A stretch of 64,000 nt of DNA, from NCBI RefSeq assembly GCF_032854445.1, contig NC_088305.1, forward strand, positions 24,647,400 to 24,711,399, given 5' to 3'. Below the pieces are notes generated by a model. The model did no database searches. It was not told the origin of the DNA and saw nothing but the letters and a program-made list of their open reading frames with translations. Position 1 is the first letter of the stretch. Every line of letters begins with the position of its first letter. This stretch comes from Liolophura sinensis. Lineage: Eukaryota > Mollusca > Polyplacophora > Chitonida > Chitonidae. Shown here piece after piece: positions 1-64,000 of this stretch. Both the position numbers and the translations under genes were made by a program.

Positions 1-2157
1 AGTTTTACATACATATAAATCTCCTTGAGCATATTAATTACTGTAAATTACCAAATTCACGATTTCAGTTCTTTATGCATTGGGCGGAAGTTTTGCTTTC
101 ATGTGTCTCATACAGGCGAGCCCTTTGGTAGCAATTATAAGTTTAGCATAACATGTTGTTGTTCATTTGTTTTTATTGCATTCTTACACCATTACACTTT
201 TTCTGTAAGCCTCATACTGTTTGTGTTGCTCATACATGCTCTTGATTAAAGCCTTCTCTCATAATATATCGATAGTGTGCCAATTGTTTTATGACCAGAG
301 GCTTGGTCATTTTCCTAACTAATCTAAAGTATGCAACTAATCGTTGCATACTTCATTGTTATCACATTGATTAAATGATGTAAAGTTTATCTTAAACACA
401 AATCTCTTATAACATTACTTGAGTTTCCTTTTATCATACATGTAGTATGTGTTCAGTGAAAAAAAGCATAATTTACATGTACCTTTTTTAAATTTCAGGT
501 TTACTTATCCTCAGCATTCTTGTCAATATGGGGTAGGCCAATCTTTTCACCTTTTATGCAACATTGGTAAGGACACATCATCTTTCAAGTTTATCAACAG
601 CCACCTATTTTGCCATTTCAACCTTAAACTCCTGTTACATTATCTGTTTATGTTCTTCGTTATGCTGTTGCAAATCATTGTAAAATACATAGCAACATGT
701 AAACATGGCCACAGTCAACAAGTGTGCTACAATGTCTGTATATGCTACTAGTTTTGCAAACAAAGGCACTTCCCAATTGCACTCAAAGTTGCAACAAGTG
801 GTCTACACCACTCCTGGTGCTGAGGTAATACCTAAGGTTGGTTTCAAAACATTTGCCTTCATCCAGTATATTGTAGTTTGCAGGCAGTGGCCCAGTGGTT
901 AAGATACACAAGATACATATAGCCACCCCAGTTTGGAAGGCAATTGTACACATCCCGCTCTTAATTTTTATGGCTCCTTAAGCATGACAATAATCCGTCG
1001 ACCATGCTTGTGTGGTCGTCATCAAAGAAGTTGGTTTCAGAAGTAAAATTCACACAACACAGAATGCACTTGTCTAGCACTGCCAGTCAAAACCTGTGTG
1101 TTGCATGTGGCAAAGCTCACCAGCTGCTGACCAAAGGCCTATGTTTTTTTGTTTTTTTTTTCGGCACAGCCATGGTCTCAGTGAAATGCACAAATAATCA
1201 AATATTACGTAGTATCAAGGCCATATGTAGAGCCATTTAATGTCCACAAAACAGTTTGTCTCTGAAACTGTTGCACACCCAAACTAATCAAACTGTTATT
1301 AAAACTAGCTGACATACTGAGCAAAAATATCACAGTTTACCAATAAAAAGCTTTTGTTTTCATACCAATTTCTCTCATTCACACACTCCAAAACTCCCAA
1401 GCATGAATTTTAGTTGCATTTCATAAAATGTTATTTTTAATGTTTGGCATCACAACCTACTAGTTTTTTCTACACATGGCCTTCGGTATTGCTTCAAACC
1501 AAAATCAAATAAGGTCACTTTCATATGTATATCATTGTTTCACTGTTTATCATATTGCCTCTCCATCAGTGCAACTTCGTCATGGTTCTTCTTATCAATC
1601 ATAAAATTGGGTCAATTTGGTTAAATGTGTATATGTAGATCAAAGAAACTGTGTAATAGTAACCCATTTTGTTAACTTGTCTCTTTGCACTGATTTCCTC
1701 CTCACAATTTTATGTTCCTTGTTGCTACATTTACATGCACTGTGTAGCTGCAGGTGTTTCAGTTAATTAGTAACAATAGTTCTTGTTTACTGCCAATTCT
1801 CAAACCAAACCAGTTAATTTAAATAAAATCCTTTCAAAATATGTGGTTAACTGTGCATGTAGTTACATTTTTGTAACGGTAACACATTAAATATTATTCA
1901 AGGCACAACCATTTGCAGCATCAGCGGTCATCTCATGCCCTCCCTTAGCATAATGTATGTAAATCATGTAGGCAACACTTTTACAAAATATATGTGTAAT
2001 CAAGCTAACAAACACATAAATACACCAAAGCGATCTTTTGACTTAAGCTTATCATGTCTTTTCTGATGTATATATATATGCACTACATAATATTATTCCA
2101 TTTGCCAAAAAAATTGTTGTACATAGTTATCTTACCTCCAACTTTATTATATTCCAG
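1..2157. other. Gene-free stretch, AT-rich
   Basis: I see no supportable gene. Open frames here are short and lack codon structure or recognisable motifs. Bases 32-86 resemble 5231-5283: both carry a shared core reading GTAAATTACCAAATTCACGA, so this is a dispersed repeat of unknown type. The stretch ends at the polypyrimidine tract and AG that begin the candidate exon at 2158, so most of it could be intron of a gene entering from the left. Confidence 0.5.
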
Positions 2158-2243
2158 ATTCATTCAAAGGCATCTTCAAGATCCTTGTCAACCATGATGC
2201 AAGCCAAGTGCTGACATTCACCTTTCGTAAAACACAAGTACAT
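2158..2243 (+). CDS. Candidate internal exon of an unrecognised gene
   Basis: An 86-base open segment lies between a good acceptor (pyrimidine-rich, ending ATTCCAG) and a consensus donor (CAT|GTGAGT). It enters in phase 1 and leaves in phase 0. The translation starts SFKGIFKILVNHDAS and ends FTFRKTQVH, with alternating hydrophobic residues suggesting beta strands. The next candidate exon at 5924 begins in phase 0, so the two can be spliced in frame. I do not recognise the family. The case rests on splice-site quality and phase only; no start codon or upstream exon is visible, so the gene would begin left of the window. Confidence 0.4.
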
Positions 2244-2600
2244 GTGAGTGAGTTATGTAAATAAATTCTCCCACCACCCGTACTTCCAAATGTCATTCTT
2301 GTAATAAAAGTGTGACACAGTTGCTTTAATCTGTTACAGTTTAGCATTTAACCCATTATTGCAAGCCATAGAGTATAAAGTGTAATGGTTGCCAATGCAT
2401 TTACAGTATAGACAGTAAAACCACAGCAGCCATCAGTGTTATTGTTTGCAGATGCGAACAAAATTGGTGTCTTTAAATTGCACTTGCAGATGGTGCGTAT
2501 ATTTGGTCTGTGAAACAGTTTGTTCATCTGTGTGTCTGTTCAGTCAAAACTTGTCATCAAATAATTGGCTTATATTTGTGAACTAAGTTCCCTTTGTACT

Positions 2601-2690
2601 CTCACTGGTTTCCACCATAATGCTTTCTGCTGTTAAATACGTAAAATATTCCTCAGTCCATTGCAAAACACCAATCAAATAAGTAAATAA
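2601..2690 (+). mobile_element. SINE family A, 3' fragment
   Basis: This matches only the 3' end of the common SINE: a CACCATAATGCT-like core, a diverged AAATATTC, then AAAACACCAATCAAAT and an AAATA tail. It is strongly diverged, so an old copy. Confidence 0.6.
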
Positions 2691-2828
2691 ACTAGCAGCA
2701 TCATAATACTCACCCATCTCGATCTCCTCTCAGCTACAATATACACAACACAATATCTGTACTGTAATACTGTACATTACTGTACAAAGTATATGTACAC
2801 AGAGGTATAACAGAGTTCATGTATGGCC

Positions 2829-3039
2829 CTAGTCGGCTGCCTGTATTCAGAGCTATTCGCCTGTCACCAATGCAGTCGCAGTCAGTTCATGTCCTCTGCG
2901 GTCCTAGGTGGCAAGGTTTGGTAACAACTGGCAGATGGTTGTGGGTTTTGAGCCCAGTTTCCTTCCACCATAATGCTGACCGCTGTCGTATAAGTGAAAT
3001 ATTCTTCAGTATGGCGTAAAACACCAAATAAATAAATTG
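2829..3039 (+). mobile_element. SINE family A, diverged copy
   Basis: The body and tail of the SINE are visible (CACCAATGCAGTCGCAGT, the GGTTGTGGGTTTTGAGCCCAG segment, CATAATGCTGACCGC, GTGAAATATTCTTCAG, AAACACCAAATAAATAAA). The tRNA-like head is poorly preserved. Open frames on both strands here are passengers in the repeat. Confidence 0.75.
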
Positions 3040-4926
3040 TGGTTTTCCATGGGCACTTACATTTCATTAACCCATAATACTCATGAACATTATACGAGTC
3101 AACAAGTCTTCGGTACAGCATTAACAAACTATCAGATAAATAAATTGGAAGCATTCTGCCAAATTCAACAAAACATGCAATTTACTTGCAAATCCTAAAG
3201 CCAAATTAAATTATGTACTGCACAACTGACTCTTCATCTCCTGGGTCAGTGCTCATGATTGCCTCATTAGCTTCAGTTAAGTGCCATTCCTCTAGAGCTA
3301 GTTGTTTTTATGTAGTGCACACACTACCCACATTATGTGTTCTTATTTATTTTTGATACCTGTTCACATCAGCCCAATGCCAGATGGTTTTAGATATAAA
3401 TGCTGTTCATGCAACAAATTCTGCTTGGTTATTATGCTTTAAAGCACCATCTATTCTTCTTTTCAGATCCTCTCCATTCCTCCCATGAGTACAACAGAAG
3501 ACAACATTTTGGGGTGACTAGAGACAGATAAATCCATCATCTGCAATTAATCCTGCCATCTTGATGAACACTTCACACTTCATTTTATTTTTCACCATTT
3601 GTGACGCAAACCTTGTTTCTGCACAGGTAGTCTAAAATCACCTCTGTTGAGGCTTGTTGTCTCAATTGGTTTTAATCTTGGTGCATGCAATACAATCCAT
3701 AAGTTTTCTTGTAAATCATCACTTCATTCGAATAAAGTTTGTCATTTTATTTAAAATAATAATCGAATATAATATTCAATTTGTTGTCTTGAGTGAACAA
3801 ATCATTACTCAGTTCTTCATCAGGTTGCATGATCATTAACTTACTTGTATTCTTTATATTATCAAATTAGAAATACAACAGTTAACTATTTCTGCCGTCT
3901 GTTTCTCCTGTACATCTTTGGAGCAACTTGGAGGTCTCTGAACTGTACCAGATGTACAATACTTTTGAGTCTTTAGGCCTCATCAATTAATATTTCTGTT
4001 TTACGGGCAAAATCTTCTTTTTTTTCTAATGTTTTTAAGGCAGTGCAAATATAAAACTCAAAAATCATCTAATTTGTGGCACATGTGGATTGTCCCAGTA
4101 ATTGTTTAAGATATATTTATGTTATCCAAAAGCCTTCAAAAACAGGAAAATCACAAAATAAAATGGGTTAATTTTCAAGTTTATTTTTGTTCGATCTTTC
4201 AACCTTTATTGTTGGCTCACCTGTAAAGCATAAATATAATTGCTGTATCCTTACATTCCAGGTACATGTACTAGTATACTTAATCAGGTACTCTTCATTT
4301 CTGTGGTCAACACATACCATTCAGTCATCATCCTTCATACATATGGCAAGCATCAATGGGGACAGTTGTGGGTGGTGCAACGTACCCACAGATGGATGCC
4401 TCAAGTTGTCTTGTAATAGCACACAGCTACATGAAGCATGGTTAGCAGCTTGACTCTAACTCACAGATCAACAAAGTGTAGGTTCAATCCCGGTGCTCGC
4501 AGGCAATCTCTGCTTTCCCAAACATCATAGGCACTTGGTATAGGTCACGGTATGCAGTATCTCAGGGTGCTGTTGGGCAGTCTTGCATTCATTCAATACC
4601 CTGTGCCTTGCATTCTAACATAATATAAGCATGCCCAAGGCTGGTGGTTACCCTGGACAGTTTCCTCGAACTACAAAACTCGGTGCCATTGCGTTAGTTT
4701 ATTAGTCAACATGCAGGCATATGTACGGCATGTACTAAGCTCAGGTTTTGCTCACATGGGGAACACAACACAAAGACATGTTCCATAGCTCATGCTCTGT
4801 TAACATTTTAGCTACCCAAATTCTTGTAATTTTTGGGACATTTATTACAAGTGCTGAAAGCATAATATTAAATTTCTTTCCTGGCTTTTTGGAAAAGTAA
4901 AGATATGTTGTTTGTTAGATGGTATA
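3040..4926. other. Gene-free stretch, possible intron
   Basis: No gene, RNA gene or clear repeat is seen. Short open frames on both strands have no recognisable content. If the exons at 2158 and 5924 belong to one gene, this is intronic. Confidence 0.4.
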
Positions 4927-5190
4927 GCCATGTGAGTGAGTGGCTTGGGGCTTAAAGTCATATTTAACAATTTTACAGTCATATGACGATGAGGGAATGC
5001 TTAGCGTGTAGGTAATGTGCCTCCTTGTTGCAGGATGGAATTCCACCGCTCTTTTATCTAGTGCTGCTTCACTGAGTCGCTTTACCGAAGGGAAGTAAGG
5101 CGCCCCGCCCGAGCCATCATACTGATACGGGTCAATCAGTAGTTGCACTATCCCCTTCATGCTAAAAGTTACAACTTCCTCTTTTAAGGA
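4927..5190 (-). mobile_element. SINE family B, minus-strand copy
   Basis: Read on the minus strand this matches the copies at 26356, 39148 and 51315: the AAAGAGGAAGTTGTAACTT-like segment, the block containing AGTGAAGCAGCACTAGATAAAAG and the CTCATCGTCATATGACT segment before the 3' end. The tRNA-like head is missing or beyond recognition, so it is 5'-truncated. Confidence 0.7.
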
Positions 5191-5923
5191 GACACTTGTT
5201 TAAGTTCATATCCTTTGTGCTTTGTAAGTGTATTAAGTACCGTAAATTACCAAATTCACGACCTCAGTACTTTACGTGTTGAGCTCAAGTTCAATAGGCA
5301 GGAAACTCTTTCATAATTTCAAATCCCAAACAAACAACTGTCACACTGTACATTTTTTTCTCATGTTACCTTTACATGTTAAATTACATGTATTATCAGG
5401 GCAAGCTTTCAAACCAGCCCCAATGGTTAACTGTTGTACCAAATGTAGGATACCCGTGGGGAGCATTCTCTCTGACCTGAGCTTGGTACTTGTAGAACAG
5501 CATTACATGACTATGTTTCCAGACAGTCCCTGGGTATCATTCTCTCAATATATTTATTAAAAAGCTTTTATTTTCTATTAATATATAAAAGAGTAAAATA
5601 TTAAACATGTGTCCAGTACTGCTAAAACAAATTAACACAACTATAATTTTATGCCTTATTATAAGTAGTATTAAATATAATGTGTGCATATAAACAATGG
5701 CATTGTTATTTATGTGACCAAGTGTAGTTTGCCATGTAATACTGTGCAATTGTGCAAGTCAGTTAGTGTAGAGCACTATGACGCTGTATACCAACTGTAA
5801 GTACACACTAATCGTTACATATGTTTATTGTGACGCCATAGTCCCATTCAAAGTGTCCCACTGCACTACAGTCATGTTTACAATGGCTTTAGTCTGTGCC
5901 ATCCTTACTAACAATATTCACAG

Positions 5924-6138
5924 GATACAAGAAGTAGTGTATTGTTCCATTTTATAGAAACTGTTTATCCCAAACAACTGGACCAAGTTGATGGAGCCAT
6001 TGAGCTTGAGTGGAATGTTGAGAAGATGCTGAAGCAGTCTGCCGTGTTTTCTCATCAAAACACAGCTCTCCTCTCTATGGAGAATCATCTGCTGCCATCA
6101 CATGCCATTTTACACACCGTCTACTCAATATTCTCTCT
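5924..6138 (+). CDS. Candidate exon abutting the 47-bp array
   Basis: After an acceptor ending ATTCACAG, the phase-0 frame is open for about 70 codons: DTRSSVLFHFIETVYPKQ, then a charged segment (DQVDGAIELEWNVEKMLKQ) and a stretch ending LHTVYSIFSL. Phase matches the exon at 2158. The frame runs straight into the minisatellite at 6139 with no strong donor; the best GT is the weak CTCT|GTATAA at the array edge. The residues at the left edge (FSLYNA) recur at the right edge of the array (LYNAEDG, 9030), in a frame that a splice from 6139 to 9028 would restore. Family not recognised. Confidence 0.4.
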
Positions 6139-9028
6139 GTATAATGCACACACTACACCAGACCTTTCAAATCCCACCCAGTTCTCTGTACAATCAACAC
6201 ACTTCACATATTAAACCCACCTTCCGTAGCTCATCCAAATATTCGCACAATGCACACTCTTTAGCCCACCCAGGTCACTACACACCTACTTCCATATCCC
6301 ATTCAACAGTGTACAGACACTACAACCCACTGCCCATAACCCACCCTGGTCCCTCTATACACACTCCAACCCACCTTTCACAGCCCACCCAGGTCTGTAT
6401 AATAAACACACTACAACTGCCATTCCACAGCCCACCCAGTTAAGTATAATAAACACACTACAACTGCCCTTCCACAGCCCACCCAGGTCTGTATAATAAA
6501 CACACTACAACTTCCCCTCCACAGCCCACCCGGGTCTGTGTAACAAACACACTACAACTGCCCTTCCACAGCCCACTCAGGTCGGTATAATAAACACACT
6601 ACAACCCACCTTCCACAGCCCACCCAGGTCTGTATGATAAACACTGTACAACCCACCTTTCATATCCCACCCAGGTCTATTTAATAAACACTCGACAACT
6701 GCCCTTCCACAGCCCACCCAGGTCCCAGTACAATAAACACACTACAACCCACCTTCCACAGCCCACTGAGGTCGTGTAATAAACACACTACAACCCACCT
6801 TCCACAGCCCACCCAGGTCTGTATGATAAACACTGTACAACCCACCTTTCATATCCCACCCAGGTCTGTTTAATAAACACTCGACAACTGCCCTTCCACA
6901 GCCCACCCAGGTCTCAGTACAATAAACACACTACAACCCACCTTTCATAGCCCACCCAGGTCTGTATAATAAACACTCAACAACCTACCTCCCACAGTCC
7001 ATCTGGGTCTGTACCATAAACACACTACAACCCACCTTCCACAGCCCACCCAGGTCCATACAGTAAACACACTACAACCCACCTTTCATATCCCACCCAG
7101 GACTGTGTAACAAACACTCAACAACCTACCTTCCACAGTCCATCTGGGTCTGTACCATAAACACACTACAACCCAGGTCTGTATAATAAACACTCAACAA
7201 CCCACCTTTCATATCCCACCCAGGTCTGTGTAATAAACACTCAACAACCTACCTTCCACAGTCCATCTGGGTCTGTACCATAAACACACTACAACCCACC
7301 TTTCATATCCCACCCAGTTCTGTATAATAAACACTCAACAACCCACCTTCCACAGCCCACCCAGTTCTGTACCATAAACACTCAACAACCTACCTTCCAC
7401 AGCCCACCCAGTTCTGTATAATAAACACACTACAACCCACCTTTCCTATCCCACCCAGGTCTGTGTAATAAACACTCAACAACCTATCTTCCACAGTCCA
7501 TCTGGGTCTGTACCATAAACACACTACAACCCACCTTCCACAGCCCACCCAGGTCCATACAGTAAACACACTACAACCCACCTTTCATATCCCACCCAGG
7601 ACTGTGTAACAAACACTCAACAACCTACCTTCCACAGTCCATCTGGGTCTATACCATAAACACACTACAACCCACCTTCCACAGCCCACCCAGGTCCATA
7701 CAGTAAACACACTACAACCCACCTTTCATATCCCACCCAGGACTGTGTAATAAACACTCAACAACCTACCTTCCACAGTCCATCTGGGTCTGTACCATAA
7801 ACACACTACAACCCACCTTCCACAGCCCACCCAGGTCTGTATAATAAACACTCAACAACCCACCTTTCCTATCCCACCCAGGTCTGTGTAATAAACACTC
7901 AACAACCTACCTTCCACAGTCCATCTGGGTCTGTACCATAAACACACTACAACCCACCTTCCACAGCCCACCCAGGTCCATACAGTAAACACACTACAAC
8001 CCACCTTTCATATCCCACCCAGGACTGTGTAACAAACACTCAACAACCCACCTTCCACAGCCCACCCAGTTCTGTACCATAAACACTCAACAACCCACCT
8101 TCCACAGCCCACCCAGTTCTGTATAATAAACACACTACAACCCAGCTTTCATATCCCATCCAGGTCTGTGTAATAAACACTCAACAACCTACCTTCCACA
8201 GTCCATCTGGGTCTGTACCATAAACACACTACAACCCACCTTCCATATCCCACCCAGGTCTGTATAATAAACACTCAACAACCCACCTTCCACAGCCCAC
8301 CCAGTTCTGTACCATAAACACTCAACAACCTACCTTCCATAGCCCACCCAGTTCTGTATAATAAACACACTACAACCCACCTTTCATAGTCCACCCAGGT
8401 CTGTATAATAAACACTCAACAACCTACCTTCCACAGTCCATCTGGGTCTGTACCATAAACACACTACAACCCACCTTCCACAGCCCACCCAGGTCCATAC
8501 AGTAAACACATTACAACCCACCTTTCATATCCCACCCAGGACTGTGTAACAAACACTCAACAACCTACCTTCCACAGTCCATCTGGGTCTGTACCATAAA
8601 CACACTACAACCCACCTTCCACAGCCCACCCAGGTCCATACAGTAAACACTCTACAACCCACCTTCCACAGCCCACCCAGGTCTGTATAATAAACACAGT
8701 ACATCCCACCTTTCATATCCCACCCAGGTCTGTGTAATAAACACTCAACAACCTACCTTCCACAGTCCATCTGGGTCTATACCATAAACATTATACAACC
8801 CACCTTCCACAGCCCACCCAGGTCCATACAGTAAACACTCTGCAACCCACCTTCCACAGCCCACCCAGGTCTGTATAATAAACACAGTACATCCCACCTT
8901 TCATATCCCACCCAGGTCTGTGTAATAAACACTCAACAACCTACCTTCCACAGTCCATCTGGGTCTATACCATAAACATTATACAACCCACCTTCCACAG
9001 CCCACCCAGGTCTGTATAATAAACATAG
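6139..9028. repeat. 47-bp minisatellite with 141-bp higher-order period
   Basis: About 60 copies of a 47-bp unit related to CAGCCCACCCAGGTCTGTAT plus AATAAACACACTACAACCCACCTTCCA. Three variants can be told apart: one with TCCATCTGGGTCTGTACC, one with CCCAGGTCCATACAG and one with TTTCATATCCCACCCAGGACTG. The TCCATCTGG variant occurs at 6998, 7139, 7262, 7497, 7638, 7779, 7920, 8202, 8437, 8578, 8766 and 8954. All but one of the spacings are exact multiples of 47, most often 141. The left end (6140-6700) is more diverged. Long open frames on the minus strand here are products of the repeat, not genes. Confidence 0.95.
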
Positions 9029-9146
9029 TCTGTACAATGCTGAAGATGGAGTGGCGTATTATTTCAGCACACATGGAAATCATGTACGACAGCTGCCATC
9101 CTACACCATTGGCATGAAGCAAAACTATGACTTCTCCATCGGATGA
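9029..9146 (+). CDS. Candidate terminal exon after the array
   Basis: Following AACATAG at the right edge of the array, an open frame reads LYNAEDGVAYYFSTHGNHVR, continues LPSYTIGMKQ and ends at TGA 9144-9146. It restores the frame of the exon at 5924 if 6139-9028 is removed (CT|T completes one codon). An alternative acceptor, CCCACCCAG in the last repeat unit, is also in frame with it. The opposite strand is open over the same bases, so the coding strand is not certain. No family recognised. Confidence 0.3.
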
Positions 9147-10784
9147 ACAGAAGTGTGAGAAGCGCTGTACCAAGGTGTCTTGGGTAGGCTGGTCCCACTT
9201 GTTCCTGTGGTTTAGTCCTATGGTCATGATCTCTTTCATGAATTTTCTCACAAATTAGGAAACAATTACAGGTCATCTCACATAACCACATTGCAAGGGG
9301 TAAATACTGAGAAAAGTGAACAGTTCAACTCCTTTCTCCAATGCATAAAATACATACGAGCTCACCTCAGCCAGTCTCATTTCTGATTCTTTCTGCAACT
9401 CATGATTTATATCTGGAATGAAAGGAAGACAAATATTTTTAGTTGTAGAGTCAACGTAGCCCTCACTGGTGCGGACAGTATATAGGTTCAAATTGTCTTA
9501 TCCCACAATATCACAATCCACAAATGATCATGCATGCTCAGTGACTCCCTGTCTGTGCGTATAAACTGTGTACCAGTGGATAGCAACAGAGATATATGCT
9601 CAGTGACTCCCTGTCTGCGCTTACCTATTTCTTTGAATCACGAAAACTTACACTTATATCTACAATTTTTGTGCACTGACCTACCAAGAACGATATTGAC
9701 AGCCATGATTCCCTGGCATTTTTCTGTTTTGTGGACTGTAAACAAATATTTCTATAAACCATCCAAGTATGGTTACAGTTTCTCAGACAAACACCAAACT
9801 AGAGAAGCTCACTGTCTCTCTAGCAACTTTACCACATTTGTGGAGTGTCAAAGCTGTCCACACCTGTATTATTACTAGGAGCCTGTTACACTAGCCCATA
9901 CCTATACCTCGACCGAATATTTAAACCATTCACACAGTCAGTGACTGTTGTCATGTACAGCTAATCATAGGCTTGCGGTGGCTTGCCGTTTGTTGTTGAA
10001 TCAATGACAAATTCTTATAGCACTATCTAATGAGAGAATGATATCTGTGTATGATGATGTCATTCTCTTTTATTTTGGTTTAGACAGTATTTGATTGTAT
10101 CACCTCACTTAAACATCATGCGTTTTACGAACTGTTCAATCACGCGAGCAGTCGGTGTTCCCTGAATGCCTTATTAAACTTGTCTGTAACTTATGCGGCT
10201 CACAACTGAGTCGTACCCCAGACTGCAGCTGAGTTATACAGGTGAAAAAGTTTTGTTTTAGCTTTTGTACACTTTTATGCTGTGGACAAATGTAGACGCA
10301 AAAACCTTCATATCCAATATCTTCATATTGTTTGATAAATGTTTAATAAAGGAACATGTTTGTGTCATCATGTAGGCTATACTGGATTTATGCAGATTAC
10401 TTAGAAATCTATGTTGCTTACATCTCACGGTGCATATTACTGTGGATTATTCATTGTGGCAAGACCCACACTAGCTGTGACATAGGCCTACTTGATATAC
10501 ACTATATTATTCTGTTGTACTTTTATCAGCATACTGAGACTGACTATATTGTAAGACTGCAAGCTCTCAGTGAAATAGGACAAGAATGTTTATAAAATTT
10601 ATCATGGACTTTGTATTCCTTGTTTACATATTTATTTCAGAGCTTTTTGTACAACGTGGTTAGATTAATGTTATTGATGTGTAATAAACATGCAATTACT
10701 AACTGCTCTGGTGTTTTGAAATGTCTGGTTTTGTTTAATATGTCATAGCAATGGATATTATAAACGAAAACACGGCGCACTGAA
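9147..10784. other. Gene-free stretch
   Basis: No supportable gene. A small minus-strand segment (9412-9366) has acceptor and donor consensus but no partner in phase. The plus frame at 9534-9878 shows no motif. No repeats of note are seen. Confidence 0.4.
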
Positions 10785-10787
10785 TAT

Positions 10788-11044
10788 CGGGGCCTCCTTG
10801 GCTCAGTTGGATAGCGCGCTAGCGCAGCGTAATGACCCAGGAGCCTCTTAAGCTGTTCAAGCACAGCTCATGCTGGCTTTCTCTCCGGACGTACATGGGA
10901 TGTCTCCCAACAACCTGCGGATGGTCGTGGGTTTCCCCCTGGCTTTGCCCGGTTTCCTCCCATCATAATGCTGGCCACCGTCGTATAAGTGAAATATTCT
11001 TGAGTACGGCCTAAAACACCAATCAAATAAATAAATAAATAAAT
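10788..11044 (+). mobile_element. SINE family A, near full length
   Basis: It opens with the tRNA-like head GGCCTCCTTGGCTCAGTTGG (A box TGGCTCAGTTGG), followed by GCGCTAGCGCAGCGTAATGA. The segment between the head and the CTCATGCTGGCTTTCTCTCC block is shortened, removing the B-box region. The body and the CAATCAAATAAATAAATAAA tail are complete. Confidence 0.9.
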
Positions 11045-11464
11045 GACTGAATATCTGATAAACATTGGTTGATGTTAATTTAGGGGTCTCATGGCAGGAC
11101 ATGCTGTAGTAAGCCGCTTTATTGACTGATTGCTATTTAGCGTCATATTTAAGCAGTTTTGCCACGTTACAAACGTTGCTTGGTGGTCTTTTTCCTTCGC
11201 GAACATCCAGAAAGGAGAATCAACATTTTACCCGTCTGAAGATGACAGTGAATGCAGTTAGTTTGAATAGTGATATATATATATATATGCCTAAAACGTT
11301 AGAGTATGTAACATTGATCTGCGCATTTCAAAACAAGAGGTACCAAATATAGATACTGATTCTTTACACGTTAAAGTCGTAAATATTTGCGTCAAATTGC
11401 ATATATAATATCTGTCATCAATTATTTTCTGAGGAAAACACCACGTACAACGTTCATATGTTAT

Positions 11465-11548
11465 AGCACTTCGTTGGCAAATTTAGTTATTTATCTAAAA
11501 AATTGTGAAGTACGACGTTAAACCGCAAGCATAGATACATACATAGCT
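11465..11548 (+). mobile_element. SINE family B/C, 3' fragment
   Basis: It contains AAAATTGTGAAGTACGACGT then TAAACCGCAAGCAT and a short (ATAC)n run. This is the 3' end shared by the second SINE group (ACGACGTTAAACCCCAAGC). The rest is absent or unrecognisable. Confidence 0.5.
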
Positions 11549-11576
11549 AGTTATTTCTTTGGAAGTTTACATTGTA

Positions 11577-11800
11577 CTCAAGAATATTTCACTTATACCA
11601 CAGGGGCCAGGATTATGATGAGAGCCCGGGAGAAACCTACGACAGTCCTCAGGGTGGTCCCAGGTCTTCCGAATTAAAGTTGGAGAGAAAGACACCATAA
11701 GCTAGACTCGAACTCACAGCTATCAACACTGGTGAGAGGGCTCTTGGATAATAATGCTGCAATAGCTAACTTTGGAGATCTCAAGGGCATTCCGAGAGAT
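11577..11800 (-). mobile_element. SINE family A, diverged minus copy
   Basis: TACTCAAGAATATTTCACTT, GCCAGGATTATGATG, GAGCCCGGGAGAAACC and CTCGAACTCACAGC are the reverse complements of the SINE body and B-box region. The tail is lost. Confidence 0.7.
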
Positions 11801-11884
11801 GAGCTAGCGGTCCTCAGTGGTACTAAGCCACGTGCTGCTCTATATGGATTGTTTATCCAATTAATATATTGCATATGCCGTGTA

Positions 11885-12335
11885 TTTCTTTAATTTCACC
11901 GGTATGTCGAATTTCAAATATAACAGGCTAACAATGATCCAACCCTAACCCATATATACGCACTGCGAACTGAGTTATAAGCTGCCACTGCTGACTCGTG
12001 CTAGTGCTGCTGAATTTATACTTTATGTAAGTAATGTGGACACAGTATGTCACACCTTTTCTTAATTTGAATAAAACATCGCATTTCAATAGGAAAAAAG
12101 GTAGCATTCACCTAACCCTAGCCTAACCCTGGACAGAGACACCTGCTATTTGAGTGATGAACTGGCACTTCGGGCTCCTCAGCCACTTGTTACCGAGTCC
12201 ATTCTTCATATACGTAGGCAGAATAAGTTGTGTATTTTCTTGATTTTATATGAATATAGTTTTGGAAACAGGAAAAGGTAGATTTACCTAACCTAGACAT
12301 ATGCGCACTGCTATCTGAGTGAAAACCAGTGTATA
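11885..12335. repeat. Diverged local repeats with TAACCC-type motifs
   Basis: Three loosely similar segments share a CCTAACC(C)TA motif followed by (A)TATGCGCACTGC or a related string and a (T)GAGTGA or GAGTTA motif, at about 11940, 12110 and 12285. They look like an old local duplication. The TAACCC runs are only one or two units long and are not a telomere array. Confidence 0.4.
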
Positions 12336-12444
12336 AATATCAGCCCTACCTCACATTATAAGCAGGGCTCAAATTAAACAAATTCTGTATCACACGTACT
12401 TTCATCCATTTTCTTGCTGTAGATAACATACTATATATTCCTTT

Positions 12445-12588
12445 GGAAGGTCTGCAGCAACCTGCGAATGGTCGTGGGTTTCGACTGGGATATGCCCCGT
12501 GTCCTCCCACCATAACACTTGCCGCCGCCCTACAAGCGAAATATTCTTGAGTGCGGCGTAAAACACAATTCAAATAAATAAATATATA
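12445..12588 (+). mobile_element. SINE family A, 3' half
   Basis: It begins at GGAAGGTCTGCAGCAACCTG and runs through GTCGTGGGTTTCG, CTCCCACCATAAC and GCGAAATATTCTTGAGTG to an AATTCAAATAAATAAAT tail. The tRNA-like head is missing. Confidence 0.8.
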
Positions 12589-13700
12589 ATCAGGCACAGT
12601 GTCAGAGAAATAGCGCATATTGACAAATAAATTTCGATTTGGTTATGTCTTGGTTTGAAGTGAATTTGGACTCGCAACATCACCACTTCACAGAACCGTT
12701 AAGGACGAAGGAACATTAACATGAAGAATATATCAGGTAAAAGACCATTAAACACTGTAAATAAACATATGGTTGGCGTTATACTGTGTGACGGATACGC
12801 TCTGGGGTCGCTACATCCAACTTTAGAACTTGATGTTTAAAACCCATAAAATGGTTGGAAAAATTTTTTTAAAAAATCCATGGACCTATTTTGCTGGACA
12901 ACGTTTCTTGTAAATGATTTCAGCCTTTACTTTGACATGAAAACATTTCTTCATTGAAAACACGAATATAAGCCAACAGAGTGAGCGCAGAAAATTGTAT
13001 GAAACTTGACGTACTTCTTCTTGATATTCTTTATTTGTTTCGATTTCACACGGTCAAAGGTTGCATAAAACTTAGAGAGAAAAGCCTGGTTTATGGTATG
13101 CACAAATAACGGGGATATAGTTCTCTTTTTGCCAGATTAAAACTTTGAATTCGAAACTTTTAACAGTATTAGTTAGTAATTAATGATACAGTAATTATTT
13201 ATTACACTGGAATGGCGTTGTTACACATCGGATGTACATGATGTAAATTTTAAAAGTTTGTGATTCAGGTGGCAGATTTTCTGCTAAACAGTTTCTTCAC
13301 TGGGGTGACCGGCCTCTGAACACCAAATAATGGAGAAATAGTGAATACATCAGCCTTACAATTCTTTTAAATTATTTCCTAGTTTTTATTTTTACAGCTT
13401 GTTACAACCACACTGAAATACAGTTAGTTTTAATGACTACTTATGCCTAAGTATATGTATGGCGTAACATTAAACACCGAAAACACAGGGAGTGGTAGGC
13501 CTTTATTCAAACAGCTTCCTTTGTCTTGTTTCCATTGGTCCCATTTCCATTGACCAAGTTGAAATATTGTGAAGGCATTGAACTACAGATAAAATGACAT
13601 GCATTTAATATGCTAAGTTTCAGTATATATTTGGCTGAAGTATAGACCACACATAACACCAAACAGGATACAGTAGTCACTGGGAAGAAGTGCCTGAATG
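12589..13700. other. Gene-free stretch
   Basis: AT-rich with short, motif-free open frames on both strands. Nothing recognisable was found. Confidence 0.4.
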
Positions 13701-13708
13701 AGCACAAT

Positions 13709-13732
13709 CCTCACAATATATATATTGTGAGG
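13709..13732. repeat. 24-bp perfect palindrome
   Basis: The sequence CCTCACAATATA is followed directly by its exact reverse complement, giving a 12-bp-arm palindrome with no loop and an alternating AT centre. It lies just upstream of related ATGATATATATGTGCAGGT repeats. Confidence 0.9.
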
Positions 13733-13772
13733 TATGATATATATGTGCAGGTATGATATACATATGCAGTTT

Positions 13773-13970
13773 ATATTTATTTATTTGGTGGTAGGAAAAT
13801 GAGCAGAGCCTGAGCCTGGAGAAACCAACTGGCCTCTGCAAGTTGCTGGAAGATCTTCCCACATATGGTCGGACAGGAAGCCAGCATGAGCTAAACTTGA
13901 ACTCACACCGACCTCATTGGTGTGAGGCTCCTGGGTCATTGTGCCGCTAACCATCTCGGCCACGGAGGCC
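13773..13970 (-). mobile_element. SINE family A, minus copy with head
   Basis: The reverse complement holds the head (GGCCTCCGTGGCCGAGATGG), GCACAATGACCCAGGAGCCT, the B-box region GTGAGTTCAAGTTTAG and the TGGCTTCCTGTCCGACC block. The 3' body from CATAATGCTG to the AAACACC motif is deleted, and only an AAATAAATA tail remains. Confidence 0.85.
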
Positions 13971-13999
13971 TTATCAGTTTACCTTATCTGTTCTGACAC

Positions 14000-16160
14000 C
14001 ATTGTGAAAGGGATGAAAGGATACTGTTGTCAACTGAGCATGCACACTCATGAAGAAATAAATTAATTTGATCACAACACAAATAAACTTTGAACCCTTT
14101 ATTTATACTTATTTAACCAAAAAATATTACAAATGAACATGGACAAAGACATATTATTTGAACATTTACACCGATAAGGCAGTTAAAGTACTTTGGAAAT
14201 TCATGGTATATGACCTTAAATTTGGACCATCACAAAAATTGTACCTTGTGTCTTATTCTGAGAGTTCTATTAATGTTATAAAGGTGTTTTGGGGTTTGTT
14301 TGGAAAGTAGGACGATATCCTAAGGAATAGGTAAGTTATCGCACCAAAAGTATATCTGACAACATTTATTTGCCTCTAAAAATGAACTTTTGGGGTAAAA
14401 TTTTAAGTCATTCACCTATATGTAATATATATTACACAATTTAAATATTATCACTTTCTACCTTCACTTTAACAAGTGGGCAAGAACTTTGCAATTTCTG
14501 CATTGATGTACTCATACTATCAGCAAGAATAATATGTAATGAGCTGATTATTACAAATATGTTATTAATGTTTACTCTTCTCCATATTTGGACGTTCCCG
14601 AGTATAGTCATTCGAGCATTACTGCACACAGTACATTTAGGTCTGTGAAAGGTGTAGGATGCATTTCTGTAGGAGGTCCTGGATTGATGGCTTGCATTTT
14701 GCTTGAAGTTCAATGAGATGAAGACAACGATGACAGTGCAAACTGTTCCACCATATCAGAAAATGGAGTTGTCAATCTGCCAATAAATATCACAGATGTT
14801 AATGAGAAAATATATATTTGGCAGAGCTGCATGAAGAAAACATTTTTCATCAGGCAAATCAAACACTAGAAGGAAAATGATACACCCATATATGTTTCAT
14901 ACACACTGAATGCAAATCCTTGTTTACGCAAACCAGAATGCCAGTTTGAAGACATGCTGTGCACTTGGTGTTGAAAGTGTCCACATCATGTCTACTGACA
15001 GCAGGTAATGCCTCTCACTGAATTAATACCCATAATCAGGAGAAATTAAGAAAACATGACTGCTTTGGTTCACAAAAAGTATACTTTTTGGTAACATTTA
15101 TGGCATTTACAACTGGAATGTGGTATTCCTCTTAAAGTAAGAGAAGGTTGTGGTTTCCATCAGCAAACTGGGTAATGTGACTTGGTGGCCATGTTGAATT
15201 TAGTGCAAAACCTTTAATAGCATGCTAGTCTATATAAGTCACTAAAATTTGGAAATTGTGAAATCCTTTTTATGTTTTTTGCAGCCAGTTATTAGAAAAC
15301 ATTACATAAAAACTATGCTATCTGATGAACTTTGAGATGCTGATTGCAAGTCACCAGAAGTTAGCAATTTTATTTTACTACAAGTGGAAAAAATGCGATG
15401 AAAATAATTGAAAATGGATCTTTTGAAACTAAGCAAACAAAGGGTTTATACACCGGTAGCTGACAAAGACTGGAGCAAAGAAAGTATAATAAACCTTCAA
15501 ATTTGTTTGTAAACTACAATTGTAAGTATTGTAGATCGAAGAAAAACAAAAGAAGAATACAATGTGAGAATAGGAAAAAAAAAGAGAAACTTGTCCCCTA
15601 AATAAATAAAGATTTCAATACAATTGCTCATCAAAGTAATTAGTGTGCATGAAATGTGGAACACTGAAGTATTTACATTATCTACACTCACAGAGCTTTG
15701 TTGAGTAAGCTTGGATGGGTGAGGTATATGTACGATAAATGTACCCTTTAGGGGTAAATTATATGAATGGAATTAATAAACAAACCTGTTAGGACAGTGG
15801 CCAAATATGATGAAATTCATGAATATTTGTTATTCAACCAGACAGCTACTACAAAAAAAAAAAGCAAAAAAAACGAAAAATGAATGTAAAAATGAACATG
15901 CTTTGTTATTATTTGTGTATTCCGTAGCTTTTATTATGTAACTTTCTTTTTTAACCTTGTGTATTTATTTCTTTACTAACTTAACTGTTGTTTAATGACA
16001 TACTAATGTGATGGCAGTAACTTTTATGGGTGGAGGAAGCTGGAGAAAACCCATATGTTGTCAAATGCTTACTGTTACCAATGTGCCCCAAGCTGTGAGC
16101 GAGGGAAAAACCTTTTTAAAAAAGCAAGTTGGCGTGACGTTAAAGACTATTTATAACATT
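14000..16160. other. Gene-free stretch
   Basis: AT-rich sequence with several short open frames and no motif, splice pairs or recognisable element. An A-rich run is present at 15850-15880. Confidence 0.4.
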
Positions 16161-16166
16161 ACCATT

Positions 16167-16292
16167 ATTTATTTATATAACTGGAGCTTTATACAGTATT
16201 CAAAAATATTTGACTTACATGATGATAGCCAGTATTAAACCGGGCAAAGCTTGGGGAAAACTCACGACCATCTTCAGCTTGCTGGCAGACCT
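16167..16292 (-). mobile_element. SINE family A, old minus fragment
   Basis: ATTCAAAAATATTTGACTTA, GATGATAGCCAGTATTA, AACCGGGCAAAGC and CTTGCTGGCAGACCTT match the reverse complement of the SINE 3' half, with many substitutions. Confidence 0.6.
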
Positions 16293-17195
16293 TCAAGGAT
16301 ACGAATATAACATTAAGAATAAAGTTAACAGAATCAATGATATGCATGAAGTTGAAAAGTAAAGCACCCTTCAAGGTCATAATTATGGCAAATTAAGATT
16401 AATACGACACACTAAATATGCAACAATTATTCATGGAGTAAGCTGGATTTTAAACTTGATGTGAGGTTACACAAAATGAACACATGCACATAAAATTTTA
16501 TGAGAATGAGACAATAAGACCTGTGTGACAGATAGGTGGACAGAGTACGGGGTGGGCAGACAGAATGACAAATCAAAATTAATGTCTGTTGCTGATATTG
16601 AAGAATGTTATTAATGGCAAACAAGGCAGTCAGTGAACACCTGTAGCTCTCCTGACTGAGCAGTTCATAAAACTGTATAATGTTCAGCGAGATATGTTCA
16701 AATCCTGTCCTCTAAACCAAAATACAGCAGAATGACACAGACACATACACATGTCATTCATACATTAGATAGTACTAAGATGTCGGAATTAAATTAAAAA
16801 AAAAGGCCAAAATTATTATGTACTGTCAGAAATATGACTGTTTATTATATACATAGCAGATATAGGTTTCAGAGCAGCTTTGTGGTCAGGTCATCAAACT
16901 ACATAAAGTAGAATACAGAAAATATTTAAATTCAGAAAATATTGATTCTGTGACAAATTCAGTGATCAGCGCATTTCCACAGTTTTCAAGATAAACAACT
17001 AATTTCTGCACCCTTCATTTGTTCGAACATGCTCTATCTGCATTTTAAATTTCAGCTTAATCGCATTAAACCTTGTCAAGAAAATGACACATAAACACTT
17101 TCTGTCAATCGTCATATTGCAGAAACAGTACATTAATTGAATGGTGTCTATGCATTGATAGAAAGCACATATTCTTCGTAACCATCAATGCACTG

Positions 17196-17880
17196 TACAT
17201 ACACTACATAATATGTACATATAAATGTGTCAAATGTAGTCAATCAACCTGTGGGCAATGTTTAAAGGCGTGTATGTCCTCTTCTTTTCCACACAGCTCA
17301 AGGATTTTCAGCATACTTACAGAACATACATAGCCCTTATTATACAGTCATTTTCAGCTTACAACTATAGCAGTTTTCTGTCTAGTGTCCAGCAAATACT
17401 GGGATAATTGCGATTTTTCACAGCTTAATCACAATTTAGGTCAAAAGTATACACATCAAGAAAAAAAATAAGACCGGGTTCGAGATAAGAACATCAAACT
17501 ATGTTGGGTGGCATACTTACAATATTTCTACATTCATTCTAGACACAAACAGATTGTACATGCATTATGTAACATGTCTTGTAAATGTGCCAAAAAATCG
17601 TAAATCGACCTTTTATCAAATTTTGAAGCCCTGTATATCCTGCCTTAAGACAACTCAAACATTTTCAGCATACATACAGTACATATATAGTCCCTTTCAC
17701 TCAGCAATCTTGAACTCTACAGGTGTATCAGTTTTCTGTCACAAGACCTACAAATATGGGGAAATTGCAAATTTCTGATCACAATTTGCAACATAACTAC
17801 ATCTTACAGGGAAAAAATAAGAACAAATTCGTGATCTGGACATCAAATTATGTCAGATAGCATATTTAGAATCTTGAAAT
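17196..17880. repeat. Two diverged direct copies of a ~340-bp unit
   Basis: 17196-17535 and 17540-17880 share, in the same order, a TACATGCATTATGTAACATG-like start, TTTTCAGCATACTTACAG, CAGTTTTCTGTC, a GGATAATTGCGA-like segment, AAAAAATAAGA and CATCAAACTATGTTGGGTGG. Many substitutions separate the copies. Identity of the parent element is unknown. Confidence 0.65.
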
Positions 17881-17929
17881 TCCAAAAAACACACACACAC
17901 AAAAAAACGTGATATCACTTCCTCTGTAT

Positions 17930-18900
17930 CATGTAAAACCTAATTTGCATAAACATTGCATTCTTTCTTCCAAACAGTCTCCAGGGAACGCTTGTTACGT
18001 GTGCTAAATTTCAAGACAATCAGCCAGGGTTCTGGAGAAAATGACTCTCAAACATTTTCATGTCAAATGTATATGGCCACCACATCACATGACTTGAGGA
18101 CACCCAAATCTTTACTCGAAAGAGCACATCTCCAAGTCTGTCACCTATCTAAGTTTCACGCATTTCTGTCAAGCCTCTTTCGCTTAGAAGTTTTTCAATT
18201 TTGAGAATGAAAAAACTGCAAATTTTTTGGCATGTACTACTTTCGGGTTGTTGACGTCACTTCCGGTAATGTAAAATTTGTCTGCCTGCCTTGGGATGAT
18301 TGCATCTCTAGCTTCACTGGTTAAGGAGGTATACCCACTTCTGGTTTTGATAATGTCACTTCCGGTTTTGCAAAAATTGCATTTTCGGAATCAGCGTCAA
18401 AAACTGCATATGACAGGACTATTTGCAGAACATCACCTGAACAAGTGTAGACATTATTAGCAAAAAACGAAATTTGGGGTTACAAGACAATTTAACCCAA
18501 TAGCAAGCTTGTACAATTTTCAACCAAGAAAGTTCTCATTCTCAAACTTAACAAGCCTAGGCTTTGTACACATTCAGTTGAAATTTCTGCTCAGTCACAT
18601 CAGCCGTTCTGGAGAAGAAAATTTTTTTCAGGTTTTCATCAAAATCCAAGATGGCCGCCAAGTCACGTGACAAAATCTACCTAAAAGTTAGGATGCACAA
18701 CTTCAAGTCCTACAGTCCCCACAATATGCCTGAAATATTGCCAATGCAGCTTTATGCCATAATCATTCATTCGTTCAAGTCCTACAGACAAACATGTTAA
18801 AATTTCATAAACTTCAGAATAACCATTTTCACCAGAAACGCGGCACAATTTTGGTGAGAATAATAATAAAGACAAATAATCTTAACAAACACAAGAGGGA
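17930..18900. repeat. Probable dispersed repeat, family unknown
   Basis: This stretch repeats phrases at different points: ACTTCCGGT with TAATGT or TTTGCAAAA (18255-18380), CAGCC followed by GTTCTGGAGAA (18020 and 18600), and CAAGATGGCCGCCAAGTCAC. The end reads GAATAATAATAAAGACAAAT. Phrases like these occur in interspersed repeats of other aquatic animals, as far as I recall; I cannot name the family. No coding frame is supported. Confidence 0.35.
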
Positions 18901-20090
18901 ATCAACCCGGAAAGAATGCAGAGCAGTGACTTCTTATGTTATAGATTTGTAAATCGTTGTGGTTGTAAAAGATGCCACTGTGGACTGTGGTATTTGTATA
19001 CACATGGTGAACTGCATTTGGCAATCCTTGTACTGTTTGTGGCAATTGCAATCCTGTGATTGGTCAAGTCCATGTTACAGGCACTACATTCAGATTGGTT
19101 TTTTTTTATTAATTTTTTCAGTGGGAATATATGAAAAGAGCCAATGATATTAAGAGACATTGACTAATCATAATAGAGGCTAGTTTGTATAGTGTGACGG
19201 GTGCTGCAGACAACAGTGACTACTGACGTGTCACTTTGACATCTTCCCAGATTCCTGTGATTTGTTGTAAGACTGAACCTTAATTTTATGGTTGAACTGA
19301 CTGACTTGACTGAAACTTATGCTGCTTTAGCACAAGGAAGCACCAATCAAATAAAACTGTCAAAAAGGAAAACTTGAGGTTTTAAATGTAAATGTTTAAC
19401 TGTCAAGTGGTGCATAAGTGATAGGTTCTGAAGGTGTCAATGGATGTCGGGGATACATAACAGGTAAGTGCTTTTGGTGCATATAAACTCTGAAACTGGA
19501 TATGCCTGGCAGAATAAAATTATTCAGTGGAGCTCACATTAGATATGAGATTTTGTACTTTTTGAGAAACACAGTGTTTGCCATGGCAAAAGGACAGAGA
19601 AAGAGACAGGTGTCAAGGTTTAGGAAAAGAAAAAAACTATTCAATCAGAGGCAATAAAGCAACACTCAGGCTGGTAGGAATGTGCCAAAAACATATGTAC
19701 ATATGAGCAACAGCAGCTGTGTGAGATTGCATGGATTGGACAAAAATTGAATGTGTGAACTTGTTGGACTGCGATCTACAGCCCTATGATGTTGGTGTAC
19801 TGGCCCATTCGCTCCCACTGTCATGGACTCTTACCAGCAGGCTGAATGCCAGAGATCAAAAGCTGAGCAAAACACCTACAGACTGCTGCACCTGGGAAAG
19901 ACCGCCGAGCTGTAGAATACCGCATTTGCCTACCACTGGACCACAACATCATACTGTCCTGAAGGGCTGAACTGAGATTTGAACAGCGAGGTGCCTTGGG
20001 GTGTGTGCGTCACAGAGAGGTTTGCCTGTGCTGAGTGCGGCTTCTCTTCTAAAAGTAGAAAGTTGTACCATGGAGATACTATCAGGCAAA
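18901..20090. other. Gene-free stretch
   Basis: No gene supported. A 24-codon very basic open frame with a good start context lies at 19583-19657. A short SINE-tail-like string (AGCACCAATCAAATAAAA) occurs near 19335. Confidence 0.4.
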
Positions 20091-20091
20091 A

Positions 20092-20270
20092 ATTTATTTA
20101 TTTAATTTATCTGATTGGTGTTTTACGCAGTACTCAAGAATACATCACTTATACGATGACAGCCAGCATTATGGTGGGTGGAAACTGGGCAGAACCTTGG
20201 GGAAGACAGACAGACCTTCCCACTTACGGCCAGAGAGGAAGCCAGCATGAGCTGGACTTGAACTCACAGC
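20092..20270 (-). mobile_element. SINE family A, minus copy
   Basis: The reverse complement holds GTCGCTGTGAGTTCAAGTCC (B box), the GCTCATGCTGGCTTCCTCTC block, a partly deleted centre, CATAATGCTGGC and GTGATGTATTCTTGAGTAC, ending in the AAATAAAT tail. The tRNA-like head is missing. Confidence 0.85.
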
Positions 20271-20789
20271 GACCCCAAGCAGGCAAAGACAATGAAAATG
20301 TCTGCTAGTTGGAATGAACCTACACTAGCAATGAAAATGGGTCAGTTACTGAACATGCTGAACTTGCATGCCGTTTGTTGCACTCATTGCAATGTAGTTT
20401 GAGACAGTCTAGTCAAGCACAATGAGGCATCAATAGTACAGATAAGGTGAAACACATAACAACCGATGCGGACAGTTCATTATACGCAGTAGCCATGGAC
20501 CACTGAGTCAGTGCACCATCTGGACACACCACTTGGGGAAAAGCCATTGCAGCAGGGTGAAAGTGATGGCATTCTGTGACAATGTGTTCCCCACAAGGAC
20601 AGCGGAGTGAAAGAAAGACAGGAAACTGGCTTTGTGGACGACTTTGCATCTAGGTGAAACAGTGAGTGTACAGAGGCCTACTGACAGACTCCAAGTGACA
20701 TACAGGACTTCATATATAGAAACCTGACTTGCGTAACAGATGCCATTGTCCTGTGTTATCAGGGAGATCACTGTTTGTGCAAGCAGTAT

Positions 20790-21698
20790 TTGGCTATGAC
20801 TGAGAAGGATGGCAATTTAATAGATGATCCAGCTAAAATTTTCCATATTTTCAATACTTTCTTCTCAACTGTCCCCATTCTTTAATAGATATTAATAATA
20901 TAAACAAGGACAATTTTGTTCAAAGTCTTGAAAAACTCAGGGAACAAGTTGAGGGAAAAGTTCTTCATGATACTTTTTACTCCATACCAAATATGTTGTA
21001 TGTTTCTGTTTTACAATACCTTTAAAGGCTTGATAAAGATAAGGCTAGTGATCAATTCAAAAATTCTATATTCTAAATGTCAATTCTAAATTTCTTTCAT
21101 CATCTGCCCCTATTATTGCAAAATCTTTTACCATGCTAATAAACAAATGTGTTATGACCAGACATGGTTATCCCTCTTCACAAAAGGGGTTCAAAGTTGA
21201 AAACTATCATCCAATATCTGTCCTACTCAGTTTTTCAAAAATCACTGAACGACATTTACATAACTGTTTATACGAGTATCTCTCAAATTTTAAATTATTG
21301 AGCAAAAATAAATGTGGTTTTTGCCCCTCTTACGCTCTTGTGGAACTGTATTGCTGAAAATGGTTGAACACTGGTTTACGGCGACAGATAACACTGAAGT
21401 TATTGGAACTGTACCTGTAGACTTCAAGCAGGCATTTGATACTGTTAATCACAATATATTACTTAAAAAACTTAAAGCATACAAATTCACTCAACTGCTC
21501 TTACATTCTTCCAGTGATACCTATCTAACACACAACAAATGGTTGTTTGTGGAGGAGAAATGTATAATGCTAAGGATATTAAAGCCAGTGTCTTGCAAGG
21601 CTGGTTCCATATTGCAGCCTTTACTTTTTATACTATACATAAATGATCTACCATTATTTCTAAAGAACAATTTTATTATTTCTAATTATTTCTAAAGG
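20790..21698 (+). pseudogene. Dead non-LTR (CR1/Jockey-like) LINE fragment
   Basis: Two pieces of a non-LTR retrotransposon ORF2 are visible. 20795-20880 translates to TEKDGNLIDDPAKIFHIFNT followed by FFST, the linker typical of the region between endonuclease and reverse transcriptase. From 21190 the RT begins (NYHPISVLLSFSKITER), and after a frameshift near 21320 motif A is clear (DFKQAFDTVNHNILLKKL). After another shift, GSILQPLLFILYINDLP matches the motif B region. The catalytic FADD box and everything beyond are absent. Stops and frameshifts make it non-functional. CR1/Jockey/Rex assignment follows from these motifs; the exact clade is not resolved. Confidence 0.8.
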
Positions 21699-22948
21699 GG
21701 CAATCTTCCACTCATTTGGCTTGTTCTCTGTATATGCGTTTCAGGGTTCCAGACAGCAGGAGGGCAGAAAAGGGTCGATAATGGGGCGTCTTCCACTACC
21801 CTACTATCATATTATTAATATGTGTGGGGAGGAACCAAAGGAGATAACTGCATTAAAAATAGTGTTTAGTGAGTGACAATTTTGAACTTGTTGCTAGCCC
21901 TTAGACTGACTATACAATCAGGCAACGTGTGGCTTTTAGCCTTGGACAATCTGCTCTGAGTAAAACAAGCCACTTGCTGAGTACTAACAAGGCAGAGGCT
22001 TTTAACCTGGCCATCAGTAAATGAGTTCCCAAAAACAAACTTTTCTCTCAAAATTTTGAAGAGAGAACACACAGCTGCCTGGAAGAGAGGAAAACAGACA
22101 GAGCTAAACCCTCTGCCACAAAGGCCATTGTGAAATGCTTAGGCCTGAGCAACATACACTTTTATGGGAGACTTGAGGATGAGCTACACACAAGCTCTCA
22201 ATGACACTAAAATGCACTGTTTTCTTCTGTCCCTGACAACTGTGTTTTAATAAAGGAAAGAACAAAAAATAAAGGAGTTCACGTTTGGGAATGTTTTCAT
22301 TCATGCGTGAACGAGTTCCCCACTGATGCAGATAAGAAAATTTTGAGGGGAGTGTATGAACAGAAAATTACATTAGCAAAAAACATTTAAATGGATTATA
22401 ATACCCCAAAGAAATGTGAAGATACTAGGTATGACCCAGTTATTAATATGTATACTGAAAGCAAATACATTAAATGGCACACTTGTATGACAAATACTGA
22501 TAGCCAAAAATTTTTAAACCTAAATTGTTAAGATGAGTATTGATTACAGATGTACTTACAAGACAAACAACCTTACAAACTAAGTAATATGTAAAAATGA
22601 AGCAGAAACAATATGAATGAATAGGTGAAAACAAATTAAGTGACTACCCCCTGTATCAGTCAATGTTGAACTCTCCAAGAACAAGCTTGCACAGCTCCAC
22701 CACTTGTGAGCACTGAGTAGTTAGACACATCAGCTTAGAGAATTGGTGGGCTCCATATGAAGGGGATAACCTGTAACAAGAGTAATTATTTTGTCACCCA
22801 AGAATTTGAAACACTGTTTAGACATTAAAATGATATTGGCAGCTGAATTACACGTGCATACAAAACAAATGATGAAATGGTAGAAAAGAAAATATGTGTG
22901 TAATAAACTGATTATTAGCGTTAGTAGTATGTAAAGTAACACTCTAGG
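21699..22948. other. Gene-free stretch
   Basis: No gene or identifiable repeat. Open frames are short and without motifs. Confidence 0.4.
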
Positions 22949-23120
22949 TTATATTTATTTCTTTATTTTATTTGATTGGTGTTTTATGCCGTACCCAAGA
23001 ATATTTCACTTATACGACGGCGGTCAGCATTATGGTGGGTGGAAACTGGGCCGAGCCCGGGGGAAATCCATGACAATCCGCAGGTTGCTGACAGACCTTC
23101 CCACTTACGGCTGAAGAGGA
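22949..23120 (-). mobile_element. SINE family A, minus copy, 5'-truncated
   Basis: The tail (ATTTTATTTGATTGGTGTTT), TACGACGGCGGTCAGCATTA, the GGGCCGAGCCCGGGGGAAAT block and GACAGACCTTCCCACTTACG are all present and little diverged. The copy stops before the B-box region. Confidence 0.85.
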
Positions 23121-23783
23121 ACTCTAGGTTATAGGCAGGAAAGAAAACAGCGATGGAATACACAGTATTTAAATGCTTAACATAACTAGACATAGTTCAA
23201 CTAATACGTTTAAATTATACACACAAAAAAAAAAATAAAGAGTACAAACAAGCCTGAGTTTTTGAGAAGGTGCATCGATGTGACTTTAGAGTTGACAGCG
23301 TGAACTTCACAGCGCATTTGATGAGAGTGCACATTGTATGGTCCTACTTCATGCACGCTGAAACAGAGAACAATATGAATATCAGAGAAAGCTTGAAATA
23401 AAAGAACTTGAGGGTAAATTTTAATATTTGTGAGTGAAATTTACAGCAGATAACTGCCCATGCACATAACAAAATGAGAAATGAGAAGTGATTATTGCAA
23501 AATGGCTGTCATTTCCCCTTTGACCTTTATGAAACTGAATTTGAAAGAAATGTGTAGTGGTAATTTTGTAACATAACTTCATACTTATTTGCAGAATGCT
23601 GAGGTAGTTTCCAGCGAATTGAGATTACAGGTACAAGTGTGAAATACACAGAAAGTTTTCGTTTGGCCAGGATAAAATATGGTAGCCTGAATGTAATGTA
23701 TGATAACAATACATCAAGTTAAGAATTACCAACTTGGAATGAGTGTACAATTTGCTTACATGTACTTATGTAATCGCTGAAGA

Positions 23784-23919
23784 ATTTCCCTACGTGGGTG
23801 ACACAAGGATTCGAACTTGGGTCTCCGCAGCCGACGTCCAGCGCTCTACCAACGGAGCTAAAGGGAAATTTCCACTAGCTACTGCTAGTATAAGCACTGG
23901 AAAGCTGCTCCTGTTACAC
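23784..23919 (-). repeat. tRNA-like repeat, copy 1
   Basis: On the minus strand TAGCTCCGTTGGTAGAGC matches a pol III A box and GTTCGAATCC a B box at tRNA-like spacing. The D stem (GCTC/GAGC) pairs, but the acceptor and anticodon stems do not, so this is a tRNA-derived repeat rather than a working tRNA. The flank with TACTGCTAGTATAAGCACTG is shared with copy 2 at 24033. Confidence 0.7.
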
Positions 23920-24032
23920 TCCTCCCCACTTAAATCCTCCCCTCTCTCCCAAAACACACCCAAGATCACTGGCCCAGAGCTCCATGCTTCTTGGAACCTG
24001 TTGGGTCAAGGTACCAGTGGAATGGTTGAAAG

Positions 24033-24162
24033 ATTTCACTACGTCGGTCACATTCGAACTCGGGTTTCTGCAGCTGATGTCCAGCGCTCTACCAACTGAG
24101 CTAACGGGCAATTCCTGCTAACTACTGCTAGTATAAGCACTGGAAAGCTGCTCCAGTTACAC
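24033..24162 (-). repeat. tRNA-like repeat, copy 2
   Basis: The minus strand reads GCCCGTTAGCTCAGTTGGTA, a textbook A box, then GAGTTCGAAT as B box. It is closely similar to copy 1 including the flank with AAGCACTGGAAAGCTGCTCC. The two lie in direct orientation about 250 bp apart, implying a tandem duplication of a tRNA-derived unit. The acceptor stem does not pair here either. Confidence 0.7.
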
Positions 24163-24448
24163 ATATACACTGCCGTGGAACCCAGTTGTCAATGAAACAT
24201 ATGTTTGTTTACACAGCCACTCAGAACAACACCCGGTGACCTAAAGCCCCTGACTAATGCACCTTACCTACAAGATTTGTAAGTTACCGTGCCAACATAC
24301 ATGTACGCAAACATGTGTTGATTATATTATTCATTTGATTCGTGTTTTACGTTGCAAACAAGTATTGAAAGCCAAACTGAAGTTGAAGTATAGTTGTGAA
24401 GGGCAGCGATTGCAGGAATATGCTCTGTGCGTTGTACATGAATTATAA

Positions 24449-24499
24449 CTAAGTTAAATTGTAATTATATAATTATAATTAAATCATAATTTAACTCAG
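24449..24499. repeat. 51-bp AT-rich inverted repeat
   Basis: CTAAGTTAAATT at 24449-24460 faces AATTTAACTCAG at 24488-24499: 12-bp arms with one mismatch, enclosing AT-rich sequence that itself folds (AATTATATAATTATAATT). It could be a tiny MITE or simple AT-rich foldback. Confidence 0.6.
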
Positions 24500-25086
24500 C
24501 GACCCCACGGTGTCTTGCAATTACACTGTCTTGTAATACTGCACCCACTGATAAAATTGGGGGACGAACAGGAGTTACCAGATAACGCCCCCTAGTGGCA
24601 AAATGGGGAACTAAAGTAATTGCTGCACCAGAAAAATCAGCATTTAGGTTCATTTACCTCTCTGTTACTTATGACGTACTGGTCACTGCCAGGATCCCGG
24701 GTGCTCGAAACTATATATGAATCCTGATCCCCAGTCGGAATTTCAAGGTTTAAAATTCACACGTTTAAAGGCGAACCAAATGCGATTAAATGATTTTTTC
24801 ATGCTATAAGGTACATGCATTAATAAAAATATGTTATTATTAAACTATAAATGCTCGGTACCATACCGGTACTGCACACAGGTACCTAATCTATAGCTGT
24901 ACGTATGTGTAAATAATACACACGTGGTTGTTGTTTCACCATTTTCTACTTCGCTGTGAATTTGGGCTTTGTATTGTGGCATTTGATTGGTCGAATGACG
25001 CCCTGCCATGCTTTGTTTGTAAGATGTGATCTGATTGAGTCCAACAATTTGCGGTCAATCCATACTGGTAGGCCTAAATCGTTAAT

Positions 25087-25266
25087 CACACGGCTTAGGC
25101 CTCGTGTGTCCTCGCGCTTACTTGTAAGGCAAGCGCCTCTTAGCACTATAGAACCAGATGGAAAAGACACGAAGGTCGTGGAAGGCGAACCGCGCAATAC
25201 CCGTCCCCCGGGCGCGTATTTGCGCCTTCACTGGGGGAACATCGACCTATTAGGTCGCGGTTCCCC
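25087..25266. other. Cluster of perfect stem-loops
   Basis: Four hairpins follow each other: CACACG/CGTGTG (25087-25108), GCGCTT/AAGCGC (25114-25136), GGCGC/GCGCC (25211-25226, enclosed by CCCCC/GGGGG) and a double stem GGGGAAC + CGACCT with AGGTCG + GTTCCCC around an ATT loop (25234-25266). The G run at 25233-25237 can pair with either CCCCC at 25205 or CCCC at 25263. The stretch is also more GC-rich than its surroundings. An RNA role is possible but unproven. Confidence 0.5.
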
Positions 25267-25488
25267 ATACTCCTTGGGGACAGGAAGGTCGCATGGGTGA
25301 CGAGGAATTAAACAAACTTTCTTGACTTTCGTGTACCTCGCTACCTACATGCCCCTGCGAAACACACAGAGGACGCGAAGGTGACAGTTGTGCTACAACT
25401 GCGACGTGCATCGGGTTACGAAGACTGTCGCCAAAAACGGGCGCTACCATGCCATGCAGCAACTACATGGCCTTTGATCTTGCACCAG

Positions 25489-25558
25489 TTTATTTAATTA
25501 TTTATCTGACTGCATGTTGCTGACAGACTTTCCCAAGTATACGGCCGAAGAAGAAACC
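25489..25558 (-). mobile_element. SINE family A, internal deletion
   Basis: A TTTATTTAATTATTTATCTG tail joins directly to GTTGCTGACAGACTTTCCCA and a CGGCCGAAGAAGAAACC segment. The central body is deleted. Confidence 0.5.
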
Positions 25559-25569
25559 TTGCAGCAGTA

Positions 25570-26350
25570 TCAATTAATCAATTACATATTTCAGGTGATC
25601 CGAGCATCCTATTCGGCAATATTTTTAAATGACTTCACCATTGCCAAATAGGCACGTGCGCCTTGGAGGCGCCTATATAAACCTCCGCCATGAACGTCAT
25701 TTGAAATAAATTCTTGAGTATAATTATATACAGTGAAATATAGATATGAATAAATATCGGTGAAATACATACAGTATAGAATGTTGTCCCCTTGTTGGAT
25801 TTCTCTTGCGGTCGAGGGCGGTTGCACTGTAGTCAGAGAACCTGTGTACATTGAGCCGTGTGACAAATTTTAGCTTCTGGATATATAGTTGCGCAGTGTA
25901 TAGTGGCAGGATATCAACCTGAGGGAGGTTACGGTTTTCACATTTATGTATACCATGAAACATAATTAATATAACCGCTGCATGTGGGAATGGCGTCCCA
26001 TTGTCGTTCTTGGACATGGTCTATATACCTCTTTAGCTGACCGCCACTGTCGGCCCAGATTTTCACGACATCATACACAAATATATATACGCTTGTATAC
26101 TATGTATTTTGCGGATGTTTCAGATTCGAGCCTAAGTGAAAACTACTCATGTCGAATTTGGACGCTGAAAGTAAATTCAGGGTAAGTTATTGTAGAAGAA
26201 ATTTCAGGTAAAATAACGGAAGGAACGTAACACATTTAATGATTAAAGTTTTGACTCAAGTCTAAGATCGCTTCGTCATCCCAGAAAACTGGTTCAGTGA
26301 AAACTGAATCCAACTCTGGTGTAAGGGCTAATAAACACCGCCAGGAGACC
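25570..26350. other. Gene-free stretch
   Basis: No gene, splice pair or repeat could be supported. Confidence 0.4.
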
Positions 26351-26355
26351 GATTC

Positions 26356-26650
26356 CGATAGCTCAGTTGGTAGAACCTTCGCTTCGCGGGCCAATCACAC
26401 AGGAAGCCTCAAAAGAGGAGGCTGTAGCTTTCACGCTTGACATCCAGCATTTAGGGAACAACGACCTGTTGACCCGACGGCTTAATTACCTTCCGTAAGT
26501 CGTCTCAGTGAAGCAGGACTAGATAAAAAGAGGGGCGGAAATCCGTCCTGCTACAAGGAGTCACATTACATGTACATGCACTCTAAGAACTCCATCGTAA
26601 TATGATTGAAACATTAAGTACAACGTTAAACCCAAAGCACTCACTCACAC
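26356..26650 (+). mobile_element. SINE family B, near full length
   Basis: A tRNA-like head (CGATAGCTCAGTTGGTAGAA, A box) is followed by the AAAAGAGGAGGCTGTAGCTT segment, CCTTCCGTAAGTCGTCTCAG, GTGAAGCAGGACTAGATAAA, GCGGAAATCCGTCCTGC and the 3' end ACAACGTTAAACCCAAAGCA followed by (CTCA)n. The B box is degraded. Confidence 0.85.
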
Positions 26651-26835
26651 CGCCCAGACCTCACTTCAATACACCGTGCATGCGCGAAGTACAAACTTGG
26701 ATGTTGGATATATTTATTTGATTAGACTGGTGTTTTACTCCCCTACAGCATTAACCTCTCCTATAATCAGGAATACTACCGATTAAATTATTTTTACCTT
26801 ACGTAATACCAAGTATACGTTTTGGGAGAATTTGT

Positions 26836-27059
26836 ATGCTAACGGGTTAGCGCATCAGCACGGCGCAATGACCCAGAAGCCTCTCACCAATGCGGTCACT
26901 GTGAGTCCGCCCTCATGCTGGCCTCCTCTCACGCCGTACGTGGGAAAGTCTGTCAGCAAATTGCGGGTGGTCTTGGTTTCCTCCTACCATAATGTTGGCA
27001 GACGTGGCATAAGTGAAATATTCTCGAGTATGGCGGAAACCACCAATCAAATAAATAAG
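26836..27059 (+). mobile_element. SINE family A, near full length
   Basis: Begins within the head (GGGTTAGCGCATCAGCACGG), then GCAATGACCCAGAAGCCTCT, GTCACTGTGAGTCCG, CCGTACGTGGGAAAGTCTG, CATAATGTTGGCAGAC and a CAATCAAATAAATAAG tail. A short unrelated minus-strand tail fragment lies at 26708-26750. Confidence 0.85.
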
Positions 27060-29198
27060 TGTATGCTAACCAAAATATGAATTGTATTCAAAGATTCATG
27101 GCTTGAAAGAACTTCTGAATTTTATTGCTAGCATATAGGAAACAAAAACGGAACAATTGCATATGTAATTATACACTGAAAACGATCACGTTTGAATCAA
27201 TGTTACCATGTCTGAATGAAAATAAACGTTTGAATAAATTAATGTAACGTCTGAATTAATGGAAAGTTCAACCAATGAAAGGCTTGAACCTTGATTTGTT
27301 CCAAAGCGATTTACACAAAACTGTATTAGCACCATGTATACCGATTTTCAAAACGATACGGTGGACAAAACAATATCACTGTAACAAAAGCACCAGGAAA
27401 CTTTCAAAACCGAAACAGTCAACTTGCAACAATATTCATACAAAAATTAACAGCGACAAGGAAATACAAGTTATTGCCTGTACACTTTCAAAAGTCAAAG
27501 AACTGATCATTAAAACGTATACAAAGGTACAAAAAGCTGAACTTTTAAAGCAAAGTAACAGAATATTCAAAATTTGCAAGGCCTATATAGTAATTAATAT
27601 TTCAAAGGAATAAATATACAGATTGTACATAGTATAGTGCAAAGCTCAAAGTAAGATGCATAATTGGCCTATCACCCAGAAATGGAATTAAAACGGATTA
27701 TGTACTTCATGACGTGACTTAATCCTGGTCAAAGCGTTTGCCATTCTGTTTTCAGAAAAATAACAGCCAATCAAACCGGTTATAAGTATATTCTGCCATA
27801 TTGTCGGGCTATATCTACATATACAAACGGGAGGGGGAGGGTATCTATTCCGCCTGATTTTCTGTAGTACAAGGTGATAAGTATTTGACTATTACCTTCA
27901 TCATGTAGACAGGTTATTATGCTGAGCACACGTCACTATTGGGGGGGGGGGGGGATGGCGGGGGGGGGGGGGTGTCAGCGAAAGGATACTGTCAGCCGGT
28001 ATATTTCCATTTTAGATTTCCCTATATATTCATTTTTAGCACTCAAAAATAAAGGTCAACATCAATTACGCATTTTTTTAGGTTACTCTTTTTACATCAA
28101 ATTTCATGCACTTTGAAAGCAACATGAGTAAATAAATCAAATATATTACATGAAAATGGTTTTTTTTTGCCGTCCTGTGACCTCTACGTACATACAGATC
28201 TTTCAGGAAGTTCGCTTTTATAAAGGCCTCTGACTTTAACTGTGCAATACGAGTTAGGTAATTCCATCATAAACGTATAAAGAATAGCGCTCATAAGCTT
28301 AACAGTTAGCCAAAACGTTCTTAAGGGCTTCTGGGTTTAGAAAGATGAATAAGCAATGCACTTGCACGAGTGGAAAATACAGGAATCATACAAAAACTTT
28401 GTTTAATCATGGTCGGAAAAGCACGGCCAGGACAAGACACAGGTTTAAAGAAATGAACTGGTAAAACATTGGGGAACAGGAAGACGCATTTGAAATATGC
28501 TGAATATGCATATTTGTTCTCAGTTCACAGCTTCAACGAATAATAAATTTGATTCAGGAAAATACTGCATAAACCCAAGAAAATGCATGGGCAAGAATGC
28601 GTGTTCTAATGCACGGACAGCATATACTGAATACACAACATATGTTATCAAAAAATCCATGAATGTCTTGCCTGAAGAAAATAACCAAAGTTGTCAATCT
28701 TCTAATCTCAGCTAATTGCAATATAAATGAAAATCTATCTTGCATAACTTGTATTGCATATTGTCATCATCTGTAACATTAATTGGTTTTCATCATTTGA
28801 CTGGGGATGTATCAGCCATTTTCTGCTTATATAACCACTCAGAGATTCGTGTCATCTCGGCAGAATAGAGAGGGCACTGCCTCACCTGTTCAGGTACCTA
28901 ACACACGTGTGAGATTAAGCATTTACGAAATCAGCCAAAGCTGGTTTCAAGCATCCACTACCATGTTCAAAAGACACATTGCTATTCAGGAGTGACATTG
29001 TAGCTTGTGTATACGATGATATGGTAGAGGAAACCCAAAAGGGTTGAAGACGGAAGACGGAATCTATTTGGTAGTACAGCCTACTGACTAAATGGACCAA
29101 CTTCTTCCATATACTAAACTATTAAGGTCAGATTTACGTTTCCAGATGAAGTTATAACGACGCTGTAGACTGAGGTTCAGCTTCCAAAGAAATATTCA
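27060..29198. other. Gene-free stretch downstream of the Crypton-derived gene
   Basis: 27275-27613 is a 112-codon lysine- and threonine-rich frame in AT-rich DNA; it has no motif and I do not call it. Two long G runs lie at 27941-27972. The region just below 29199 would hold the 3' UTR of the minus-strand gene; I see no AATAAA on that strand within 500 bases. Confidence 0.4.
27941..27972. repeat. Two poly(G) runs
   Basis: Fourteen and about thirteen consecutive G residues flank a short ATGGC. This is a strong G-quadruplex candidate on the plus strand, and also a place where assembly length may be wrong. Confidence 0.9.
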
Positions 29199-32069
29199 TT
29201 ACTCCAGAACCACCGCTTCCCAGATATCCGTCCACATCACATACAGGGCACGGATGCCAACGCTCTGCTTCGAGAACCGTGAAGTGGGACCTTGCAAACC
29301 TAAAAGTCGTTTGTAGAACGGTCCAGTGGGTCCTACTGCTGTCAGATAGACTTCGTACAGCTCCACTAAAGATCCCGGGCTGGATCCAGGTTCTTCCCTA
29401 TACACCTGACGATACCCACCGGCTTCTGGTAACATTTTGTCTCCCATATCGCGATTGTCAAACAACACGCAGCTTTCTCCGTTGTGCCTTGTCACCGAAA
29501 ACTGAAGTCGCCGGAGGTTCCTGTGTGCCATGTAAGACTTGATACCAAAAAGCTTAAAGTTGTAGTAAAACACTGAGTACTGTAAGCTTTTTGCTGTCTC
29601 AAGGCCAAACACATGGTACTGCCAGAGTTTTTCCTCCTGTGCTGGGGTCAAAAGTCTCAGAGAAGGAAGCCTTGGTCGACTTTTTGGTTCATGCTGCCCA
29701 AGAGATTTCACACGGGTCGCCAAAGCGTTCTGGAAATCAGCGAAACGACTGTCTTTGGAGTTCATAAAGTCGAGATCGTTCCTGCCTTGGCTTCGGACGT
29801 GACGTAAGAGTCCACAGGCCAGGGAGTAGAGACATGACGGAATGTACGAAGTGCCATCAGTTTTCATGACGTTGGTTATGTAGTCTGCTAGGTAACAGTT
29901 CACCTCGTCCGGGCTCATATCCACAATGTCCGGAATAAGCGCTTTACCGAGCTCTCCCTGAGCTAAACGCCACCTGTTGAAGTGCGAATATGCCCATCGG
30001 GTGTTTCTCAATGTACTCTTGCCCTTGACTGACGCACGTTGACCACTCTCTTTCCCTGACGGCAAAGGTTTGAAGGACATGGGGAGACTATTAGAAGTGG
30101 AGAGAGATAAGATGGGTTTTGCGATTCCACCCTCTTCGTGGCTTAAAGAGATTTCACCGTGTGCTTTAGTGTTGTTCTCTTCTTGTACATCAAAAGACAC
30201 TGAAGGCGGATTTTCATCACGGGGTGCAACGACATCAGGCTGGTAAGATGACTGGACTGTGCCATGTGAAAGAGAATCGCCGCTAACAGAATGTGTGGTA
30301 TTGTCCTCGATGTCACCATCTTCATCAACCTGGACAACAGGCTTTTTCAAATTTTTTGGACTTTCGCTTACCCTTCTCTCTTTTCCTTTTTTCGTGACAT
30401 TGCATTTCCGCTGCCTAATTCTCGGCATCCTACCTTGCAAGTTTTCGTAAAATAATGTCCGTCGCAGCTCCATAGATAGAACCTGGTTCACGGGCCTGAA
30501 AAGTCCGTCAACAGTGCCGCACTCTGCTTGGGAATACACTCGGTTATTCCTAACGTAGCGCAACAAACCCTGTCCCATGGCTTGCAGAGATTTCGAAGGG
30601 TAGCGACTACCGTTGGTCTTCCTGGCGTCGACGAGAAATTTGCACAAGTAAGTGTTGATCTGCGGTACCGTCATTTTCAAGAGATCAGGCATGGCTGATC
30701 TGGCTTTTGTTTTCAGCATCCAACGCCGGAAAATGCCTACTGCCCAATCCGTAACACGCTTTGTACTACAGGTCTCTTTCTGCGCAAGGTTCACAATTTG
30801 CCTCTGTTCATTTAAGACATTCAACTCCTTGTTCAAGGCAGTTTTCTTTTTATCATCCACGTCATAAAGAAAAGATTTTTCTGCAGGGGCACCAATGTCC
30901 GCAATTTCTGCGCTGTCATGTTTGCTAAACGCACATTTCTTGACTGACAGATTTACGCCTGATTCGGAGTTCACATTTGCATCTGTCGAGCCTACTTTAT
31001 CAGTTTTAATGAGCAAGGACATTTCCCCAGATGTCCACTTCTTTCGCATCGTTACATCTTCGGTGTTATTTTGGTTACAAAGAGTGGACTTTCTAAAACC
31101 TTGATACTGCGCTGCGTCAGAGAGGCCATGTGAGATTGAAGTGGAGTCTAAATCACCAGAGTAATCGCTTGGACAAGTGTCGCTGGTTGATTTCAGGCTG
31201 TCATCGTCAATTATGGAAGCAGGAGATGCTATCTCAGTTTCGGAATCATACTCTGTCAGTTCTTGAACACCGTGCCCAGAAAATTCACTTATGTTGTTGG
31301 CTTTCACAATTACGGAGAGATCCAATTCGTTCTGGTTTTCATCGTTGGTCAAACTCGCATCTAGATTTGACTTACCTCCGCCCAAGTCACAATTTAAACC
31401 AAGCCAGGAGTTTGCGTTCTCGTCACTCTTTGCCACTTCACCAGTGAAAACTTTCCTGTGAGTTCTCAAATCGAGCGGTTCGGCTTTTTCCCGCGAGGCC
31501 AGGCTGCTTCGAAATTCATTTAAATTACTTACGCTTTGATGCATCAACATTTTATTACTAGTATGAGCTGGCTTGGGCAAATAGCAGACCCAACCTCCTG
31601 TGTTACTTTCGTATGAAGCCTGTAAATCCCGACATCCGTCAAAATGTATGGCTTTCTCCATCCTTTGCATTTTGGGGTGATCGTGGTCATTTCCTATTAC
31701 GTCCTTTCCCTGATGTATTCGTCTCTTCTCTAGACAGGTCTTAGGTCCATATCGATAGTGTGTAAAACATGTCGGATTTGTTTTGACAGCAGGTTGTCCA
31801 GCAGCATTCGGAAGTGGACGATCTTGTATAGGGAGCATCTGATCTTTTGATCCCATAGAAGGAAATATAATGCATACATTGTCGACTTCATCGATCTCCA
31901 CCAAACGGAAATCTTCCTTAGCCGGTGAAACTTGGCGATCTACGTTTAAATCCGTAAGTCTTGGCGATGGAGTATGTGTAGATGTAGTTTTCTTTAACGA
32001 ATGCATGATCTCTATACCACAGCTTGAACCAGTGTTTTCCTCTTTTGCACAATGGTTGGAAAGCACTGA
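29199..32069 (-). CDS. Crypton-derived DUF3504 protein with duplicated core-binding domain
   Basis: A minus-strand frame of about 955 codons without introns. Residues below are numbered from the extended frame starting at 32084 (a TTG). The first ATG is residue 27 (32006-32004), but TTTTGGTTTCTCTTCAG just upstream is a good acceptor (exon starting 32069), so this may be the last exon of a longer gene. Residues 1-440 are polar and probably disordered, with a CtBP-type PLDLR (203-207). Residues 443-515 and 693-766 are two copies of the SAM-like core-binding fold of Crypton tyrosine recombinases (WA..F.RW, KT.G..Y.S.S, GLLR.VR). Residues 808-960 resemble the catalytic half (FGIKSYMAHRNL; C-terminal GPFYKRL.. 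and VGIRALY). The usual GLRG arginine is K849, while HR (854-855) is kept. Cellular relatives are QRICH1, ZMYM2-4, KCTD1 and KIAA1958, which are nuclear and not recombinases. A chromatin or transcription role is inferred. Confidence 0.75.
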   Translation of the reverse strand, partial: SVLSNHCAKEENTGSSCGIEIMHSLKKTTSTHTPSPRLTDLNVDRQVSPAKEDFRLVEIDEVDNVCIIFPSMGSKDQMLPIQDRPLPNAAGQPAVKTNPTCFTHYRYGPKTCLEKRRIHQGKDVIGNDHDHPKMQRMEKAIHFDGCRDLQASYESNTGGWVCYLPKPAHTSNKMLMHQSVSNLNEFRSSLASREKAEPLDLRTHRKVFTGEVAKSDENANSWLGLNCDLGGGKSNLDASLTNDENQNELDLSVIVKANNISEFSGHGVQELTEYDSETEIASPASIIDDDSLKSTSDTCPSDYSGDLDSTSISHGLSDAAQYQGFRKSTLCNQNNTEDVTMRKKWTSGEMSLLIKTDKVGSTDANVNSESGVNLSVKKCAFSKHDSAEIADIGAPAEKSFLYDVDDKKKTALNKELNVLNEQRQIVNLAQKETCSTKRVTDWAVGIFRRWMLKTKARSAMPDLLKMTVPQINTYLCKFLVDARKTNGSRYPSKSLQAMGQGLLRYVRNNRVYSQAECGTVDGLFRPVNQVLSMELRRTLFYENLQGRMPRIRQRKCNVTKKGKERRVSESPKNLKKPVVQVDEDGDIEDNTTHSVSGDSLSHGTVQSSYQPDVVAPRDENPPSVSFDVQEENNTKAHGEISLSHEEGGIAKPILSLSTSNSLPMSFKPLPSGKESGQRASVKGKSTLRNTRWAYSHFNRWRLAQGELGKALIPDIVDMSPDEVNCYLADYITNVMKTDGTSYIPSCLYSLACGLLRHVRSQGRNDLDFMNSKDSRFADFQNALATRVKSLGQHEPKSRPRLPSLRLLTPAQEEKLWQYHVFGLETAKSLQYSVFYYNFKLFGIKSYMAHRNLRRLQFSVTRHNGESCVLFDNRDMGDKMLPEAGGYRQVYREEPGSSPGSLVELYEVYLTAVGPTGPFYKRLLGLQGPTSRFSKQSVGIRALYVMWTDIWEAVVLE

Positions 32070-32325
32070 CTGAAGAGAAACCAAAACGTTCCATTCAAAA
32101 AATAATTATGCCACACATTTCTAGTATTTTCGTTTGACAGCATCAAGGTCTATAACTTATAAAATCTATATAACTGTAAGAATTTACGGGAGACTTTTCT
32201 CTTCTAAGGATAGCCTCTTATGAATTCAACCAAATGAATATGTAATGAGTACAGCTGTAAAAGCAGCATGAATGACAATTTTTCACAGATAGTGGTAACT
32301 GAGACTTATTTCACACTTATATTAG

Positions 32326-32520
32326 TTTATTTATTTATTTGAGGGGTGTTTTACGCCATACTCAATAATATTTTACTTATTCGACGGTGGCCACCATTAT
32401 GGTGGGAGAAAACCCAGCAGAGCCCGGGTGAAACCCATGACCATCTGCAGGTTGCTGGAAGACCTACCCACGTACAGCCGGAGAGTAAGCCAGCATGAGC
32501 TGAACTTGGACACACAGTGA
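32326..32520 (-). mobile_element. SINE family A, minus copy
   Basis: Tail TTTATTTATTTATTTGAGGG, TTACGCCATACTCAATAATA, CGACGGTGGCCACCATTATG, GCAGAGCCCGGGTGAAACCC and GCCAGCATGAGCTGAACTTG. It ends inside the B-box region. The site is about 250 bp upstream of the Crypton-derived frame. Confidence 0.85.
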
Positions 32521-32591
32521 AGTTATATTAGTCTCAGGGGATATAGCCAGTGACCTCAATCCTATGCCGCCAATGCAAGCATTTTGATTGA

Positions 32592-32708
32592 TTGAATTAT
32601 TTATTTAATAGGTGTTTTATGCCCTACTCAAGAATATTTCACTTATATGACGGTGGCCAGCATTGTGGTGGGAGGAAACTGGGCTGAGTCCGGAGGAAAC
32701 CCATGACC
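32592..32708 (-). mobile_element. SINE family A, minus 3' half
   Basis: TTATTTATTTAATAGGTGTT, TACTCAAGAATATTTCACTT, GACGGTGGCCAGCATTG and GAGGAAACCCATGACC are present; everything 5' of that is absent. Confidence 0.8.
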
Positions 32709-33112
32709 AGTAGTTATAAACATTAATTAAATGGGCCAAGTGATGAAATTTTTAAAAATCCAGATTAAATGAGTCGGTGATTCCATGATACCTCAAGTTA
32801 GCAAAAAATCACCTTTATATTAGAAGTGTGCCATGGTGCTTTGCTGCTCTGTTATTTTGTTAAATTTATGGCTATCTGCTCCAGTGGAATTAAAAGACAC
32901 CTATAAATGTGCTATAATATCTTTTCTTAAAAGAATGTTAAACAAAAAAAAAACAGATAGTATTATTTACATAATTTCACAGTACATGTAGATACACATC
33001 ACCTCTTCCAGAATGAAAATATTCCAAAGGATTTGTAAGAATAAAATCGCTGAGACCAAATATCTTCAATTTTCAGGTTCTAACAGGTATATGTAACTAC
33101 TGTTCCAGTTAC

Positions 33113-33221
33113 CTAGGTAGGCTTGTCTAATAAAGACTCCAGTGGATTGAAAATGAAGTTTCTTGGCTCTGCATTTCATGGTGTGGAAAAACTTATCTTG
33201 ATCCCATATTTTATTTTGGAC
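33113..33221 (-). CDS. Possible upstream exon, minus strand
   Basis: 109 bases lie between an acceptor (TTTGTTCTTCAG) and a donor (CTAG|GTAACT) on the minus strand. The phase-0 frame is open: VQNKIWDQDKFFHTMKCRAK, then KLHFQSTGVFIRQAYL. It could be an upstream exon of the Crypton-derived gene, but it ends with one extra base while the acceptor at 32069 needs phase 0, so this direct join fails. It may belong to another isoform or be chance. Confidence 0.25.
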
Positions 33222-33543
33222 CTGAAGAACAAACATAATAAAATGAAATCTTACACTTTCAAGACATTGGATAACTGTTACATGCGCAGTCAATACACAA
33301 CTGACCAGTTCCTACACAACTATCAGCACTATCAGTTAACCAGCAATGCACTAAACACAGTCTGAATACAAAAACACACATATGAAGAGTCTGGATGTGT
33401 ACACTTATAATGTCCAGTGAGATCAGTGTGAACGTTGTTAACACACAATTCAGCTGGAGAAAAAACCTGGCCCTCAAGATACAATGCTCGGCCTTGGATA
33501 GAACTATACTACATACACAATGAAGTGCAAGAATACACATTAA

Positions 33544-34046
33544 CATGTATTATCTACAAGTATTTATATCTACATGTATTATCTACACATATCATGCGCA
33601 AGTAATATCTACACATATGATCTACAAGTATTATCTACACGTATTATCTACACGTATTATCTACACATATTATCTACACGTATTATCTACACATATTATG
33701 TGCAAGTAATATCTACATGTATGATCTACACATATTATCTACACCTATTATCTACAAGTATTATCTACACATATTATGTGCAAGTAGTATCTACACATGA
33801 TCTACACATATTATCTACACATTATCTACATGTATTATCTACACATTATCTACAAGTATTATCTACACATATTATGTGCAAGTATTATCTACACATATTA
33901 TCTACAAGTACTATCTACACATATGATCTACAAGTATGATCTACACATATTATCTACACGTATTATCTACACATTATCTACAAGTATTATCTACACACAT
34001 TATCTACGAGTACTATCTACATATATTATCTACAAGTATTATCTAT
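33544..34046. repeat. 13-bp minisatellite
   Basis: About 38 copies of a 13-bp unit TATTATCTACACR (variants ACAAG, ACATG, GCAAG). Because 39 bases make three units, all three frames stay open for long distances; the apparent peptide (YYLHI/LSTRI type) is an artefact. Confidence 0.95.
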
Positions 34047-34717
34047 ATTCTCCTCTTGCAACATAGATTTGGTCCTCAAATTAATTTTTAAGTTCAAAAT
34101 TACACATTTAGATTTTAGATTTGGTAAATAATAAATATCCCAACTGCAGCAACCTGTAAATGAAAGAAATGATCCCAAAAAAATTCAAAAACTGATATTA
34201 AATGGATGGTTGTTCAGTGTGTAATGAGTAGGGTAATCCTTCCCGACTCCCCCCCCCTCCCCCACAATAAAAAACACTTTCAGCACTTTTTTTCTGAACA
34301 TGCATACTTAGGTAATTATTACCTGTACAGAAATGAAATTAAGAGTATAAATGTGGGTCTCTCTTTTCCCCATGAGTTGTAGACATTTCTATTTCCACAA
34401 AAAACAAACCACTTGTGAATCGAAATTAAAAACTCCTGTAACACATAACCATGGTTAGATTATATCGAAACCATGAGTTGTCAAGTGAGGACTGCAGCCC
34501 TTCCCAAAAAGCATTTTTCAGTGTCTCCAGCAATGAGGAGGGGCATATTTTTTACTCGCAAGAGGTGGCGCTAGTGTGGAGCATTACCTTGAGCCACTGT
34601 TATGTAAAACATATATTGTACTGCAACTGTCTGCAAGGTCAAGTTCCTGCTGTCCAGAGTTCAGCAGGTACCAATCTAACACCCGGATATACATGTAGAT
34701 CTATCAATGTACTATTT

Positions 34718-34929
34718 AATTTATTTATTTGATTGAAGTTTTACGCCCTATTCAAGAATATTTCACTTATATGACGGCCACCAGCATTATGATGGAAGGA
34801 AACCAGGCAGAGCCCACGGAAAACCCACAAGCTTCCACAGGTTGCTGCCAGATCTTTGCACACACCAGTGAGGAAGCCAGCATGAGCCGGTCTTGAACTC
34901 ACCGCTTCCACATTGGCGTGAGGCTCCAG
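34718..34929 (-). mobile_element. SINE family A, minus copy
   Basis: Tail TTATTTATTTGATTGAAGTT, TTCAAGAATATTTCACTTAT, GACGGCCACCAGCATTATGA, GCCAGCATGAGCCGGTCTTG and TTGGCGTGAGGCTCC. Its 5' part is cut off exactly where the MITE-like element at 34930 starts. Confidence 0.85.
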
Positions 34930-35057
34930 GGGTGGGTTTCATGAAGCTCACTTAGCAAAGTAAGCACTTAACTACCATGGCAATGTATGTTGTAGAGATA
35001 TAAAGTGCATTTAGCTAAGAGCAACATAACACTAAGTAAGCTTCATGAAACCGGCCC
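34930..35057. mobile_element. MITE-like element with 26-bp inverted ends
   Basis: A 128-bp element. The left end GGGTGGGTTTCATGAAGCTC and ACTTAG is matched at the right end by CTAAGTAAGCTTCATGAAAC and CGGCCC. That gives 26-bp inverted ends with three mismatches. There is no coding capacity and no obvious target duplication, probably because it lies at the border of a SINE. It is consistent with a non-autonomous DNA transposon; the superfamily is not determined. Confidence 0.7.
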
Positions 35058-35059
35058 GT

Positions 35060-36165
35060 AGGCCCAGTCAACATGCTAGATCAACTGTCATAATAATACT
35101 GCAGGGCCATTGAGTGAGGTCAGTTTAGATCAGCATATACCACTGAAAACTGTATTAGTATCATGCAATAAAACAAATATAAAAACAGGCTTATGCCACA
35201 TGGGTAGGGAAAGTCTGAAAGTGTTGTCTACATTTAACATTAGTTTTGTGACTTATTATTTTTATTATTATTACTTTTATTCATGCTTTCTGTACTTTGT
35301 TTTTATTTTTTTTTTCTGGAAGTTGTAAAGTCAAGGTTGAAATTCTTGGTCGCTGACCAACTTCTCAAATGTGCATTGTGAAAAGGAGATTCTTCAATGA
35401 ATTGACTCGACAGCAACCTGGTCTTTACAACAACTCTTTTTCTCCTTGATGGTAGTGGGGAAAACAGATTCATGGTGTGAAGTGAAGACAAGCAACAGTT
35501 CTGGATATGTACGCTATATTACAATAGCGGAAACTCATAACAGTTTTGAAACTAACGCTACCGGTATCATTTCCAAGACGTAGCCGTTGTAGTTGTAAAG
35601 ATTTATCTGCTTTCACTTCAAATCCATAAGACGTATGCCTTACGTTTTCCACTATCTGACGTGAAAATTTGGACTTCCAGATTTACACAAATTTCGCTTA
35701 CGAACACACATTTACGAACGCGGACAAACAATTCATTTCAACTAGATCCTAACACAACCGTAGTCCATCAAACACGGCCTGCCTCAGAAGCTAAGGTGCC
35801 ATGAAACGTTACCTGAGCGAAAAGCTGTTCAATGTCCTCGCGCTATTTGTACACTCGTTACTTTCCGGCACTGCTGCTGTGATGAAGCGATGAAAGGTAC
35901 GAGAGTGATTGTATATAATTCCTGGAATCGGTAGGAGACGATATTGACAGCAACTAAAAGGGGGACGAACGGACTATAGAGGGCCATTACATTATGCATT
36001 TTACATCACGATAATATTTATTTTGTACGAAGATAAAAATGCAAAATGATAATTTTATTGATTTTTTATTTTCAATGTTGACACATGCAAGACGATTGTT
36101 AACAATGATAGGGCTATATGTAGGCCTGGGCCTACTGTGCAATTCCTCTACCGCTTCGGAATGTA
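35060..36165. other. Gene-free stretch, possible 5' region of the minus gene
   Basis: Two minus-strand frames (35652-35470 and 35491-35303) look somewhat gene-like. The second has an ATG (35473-35471) with ACC before it, followed by NLFSPLPSRRKRVVVKT. I cannot link them by phased splice sites to the Crypton-derived gene at 32069. Confidence 0.3.
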
Positions 36166-36170
36166 TTCGC

Positions 36171-36405
36171 AGGTATGTATGTATGTATGTAGGTATGTGT
36201 GTATGTATGTATCGCACGTTAAACGTCGCACAACAATTTTCCCGTCACATGACAGTCATTAGGTGTGTACACTGTATCCTCTTGTGGCAGAGCAAGTCCA
36301 TGCCGCCATATGAGCTTTCGCCACTGAAGCATATCACGCCGAAGACACCAGACATGACACCCCACCCAGTCATATTATACTAACACCAGATCAACCAGTC
36401 ATGTT
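36171..36405 (-). mobile_element. SINE family C, minus copy
   Basis: On the minus strand it reads TGTTAGTATAATATGACTGG, GGGGTGTCATGTCTGGTGTC, TTCGGCGTGATATGC, TACACACCTAATGACTGTCA and GACGTTTAACGTGCGATACA, ending in (ATAC)n. The same order of blocks is present at 45100-45465. Confidence 0.7.
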
Positions 36406-37017
36406 TTCTTATTCTTACCTCTTAGTGCTGAGCGCCAAGCGAGGCAGCAACATTAAGTACTAAGGTGTAATGTTATATTAGTTCTGTCAGGTATCCCCCA
36501 ACTCAAGTCACCCGACTTCGAGGCGGACTATATTCGCAGGTACGACACACCGACAACAATGAATTATTTCAAATAGTACATACATTAACATATTCACTGA
36601 ATGCGTTTAATATATTTAACCTTACGGTCGACATGGTACCGATGTAGCGTATATAATTGATAAATGATTTTATTTAAAACTGATTAAGCGTAAATGAATT
36701 AAATGTTCACTAGGTCTATTACTGGCGATTAAAGAAAAATTATTCTAAACTTTGTTTTGTAAATTACCTTGATTTATCATACGTTGTAGTTCAAATTCAA
36801 CCACGTTCATACACACAATAGTCAGCGTCATTCGCTGAATAGAGAAGTATAGAAAGTTTTAAACAATGGTACATGCGTATAGAATTCATTCATTTTCTTT
36901 ACTTATTTGTTTCTTGTTTATGAGAGGTGGTTTACTGGGAAGAAGACGCGAGAGCAAGCCTCTGATCTTCGGCAGACGTAGAAGAATCAATTAAGTTTAT
37001 ATAAGTAATATATATGT

Positions 37018-37018
<1 letters not shown>

Positions 37019-37052
<34 letters not shown>
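37019..37052. repeat. TA/GTAT microsatellite
   Basis: A run of alternating TA with a few G and C interruptions (TACATGTATATATATATATA). Confidence 0.9.
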
Positions 37053-37055
<3 letters not shown>

Positions 37056-37214
37056 CAGCATACGTGCAGTGTTGGTGCTTATTTATTTATCTTTATTTAT
37101 TTATTTATCTATCGAATGAATCAAATAAATTGTTTATTTGTTTGGTTATTGATACAAATTTGATACAAATACCACGACGATCATTGTGATGGGTGGGTGA
37201 AGGAACCCAGTGCC

Positions 37215-37370
37215 GGGAGTACATCACCGCCCGGGAGTACACCGCCGCACAGGAGTACACCACCGCACGGGAGTACACCACCGCCCGGGAGTACACCACC
37301 GCCTGTGTGTACACCACCGCCCGGGAGTACACCACAACCTGGGAGTACACCACCGCTGGGAGTACACGAA
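37215..37370. repeat. 18-bp minisatellite, open in frame
   Basis: Eight and a half copies of GGGAGTACACCACCGCCC. As the unit is six codons long, one frame reads TTAREY again and again inside a plus frame from 37193 to 37423. There is no start context, splice site or homology that would make it a gene, so I treat it as repeat. Confidence 0.9.
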
Positions 37371-37384
37371 TAGTGGAGCTAGGT

Positions 37385-38108
37385 GAGGGTAGTGGTGAGG
37401 GTAGGGTGGTATTGGCGGGGTAGTTTCAAGCTGTACGGATGGTGAGGATTTAATGCATAGGCCTATGTTGGTAACATTATTTCAGTTGATATGATTTGAT
37501 GTACATGGGTGTATGCATATTGATTTCATCAGTTGAATCCCACACACCTCATACAGGTATGTACTCTCGTCAGAGTACATCACTTAATACCGATAACCGC
37601 ATGGTCGTTAAACACACTCAAAAGGTCTTTCCTAAATATTGTGCTAGCGAAAAAGTGATTACAGCAGATAATAGACGAGCCGACATGTATTTGTTCAAGG
37701 CTGTTTGTCTGCCGTTTTTTAAACAGAACACAGAGGCCGAATCTCAAATAATATCAATGTGAACAGTTATTCAGGTACATACATATAATATACACCTGGC
37801 TCCACATGTTCAAACTTTCGCGTTCCAGGTTAGCCTGTCGTCAGGGCAACGAGACTATGAATCAATGCGGTCTCTTTTCATCTTATAAAAGCACTGGATA
37901 ACGTAACCAGGGTACGTTTATGTACATATTATTGCATAGAACTACCAACTGCATACTCAGGTGATCAAATAATGCGGTGGCACTGATGTTCACATATCCT
38001 AGCTGCGGAATGTAACTCTTCAGTTGAGCAACACGAAGTGTTGGGAGAGTTACGAGGAGAAACTGCTTCTAATGGTGTCGGATCGACGGTAAACAACATT
38101 TACCGCAT
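37385..38108. other. Gene-free stretch
   Basis: No gene or recognised repeat; the plus frame at 37496-37762 carries no motif. Confidence 0.35.
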
Positions 38109-38286
38109 CTTTTTTTTTGTTTTTTTTTTTGATTGGTGTTTTACGCCGTACTCAAGAATATTTCACTTATACGACGGCGGCCAGCATTATGGTGGGTGGA
38201 AACCGGGCACAGCCCGGGGCAAACCCACGACCATCCGCAGGTTGCTAAAGACCTTCCCACTTACGGCCGGAGAGGAAGCCAGCTTG
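38109..38286 (-). mobile_element. SINE family A, left arm of a foldback
   Basis: The tail is a T run (T-rich then GATTGGTGTTTTACGCCGTA), followed by CGACGGCGGCCAGCATTATG, CGGGCACAGCCCGGGGCAAA and TTCCCACTTACGGCCGGAGA. Little diverged. It faces another copy at 38337 only about 50 bp away. Confidence 0.9.
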
Positions 38287-38336
38287 ATTACCGCATCTTC
38301 ACAAGCGATTTAAAACTTCCCTGGCATAAATCGATG

Positions 38337-38489
38337 GGTCTGCCAGCAACCTGCGTGTGGTCGTGGGTTTTCCCCGGGCTCTGCCCAGTTTCCACCCACC
38401 ATAATGCTGACCGCCGTCGTATAAGTGAAATGTTCTTGAGTACGGCGTTAAACACCAATCAAATAAATAAATAAATAAATAAATAAATC
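38337..38489 (+). mobile_element. SINE family A, right arm of a foldback
   Basis: GTCTGCCAGCAACCTGCGTG, GTCGTGGGTTTTCCCCGGGC, CATAATGCTGACCGCCGTCG, and a tail CAATCAAATAAATAAATAAA of seven repeats. 5'-truncated at the same internal region as its inverted partner. Confidence 0.9.
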
Positions 38490-38939
38490 GATGTCAACTG
38501 AGTGGTCCCCATAATAAACTAGTCCCGCCGAACCAAAAACGATAGATGAAAACCTCACAAATTCACAAAATAAATACATTTTCACCCACTGTGGTTCCCA
38601 TCTCATTCTGATAGCCGCACAAACAAGTCACGTCGTCGATGTGAGCGCAGAAAAAAAATAAGGTTGGTTAAGGGAGATAATACCTATGACAATCATTATA
38701 GTAACGTTTGGCAAGTCTAGTTGTCCATTTGGCTAGTTCACTCCCCTGACGCCAGATGGCGCTAATCGCTTCAATCTCATATGTTTTCGCAAGTGGTGAC
38801 AGACGGCTTTATACGGCCACAGTGGGTGTACATATGTCCTTATATGCAATCAGCTATATTAAAGAAGGCCTGCATGCGGAAGGTATGTACTGAGTAAAGC
38901 CACGCAACACACAATAAAACTAGTAAGAATATTAATTTT

Positions 38940-39052
38940 GGCGGCATATGTTCTGACCCTGCCGATATATGTATGTACACACACCTAATAATTCCCCGTT
39001 GTCACATGACTGAAAAATGGTTAAGAACGACGTTAAACACCAAGAATACATG
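38940..39052 (+). mobile_element. SINE family C, 3' fragment
   Basis: TGTACACACACCTAATAATT, CCCCGTTGTCACATGACTGA, AAAATGGTTAAGAACGACGT then TAAACACCAAG: the same 3' end as at 45360-45465. Confidence 0.6.
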
Positions 39053-39061
39053 TATTTGCAT

Positions 39062-39147
39062 GTATGCAATGTCGTCACTGTTTCACCGGCGATATATGTG
39101 ACCAGATATCAGTTATCCCATTGTACTCGCTTCAAAGGTTATATGAG
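39062..39147. repeat. First units of a 50-bp minisatellite
   Basis: GTCGTCACTGTTTCACCGGC, GATATATGTGACCAGATATC and AGTTATCCCATTGT match the array that continues at 39500. The SINE at 39148-39499 separates the two parts. Confidence 0.75.
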
Positions 39148-39499
39148 ACCGGCCCTGATAGCACAGTTGGTAGAGCGTCCGCTTCGGAGGCGGTATAGGC
39201 CCTATCCAAGGAAAATCCTGGGTCAGGTCACCAGGTCAGTCGGCATCATGGAGACAGTGCAACCCGTATCACCTTTGACAACCGTATCGCTATATTGATA
39301 CGTTTGGCCCGTATCAGTATAATGGCTCGAGTGGGGCAAATTACTTACCTTCGGTAAGTCGTCTCAGTGAAACAGCACTAGGTGGAAATCCGTCCTGCAA
39401 CAGGGAGGCACATTACATGCACTTTAAGGACTCCTTCGTCGTCATATAATGGAAAAATTGTTCAGCACGACGTTAAACCCCAAGCGCTCACTCACTCAA
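39148..39499 (+). mobile_element. SINE family B inside a minisatellite
   Basis: Head GATAGCACAGTTGGTAGAGC (A box) and a tRNA-like anticodon arm CCGCTTCGGAGGCGG, a degraded B box (AATCCTGGGTCAGG), TTACCTTCGGTAAGTCGTCT, GAAATCCGTCCTGCAACAGG, and the 3' end CACGACGTTAAACCCCAAGC plus (CTCA)n. The flanking GTTATATG on both sides could be target duplication or simply the array unit. Confidence 0.85.
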
Positions 39500-39925
39500 C
39501 AGTTATATGTAACAAGCTATCACAGTTATCCCACTTCACTGCTTCACCAGCTATATAGGTGACCAAAATATCAGTTTTCCCAATGTCGTCGCTGTTTCAC
39601 AGGTTATATGTGATCAGTTATCAGTTATCCCACTGTCGTCGTTGCTTCGCCGGTTATGTGTGACAAGATATCAGTTATCCCCTTGTCGTCGCTGCTTCAC
39701 CGGTTAGCCTACATGCGTTCAGATATCTGTCATCCCACTGTCGTCGCTACTTCACCGCTTATATGTGATCAAGATATCAGTTATCCCCCTGTCGTTATGC
39801 TTCACTGGTTTCGTGTAATCAGATACCAGTTATCCCACAGTCGTCGCTGCTTTACCGGTTATGTGTTGCAGGATATCAGTTATCCCACAGTCGTTGCTGC
39901 TTCACCGGTTATGTGTGACAAGATA
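39500..39925. repeat. 50-bp minisatellite
   Basis: About eight units of roughly 50-51 bp with the core GATATCAGTTATCCCACTGT followed by CGTCGCTGCTTCACCGGTTA. The plus frames here are repeat-derived. Confidence 0.9.
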
Positions 39926-40559
39926 TCATATCAATGACCTTCACAAATGGCAGTATTATTTGGTGAATGCGAACCAGATTCAGCAATACATTTTTAGAAT
40001 GAACGTCTTAATATTTCACAATGGCTTTTTGTACGAAGGCAAAATTCATCATGGGACCATCGGATATAAACCATATAAAGCGAGCTGACAGGACTATTTC
40101 TTCCTGCGCGCAGCACTAGTTTGGCAAAGTCAATGCAAAAATGTGGTTGTGACCCGATCAAAATTTTTCCAAAAATTATTTGGTTTCGTAAACAGCGTTT
40201 AATAATTAATAGCGTTCTATTTTAATAACTGTTTCATAGAAGAACACCTGCATTCAACGGACTGAATTTCTCTTGTCTTTGCAATTTCCGGTCCACCATG
40301 GGCGGACAGAGGCGTTTTGTATTGATATGGAGCGACGCATATAGGCCGTGTCTCGCCATTATATTGCAAGAAAAAGGATCCCAGTGAATTCAAAACTGCG
40401 TTTATATCGCCCTGCACAAAAATCATGTGTATATTCAGAGAACCATTGATGTTATTTTATTGTCTTGAAGGCCTGTATCTTGGTTTACTTTATTTGGACA
40501 CTTATTTAATTGTCATGAGTCAAGTGTGTGGTGTTGTTATGGTGTATAAAAGACTACAG

Positions 40560-40645
40560 GTCTGCCAGTATCCTGCGGATACTTGTGTGACGCTGGTCTC
40601 CGTCGTATGAGTGAAATATTCTTCAGTAGGGCGCAAAACACCAAA

Positions 40646-40676
<31 letters not shown>
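40560..40676 (+). mobile_element. SINE family A, shortened copy
   Basis: GTCTGCCAGTATCCTGCGGA joins directly to a GACGCTGGTCTCCGTCGTAT segment (central body deleted), then GTGAAATATTCTTCAGTAGG and an (AAAT)n tail of nine repeats. Confidence 0.8.
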
Positions 40677-40679
40677 GAA

Positions 40680-42526
40680 AAAAGACTATAGCTTAGAAAG
40701 TAAACCCACAGCAGCGACGACAGTGTGATGTATAGCTGACAAATGGTTACACAGAGAATCGATCAAATCCGGCTTCTTGTCAACACAAATGTACCTCATT
40801 TAAGGTTTTATTCTACATGGTCATGTAAATGCTTATATGCACAACGTTTCATTCGCTGGTGTCGTGTCAGCGCACAAGTTCACACGTTCTTGTACAGAAA
40901 TTTCTATTTTCCGAGGTAACATTAAAGTCATTGAAAGCATCAAATCTTGGCATACGTCAGGGATTGTAATTTATAAAATCAACCGTGAAGTTATACATTT
41001 TATTGAATCAGCAAAGTTATACAGTTTATAGAATCAACAAAGCTGTTTGGCATTTGTCTGCATGGCATTGTAACCATAACTCCACCAACAGTTCAGAAAC
41101 TAAGCTGAATCCAATACAAATAATCAAACAATGTGACACAAAGGGGTTTACAGTCGAACTATATTGTTCCCATGGTAACCGTAGTGTCCATCGGTGAATC
41201 CAGGGCCGATATTATATGTAGAGATAAGGAAGCATTGCTTTATAACCGTATTAGAGTTAATGATACACTGACGGACAGTCACAACCTGCGGTACCTGTTT
41301 TTACCAGTGGGGTCATCTGCGGATTATAGTACTCAAGAGAAACGAGATGCGTGTTTGTCACTTGAATTTCAGCGATATGACACGGAAGTAATTTTTTGTT
41401 GAATGGATTGTGGAATTTACAGAGGAGTATTGACACACTATTAATGACTTAAATGTTGATCGTCTTGTGATTTGTGGTGGAGCAGGGGCGTCAGATAAAA
41501 ACGATTGACGAAACGATTTAAACCAGAGGATTTCAACCAGAGCAGGATTCAAATACTGAATCTACAAGGCCTGAAGAGAAATGGACCTTGATTCTGCGAT
41601 TCAAGAACACGCAACTGACCAATCATAAGCAGTATTGTTGGAAATAGGTCAACCGGATGTCCCACACATTGGTTACAGATGTTCAATCCTTCTGTGACGT
41701 CATGACGTCACAATGGCTTTCATCGGGAATTCATTGAAAAGTAACATTGTCACGAGAAAGCGTGGTGGGACATCGGATGTGTTGGATACATCCATTACAT
41801 TTCGGTGAATATCAGTCAGTGATGCATGCTAAATGTGATAAACTATACCAAGCTTGTTCATCCAAAACCTTAGAGCGGATTCATTACACTAACTGCTAAT
41901 GTAAACGCAGCCGAATATTGGAAGAATGAAATATCGCCCAGTTTAACCTGGAAGAACAATGGTTAAATCTTGCGAACGACCAGATGATAGATCTAGATCA
42001 AGGACAATTGCGTCATCTCAAATAATGCAAAAGGGTCCTCTATCATTTTAAACATTTAGGTTTATCTGTGAATGGCGCACGCATTATTTAATAATAATGG
42101 TACCGTAACTTGTATTTGTAGTACCTGACGGAGAAGTTGTCATAGCCGATCGCTAACTTGATCTTTAATTTGAGAACAAAAGACGTGATTATTGGCTACA
42201 TCTGTACTTCTTAAACGTGAACCCCAACAAGCAAGATCCGAAGTGAAAATAGCACAGCTTGAGGTGGGAATTTTGTCTTCTAGTGAAAGGATCAATTTGT
42301 GAACGGTACCGGTTATTTATAATATCATTGCTGATAACAGTTCTGCGTCTCTGTTGCTTAACAGAGGCTTCGCTTTGTCTCGAGGAATGAAACGTCAGCT
42401 TGATCCATGGCCTAATTTGGTCTTTATCAGACGAATTCCAAAGAAATAAGCAAAAATGGCAATCGTGAAGTGAGTTAAACATTTCTTTGCACCACATTTA
42501 GCTCAGTAAAACTTATTGCAAGAATC
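40680..42526. other. Gene-free stretch upstream of the 7TM gene
   Basis: No gene could be supported. The plus frame 41133-41402 (containing SRADIICRDKEALLYNRI) is gene-like in composition but has no splice partner or homology that I can see. The last few hundred bases may hold the promoter and 5' UTR of the receptor gene; no TATA box stands out. Confidence 0.35.
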
Positions 42527-43167
42527 ATGTCAGAAGGTTTCATTGCACCAGTCGGGCATGCGAACATCACGAATGAAACACGAGTTAGTAGCGTGTGTGG
42601 ATCGGAGTCTTGGAGAGGTAGCCAAACCGTTATCACTGCTTTTGGTATTTTCTCTACGTTGTTGTCTTCATTGTTTTATATTCTCTCTGCCATCATCGCA
42701 GTCCACGGCCGCCATGACGTCGTGAAGAAAACGCTCAGCGTCAGCTCGATGATATCTGGCACTTTCTTGGAGACGCTTTCGCTGCCCCTAGCCCTATTGC
42801 AAATGACGGCATCGCCTAATCAAAAAACCATGAGGTTTTGTTTAGGTCTGCAAGTGTTACAACTGATTGCAATTTTCGTCTTCTTCTTACAAATTGCCTT
42901 GTTTTTCGTTGTCCCGCTTCTGGTTCTGAAAAACCCACTTCGCCAGACATTCCTCCAGTCCATTAACGGACGAGCCAGCATAGTGGGAGGGTCTTGGGCC
43001 CTGTCTGTCCTTATCCCAGGGGCACCGGGCCTAGCACTCATCCTCACTTCCAGAAACGGTATCGTAACATGTTGCGGGTGGCATTTGTTTCCAAAGGCTT
43101 ACAGCTTCACATTAATGTATGGATGCCTGTTTCCCCTGACGATCTCGTGCGTCTACGCATCCGGCAA
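42527..43167 (+). CDS. 7TM gene, exon 1
   Basis: Starts at the ATG after AGAATC and encodes residues 1-213 plus two bases of codon 214. The donor is GGCAA|GTAAGT. Reading through the donor would stop at once (TAA), which supports splicing here. It covers helices 1 to 5. Confidence 0.65.
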
Positions 43168-43881
43168 GTAAGTCCTGAATTCTTATCCATTTGCATGCTT
43201 GTCCAAGGAAGTATACACTACGTAGGTGTTCTGACCAGCACAGATTGTACAAAAGACCTGAATGACTTATGCGTTTATTCTGTCGTTGAAATATCCGTCT
43301 ATAACTATCACACAGCTCCCGGTCAATGAGGCCACGGCTCGAATCCAGCTCTCGTTGGTTCGGCTTCAACTTAAGTCAGTCAGCTCTTTTTTCTCGTTAA
43401 CTGGTAAACCTGACCGACCCATATAAATGAAAAAAAAGTTAAATATGACGTTAGACAAAAGGCAATCAAATAATTAAATATTTTTAAAAAATGTCTTTTT
43501 GTCAATCCTTTGAACAGGTTTGTCTATGTGGCTCGCCAAAAGGCCAGGGAAACGGCGGTTCCGATGTCTTTGGGAACTCAAGCGGAAAATGGTGTCAGTA
43601 CGGCGTCACGCAAAACGCGTAATCTCCGGTGCCGTTGGTTGTCGTTGCTCCTCTTTCATTTCATCGTATCGGCCATTCCCACTGGATCAGTTTTTGTAGT
43701 TTACCTACACTGTCCGTTCTGTGTCCATCCTGAACTAATGTGGTACATCCTAAACGTACTGCTGACCATTCAAACGCTGATGATTGCCGTCAGCAACTTT
43801 TCCTTCAAGGAAAATCTGGAAACTTTTAAACGGCTTTTTGTCAGGTGTAATTGGAGAAGAGGTCGGGTAGAGAGCTTTTGA
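42527..43881 (+). CDS. Two-exon putative seven-transmembrane receptor
   Basis: Two exons (42527-43167 and 43518-43881) joined by a GT-AG phase-2 intron encode 334 residues. The N-terminus has two glycosylation sequons (N13, N16). Hydrophobic segments fit seven helices: about 33-58, 70-93, 104-134, 154-174, 191-213, 255-276 and 285-307. C105 before helix 3 and C182/C183 in the second outer loop fit the usual class A disulfide. The end of helix 3, VPLLVLKNPLR, aligns with the DRYxxxxxPLR region, but DRY reads V129-P130-L131. The end of helix 7 before KENLETFKRLF aligns with NPxxY, but reads MIAVS. C324 after helix 8 could be palmitoylated. It is most like a rhodopsin-class receptor that has lost its signature motifs; ligand and coupling are unknown. 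Other seven-helix membrane proteins are not excluded. Confidence 0.65.
43518..43881 (+). CDS. 7TM gene, exon 2
   Basis: Follows the acceptor TTTGAACAG, completes lysine 214 and continues FVYVARQKARETAV. It encodes the third inner loop, helices 6 and 7 and the tail, and ends at TGA after RRGRVESF. Confidence 0.65.
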
Positions 43882-44335
43882 GTGACGGATTTGATTTTAA
43901 AATGGAAATTTATAGCCTGCATACAAAAGATGAAATTGTCATTTGAGAAAATTCGCCAAAGTATGGTTAATTTTTTTTCCATTTTGTGTATTTAAGATGT
44001 GACTAAGAAGCTCTAATTAATCGATCGTGTTTTTGTCATACTATTGTTTAACATGGTCCATTCATTTAAACTTCAGGCTGAGTGCAAGACGAAACGAAAC
44101 CCTAAACGGAGGATGTTCCAATAGGATTGTGTACAACTCACTGGCTTTAATGAGCAAAACTTTGGATTTTTGTTTCTTCTGTGAAATTGGGGCAGAAGTT
44201 GGCCGATAATTTGTGTGAAATTTTCATCCGGCTTTCGCCCCGTCTACATCAACCATAAACTCGCATCGTTTTCCTGAAATGAAATCTTTTTGAGCACAGC
44301 GCACACACGCATACACAACAATAAAAAAACCAAAA

Positions 44336-44372
<37 letters not shown>

Positions 44373-45095
44373 AAACAGCAAAAAACATAACATAACATTT
44401 AGATATGTGAATAAACTTGATTAGTTTTGTTGTCCGAAATCTAAAGAGTAATTATGTTCTTCTTAACACTGTATCCTCGAATTTTTGCCTTTTATGATCA
44501 AACATTAAACAATTCCACCTGGATCTGGAATAGCCATGTTATTTATTTGTTTGTTTGGTGGTTTTGTGGGGTTTAACGCTGTATAAAGATATTGGTGTAT
44601 GGATAGAAATCGGCGGTGGGTAATTGGAGGTGCACAGGTAAGGGTCGAGTGGTGGGTGTTCAGCTTTCGATGTCGGGTTTCATTTTGGGAACTGGGTTAT
44701 TTGCCATGATTTACCTGGAACGTCCTTTTTGGTTGGCGGCTGGTATACGAATGTCTGTTTCGACGCATAAGTTCACTGCAGGTTAACTTAGTTTATAGTT
44801 CGGCGGTACTATTTAGCAGTGTCCGGTACCACTACAGGGGTGGGCAAAACCACACCAGCCTTGACAACAGTGACCCTGAGAACAATGAAAGCAGGGGAAT
44901 GCAGAAAATTCCATGTCCGAATAAGGGAACGCAAAAAAGAATGATTAAAGGATAATGACTGATGAAACACCACACTGGCAGTATTTCATATCGTGGCGAG
45001 GACATGTTAGAACCGGGAAACAGCTGCATGTCTTTTATGAGAAGGATAACATCCAAAAGCAGAACAAACGGGTAACAGACCTTATACCGACCGAA
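43882..45095. other. Gene-free stretch with CA microsatellite
   Basis: Holds a (CA)n run at 44338-44370. At 44537-44600 ATTTGTTTGTTTGGTGGTTT and GGGTTTAACGCTGTATAAAG look like an old, minus-strand SINE tail. No gene seen. Confidence 0.45.
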
Positions 45096-45099
45096 ATAA

Positions 45100-45475
45100 A
45101 AAGACATTTCGGTCGCCTAATGGGCAAGAGCGTCCGCCTCGAATCAAACCCGTGTCGGGTCATACCAAGACTTTAAAAAGGGTGCTGCTTGCTGCCTTGT
45201 TTGGCACTCAACATGCACTGAGAGGTTAGAGCAAGGAAACATGACTCATTGGCCCGGTGTCAGTATAATGTGACTGGATCGAGTGTCATGTCTGGTGTCT
45301 TTGGCTTGATACTTTAGTGGTGGCAGAACTTTAGGGGTATGGACCCGTCCTAACACAAGTAAACACAATATATGTACACACACCTAATGATTCCTCGTCG
45401 TCTTATGACTGCCAAATTGTTCAGTACGAGGTCTGACCAGAAGCATACATACATATATACATATACATACATACT
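45100..45475 (+). mobile_element. SINE family C, near full length
   Basis: Head-like GGTCGCCTAATGGGCAAGAG and CGTCCGCCTCGAATCAAAC (degraded A and B boxes), AAGACTTTAAAAAGGGTGCT, GGCCCGGTGTCAGTATAATG, GAGTGTCATGTCTGGTGTCT, TACACACACCTAATGATTCC, then AATTGTTCAGTACGAGGTCT and an (ATAC)n tail. It shares its last 40 bases with family B. Confidence 0.75.
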
Positions 45476-45996
45476 GGCGCTATTGTTGGCCGCGAGCATT
45501 TCCTTTTACGTATTGTATTAATGATTAAGAGACTGCTTTTGCAAAATGTGTGCTGGATACCCACGGCTGATGTAAGATGTTTTTTTTATCTTAGTATGGG
45601 TGTTAGGTGGAAATTTATGTGCCATCCAATATGCAAAATGAGACGTAGTTATAAACCTTCAAACGCACATGTAAAAATGTTACTCATACTTCGCCGTCGT
45701 GACCTTTTCGCAAGGGTGTATATACTGACCCGCTTTAAAAACGCATCAATATGAACCCATGAACATGTCATGATAGTTTGAGAATAACGAAGGAAATATC
45801 CAAGTAAAATATAAGTAAGCTCCAAAGATATTGTCAGGTTTGATAGCGTTTGTGTGAGTCGGGAACAGGATTGAATAACACGTTTTTACTTCCGAAGAGC
45901 ATGAAAAATTCAAAGTGTCATTACTTGTGTGTGCAGAAATAGGGTATAAAGGGGAGGCAATCAAGGTTGTAGCAGCGGAATAGGACTTAGGACGCA

Positions 45997-46372
45997 ATGT
46001 CGCGAATGATACCTGAGGAACGGGAACGCGCAATTGCCTTGACTAAAGATGGTCTGACTACAAGGGCCGTAGAAGCAAGGCTTGGATGTCCCACAAGTAC
46101 CATCACAAGACTGAACCAGCGATTTTAGCAGACTAACACACCCTAGACAGGCAACGACCAGGGCAACCGCGTGCTACAACAGCAAGAGAAGACTGACGTA
46201 TTGCGAGGGCTCATCTGCCCGATCGAACACTTCCGGTGTCCAGAACAGCAGCTACCAATCGTAGGTCAACGAGAAGTTATCAGCGCTGATACTGTACGCT
46301 GGCGTCTTCGCGCCGATGGTTTACGTGCCTGTCGTGCAAACAGGGGTGGGCCTGTACCCGTTACTGACGTTT
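45997..46372 (+). pseudogene. Broken Tc1/mariner-type transposase
   Basis: The frame from ATG 45997 encodes a helix-turn-helix typical of Tc1-like transposases (PEERERAIALTKDGLTTRAV, then EARLGCPTSTITRL) and stops at TAG after about 43 codons. A second frame gives RPGQPRATTARED, the basic linker of this family, and a third gives ISADTVRWRLRADGLRACRA, the conserved end of the DNA-binding region. Stops and frameshifts separate them, and the DDE catalytic domain is absent. Possible inner ends (AAAAACGCATCA at 45738 facing TGGTGCGTTTTG at 46537) are weak. A non-functional remnant. Confidence 0.7.
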
Positions 46373-46599
46373 TCTTTGGACCACTTGTGTGTTCCATTTC
46401 CTCTACATTAAAACTGTGTACTTTCCAATGACACTTGTCATTACTAATGCGCAACTGACTTTTCTGAGTGTGAATATAGTATTCAGCCAACAGCAAACTA
46501 AATTTGGTTTAGCGTCAATTCCACTTTTTATCTCTGGTGCGTTTTGTATTCGATTCAGTATCCAAAGGTTATATAACTGTCACCCTTATACCATATAGT

Positions 46600-47396
46600 G
46601 GAGACTGATGTCGGTTTCTTTGTGCATGGTCATTAGAAAATACTATATCAGCGCCAACATTTAGGATGAGAAACGGCTTTCATGTTAAATGGGTGGAACG
46701 AGTTAAATATTTGAGTATAGAATTATTTACCGGCACGCAATATTATGAGGAGATAAAAACATCTCCCCTGCATGCATGATCAGCGAAGCGTATAGGGATT
46801 GTCAGTATATGCAAGACAAAACTGAATAAAAACAATACATATGTATACGACTACAGATTACATTTGAGTAACACAACAAAAGAGAAATTGGGAACATTGA
46901 AGTCAACATTTTGGTATTCTACATATTTCAGCGTAATTATATACACAACATAATACCAAAAGGGGGAATTAAAATAAAATGTGTTGAAAGGAGGAGTCCA
47001 CTGATTTAGAACATGTATTTCTTTGATCGCATTATAGTGTTAGACTTTTTCACTTGTCGGTGGAGGAAAGCGCGAAGATCATGTAGTATAGGACAGCTAT
47101 AGGCCTGTGCGGAACTCGCGTGACGGTGTAACACACAGCTTTTCATCATGTACGTGCCGAGCCCTACATGAGGAAGGTACAACTAAGTGATCTCCATGCA
47201 ACGTATTTCATTGCAGCATATGATATGAGGCACTAAGCAATGAAGGCCCGTGGCGCACATTCTGATGTAATAGACTGAAAAACTCTCCGGTCCCATCTCC
47301 AAAAACCTGTTGTCCCACCCAACGGCAAATTTATATGTGAGAAAAAAAGGGCGGGGCCACCGGGGTCAAGGGATTTACAACACGCCAGCTCTACAT
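46600..47396. other. Gene-free stretch
   Basis: Nothing beyond a small GGAGAT/ATCTCC hairpin near 46750. Confidence 0.4.
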
Positions 47397-47635
47397 AGTG
47401 ACTCAGGAACCTCTCGACCAGTGCGGTCGCCGTGAGTTCAAGTTCAGCTTATGCGGGCTTTCTCTCCGGTCGTACGTGGGAATGTCTTCCAGCAACCTGC
47501 GGATGGTAGTGGGTTTCCCCCGGGCCCTGAACGGTTTCCTCCCTCCATAATACTGGCCGCCGTCACATAAGTGAAATAGTCTTCAGTGCTGCGTATATAT
47601 ATCACCAATCAAATAAATAAATAAATAAATAAATG
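47397..47635 (+). mobile_element. SINE family A, near full length
   Basis: Starts at GTGACTCAGGAACCTCTCGA (head truncated), then GTCGCCGTGAGTTCAAGTTC (B box), CCGGTCGTACGTGGGAATGT, CATAATACTGGCCGCC, an interruption TATATATA before CACCAATC, and a (AAAT)n tail. Confidence 0.88.
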
Positions 47636-47639
47636 GTGG

Positions 47640-49060
47640 TGCTACAAGATAGGTCTATCCTCTCTCTATATATAGGCCTATATTGACAATCAGTTATGAT
47701 TTACATGTGTTACGTGACTAAAAAGCTAAAACTAAATCGTAATGCGACCCGCGTTATAACTTTTAGGAACTTTATTACCGAGTTTGCACGGCAACACGCG
47801 AACAGACGAGGTTAAAAACAAACCCTGGATTTGTGCTCATTGAATTTCGCCAAAATCTCCAGCATAGCTTCTTTAAGGATAATCCTATAGGGCTAATGCT
47901 GAATTGTGTTACGATTTCATTGAAATTTGATTAGGCCTATTATAGAACCCGCGATGTAGGCCTAGATGGATCTGCATGTTACGGGGGCCTAGCTGTTAGT
48001 GCCATTCGAAACTTATAACATTTTCTAATGATTTACCATGAAATGTACCCGCGATGTAAACGTTTTCTACCCGGTGTAAAACTTTGCACTGAAGTACAAA
48101 AGTTTTCTCCGCGGAGAAAACCGCGTTATAACGTTTGCCGTATCACGCCTATATGTCTATACGAAGAAAGACTCCTTTAAAGCACCTACACAGGCTATAG
48201 GCCTTTTAGTACCGTATATATGCTATGCCTTAGTAGACCTACTCGTTCTATATCAGACCTCCTTACGATTATTCAGTTCTATTAAATTTTGAGGGTTTTT
48301 TTTCTTCTGATAATTTACTTGATTTGATTTAACAATTTCTGATATTTACCAGCTCCACAGACCTTTAGGGCCTAGGCTAAATATCACAAATTGTTAAAAA
48401 TGGCCCCATAGTGTATTATTACCCGGTAGCTGTCCACGTGCTTTAAAAACGCATCAGTATGAGTCTAGCCTACATTTGTGTAGCACATAAGTAATAAGCG
48501 GTTTTTAAAAATATTTTTATGTCTGTAAATATTCTTTTCGTATTTTTATGAGTTTGTATGAAATTTGCGACGTGAAAAGCCATGGATCGGCGTTTCTCAT
48601 AGTAAATACGAAACTACGGCGGGCACTTGTTTATGGTTCGTTGTCCTCGTGAGAATTGGAATCAACTGACTTTTCATTCACTGGAAAGTTTGAAAGCAAC
48701 AACTTCTCTAACAGACAGTAGGTGTATCCTTCTACAGCAGCTGTGCCCGTCCGTCAAGCGAAAGGCGTTGTTACCAACATCGAAGACAATGAACGTTTAT
48801 ATAATTAACTTTCTTTGCTGACGGCTTCATAAAACAAACTGCACTTTAAGGGCATTGGGTGTCCAATTTCCGTACAGCAGGGCTTTCAAACATAAATGTT
48901 TGACGCGAAGTTGGTTTGGGTCTTTTAAGCTGAATCTGTTGTCACGCGGTAGAGTTTTGTCAGTTCATTGGAGAACCGCCTTTTCAAATTGAACATCTGA
49001 GAAGGGACGCCGCGACTAACAATAAGCATCAACCAAGCAAGCCTTTACACTACAACAGCC
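47640..49060. other. Gene-free stretch
   Basis: Contains repeated short phrases (CCGCGTTATAAC, CCCGCGATGTA) between 47740 and 48130 that may come from one local duplication. No gene supported. Confidence 0.4.
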
Positions 49061-49062
49061 GA

Positions 49063-49092
49063 TTTTACATTAATCATACGATTAATGTAAAA
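49063..49092. repeat. Perfect 13-bp-arm hairpin
   Basis: TTTTACATTAATC, a loop of ATAC, then the exact reverse complement GATTAATGTAAAA. No T run follows that would make it a pol III terminator. Confidence 0.85.
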
Positions 49093-49101
49093 ATTGACAT
49101 G

Positions 49102-49117
49102 TACAAGTATACTTGTA
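49102..49117. repeat. 16-bp perfect palindrome
   Basis: TACAAGTATACTTGTA, ten bases after the hairpin at 49063. Confidence 0.85.
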
Positions 49118-49467
49118 AAACAGTCCACATTTGTCCATACAGGGCAACACACCCATAGTTTTAGGAAGAAGGTACTTCCTATTTTATATGCTGTGTGAGA
49201 TAGGGACAAAGATATTTAAAGTGAAATGCAGATACTGGAATCTGCTTTTCCTGAACAAATGTTAGGTGACGACACCGTTAAATATTAACTGGGCCTCAGT
49301 TTCAGAACACATATTAACCAGTGGAAGGTATTAAAAGTTCATGTTTTTGTATTAAAACAATGAAATAATAAACTGTTGGCCAGCTCCTGATGAATGAGAC
49401 CCCAAAGTGGAAATTTTGCCAGTGGTTCAGTTGAGATTTGTCCTGTTCCCCCACCCTCCACCTCTAG

Positions 49468-49508
49468 CTCTCTGCTTAACTCAAGAAAGCAGAGATTTAA
49501 GCAGAGAG
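49468..49508. repeat. Perfect 12-bp-arm hairpin
   Basis: CTCTCTGCTTAA at 49468-49479 pairs with TTAAGCAGAGAG at 49497-49508 around a 17-base loop that itself repeats AAGCAGAGA. Confidence 0.85.
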
Positions 49509-49787
49509 ACTTTAAAAATGAAAAATTGCTTGTAGATTGAGTAGCTGAATAAGACTTTTGATTTTATTTTGAAAACATATTTCTTGCGTTCTAGATTTTA
49601 TTTTGTTCATATTATTTCCAGTCAAATCTGTAGCTCGAATTTAGGTAAGGCTACACATTGTGGAGATAGGAGTGCACTGATATGGACATGGGTCTTCTAA
49701 TTTCAGATATCAACAAATTTGCTTTCATCCAGATCTTGGTTTATACTAACATAACTCAACAATGAAAGGCTCAAAGTAATTGTTCAG

Positions 49788-49924
49788 GCTGGCTTCCTCT
49801 CCAGCTGTACATGGGAAGGTCTGCCAGCAACCTTTGTATGGTCTGCCCAGTTTCCTCCCACCATCATGCTGGCCGCCGTCGTACAAGTGAAATATGGCGT
49901 AAAACACCGATCAGATAAATAAGT
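49788..49924 (+). mobile_element. SINE family A, shortened copy
   Basis: From CTGGCTTCCTCTCCAGCTGT; the middle lacks the GTGGGTTTCCCCCGGGC piece; GTGAAATATGGCGTAAAACA lacks the usual ATTCTTGAGTAC. The same shortened 3' end appears at 55375, so this is a sub-family deletion. Confidence 0.8.
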
Positions 49925-49992
49925 AAATCAAAGTAATCGTGAAACAGCGAATATATACAACATATATAACACCACCAGAAATTAAGATTAAC

Positions 49993-50230
49993 TTCCTTCG
50001 TGGCTCAGTTGGTAAACGCGCCAGCGTAATGACCCAGGAGCCTCTCACTAATGCAGTCGCTGTGAGTTCAAGTCCTCTCTTGCCGTAAGTAGGAAGGTCT
50101 GGCAGCAACCTACAGATGGTCGTGGGTTTCCCCCGGGCTCTGCTCGGTTTCCACTCACCATAATGCTGGCTGCCGTCATATAAGTGAAATATTCTTGAGT
50201 ACGGTGTAAAACACAAATCAAATAAACAAA
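49993..50230 (+). mobile_element. SINE family A, near full length
   Basis: Head CTTCGTGGCTCAGTTGGTAA (A box), GCCAGCGTAATGACCCAGGA, GCAGTCGCTGTGAGTTCAAG (B box), a short deletion before CTCTTGCCGTAAGTAG, full body and a CAAATCAAATAAA tail. Confidence 0.9.
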
Positions 50231-50484
50231 ATAAAGATTAATCTAATTGCGTTCAAAGACAGTAGCATGGACAAAAACACGTGCATCTCTTTGTATTCCT
50301 TATATACATGTATAAACTATCATGTGAAACAACGTGTTAATTTAGGGCGCCTCACCTGTGCTTTTTGAAAAAAAAAACCATTTCATTCCATTAAACAGCT
50401 AAGAAATGCAGCCGGTATAAACCGTAAACTTTGGATGATTAATTAGACAATGTTCTTGTCAGAATTTTCCAAAAATGAGGGTAA

Positions 50485-50735
50485 GGTGGCGAGGGGGTAG
50501 CATGCCAGCATGGCGCAATGACCCAGGAGCCTCTCGGGAATGTTGTCGCTGTGAGTTCAAGTCCAGCTCATGTTGGCGTCCTCTCCGGCCATACATGAGA
50601 AGGTCTTCCAGCAATCTGTGGATGGTTGTGAGTTTCCCCAGGCTCTGTTCGATTTCATCCCACCATAATGACGGCTGCCGTCGTATAAGTGAAATATTCT
50701 TGAGTACAGCGTAAAAAAAAAACAATCAAATATAT
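50485..50735 (+). mobile_element. SINE family A, full length, upstream of ferroportin
   Basis: All blocks from the head (GGTGGCGAGGGGGTAGCATG, diverged) through GTCGCTGTGAGTTCAAGTCC to GTGAAATATTCTTGAGTACA and an A run. It lies about 180 bp before the ferroportin ATG, so inside the likely promoter or 5' UTR. Confidence 0.88.
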
Positions 50736-50912
50736 AGATAACATTTTTTTATATAACAGAGCCCTGACACTCTCATATTTGCTTGAGGGGTTAACAGATG
50801 AACTGACTAGGACATGGGAAATTTGGATAGATACCTTTGACTGGATCACTGAATGATAGAGGGTGCCTACATGTATGTGTAGAACTGAACAGAAGGGAAA
50901 TAATCAGTCAAG

Positions 50913-50961
50913 ATGGCAGATGATGGTGAAGTTGAAGTATGCCCCCCAGCTACCAAGAAAG
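50913..50961 (+). CDS. SLC40A1: Ferroportin exon 1
   Basis: Encodes the acidic N-terminus [16 protein letters not shown] and one base of codon 17. Donor AAAG|GTATGT. The ATG is the first in a strong context after the upstream SINE. A non-coding upstream exon cannot be excluded. Confidence 0.8.
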
Positions 50962-53900
50962 GTATGTGAGAACATTTTTGGATACTTTTTCACTTTTTTT
51001 TTCTTTTATTAGAAAGCAAATTTTTATTCTTTTTTTGGAGACATTTGTTGGAGACATTAAAGTACATGATTGAAAACTATCTGCAATACTTTACTCTTTC
51101 CTCAGATACACCCATATTATAAATGAATCTTATGTCCCTTTCACAAAAATTTATATCCGGATCTAATTTGAACCGGTTTATATCAAAGTCAGTTTAAAAA
51201 TGCGTGCCTTCACACGATCATGTGACCAGGCCGGTTTTAAGCCAGTTCAGGCATTTGTTCCATCACAAGGTCACATTTTGGCTGGAGTAGTAATTGCAAC
51301 GTCATCCTAACATTGTAACCGGTAGCACAGTTGGTAGAGCGTCCACTTCAGTAGGCAGTAGATCCAGGGTCAATCCTGGGTCGAGTCACACTTAAGACTT
51401 TAAAAGAGGAAGTTGTAACTTCCTCGCTTGGCGTTCAGCATGAAGGGGATAGTGCAATGACTAGTTAACCTGAGTTAGTATAATGGCCCGGGCGGGGCGA
51501 CACTTGCCTTCGAAAATGCCTCTCAGTGAAGCAGCACTAGATAAAAGAGCGGTGGAAATCCACCTTGCAAACGAGGTACATTACATGCACTCGAGCGATT
51601 CCTTCATCGTCATGTGACTAAAAAATTGTATAGTATGACGTTAAACCCCATGCACTCACTCTTAACTTCGTATCCGCGACATTTACCATTCACACAACAC
51701 AGATAAACCAGCTCAAGACATGAAACTGGCTAAGAACAAAAATGTTATAAAAAGCCAAGTTAGGAGTATGTAAGACTTAATTTTTCTCCTCCTTGGAACC
51801 CAAACATGTACATGTACATGGTTTTGAACTGAAATGGTTTAACACACAGGTGAAGAACTTGACAGACAAACCATGTCAACTTTTCAAGAAGTGTCTTTTT
51901 GTTATAAAATTAATGCTAATAGGAGCAATTAGCACATGTCATGTACCTCAATAAATTATGCCTGTTCAGACCTACATATAAATGACCTGTGGAATGTGTC
52001 AGTCTGTACATATCAGTTGCAGCGGTATGCCAAACCGTGGGCATACTTGAGTGTACTGACCACAAAAGAATAGATATGCTTTTAAAGGAGAAGAAAACCT
52101 AAAAACATGACACTATTGACTGAAAAGAGCACATTTTTTCTATCTGATGGTGCCTGCTGCATAATTTTGCCATTTTCCTTGCCATACATGTAAAGCCTGA
52201 AAACGGCAAACCTGGCATAAATCACTTAGTCCATCGTGTCCTCCATCTTTAACACCCTGTAATTTATGCTGGGGTTGTGTTGCCTCTCAGCCATTGAGAG
52301 TCGCTAAAACTGCTGGCTTGTTCGTGTAAACGGAACTTAAGTCCAACATTCCGGTTTCCCGATTGTCAAGCGGAAAATGAACTGTACCGTTCGCTACCCT
52401 CTGGGAAGAAGAGTTCTACCGGAAATGTATGAACTGCACTTCGGTAGTTTCCGACGGCAAATCTCCTCCTAACACAGAAGACTTCAGGACTAGTTCTTAG
52501 GCAAAATGGAGTCGCCCACAGCGGATTTTGGTGCTGACTTTATTTATAATTTATCAACTTTAGGTACAGATTAGAATGTTTTTCATGGCATGAACCTGCA
52601 AGGAAACGCATACTCTTTTCAATGGTATTTGATTGATATTTAAATTTTCTTCTCCTTTAACAAATGAGACATACCTTAACTCCTCAACATTTTTGCATAT
52701 GAAAAAAGCAACTTTCAACGACAGATCTGTTTTTGATAATTTTTTCTACAGAGAGATGTTCTCAGTGGATGAATACTCCAGCTTTCTCAGTGTATGTGAT
52801 GAAAGCTCTTTCATCATGGGTAAGTACTGTAACTGATTAGTATTTGTTTATTGATTGGATAGGTGTTTTATGATGTATTTAAGAATATTTCACTCATACA
52901 ACCACCAGCTGAGTTATTATACAGGTTATTTCTTGGAATAACGTCATTGACATTGACATTAATTTCTTATTCCAAAGTGTTTTTCTCGTGGAGTGAGCTG
53001 GTACTTGTAGAAGGTTCAGTTCTCATCATATTGATTGATGCAATTGGAAGAGAATAGGTATTAGAGTGCCCGTTATTTTTTGTTCCATCTACTAATTAAA
53101 CTAGGTGCTATTTGGGGGCCTCCTTGGCTCAGTCGGTTGGCGCGCTAGTGCAGCGTAATGACCCAGGAGCCTCTCACCAATGTGGTCGCTGTGAGTTCAA
53201 GTCCATCTCATGCTGGCTTCCTCTCCGGCCGTAAGTGGGAAGGTCTGCCTGCAACCTACGGATGGTCGTGGGTTTCCCCCAGGCTGTGCCTGGTTTCCAC
53301 CCACCATAATGCTGGCCGCCGTCGTATAAGTGAAATATTCTTGAGTACGGCGTAAAACACCAATCAAAAAAAAAAAAAAAAAAAAAAGGTGCTATTTGAT
53401 GCCCAGGTGAAGAAATTTTCTTTTTTTGTGAGGACGGTCATTTTTATGGGTGACGGAAACCTTTATGGCGCCTGTGGTATAAAACCTGTGCGCTTTGGCA
53501 AGTTACCGACTTTCCTGGACACAAAGACACAGTTTTCCTGCAGTGCAAGCTGCAAGCTGGTCTCCAACTAACATTAAACTGCTCACACATTAATTCTTAC
53601 TAAGGCTCGATGTTTGTTGAAAAAAACAAAACATGCTGAAGTTGTTTTACCCCTTGGTCCTGAAGCTCCAGCGTGCTCCTCCCAAAACCCCCATTATATG
53701 TATTTTGTGTTCATATGATTTTGAAAGAAAGCTATAAAGCAACCAGCATTATAAATTTTACAAGCCTTATGACTGATTTTGAACAGTAAAACATGCCCAG
53801 GGGAAGTTGATATTTTATGAAAGCTAATTATTTGGGCTATTTCAAAACATCAGGTGGTGGTGGTGGTGGTGGTGGGGGGGCTTCGTGGTTCAGTTGGTTA

Positions 53901-56900
53901 GCGTGCCCAGAAGCCTCTCACCAATGCTGTCGCTGTGAGTTCAAGTCCAGCTCATACTGGGTTCCTCTCTGGGAAGGTCTGCCAGCAACCTGCGGATGGT
54001 CGTGGGTTTCCCCAGGGCTCTGCCCGGTTTCCTCCCACCATAATGCTGGCTGCCGTCGTATAAGTGAAATATTCTTGAGTACGGCATAAAACATCAATCA
54101 AATAAATAAATCAAATCGAAACATCCGAAAAAATTTGATTGGATTTGGGCTCATCAAATTTTTTGTCAAAAATCTCTGCGTGACATAATCTCTTTAAGTT
54201 TGAAATTATCCACCCCTCTGACGGTCAGTCCTTATCTCTGTTCAGGGTGACCGCATGTGGATGTTTGCCGTAGGACTGTATCTGGTCAAACTGTCCAACG
54301 TGACCCTGACACTGACAGCTATTTATGGCCTAACAGGTGGGGTGTGTGTCATCCTGCTGGGTGCCCTTGTGGGGGATTGGGTGGACCGCAACCCAAGACT
54401 TAAAGGTGGGTAACTGTTACAAGCGGTTATCGTTCTTAACATGGTTCATTTCATGCTAAACAAGGCCAACATTTACTCAAAATTTGTTTGGTGTTTAAGT
54501 ATATGTAATTTTGCAGTATTCAAGAAAATTTTACTTACTTGAGAGAGGCCAGGTTGATTTGTGGAGGAAATCAGAGTGCTTGGAGCATTAAAGGTGGAGA
54601 AAGCATACACACTACATCAAGTTCAGATGAAAGAGTCCAGAAATATAGTTGTAAATGTGGTCTTCAATATTTGTTTTGCTTTTTCTTTGAAAGGAAAAAG
54701 GCACTTGAAAATAATTTTTGTATGGTGGGTATTTGGGGCAACATTTTGGTATTTGTAGTCTTTGTGTAATAATGTTATAAATGATGATTTAATACATGAT
54801 TAATAAATACAGTTGCACTAGAATTCAGTCTTCTCAGCCAAAAAATGTGTTAAACCTTGATTTGGATCATATCTATATTATTAACATATACATAAATATT
54901 ATCATAATTCAGATTAAACGCATATGTTTGGATATAAACAAAAAATTCACATTTGAATTTATTTATTAGACATGAAACACATCCTTATTTAGAACATTAT
55001 AATACAAAGATAATAAAAACAAAAAGGTGATCCCAAATACCCACGACACAAAAACATTTTCGAATACCCTTTCTTCCTGGAAAAAAAAAGATGAAAAAAA
55101 AATTTGAAAAACCAAATTTGCAAATAAGTTCTGGCTTTTTCATCTGATTTTGGCATCATTTTTATGTTTTCTTCTCCTTTAAACAAGTATGTATATCTTA
55201 CAAACCTCCTAACTTAAAGTGGTCTTCCAGCAACCTGCAGATGGTCATGGGTTTCCGCAGGGTTCTGCCTGGTTTCCTCCCACTATAATGCTGGCCGCCG
55301 TCGTATGAGTGAAATATTCTTGAGTACGGTTTAAAACACCAATCAAATAATAAAATAAATCCTAACTTAAAGTAGTCTGCCAGCAACCTGCAGATGGTCG
55401 TGGGTTTCCCCCGGGTTCTGCCCAGTTTCCTCCCACTATAATGCTGGCCGTCGTCGTATAAGTGAAATATGGCGTAAAACACCAATCAAATAAATAAATA
55501 AATAGAAAATCGTTGTTGTGTATTGCTTATTTGCTGGGCCAGGTTGGTGATCTTCTTCTTCCCGCCTCCATACAGTGGCACGGACTTCCCTGGTCATCCA
55601 GAACACAGCGGTCATCGTGTGTGCGGTCATCCTATGTGTTGTGCTGACCTACTACCAGAAGATACTGACCATCTGGCCCATCCACCTAGCTAACATCTGC
55701 TCTGCGCTGATCATCGCTGCAGCCGTCGTGTCTAAACTGGCCAGCATTGCCACTAAGATCGCCGTGGAGAAGGATTGGGTTGTGGTGATGGCAGCAGGCA
55801 ACAAGGATAGGCTATCAAGTAAGCCAGCAGATGGTTGTTATAAACCCTCTCTGAAGTGTGAAGACTGGTGGTATAGGATGTGTTGTGTTCTGTCTTTTTG
55901 TCTGTTCATCTGTCGCTCTGTGCTGTCTCTCTGTCCATCTGTATTTTCAGGTGTCTGTTTGTCGATCTGTATGTCAGTCCATCTGTCTGACTTCGCTCTC
56001 TGTTCGTCCATCTGTCTGCTTGTGCTGTCTATCTCTCTATGTTGTCTGCCCATTGATCTGCTTGTGCTGTCTACCCCTGTGTCAGTTTGTGCTGTCTTTC
56101 TGGCCATCAGTCTGCACATCTGTGTTAATCTATCAGTCTTTTTGTCTGTGCTGTCTGCCCATTTGTCAGCTTGTGTTGTCTGTCTGTCTGTTCATGCTGT
56201 CTGCCCATTTGTCTGTTAATTTTTGCTGATTGTCTATCCACACTGTCTACCAATTTGTCTGCTTGTGCTGTCTTTCTGTCCATGCTGTCTGCCCATCTAT
56301 CTGTCCATCTGTCTTGTCTTTACATCTGTCTCTGTCCATTTGTCTGTCTGTGCTGTCTCTCTTTTCATCTGTCGTTTTGTGGTGTGTGTCTGTCCATCTA
56401 CCTGACTGTGCTGTCAGTCCATCTATCTGACTGTGCCAGCTGTCCATCTACCTGACTGTGCTGTCTGTCCATCTATCAGACTATGCTGTCTGTCCATCTG
56501 TCTGTCTGTGATTTCTCTGTCTTTTTGTCTGTTTGTGCTGTTTGTCCAATGGTATATTAATTTGTTGATCTGTATCTCTGACCATCTGTCGGACTATGCT
56601 GTTTGTTCATCTGTCTGACTGTGTTGTCTCTCTGTCCATCTATCTGACTGTGCTGTTTTTCTGTTCATCTATCTGACTGTTGTCTGTCTGACCATCTGTC
56701 TGACTGTACTGTTTGTCCATTTAGCTGACTGTGTTGTCTGCCAGCCTGTCTGTCTCTGCTGTCTGTCCATCTGTCACTGGTGCCAACAAGCACCAATTCA
56801 CAATAATGCTCACCTGCTTCTCAGTTTTAATCTCTAGGGGATAAAATGAGTTTAAATCTAAAGCTTGATCAGTTACCATTGTTCAGTTTAACACTTAATA

Positions 56901-59900
56901 AGCTGGACATGAAGACTCAGAGCAGCTATATGTAAGAAGTGGGGAGGGAGAACAATGGTGTGTATGGTATGATATAAGTTGGATTAAATATGATGTAATT
57001 GGATTAAATATGATGTGCCAGTGCGGTCGCTGTGAGTTCAAGACCAGCTCATGCTGGCTTCCTCTCCGGACGTACATGGGAAGGTCTGCCAGCAACCTGC
57101 AGATGGTCGTGGGTTTCCCCCGGGCTGTGCCCGGTTTCCACCCACCATAATGCTGGCCGCCGTCGAATAAGTGAAATATTCTTGAGTACGTCGTAAAACA
57201 CCAATCAAAAAAAAAATAAATAAAATATGATGTGACATAAGCTGTTTATATGCCTCCGCCATGATAAAGAGCGTATTATGTTATAGCAGTTTTGTTCGTC
57301 TGTTTTGTATGGAGAGTTTCCACCTGTTACTAAATAAATCTTCTCCCCTTTTCTCTCTTCAGCCATGAATGCGTCCATGCGCCGCATCGACCTGCTGTGT
57401 AACATCCTGGCACCTGCGCTCGTGGGTCAGGTCATGACCTTTGCGTCCATGGTGATGGGTGCTGTGGTTATCGCCGGTTGGAATCTTGTCTCTGTTTTCG
57501 CGGAGTATTACTTACTGTGGAAAATATACAAGGCAGTCCCCAACCTGGCCATCAAGAAAGTCAAGGGTAAACTGCTAGCACAATACTGTATTTCACTTTT
57601 TTTTTTTTTTTTTCTTTAGCTTTTTTTCAGGTGGCAAATTTAGCTTCTTTTTTTTTAGGATTCATCCACCTAATAGGGTACTGTAAAGTTTTCTTATGTC
57701 AAGTTTGGGATTTCCCAACGGGGTCTGCTCTTTTTCCTCCCACCATAATGATGGCCGGTATCGTGAAATATTCTTGAGTGTGGCATAAAACACCAATCAA
57801 ACAAAATGAGTGTGAAGTTTGATTAATTTCTTGTCGGAAAAGAACATGGTGGCACCCGAAGTCTCATTTAAGAAGCCTTTGTGTCTTTCTGAATGTGTAT
57901 TTTTTACATGCCAAACTCTAAATGAAATACAGTAATATTTGTATAGGTAAGATTAAAAAATACAGAGAAGTGAAATAAAATGAAGTAATAAAGTAATATT
58001 CATATAGAATATAGATGTTAGCATTTCACCAGACATCAAGTCTCACTCGGTTACAACATATAGATGTTAGCATTTCACCAGACATCAAGTCTCACTCGGT
58101 TACAACATATAGATGTTAGCATTTCACCAGGCATCAAGTCTCACTCGGTTACAGCATATAGATGTTAGCATTTCACCAGGCATCAAGTCTCACTCGGTTA
58201 CAACATATAGATGTTAGCATTTCACCAGACATCAAGTCTCACTCGGTTACAACATATAGATGTTAGCATTTCACCAGACATCAAGTCTCACTCGGTTACA
58301 ACATATAGATGTTAGCATTTCATCAGGCATCAAGTCTCACTCGGTTACAACATATAGATGTTAGCATTTCACCAGGCATCAAGTCTCACTCGGTTACAAC
58401 ATATAGATGTTAGCATTTCACCAGGCATCAAGTCTCACTCAGTTACAACATATAGATGTTAGCATTTCACCAGGCATCAAGTCTCACTCGGTTACAACAT
58501 ATAGATGTTAGCATTTCACCAGACATCAAGTCTCACTCGGTTACAACATATAGATGTTAGCATTTCACCAGCCATCAAGTGTCACTCGGTTACAACATAT
58601 AGGTGTTAGCATTTCACCAGGCATCAAGTCTCACTCGGTTTCAACATATAGATGTTAGCATTTCACCAGGCATCAAGTCTCACTCGGTTACAACATATAG
58701 ATGTTAGCATTTCACCAGACATCAAGTCTCACTCAGTTTCAACATATAGATGTTAGCTGTGAGACTTACAGCTGGTATGAAGCTCTGTCAAGACACTATA
58801 CTAGCAGCAGTCGGAACACTACATCTAGTTCTTTATCCCGTTTTACTGAGTGACAAGCCAGTTAAGTACCAGGTTAGAACTTCAAAATTTTGAATTGATT
58901 TGATTTTATTGTTGTTCAGTGCCATAATCAAGAAAATTTCTCTGATACTCAGGTGGTCAGAGAACAGGAGAGCCCGCAGTGAATTACCTACCTTAGTTAC
59001 CTGCATGTGATGTACAATGTACTGATGTCCTTATATTGTTGGAAAACAAGTGGTATTCTTTGAACATTAGACTGCACAAACAGCCACACTGCACCAACTT
59101 TAAAATGAGAAAAATTTATTTATTTATTTATTTATTTATTTGATTGGTGTTTTATGCCTTACTCAAGGATATTTCACTTATAAAATAAAAAGGAATAAAT
59201 AGGAAACCCGGGCAGAGCCCGGGGGAAACCCACAACCATACGCAGGTTGCTGACAGACCTTGCCACTTACGGCCTGAGAGGGAGCCAGTATGAGCTGGAC
59301 TTGAACTCACAATGACCACATTGGTGAGAGACTCCTGGGCCATTACGCTGTGATAGCGCACTAACCAACTGAGCCACGGAGGCCCCTGAGAAAAATAGAA
59401 GTTGCCTGTACCTTCCAGCCAGGATGCAGATGTTGACATAAAAAGTCTGTTATCCATGTATAAATTTTACACAAATACAGTTATTTTTAGCATTGGTATT
59501 TGCAGGTAGAACAGTAGTTAAAAAAAATTCTGAAAAAATTCAGTTCTCTCCAGGTTTGCCAGAGGACAAGACCAAAGCCAAAGATGTACCATCTCCATCT
59601 GATACAGAGACAGGGGAAGCAGAACGTCTTGTGGAGGAAGGTGCCATGGATGGGAAGAAGGTTGGGGAGACAGAGAGCACCCCTCAGAATGGGGTGAAGG
59701 CACCCCAGAAGAAGAGTGTGGCAGAGCTTGTGTTTGGCCGGTTTATCACCCTGTACAAGGGTTGGAGCGTGTACCTCCGTCAGAAGGTTCTGCCTGCCGG
59801 GATAGCCTTCTCCTGTGAATTCCTGACCATCCTGGCATTCGACAGTATTACATCAGGTCAGTAACAATTTGTGGGCTTGATAAACAGATTCAGCGTAAGA

Positions 59901-62900
59901 TAACAAATTGGGGGCTTGATAGACAGATTCAGCCACAGATAACAAGTTGTGGGCTTCATAGAAAGATTCAGCCACAGATAACAATTTGTGGGCTTGATAG
60001 AAAGATTCAGCCACAGATAACAATTTGTGAGCTTGATAAACAGATTCAGCCACAGATAACAAGTTGTGGGCTTGATGGATGATGGACAGATTCAGCCACA
60101 GATAACAATTTGTGAGCTTGATGGACAGATTCGGCTACAGATAACAATTTGTGGGCTTGATAGAAAGATTCAGCCACAGATAACAATTTGTGGGCTTGAT
60201 AGACAGATTCAGCCATGTATAACAATTTGTGGGCTTGATGGAAAGATTCAGCCACAGATAACAATTTGTGGGCTTGATAAACAGATTCAGCCACAGATAA
60301 CAAGTTGTGGGCTTGATGGATGATAGACAGATTCAGCCACAGATAACAATTTGTGAGCTTGATGGACAGATTCAGTCACAGATAACAATTTGTGGGCTTG
60401 ATATACAGATTCAGCCACAGATAACAATTTGTGGGCTTGATAAACAGATTCAGCCACATATAACAATTTGTGAGCTTGATAGATTCAGCCACAGATAACA
60501 ATTTGTGGGCTTGATAGACAGATTCAGCCACAGATAACAATTTGTGGGCTTGATAGACAGATTCAGCATAAGATAACTATTTGTGAGCTTGATAGACAGA
60601 TTCAGCCACAGATAACAATTTGTGGGCTTGATAGAAAGATTCAGCCACAGATAACAATTTGTGGGCTTGATGGATAATACACAGATTCAGCCACAGAGGA
60701 GCCTCTCACTAATGCAGTTGCTGTGAGTTTAAATCCAGCTCATGTTGCCTTCTTCTCCGGCCCTACTGGGGAAGGTCTCAGCAACCACCGGATGCACATG
60801 AAAGAGGTGGCTTTTAGTGGGAAATTTTTTTTCTTATTTGCAATTTTTTGTATGGAGTTTAGATGAGTATTCTTGGTTACTTAGTCTCAGTTTTAGGCCT
60901 CTGTGGCCTCTCAACCATGCAGTTGCTGTGAATCCAAGTTCAGCTCATCCTAGCTTCCTCTCAGATTGTACTTTAGAAGATTAATGCTTGCCGCTATCGT
61001 GTAAGTGAAATATTCTTGAGTACGACATAAAACATCAGTCAAATAAATAAATAGTCTAAGTGCTGTATCAGAGCGACATTCATTAGAAGCCTGCAAGTGC
61101 TGGTATCTACTTTTCTTTCACTTAACAGGCATAGCGAAGATTGATCAAACTAAAGACGAATAAACTCCCACTTTGTTTTATACCCACCAAGCCTTAGCAC
61201 CAGAGTTTGTATGTATTTAAACCATAATTTACCTTCCCTGCTGTTAAAAAATTCAGCTGGCCCGTCAGGTTTTCTTAGCACAACTCACATCAGCCTGGCA
61301 AAGATTTAACTTCATTATTACCACTACCTGCAGTATATGATTCAATGTTGAATATTTTTTTTGCTGGAATCATTTTTCGTGGTAAATTATTGACTGCGAA
61401 ATCCGCGAAAATTAGTTCCATGCTCAAGAGCCATTCACTCTGTGGTGATGGTCAGGTGTATGAGTGGAGAAAACTGGAGTATCGGGTATAAACCACTGCC
61501 CTGTTCCAGATAAGACACACCTTATGACTTTATTCTCCAGCTGACTGCTGGATTAGAGCACACCCAACTTCTTTTGTCGAAGGCTGGAAATTCATAGTTA
61601 TCCTGGGCCTAAGTCACAAAACATGAATGGAGGCTTTCATGACCAAGTGGTTAGCACAATGACCCAGGAGATTCTCACTAATGCTGGGGGTCCACCTCAT
61701 GCGGGCTTCTCTCCTGTCATACGTGGGAAGGTGTGGGTTGTGGGTTTGCAGGAGCCCGGTTTCTTCTCGCAATAATACTGGTCGTACTAAGTGAAATTTT
61801 CTTGAATATGGTGTAAACCTCCAATCCAATAAATAAATCAAACAATATTAAAACATGAATGTTTTCAATCCCAGCCTTGGAGAGGTAAATGTCAAAATTC
61901 TGCTGCCTTCTCTGTTTTGGGGACTGTGGTGACTCGAAATGGTCAACATCACACGTTGGACCATTTAAGCCTTCTTACATAAAGTTGTGGAGTTTTTCAG
62001 CAGATGGCCAGCGTGAAATATTGTTGAGTAAATAAAGTATAAATAAAGCGTAGAGATTGATTGAGTCAGCAAAATAAAGTCACTGCATAAAAGTCACTCT
62101 GTAAAACTTAAACTGGGATAAACTGACAGTTTATGTGGGATTATTTTCCAATTAACGTCCTCTGATCACTGCTCCGGTTAAACTCTCCTTCTTCTCCACA
62201 AGTCCCATGACTCACTATGTCAATCAGTCAGTCAATTATTCAGTCAGACACTTATGTCTCTAACTGTTTCAGGATTTGCCTACTCTCAAGGTCTTGCCGA
62301 GTACGTCATTGGCTTGTTGATGGCTGCCGGAGCAATCACAGGGATCGCCGGGACTTTCGTGTTCCCAGTTCTAAGACAGCGTATCGGTCTGGAAAGGACA
62401 GGACTGGTGGCGTTTGTGGTGTTCATCTCTTGTCTGACTCTCTGTATTGCTTCCATATGGGCACCAGGAAGTCCTTTTGATCCAGCTTTCTCAAAAAGGC
62501 AGAATGCAGGCTCATTCAACACTAACTGCACAGGTGGACGAATGTCTGTTAATCTATCGTCAGTTATAGGTCTTGAAACAAGGGGAGGTAACTCTAGTGG
62601 TGACGTGAACAGAAGATTGGTGAGAAGAGAGGCTTCCCTGGCTAATACTATGCAGTATTTTGAGCACTTTTCAAATGATTTGGCATTTGATGTGGATGAA
62701 ACAGTTTTCCTTTTTCAGCCAGGTATTTTGCGGGAATTATTTTCCATGGACACGTCAGATAATTTCGATTTGGTGTTGCTAGGAGATCAAGGCCACAGCG
62801 CGGAGAAAAAACTAATTGTCAGTCGTCGGATTAGGGCTGTGACCAATGGGACATCAGATAGTGTGGGTTATGCTTCAAATTACGGTAACGAGACTTTGGG

Positions 62901-63324
62901 GAACTGCTCTGAGAATACGCCAGCACAGTCTCACTCCTTCATCTCCATAAGCCTTCTCATGGCAGGAATCGTTAGTGCTAGATTCGGACTGTGGCTGTCG
63001 GATTTGACCATAACACAAGTGTTCCAGGAGAATGTCGCAGAAACTGAACGAGGGGTTGTCGGCGGGGTTCAGAGTTCACTGAACATGCTCATGGATGTCA
63101 TCCGCTATGCCATGGTTGTCATAGCACCCGACCCGGAAACTTACGGAATCCTTATCATCATATCTTTCCTGTCTATTTGTACAGGGGCGTGTTTCTTTGC
63201 TTACTATGTCAAAAAGAAACAGGGCTACTTTTGTGTAGAAAGCTGCCCATGCTCTGGGACCCAAACAGAAAGTGTTAACAGAAAAGAAAGTCCTGCAGAA
63301 AATGCTCCTGTTACTGAGCTTTAG
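50913..63324 (+). CDS. SLC40A1: Ferroportin-type iron exporter (SLC40A1 family), 7 exons
   Basis: Seven exons (50913-50961, 52752-52819, 54246-54405, 55576-55818, 57363-57566, 59554-59856, 62273-63324) join in frame to 692 residues; all introns are GT-AG. Ferroportin exports Fe(II) across the plasma membrane as a two-lobed major-facilitator-type carrier. Recognisable landmarks: [12 protein letters not shown] in TM1 (residue 37 onward), [45 protein letters not shown] (337-350), [10 protein letters not shown] and APDPETYG. The start ATG has A at -3 and G at +4. The cytoplasmic loop 242-308 is polar; the loop 408-561 is far longer than in vertebrates and holds six N-glycosylation sequons. Of the vertebrate metal ligands D39, H43, C326 and H507 only D39 (here D41) is kept; the others are M45, S339 and R620. 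The tail contains CVESCPC. I saw no iron-responsive element just upstream. Confidence 0.93.
51315..51662 (+). mobile_element. SINE family B, full length, in ferroportin intron 1
   Basis: Head GGTAGCACAGTTGGTAGAGC (A box), a T arm that still pairs (CCAGG GTCAATC CTGG), AAAAGAGGAAGTTGTAACTT, GGCCCGGGCGGGGCGACACT, GTGAAGCAGCACTAGATAAA, and the 3' end TATGACGTTAAACCCCATGC plus ACTCACTC. The least diverged family B copy in the window. Confidence 0.9.
52752..52819 (+). CDS. SLC40A1: Ferroportin exon 2 (small)
   Basis: 68 bases between TTTTTCTACAG and TGG|GTAAGT. Its frame, [20 protein letters not shown] and SW, runs into GDRMW of exon 3 exactly as in vertebrate TM1. A longer open frame over the same bases ([13 protein letters not shown]) is a shadow. 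Confidence 0.88.
53115..53386 (+). mobile_element. SINE family A, full length, target duplication intact
   Basis: A 272-bp reference copy in ferroportin intron 2. Head GGGCCTCCTTGGCTCAGTCG, B box GTGAGTTCAAGTCC, complete body and a pure A tail of about 22. It is flanked by the 12-bp direct repeat AGGTGCTATTTG (53103-53114 and 53387-53398). Recent insertion by LINE-type retrotransposition. Confidence 0.97.
53878..54115 (+). mobile_element. SINE family A after a TGG/G run
   Basis: Preceded by (GGT)n and a G run (53853-53880). Head GCTTCGTGGTTCAGTTGGTT; lacks the GCGCTAG...GTAATGACC part and the GGCCGTA part; body and CAATCAAATAAATAAATC tail complete. Ferroportin intron 2, 130 bp before exon 3. 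Confidence 0.9.
54246..54405 (+). CDS. SLC40A1: Ferroportin exon 3
   Basis: Acceptor ATCTCTGTTCAG, donor AAAG|GTGGGT. Residues 40-92: the rest of TM1, TM2 ([20 protein letters not shown]) and the [11 protein letters not shown] loop, one of the most conserved parts of the family. Y66 (vertebrate Y64) is kept. Confidence 0.95.
55206..55505 (+). mobile_element. Two SINE family A 3' halves in tandem
   Basis: Copies at 55219-55360 and 55375-55505, each preceded by CCTAACTTAAAGT (55206-55218, 55361-55373). The first keeps GTGAAATATTCTTGAGTACG; the second has the shortened GTGAAATATGGCG form. The shared flank suggests either a second insertion reusing the site or a tandem duplication followed by change. 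Ferroportin intron 3. Confidence 0.85.
55576..55818 (+). CDS. SLC40A1: Ferroportin exon 4
   Basis: Acceptor CTCCATACAG; donor TCAA|GTAAGC. Residues 93-173: [20 protein letters not shown] (TM3), a helix around [15 protein letters not shown] (TM4) and [20 protein letters not shown]. The asparagine known as N144 in vertebrates is lysine here. Confidence 0.95.
55894..56775. repeat. CTGT-rich degenerate repeat
   Basis: A long degenerate array of CTGT, CCATCTGTCTG and ACTGTGCTGTCTG motifs with a loose period near 24 bp, in ferroportin intron 4. Cysteine- and leucine-rich open frames in all plus frames are artefacts of it. Confidence 0.9.
57018..57222 (+). mobile_element. SINE family A, 5'-truncated, target duplication intact
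   Basis: Starts inside the SINE just before GGTCGCTGTGAGTTCAAGAC, with full 3' body and an A-rich tail. Flanked by AAATATGATGTG (57006-57017 and 57223-57234). Lies 140 bp before exon 5 of ferroportin. The truncation shows incomplete reverse transcription. Confidence 0.95.
57363..57566 (+). CDS. SLC40A1: Ferroportin exon 5
   Basis: Acceptor TTCTCTCTTCAG; donor AAGG|GTAAAC. Residues 174-241: [20 protein letters not shown] (TM5 start; RRID kept), [27 protein letters not shown] (TM6). Confidence 0.95.
57707..57804 (+). mobile_element. SINE family A, 3' fragment
   Basis: GGGATTTCCCAACGGGGTCT, CCCACCATAATGATGGCCGG and GTGAAATATTCTTGAGTGTG, then CAATCAAACAAAAT. Ferroportin intron 5. Confidence 0.75.
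58008..58757. repeat. 49-bp minisatellite
   Basis: About 15 near-identical units of CATATAGATGTTAGCATTTC plus ACCAGGCATCAAGTCTCACT plus CGGTTACAA. The main variation is AGACATC versus AGGCATC. Ferroportin intron 5. Confidence 0.95.
59116..59386 (-). mobile_element. SINE family A, full length, minus, target duplication intact
   Basis: A 271-bp copy flanked by TGAGAAAAAT (59106-59115 and 59387-59396). Carries the (ATTT)n tail type rather than pure A, and ends with the head complement CTGAGCCACGGAGGCCCC. A small AT-rich replacement (AAATAAAAAGGAATAAATAG) has taken the place of the usual CGACGG...ATAATG part. Ferroportin intron 5, 165 bp before exon 6. Confidence 0.96.
59554..59856 (+). CDS. SLC40A1: Ferroportin exon 6
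   Basis: Acceptor TTCTCTCCAG; donor ATCAG|GTCAGT. Residues 242-342: a polar, acidic cytoplasmic linker rich in E, K and T (likely disordered), then [20 protein letters not shown] and TM7 ending [10 protein letters not shown]339 stands where vertebrates have the hepcidin-binding cysteine. Confidence 0.93.
59862..60695. repeat. 39-bp minisatellite starting at a splice donor
   Basis: About 21 units of GATAACAATTTGTGGGCTTG plus ATAGACAGATTCAGCCACA. The first unit begins within a few bases of the exon 6 donor (GTCAGTAACAATTTGTGGGC). As 39 is a multiple of three, both strands show long repetitive open frames that are not genes. Confidence 0.95.
60696..61053 (+). mobile_element. Two SINE family A remnants
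   Basis: 60696-60795 has GAGGAGCCTCTCACTAATGC and the B-box region but breaks off after CAGCAACCACCGGATG. 60895-61053 has GGCCTCTGTGGCCTCTC, a B box, then jumps to TGCTTGCCGCTATCGTGTAA and a CAGTCAAATAAATAAAT tail. Ferroportin intron 6. Confidence 0.75.
61629..61843 (+). mobile_element. SINE family A, diverged copy
   Basis: Head GAGGCTTTCATGACCAAGTG with GTTAGCACAATGACCCAGGA, body CTCTCCTGTCATACGTGGGA, GCAATAATACTGG, GTGAAATTTTCTTGAATATG and CCAATCCAATAAATAAATC. Ferroportin intron 6. Confidence 0.8.
62273..63324 (+). CDS. SLC40A1: Ferroportin exon 7 (terminal)
   Basis: Acceptor CTAACTGTTTCAG; stop TAG 63322-63324. Residues 343-692: GFAYSQGL (Y346 = vertebrate Y333), TM8-TM9 to [12 protein letters not shown], a long outer loop (408-561) with six sequons and a dibasic RRLVRRE, TM10 ([20 protein letters not shown]), [18 protein letters not shown]11 ([21 protein letters not shown]614 and R620 replace Y501 and H507), TM12 and a tail with CVESCPC. 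Confidence 0.95.
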
Positions 63325-64000
63325 CTTATTTGCAGCTTTGTTTTACAGATCTTGAAATGTGTTACAAACCATGATCATATATATGTACTTGAACAAGTGT
63401 AGCAAACTGTGTGTACTCTTTTGCTAAATGTAACATATAGTGTGAAAAAGCCAAACAAAGCATATCTGCACCAAGTGGAGATAACCACGTTTTTAGAAAC
63501 GTTGGGCAGGTTGAAATCTACTTAAATAATTAGAGCACCTTTTGGAGTGGAAACCCAGTGTTCTACATGTTATTTTTGTACTTTATATGAAATTACCAGA
63601 GATCTATACATTATGTCATGACAGATATGAGGTTTTATATTGGTGTTTTATAGGACGAGCTTCTTAATTTTAGGACGGCTTCATAGCCCCATTACAGTTT
63701 TTTGGGATCTTCAGTTTTATATTTACATGTATCAACAAGTTTACTACATTACAGTTTTGACCATTTCCTATTTGAAGATGGGTCCTCATGTTATTTGCAT
63801 TCTGTCCCAGATTTGTTTTTTTGTTATGGACAGTTTAATTGAAATCTGTTTTAACTGTGTCAATTTTCCTTATCGATGGTGTTATATTTTTCTTCTAGAG
63901 GTTATGGTAAAGTACTAACCGTACATTTTGACATTTTAAATATTTATTGGAAGGATAAATGATATGTGTGATGGTGTCTCCCTATTCAAGGATCATATCT
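63325..64000 (+). other. Ferroportin 3' UTR and flank
   Basis: AT-rich sequence following the stop codon. No AATAAA was found before the window end; the variant signal used or a more distant site is not identifiable. No other gene seen. Confidence 0.5.

Follow-up and report, generated by a model that had tools for sequence, protein, structure and literature searches.

A chiton ferroportin without the ligand histidines and hepcidin cysteine of the human protein is probably an ordinary metal exporter

Liolophura sinensis is a magnetite-toothed chiton of the family Chitonidae. In its assembly, contig C632 (15,209 bases) has a first 10 kb that reads as mitochondrial under code 5, with nad1-nad6-cob-nad4L-nad4-nad5 opposed by atp6-cox2 on the other strand, an arrangement found in many molluscs, chitons included. 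The stretch of its genome analysed here (64,000 nucleotides, hereafter the window) contains a ferroportin gene. A preliminary description of this gene held that its product had lost three of four iron ligands as well as the cysteine that binds hepcidin, and that the protein might carry a different substrate. The question raised by this locus is whether residues, and with them a function, were indeed lost, or whether the protein is in a state that is ordinary for its lineage.

The gene occupies window positions 50913-63324 on the forward strand. Modelled from open frames, splice signals and homology, it is predicted to comprise 7 coding exons encoding 708 amino acids, and its start and end coordinates are equal to those given in the preliminary description. 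All six introns have GT-AG borders, and the only stop in the frame is the final codon. The coding exons are as follows:

50913..50961, + strand: coding exon 1, start codon and N-terminus (open frame; donor G^GTATGTG; phase fits exon 2)
52752..52819, + strand: coding exon 2, in which TM1 starts (bordered by GT-AG; aligns with its counterpart in the three other chiton copies)
54246..54405, + strand: coding exon 3, GDRMWMF, TM1-TM2 and motif A (GT-AG borders; aligned to human and bacterial ferroportin)
55576..55818, + strand: coding exon 4, TM3-TM4, with Q99 and D157 kept (gene model and alignment)
57363..57566, + strand: coding exon 5, TM5-TM6, with N174, R178, D181, N212 and E219 kept (gene model and alignment)
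59506..59856, + strand: coding exon 6, cytosolic loop and TM7a to FDSITS (gene model; alternative acceptor possible 48 bases downstream)
62273..63324, + strand: coding exon 7, TM7b-TM12 and stop (gene model; match to primate ferroportins)

Either acceptor of exon 6 is possible on the sequence, and the choice between them would change no key residue. Eight exons are described in PMC5665920 as usual for animal ferroportins, and with its seven coding exons the window gene departs from this. An intron between ARFG and LW is present in three other chiton copies and absent from this one.

The window gene is an intact member of the ferroportin family (SLC40, major facilitator fold). The Pfam profile FPN1 (PF06963) matched the protein over its full length, from profile positions 4 to 430 of 430, with a score of 451 bits against a cut-off of 24.6. 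Identity to human ferroportin was 44.5% over 474 aligned positions. Exon 7 alone matched four distinct primate ferroportin sequences from the PDB with E-values of 2.5e-47 to 5.2e-47; this match was gap-free through TM10-TM11, and TM11 aligned ungapped with the primate ferroportin segment SMNYLLDLLHFIMV. Specifically, the protein shares with vertebrate SLC40A1 (human and tarsier; PDB 6w4s and 6vyh) motif A of the major facilitator superfamily (G80, D84 and R88, as described for ferroportin in PMC12594662), D157, R178, D181, D325, R466, R489 and D504. All four residues of the calcium site (D39/Q99/N212/E219) are also kept, together with N100 and with F324 and Y333 of the hepcidin-contact loop. 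It differs in the substitutions H43M, C326S, Y501M, H507R and L317E, and in a TM9-TM10 loop of ~150 residues. This extracellular insertion, lying between P429 and S580 of the model, is an animal-type feature: PMC11890741 names it metazoan and describes the ferroportin of Bdellovibrio bacteriovorus as being without it. According to the same source, FpnA of Aspergillus fumigatus is likewise a ferroportin homologue outside the vertebrates; compared by description alone, it differs from the chiton protein in being vacuolar, in acting on Ni, Co and Ga, and in having no TM9-TM10 insertion.

Residues at the human ligand positions were assigned by alignment to human ferroportin and, in exon 7, by the match to primate ferroportins:

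54249..54251, + strand: codon of D41 (human D39), kept; S1 and calcium site (alignment)
54261..54263, + strand: codon of M45 (human H43) (alignment)
59817..59819, + strand: codon of E346 (human L317), acidic, in TM7a, in this copy only (alignment)
59844..59846, + strand: codon of S355 (human C326) (alignment)
63085..63087, + strand: codon of M630 (human Y501) (match to primate ferroportins)
63103..63105, + strand: codon of R636 (human H507) (match to primate ferroportins)

At human positions 39, 43, 326, 501 and 507, the window copy has D, M, S, M and R, respectively. In the aligned motifs, GDRMWMF stands against GDRMWHF, giving Met at H43, and FDSITSG against FDCITTG, giving Ser at C326. A misplaced alignment of TM11, which the preliminary description had considered, was rejected on the ungapped match to primate ferroportins, which places Arg at H507 and Met at Y501. 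The residue calls of that description were thus confirmed, and its count of three absent ligands out of four is right for the human set D39/H43/C326/H507. As for its numbering, D41 stands, and S339, M614 and R620 are each exactly 16 below S355, M630 and R636 of the present model, an offset that fits the second exon-6 acceptor. Judged against the vertebrate sites, S1 (D39 and H43) is half present, with the Asp kept and Met at position 43, and S2 (C326 and H507) is absent, its positions being occupied by S355 and R636. The thiol that binds hepcidin is replaced by Ser in the window copy and by Asn in the three other chiton copies.

These other copies came from a profile search of the L. sinensis genome, which bore on whether another copy keeps H43 and H507, a check proposed in the preliminary description. 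The search was run exon by exon and its counts are lower bounds, so the 23 PF06963 matches, which fall into four loci on the same chromosome (contig C11), indicate at least four ferroportin loci:

C11:24647400-24711399: ferroportin locus of the window (PF06963 genome search)
C11, ~27.69 Mb: ferroportin locus (PF06963 genome search)
C11, ~27.73 Mb: ferroportin locus (PF06963 genome search)
C11, ~30.52 Mb: ferroportin locus (PF06963 genome search)

All four loci were modelled, exon 1 being located for the window copy alone. In the order window, 27.69, 27.73 and 30.52 Mb, the aligned residues were M/L/Q/S at position 43, S/N/N/N at 326, M/Q/Q/M at 501 and R/K/K/K at 507. None of the four loci found keeps H43, C326 or H507, and the residue at 507 is basic in every one. 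The three other loci therefore resemble the window copy in these absences and in the basic residue, and differ from it in having N at 326, K at 507 and the L317 of the human protein. A ligand change peculiar to the window copy was rejected since the ligand positions are non-vertebrate in all four copies. Three of the four copies, that of the window among them, have the whole calcium site, the exception being the 27.69 Mb copy. In a phylogenetic tree, the four copies grouped together with support of 63/66, and the other three with support of 91/96. The union of all four is not firm, and the window copy may have split off before or after the vertebrate split, both being compatible with the tree.

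The 27.69 Mb copy has Ala in place of D39, a residue kept in every other readable row, and a 5-base tandem duplication in its exon 7 breaks the frame. Its sequence would make it a pseudogene or else a null allele. The HiFi coverage of the assembly is given as 14-fold in PMC11068029, so an assembly error is possible at this copy, yet not the obvious cause. Relative to the 27.73 Mb copy, dN/dS was 0.16 with a dS of 1.69, the only measurable pair (the others were saturated), and any decay of the 27.69 Mb copy is thus probably recent.

Bacterial homologues served as an outgroup. They comprised 39 aligned rows, 33 of them distinct and most from one phylum; all 5 of the first-sampled bacterial genomes carried a match, as did 29 of the 290 genomes in the phylum of the first one. 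Position 43 was D in 38 of the 39 rows (one gap), and all 39 had G at 326 and L or I at 507. The bacterial rows further differ from the window copy in having H at 325 and T (once N) at 504. Q99, N212, E219 and R466 were invariant in 39/39 rows, and D39 was kept save for one gap. Thus, Bdellovibrio BbFpn (PDB 5aym) and the 33 distinct homologues share the calcium site and R466 with the chiton protein, and like it are without H43, C326 and H507. At ~20-27% identity, these very distant bacterial sequences, mostly from one phylum, polarise the change weakly. Scans elsewhere added no relatives: two scans of viral collections gave 2 and 6 pattern stretches, with no relative among them, and a scan of a genome collection with the chiton alignment returned 35 pattern stretches, again with no relative.

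The claim that this gene had lost both histidines found no support in these comparisons: H43 and H507 occur in 0 of the 4 chiton loci, and among the distinct bacterial homologues H507, like C326, occurs in 0/33 and H43 in 0/32 readable. Absent from the other three chiton copies and from bacteria, H43, C326 and H507 look like vertebrate features rather than residues lost from the window copy. In keeping with this, a review (PMC8235187) has C326 first appearing in cartilaginous fish, with another residue there in invertebrates, and the S2 site is described in PMC10030120 as 'confined to mammalian transporters'. The running-text passages and listings covered by the literature search contained no statement on H43 or H507 in invertebrates. 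The preliminary description had allowed that the change might be a lineage norm; this is half borne out, by four of four copies in the one mollusc genome compared. Based on that genome and on the review's statement regarding C326, the ligand state is probably the norm of the lineage.

It is nonetheless conceivable, if unlikely, that a true loss occurred. An animal ancestor would have had H43 and H507, vertebrates would have kept both, and the chiton lineage would have replaced them, with Lys or Arg at 507, before its copies split. The basic residue common to all four copies means that a single change could suffice, and the copies may form one clade (63/66). Against such a loss, both histidines are absent from the bacterial outgroup, albeit a very distant one, and for C326 a gain in vertebrates is documented (PMC8235187).

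The reading that we prefer, with a probability of about 0.72, is that the window protein is an ordinary hepcidin-independent metal exporter with an ancestral N-lobe site, the ligand histidines and C326 having been gained on the vertebrate side. Such a protein would work by alternating access, exporting divalent metals, above all iron, by means of this N-lobe site at D39 together with the conserved calcium site. It would have no vertebrate-type C-lobe S2 site, and hepcidin control of the vertebrate style is thus not expected. The hepcidin independence proposed in the preliminary description is in this respect supported, though it was to be expected of an invertebrate with a residue other than C326 (PMC8235187). 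Proton coupling, if present, would fall to other titratable residues, D39, D325 and D504 being kept, and the basic residue at 507 may act as a fixed charge.

Studies of human ferroportin bear on this reading from both sides. The substitutions C326S/F/Y and H507R did not reduce iron efflux and blocked down-regulation by hepcidin, and D39A abolished efflux (PMC8232785); in patients, H507R is known as a disease variant of the nonclassical, hepcidin-resistant type (PMC7934381). The window copy has the same S326 and R507 with D39 kept, the human mutants not being equal to the combination M43+S326+R507. The calcium site is reported to be strictly conserved in the family and needed for activity, D39E and E219D each abolishing iron efflux (PMC6079014). 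In liposomes, mutations of S2 are reported to affect metal transport more strongly (PMC12594662, introduction), an S1 double mutant had a slightly lower cobalt rate (PMC7655804), and D39A had a modest effect on iron (PMC9883014). These liposome results, with their larger role for S2, would predict weak transport by the chiton protein.

Two models of export are current. In one, H43 and H507 carry two protons, export is coupled to their protonation and S2 is prominent (PMC9883014); in the opposing model, S1 leads and S2 is regulatory (the PMC12594662 introduction presents both views). Both of the proposed proton carriers are absent from the window copy. Were the two-histidine model to apply throughout the family, poor export or a different coupling would be expected of the chiton and bacterial proteins. 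The Bdellovibrio protein is reported to carry metals in vitro and has no H43, C326 or H507, so the chiton proteins offer a natural test of the model rather than evidence of a new substrate.

A substrate preference moved off iron, towards cobalt, nickel, manganese or a softer ion, is a doubtful alternative. It is suggested by the Met that stands next to D39 in place of His43 and by the missing C-lobe site. M45 and M630 do stand at human ligand or neighbouring positions, E346 in TM7a is unique to the window copy, and there is a precedent in Aspergillus FpnA, which is reported to handle Ni, Co and Ga but not to serve iron homeostasis (PMC11890741). However, the four chiton copies all differ at position 43, as expected of an unconstrained site; human C326S and H507R keep iron export (PMC8232785); and the Bdellovibrio homologue, whose residue 43 is D, is reported to transport Co, Ni, Mn and also iron in vitro (PMC11890741). 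With the calcium site, motif A, D325, R466 and D504 all kept, nothing seen favours the different substrate suggested in the preliminary description, and iron is the likely substrate predicted for the window protein.

Among the four copies, that of the window has diverged most. It departs at 30 of the 157 columns that are invariant in human ferroportin and the other three copies, the corresponding counts being 3/130 for the 27.73 Mb copy, 17/144 for the 30.52 Mb copy and 12/139 for the 27.69 Mb copy. Conservative changes make up many of these 30 departures. L317E (E346) stands out; it lies eight residues before D325 at a position where Leu is kept in human ferroportin, the other three chiton copies and at least 95% of bacterial proteins; helix spacing suggests that E346 may face the cavity or pair with R636. 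For the human positions kept in ≥95% of bacterial proteins (n=35), the window copy scored 29 and the other copies 29, 29 and 30. Decay or a lack of transport in the window copy is highly improbable: the divergence of this copy, the L317E change within a helix and the broken frame and D39A of the sister copy at C11:27.69 Mb would fit decay, but the calcium-site, motif A, R466 and R489 residues are kept and non-synonymous differences are low in its three comparisons (pN 0.39-0.41 vs pS 0.76-0.82) despite saturated synonymous divergence, and a pseudogene reading was rejected on the intact frame and splice sites.

Iron-responsive elements (IREs) were sought in the same loci. Window positions 45000-64000, in which the 5' UTR exons are unmapped, gave no Rfam match up to an E-value of 1. 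The three other loci gave 18 weak Rfam matches and no IRE; all 18 lay in the 27.69 Mb locus (L009), 17 of them in its stretch 1587-2112, and all were below gathering scores. An IRE hairpin pattern had no match in the window or in L009-L011, the 5' UTR exons again being unmapped.

No other animal studied is reported to reach the iron content of the chitons' circulating fluid, and chiton teeth carry magnetite caps (PMC7850002); their iron export is therefore of interest in itself. The word 'ferroportin' is absent from the main texts of the chiton genome papers PMC7850002 and PMC11068029, and a listing counted it zero times in PMC6351634, on the Cryptochiton radula, and in PMC11545220, on the Acanthochiton genome. 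A more speculative proposal, which we regard as improbable, is that chitons have a ferroportin class of their own, exporting iron at high flux for the building of magnetite teeth and working without either proton histidine. In such a class, Lys or Arg would provide a fixed positive charge at 507, the site proposed to be protonated in vertebrates, acidic residues would do whatever coupling there is, and E346 might pair with R636 or contribute to a new C-lobe site.

What the comparison removes is a false alarm: human ligand positions, imposed on an invertebrate ferroportin, made a probably ordinary state look like a loss. A chiton ferroportin without either histidine and without S2 would also provide a direct test of both the S1-led and the S2-led models of export.

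A family search of the genome placed all four of the ferroportin loci found on one chromosome, C11, the chromosome-scale contig that carries the window. Two of these loci lie on the same strand with their starts approximately 36 kb apart. Another, encoded on the opposite strand, is located approximately 5.8 Mb away from the window.

In transmembrane helix (TM) 7a of the window copy, the residue corresponding to human L317 is E346, encoded at 59817-59819. Leucine occupies this position in the human protein, in the three other chiton copies and in at least 95% of 33 distinct bacterial proteins. The extracellular TM9-10 loop of the window copy is longer than that of the two other copies aligned with it and, based on a by-eye count in the gene model, contains six N-glycosylation motifs. 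The loop and the other features of the window were as follows:

62482-62937: extracellular TM9-10 loop of the window copy, approximately 150 residues
59862-60671: minisatellite at the start of ferroportin intron 6, 39-base unit, approximately 20 copies
6317-9025: minisatellite, 47-base unit, approximately 58 copies, 2.7 kb
29202-32105, minus strand: open frame of 968 residues; Pfam identifies a QRICH1 and a DUF3504 domain in it
21312-21692: reverse transcriptase fragment, RVT_1 match of 27.3 bits, slightly below the cut-off of 29.6
53149-53355, plus strand, and 59152-59466, minus strand: example copies of a dispersed short element

The intron 6 minisatellite begins five bases past the 5' splice site (stretch 59857-60671). 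The 47-base minisatellite overlaps a stretch of strong negative GC skew (-0.34 at 4001-8000). The QRICH1/DUF3504 frame may be a gene consisting of a single exon, or it may be a domesticated element. The short element occurs in both orientations at many places across the window and the three other ferroportin loci (L009-L011). Its translations have '...ISEIFLSTA' in common and, on the opposite strand, '...HYGG.KPG.A...'.

A second ferroportin locus, L009, was delimited as follows:

G000:C11:27688000-27697500: L009, with exon 3 spanning 2330-2489 and exon 7 spanning 6132-6613 (locus-internal positions)

In its GARMWLF motif, in exon 3, the position of human D39 is occupied by alanine, and the frame is broken by a 5-base TTCAC duplication in exon 7. 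The L009 copy is likely a pseudogene or a null allele.
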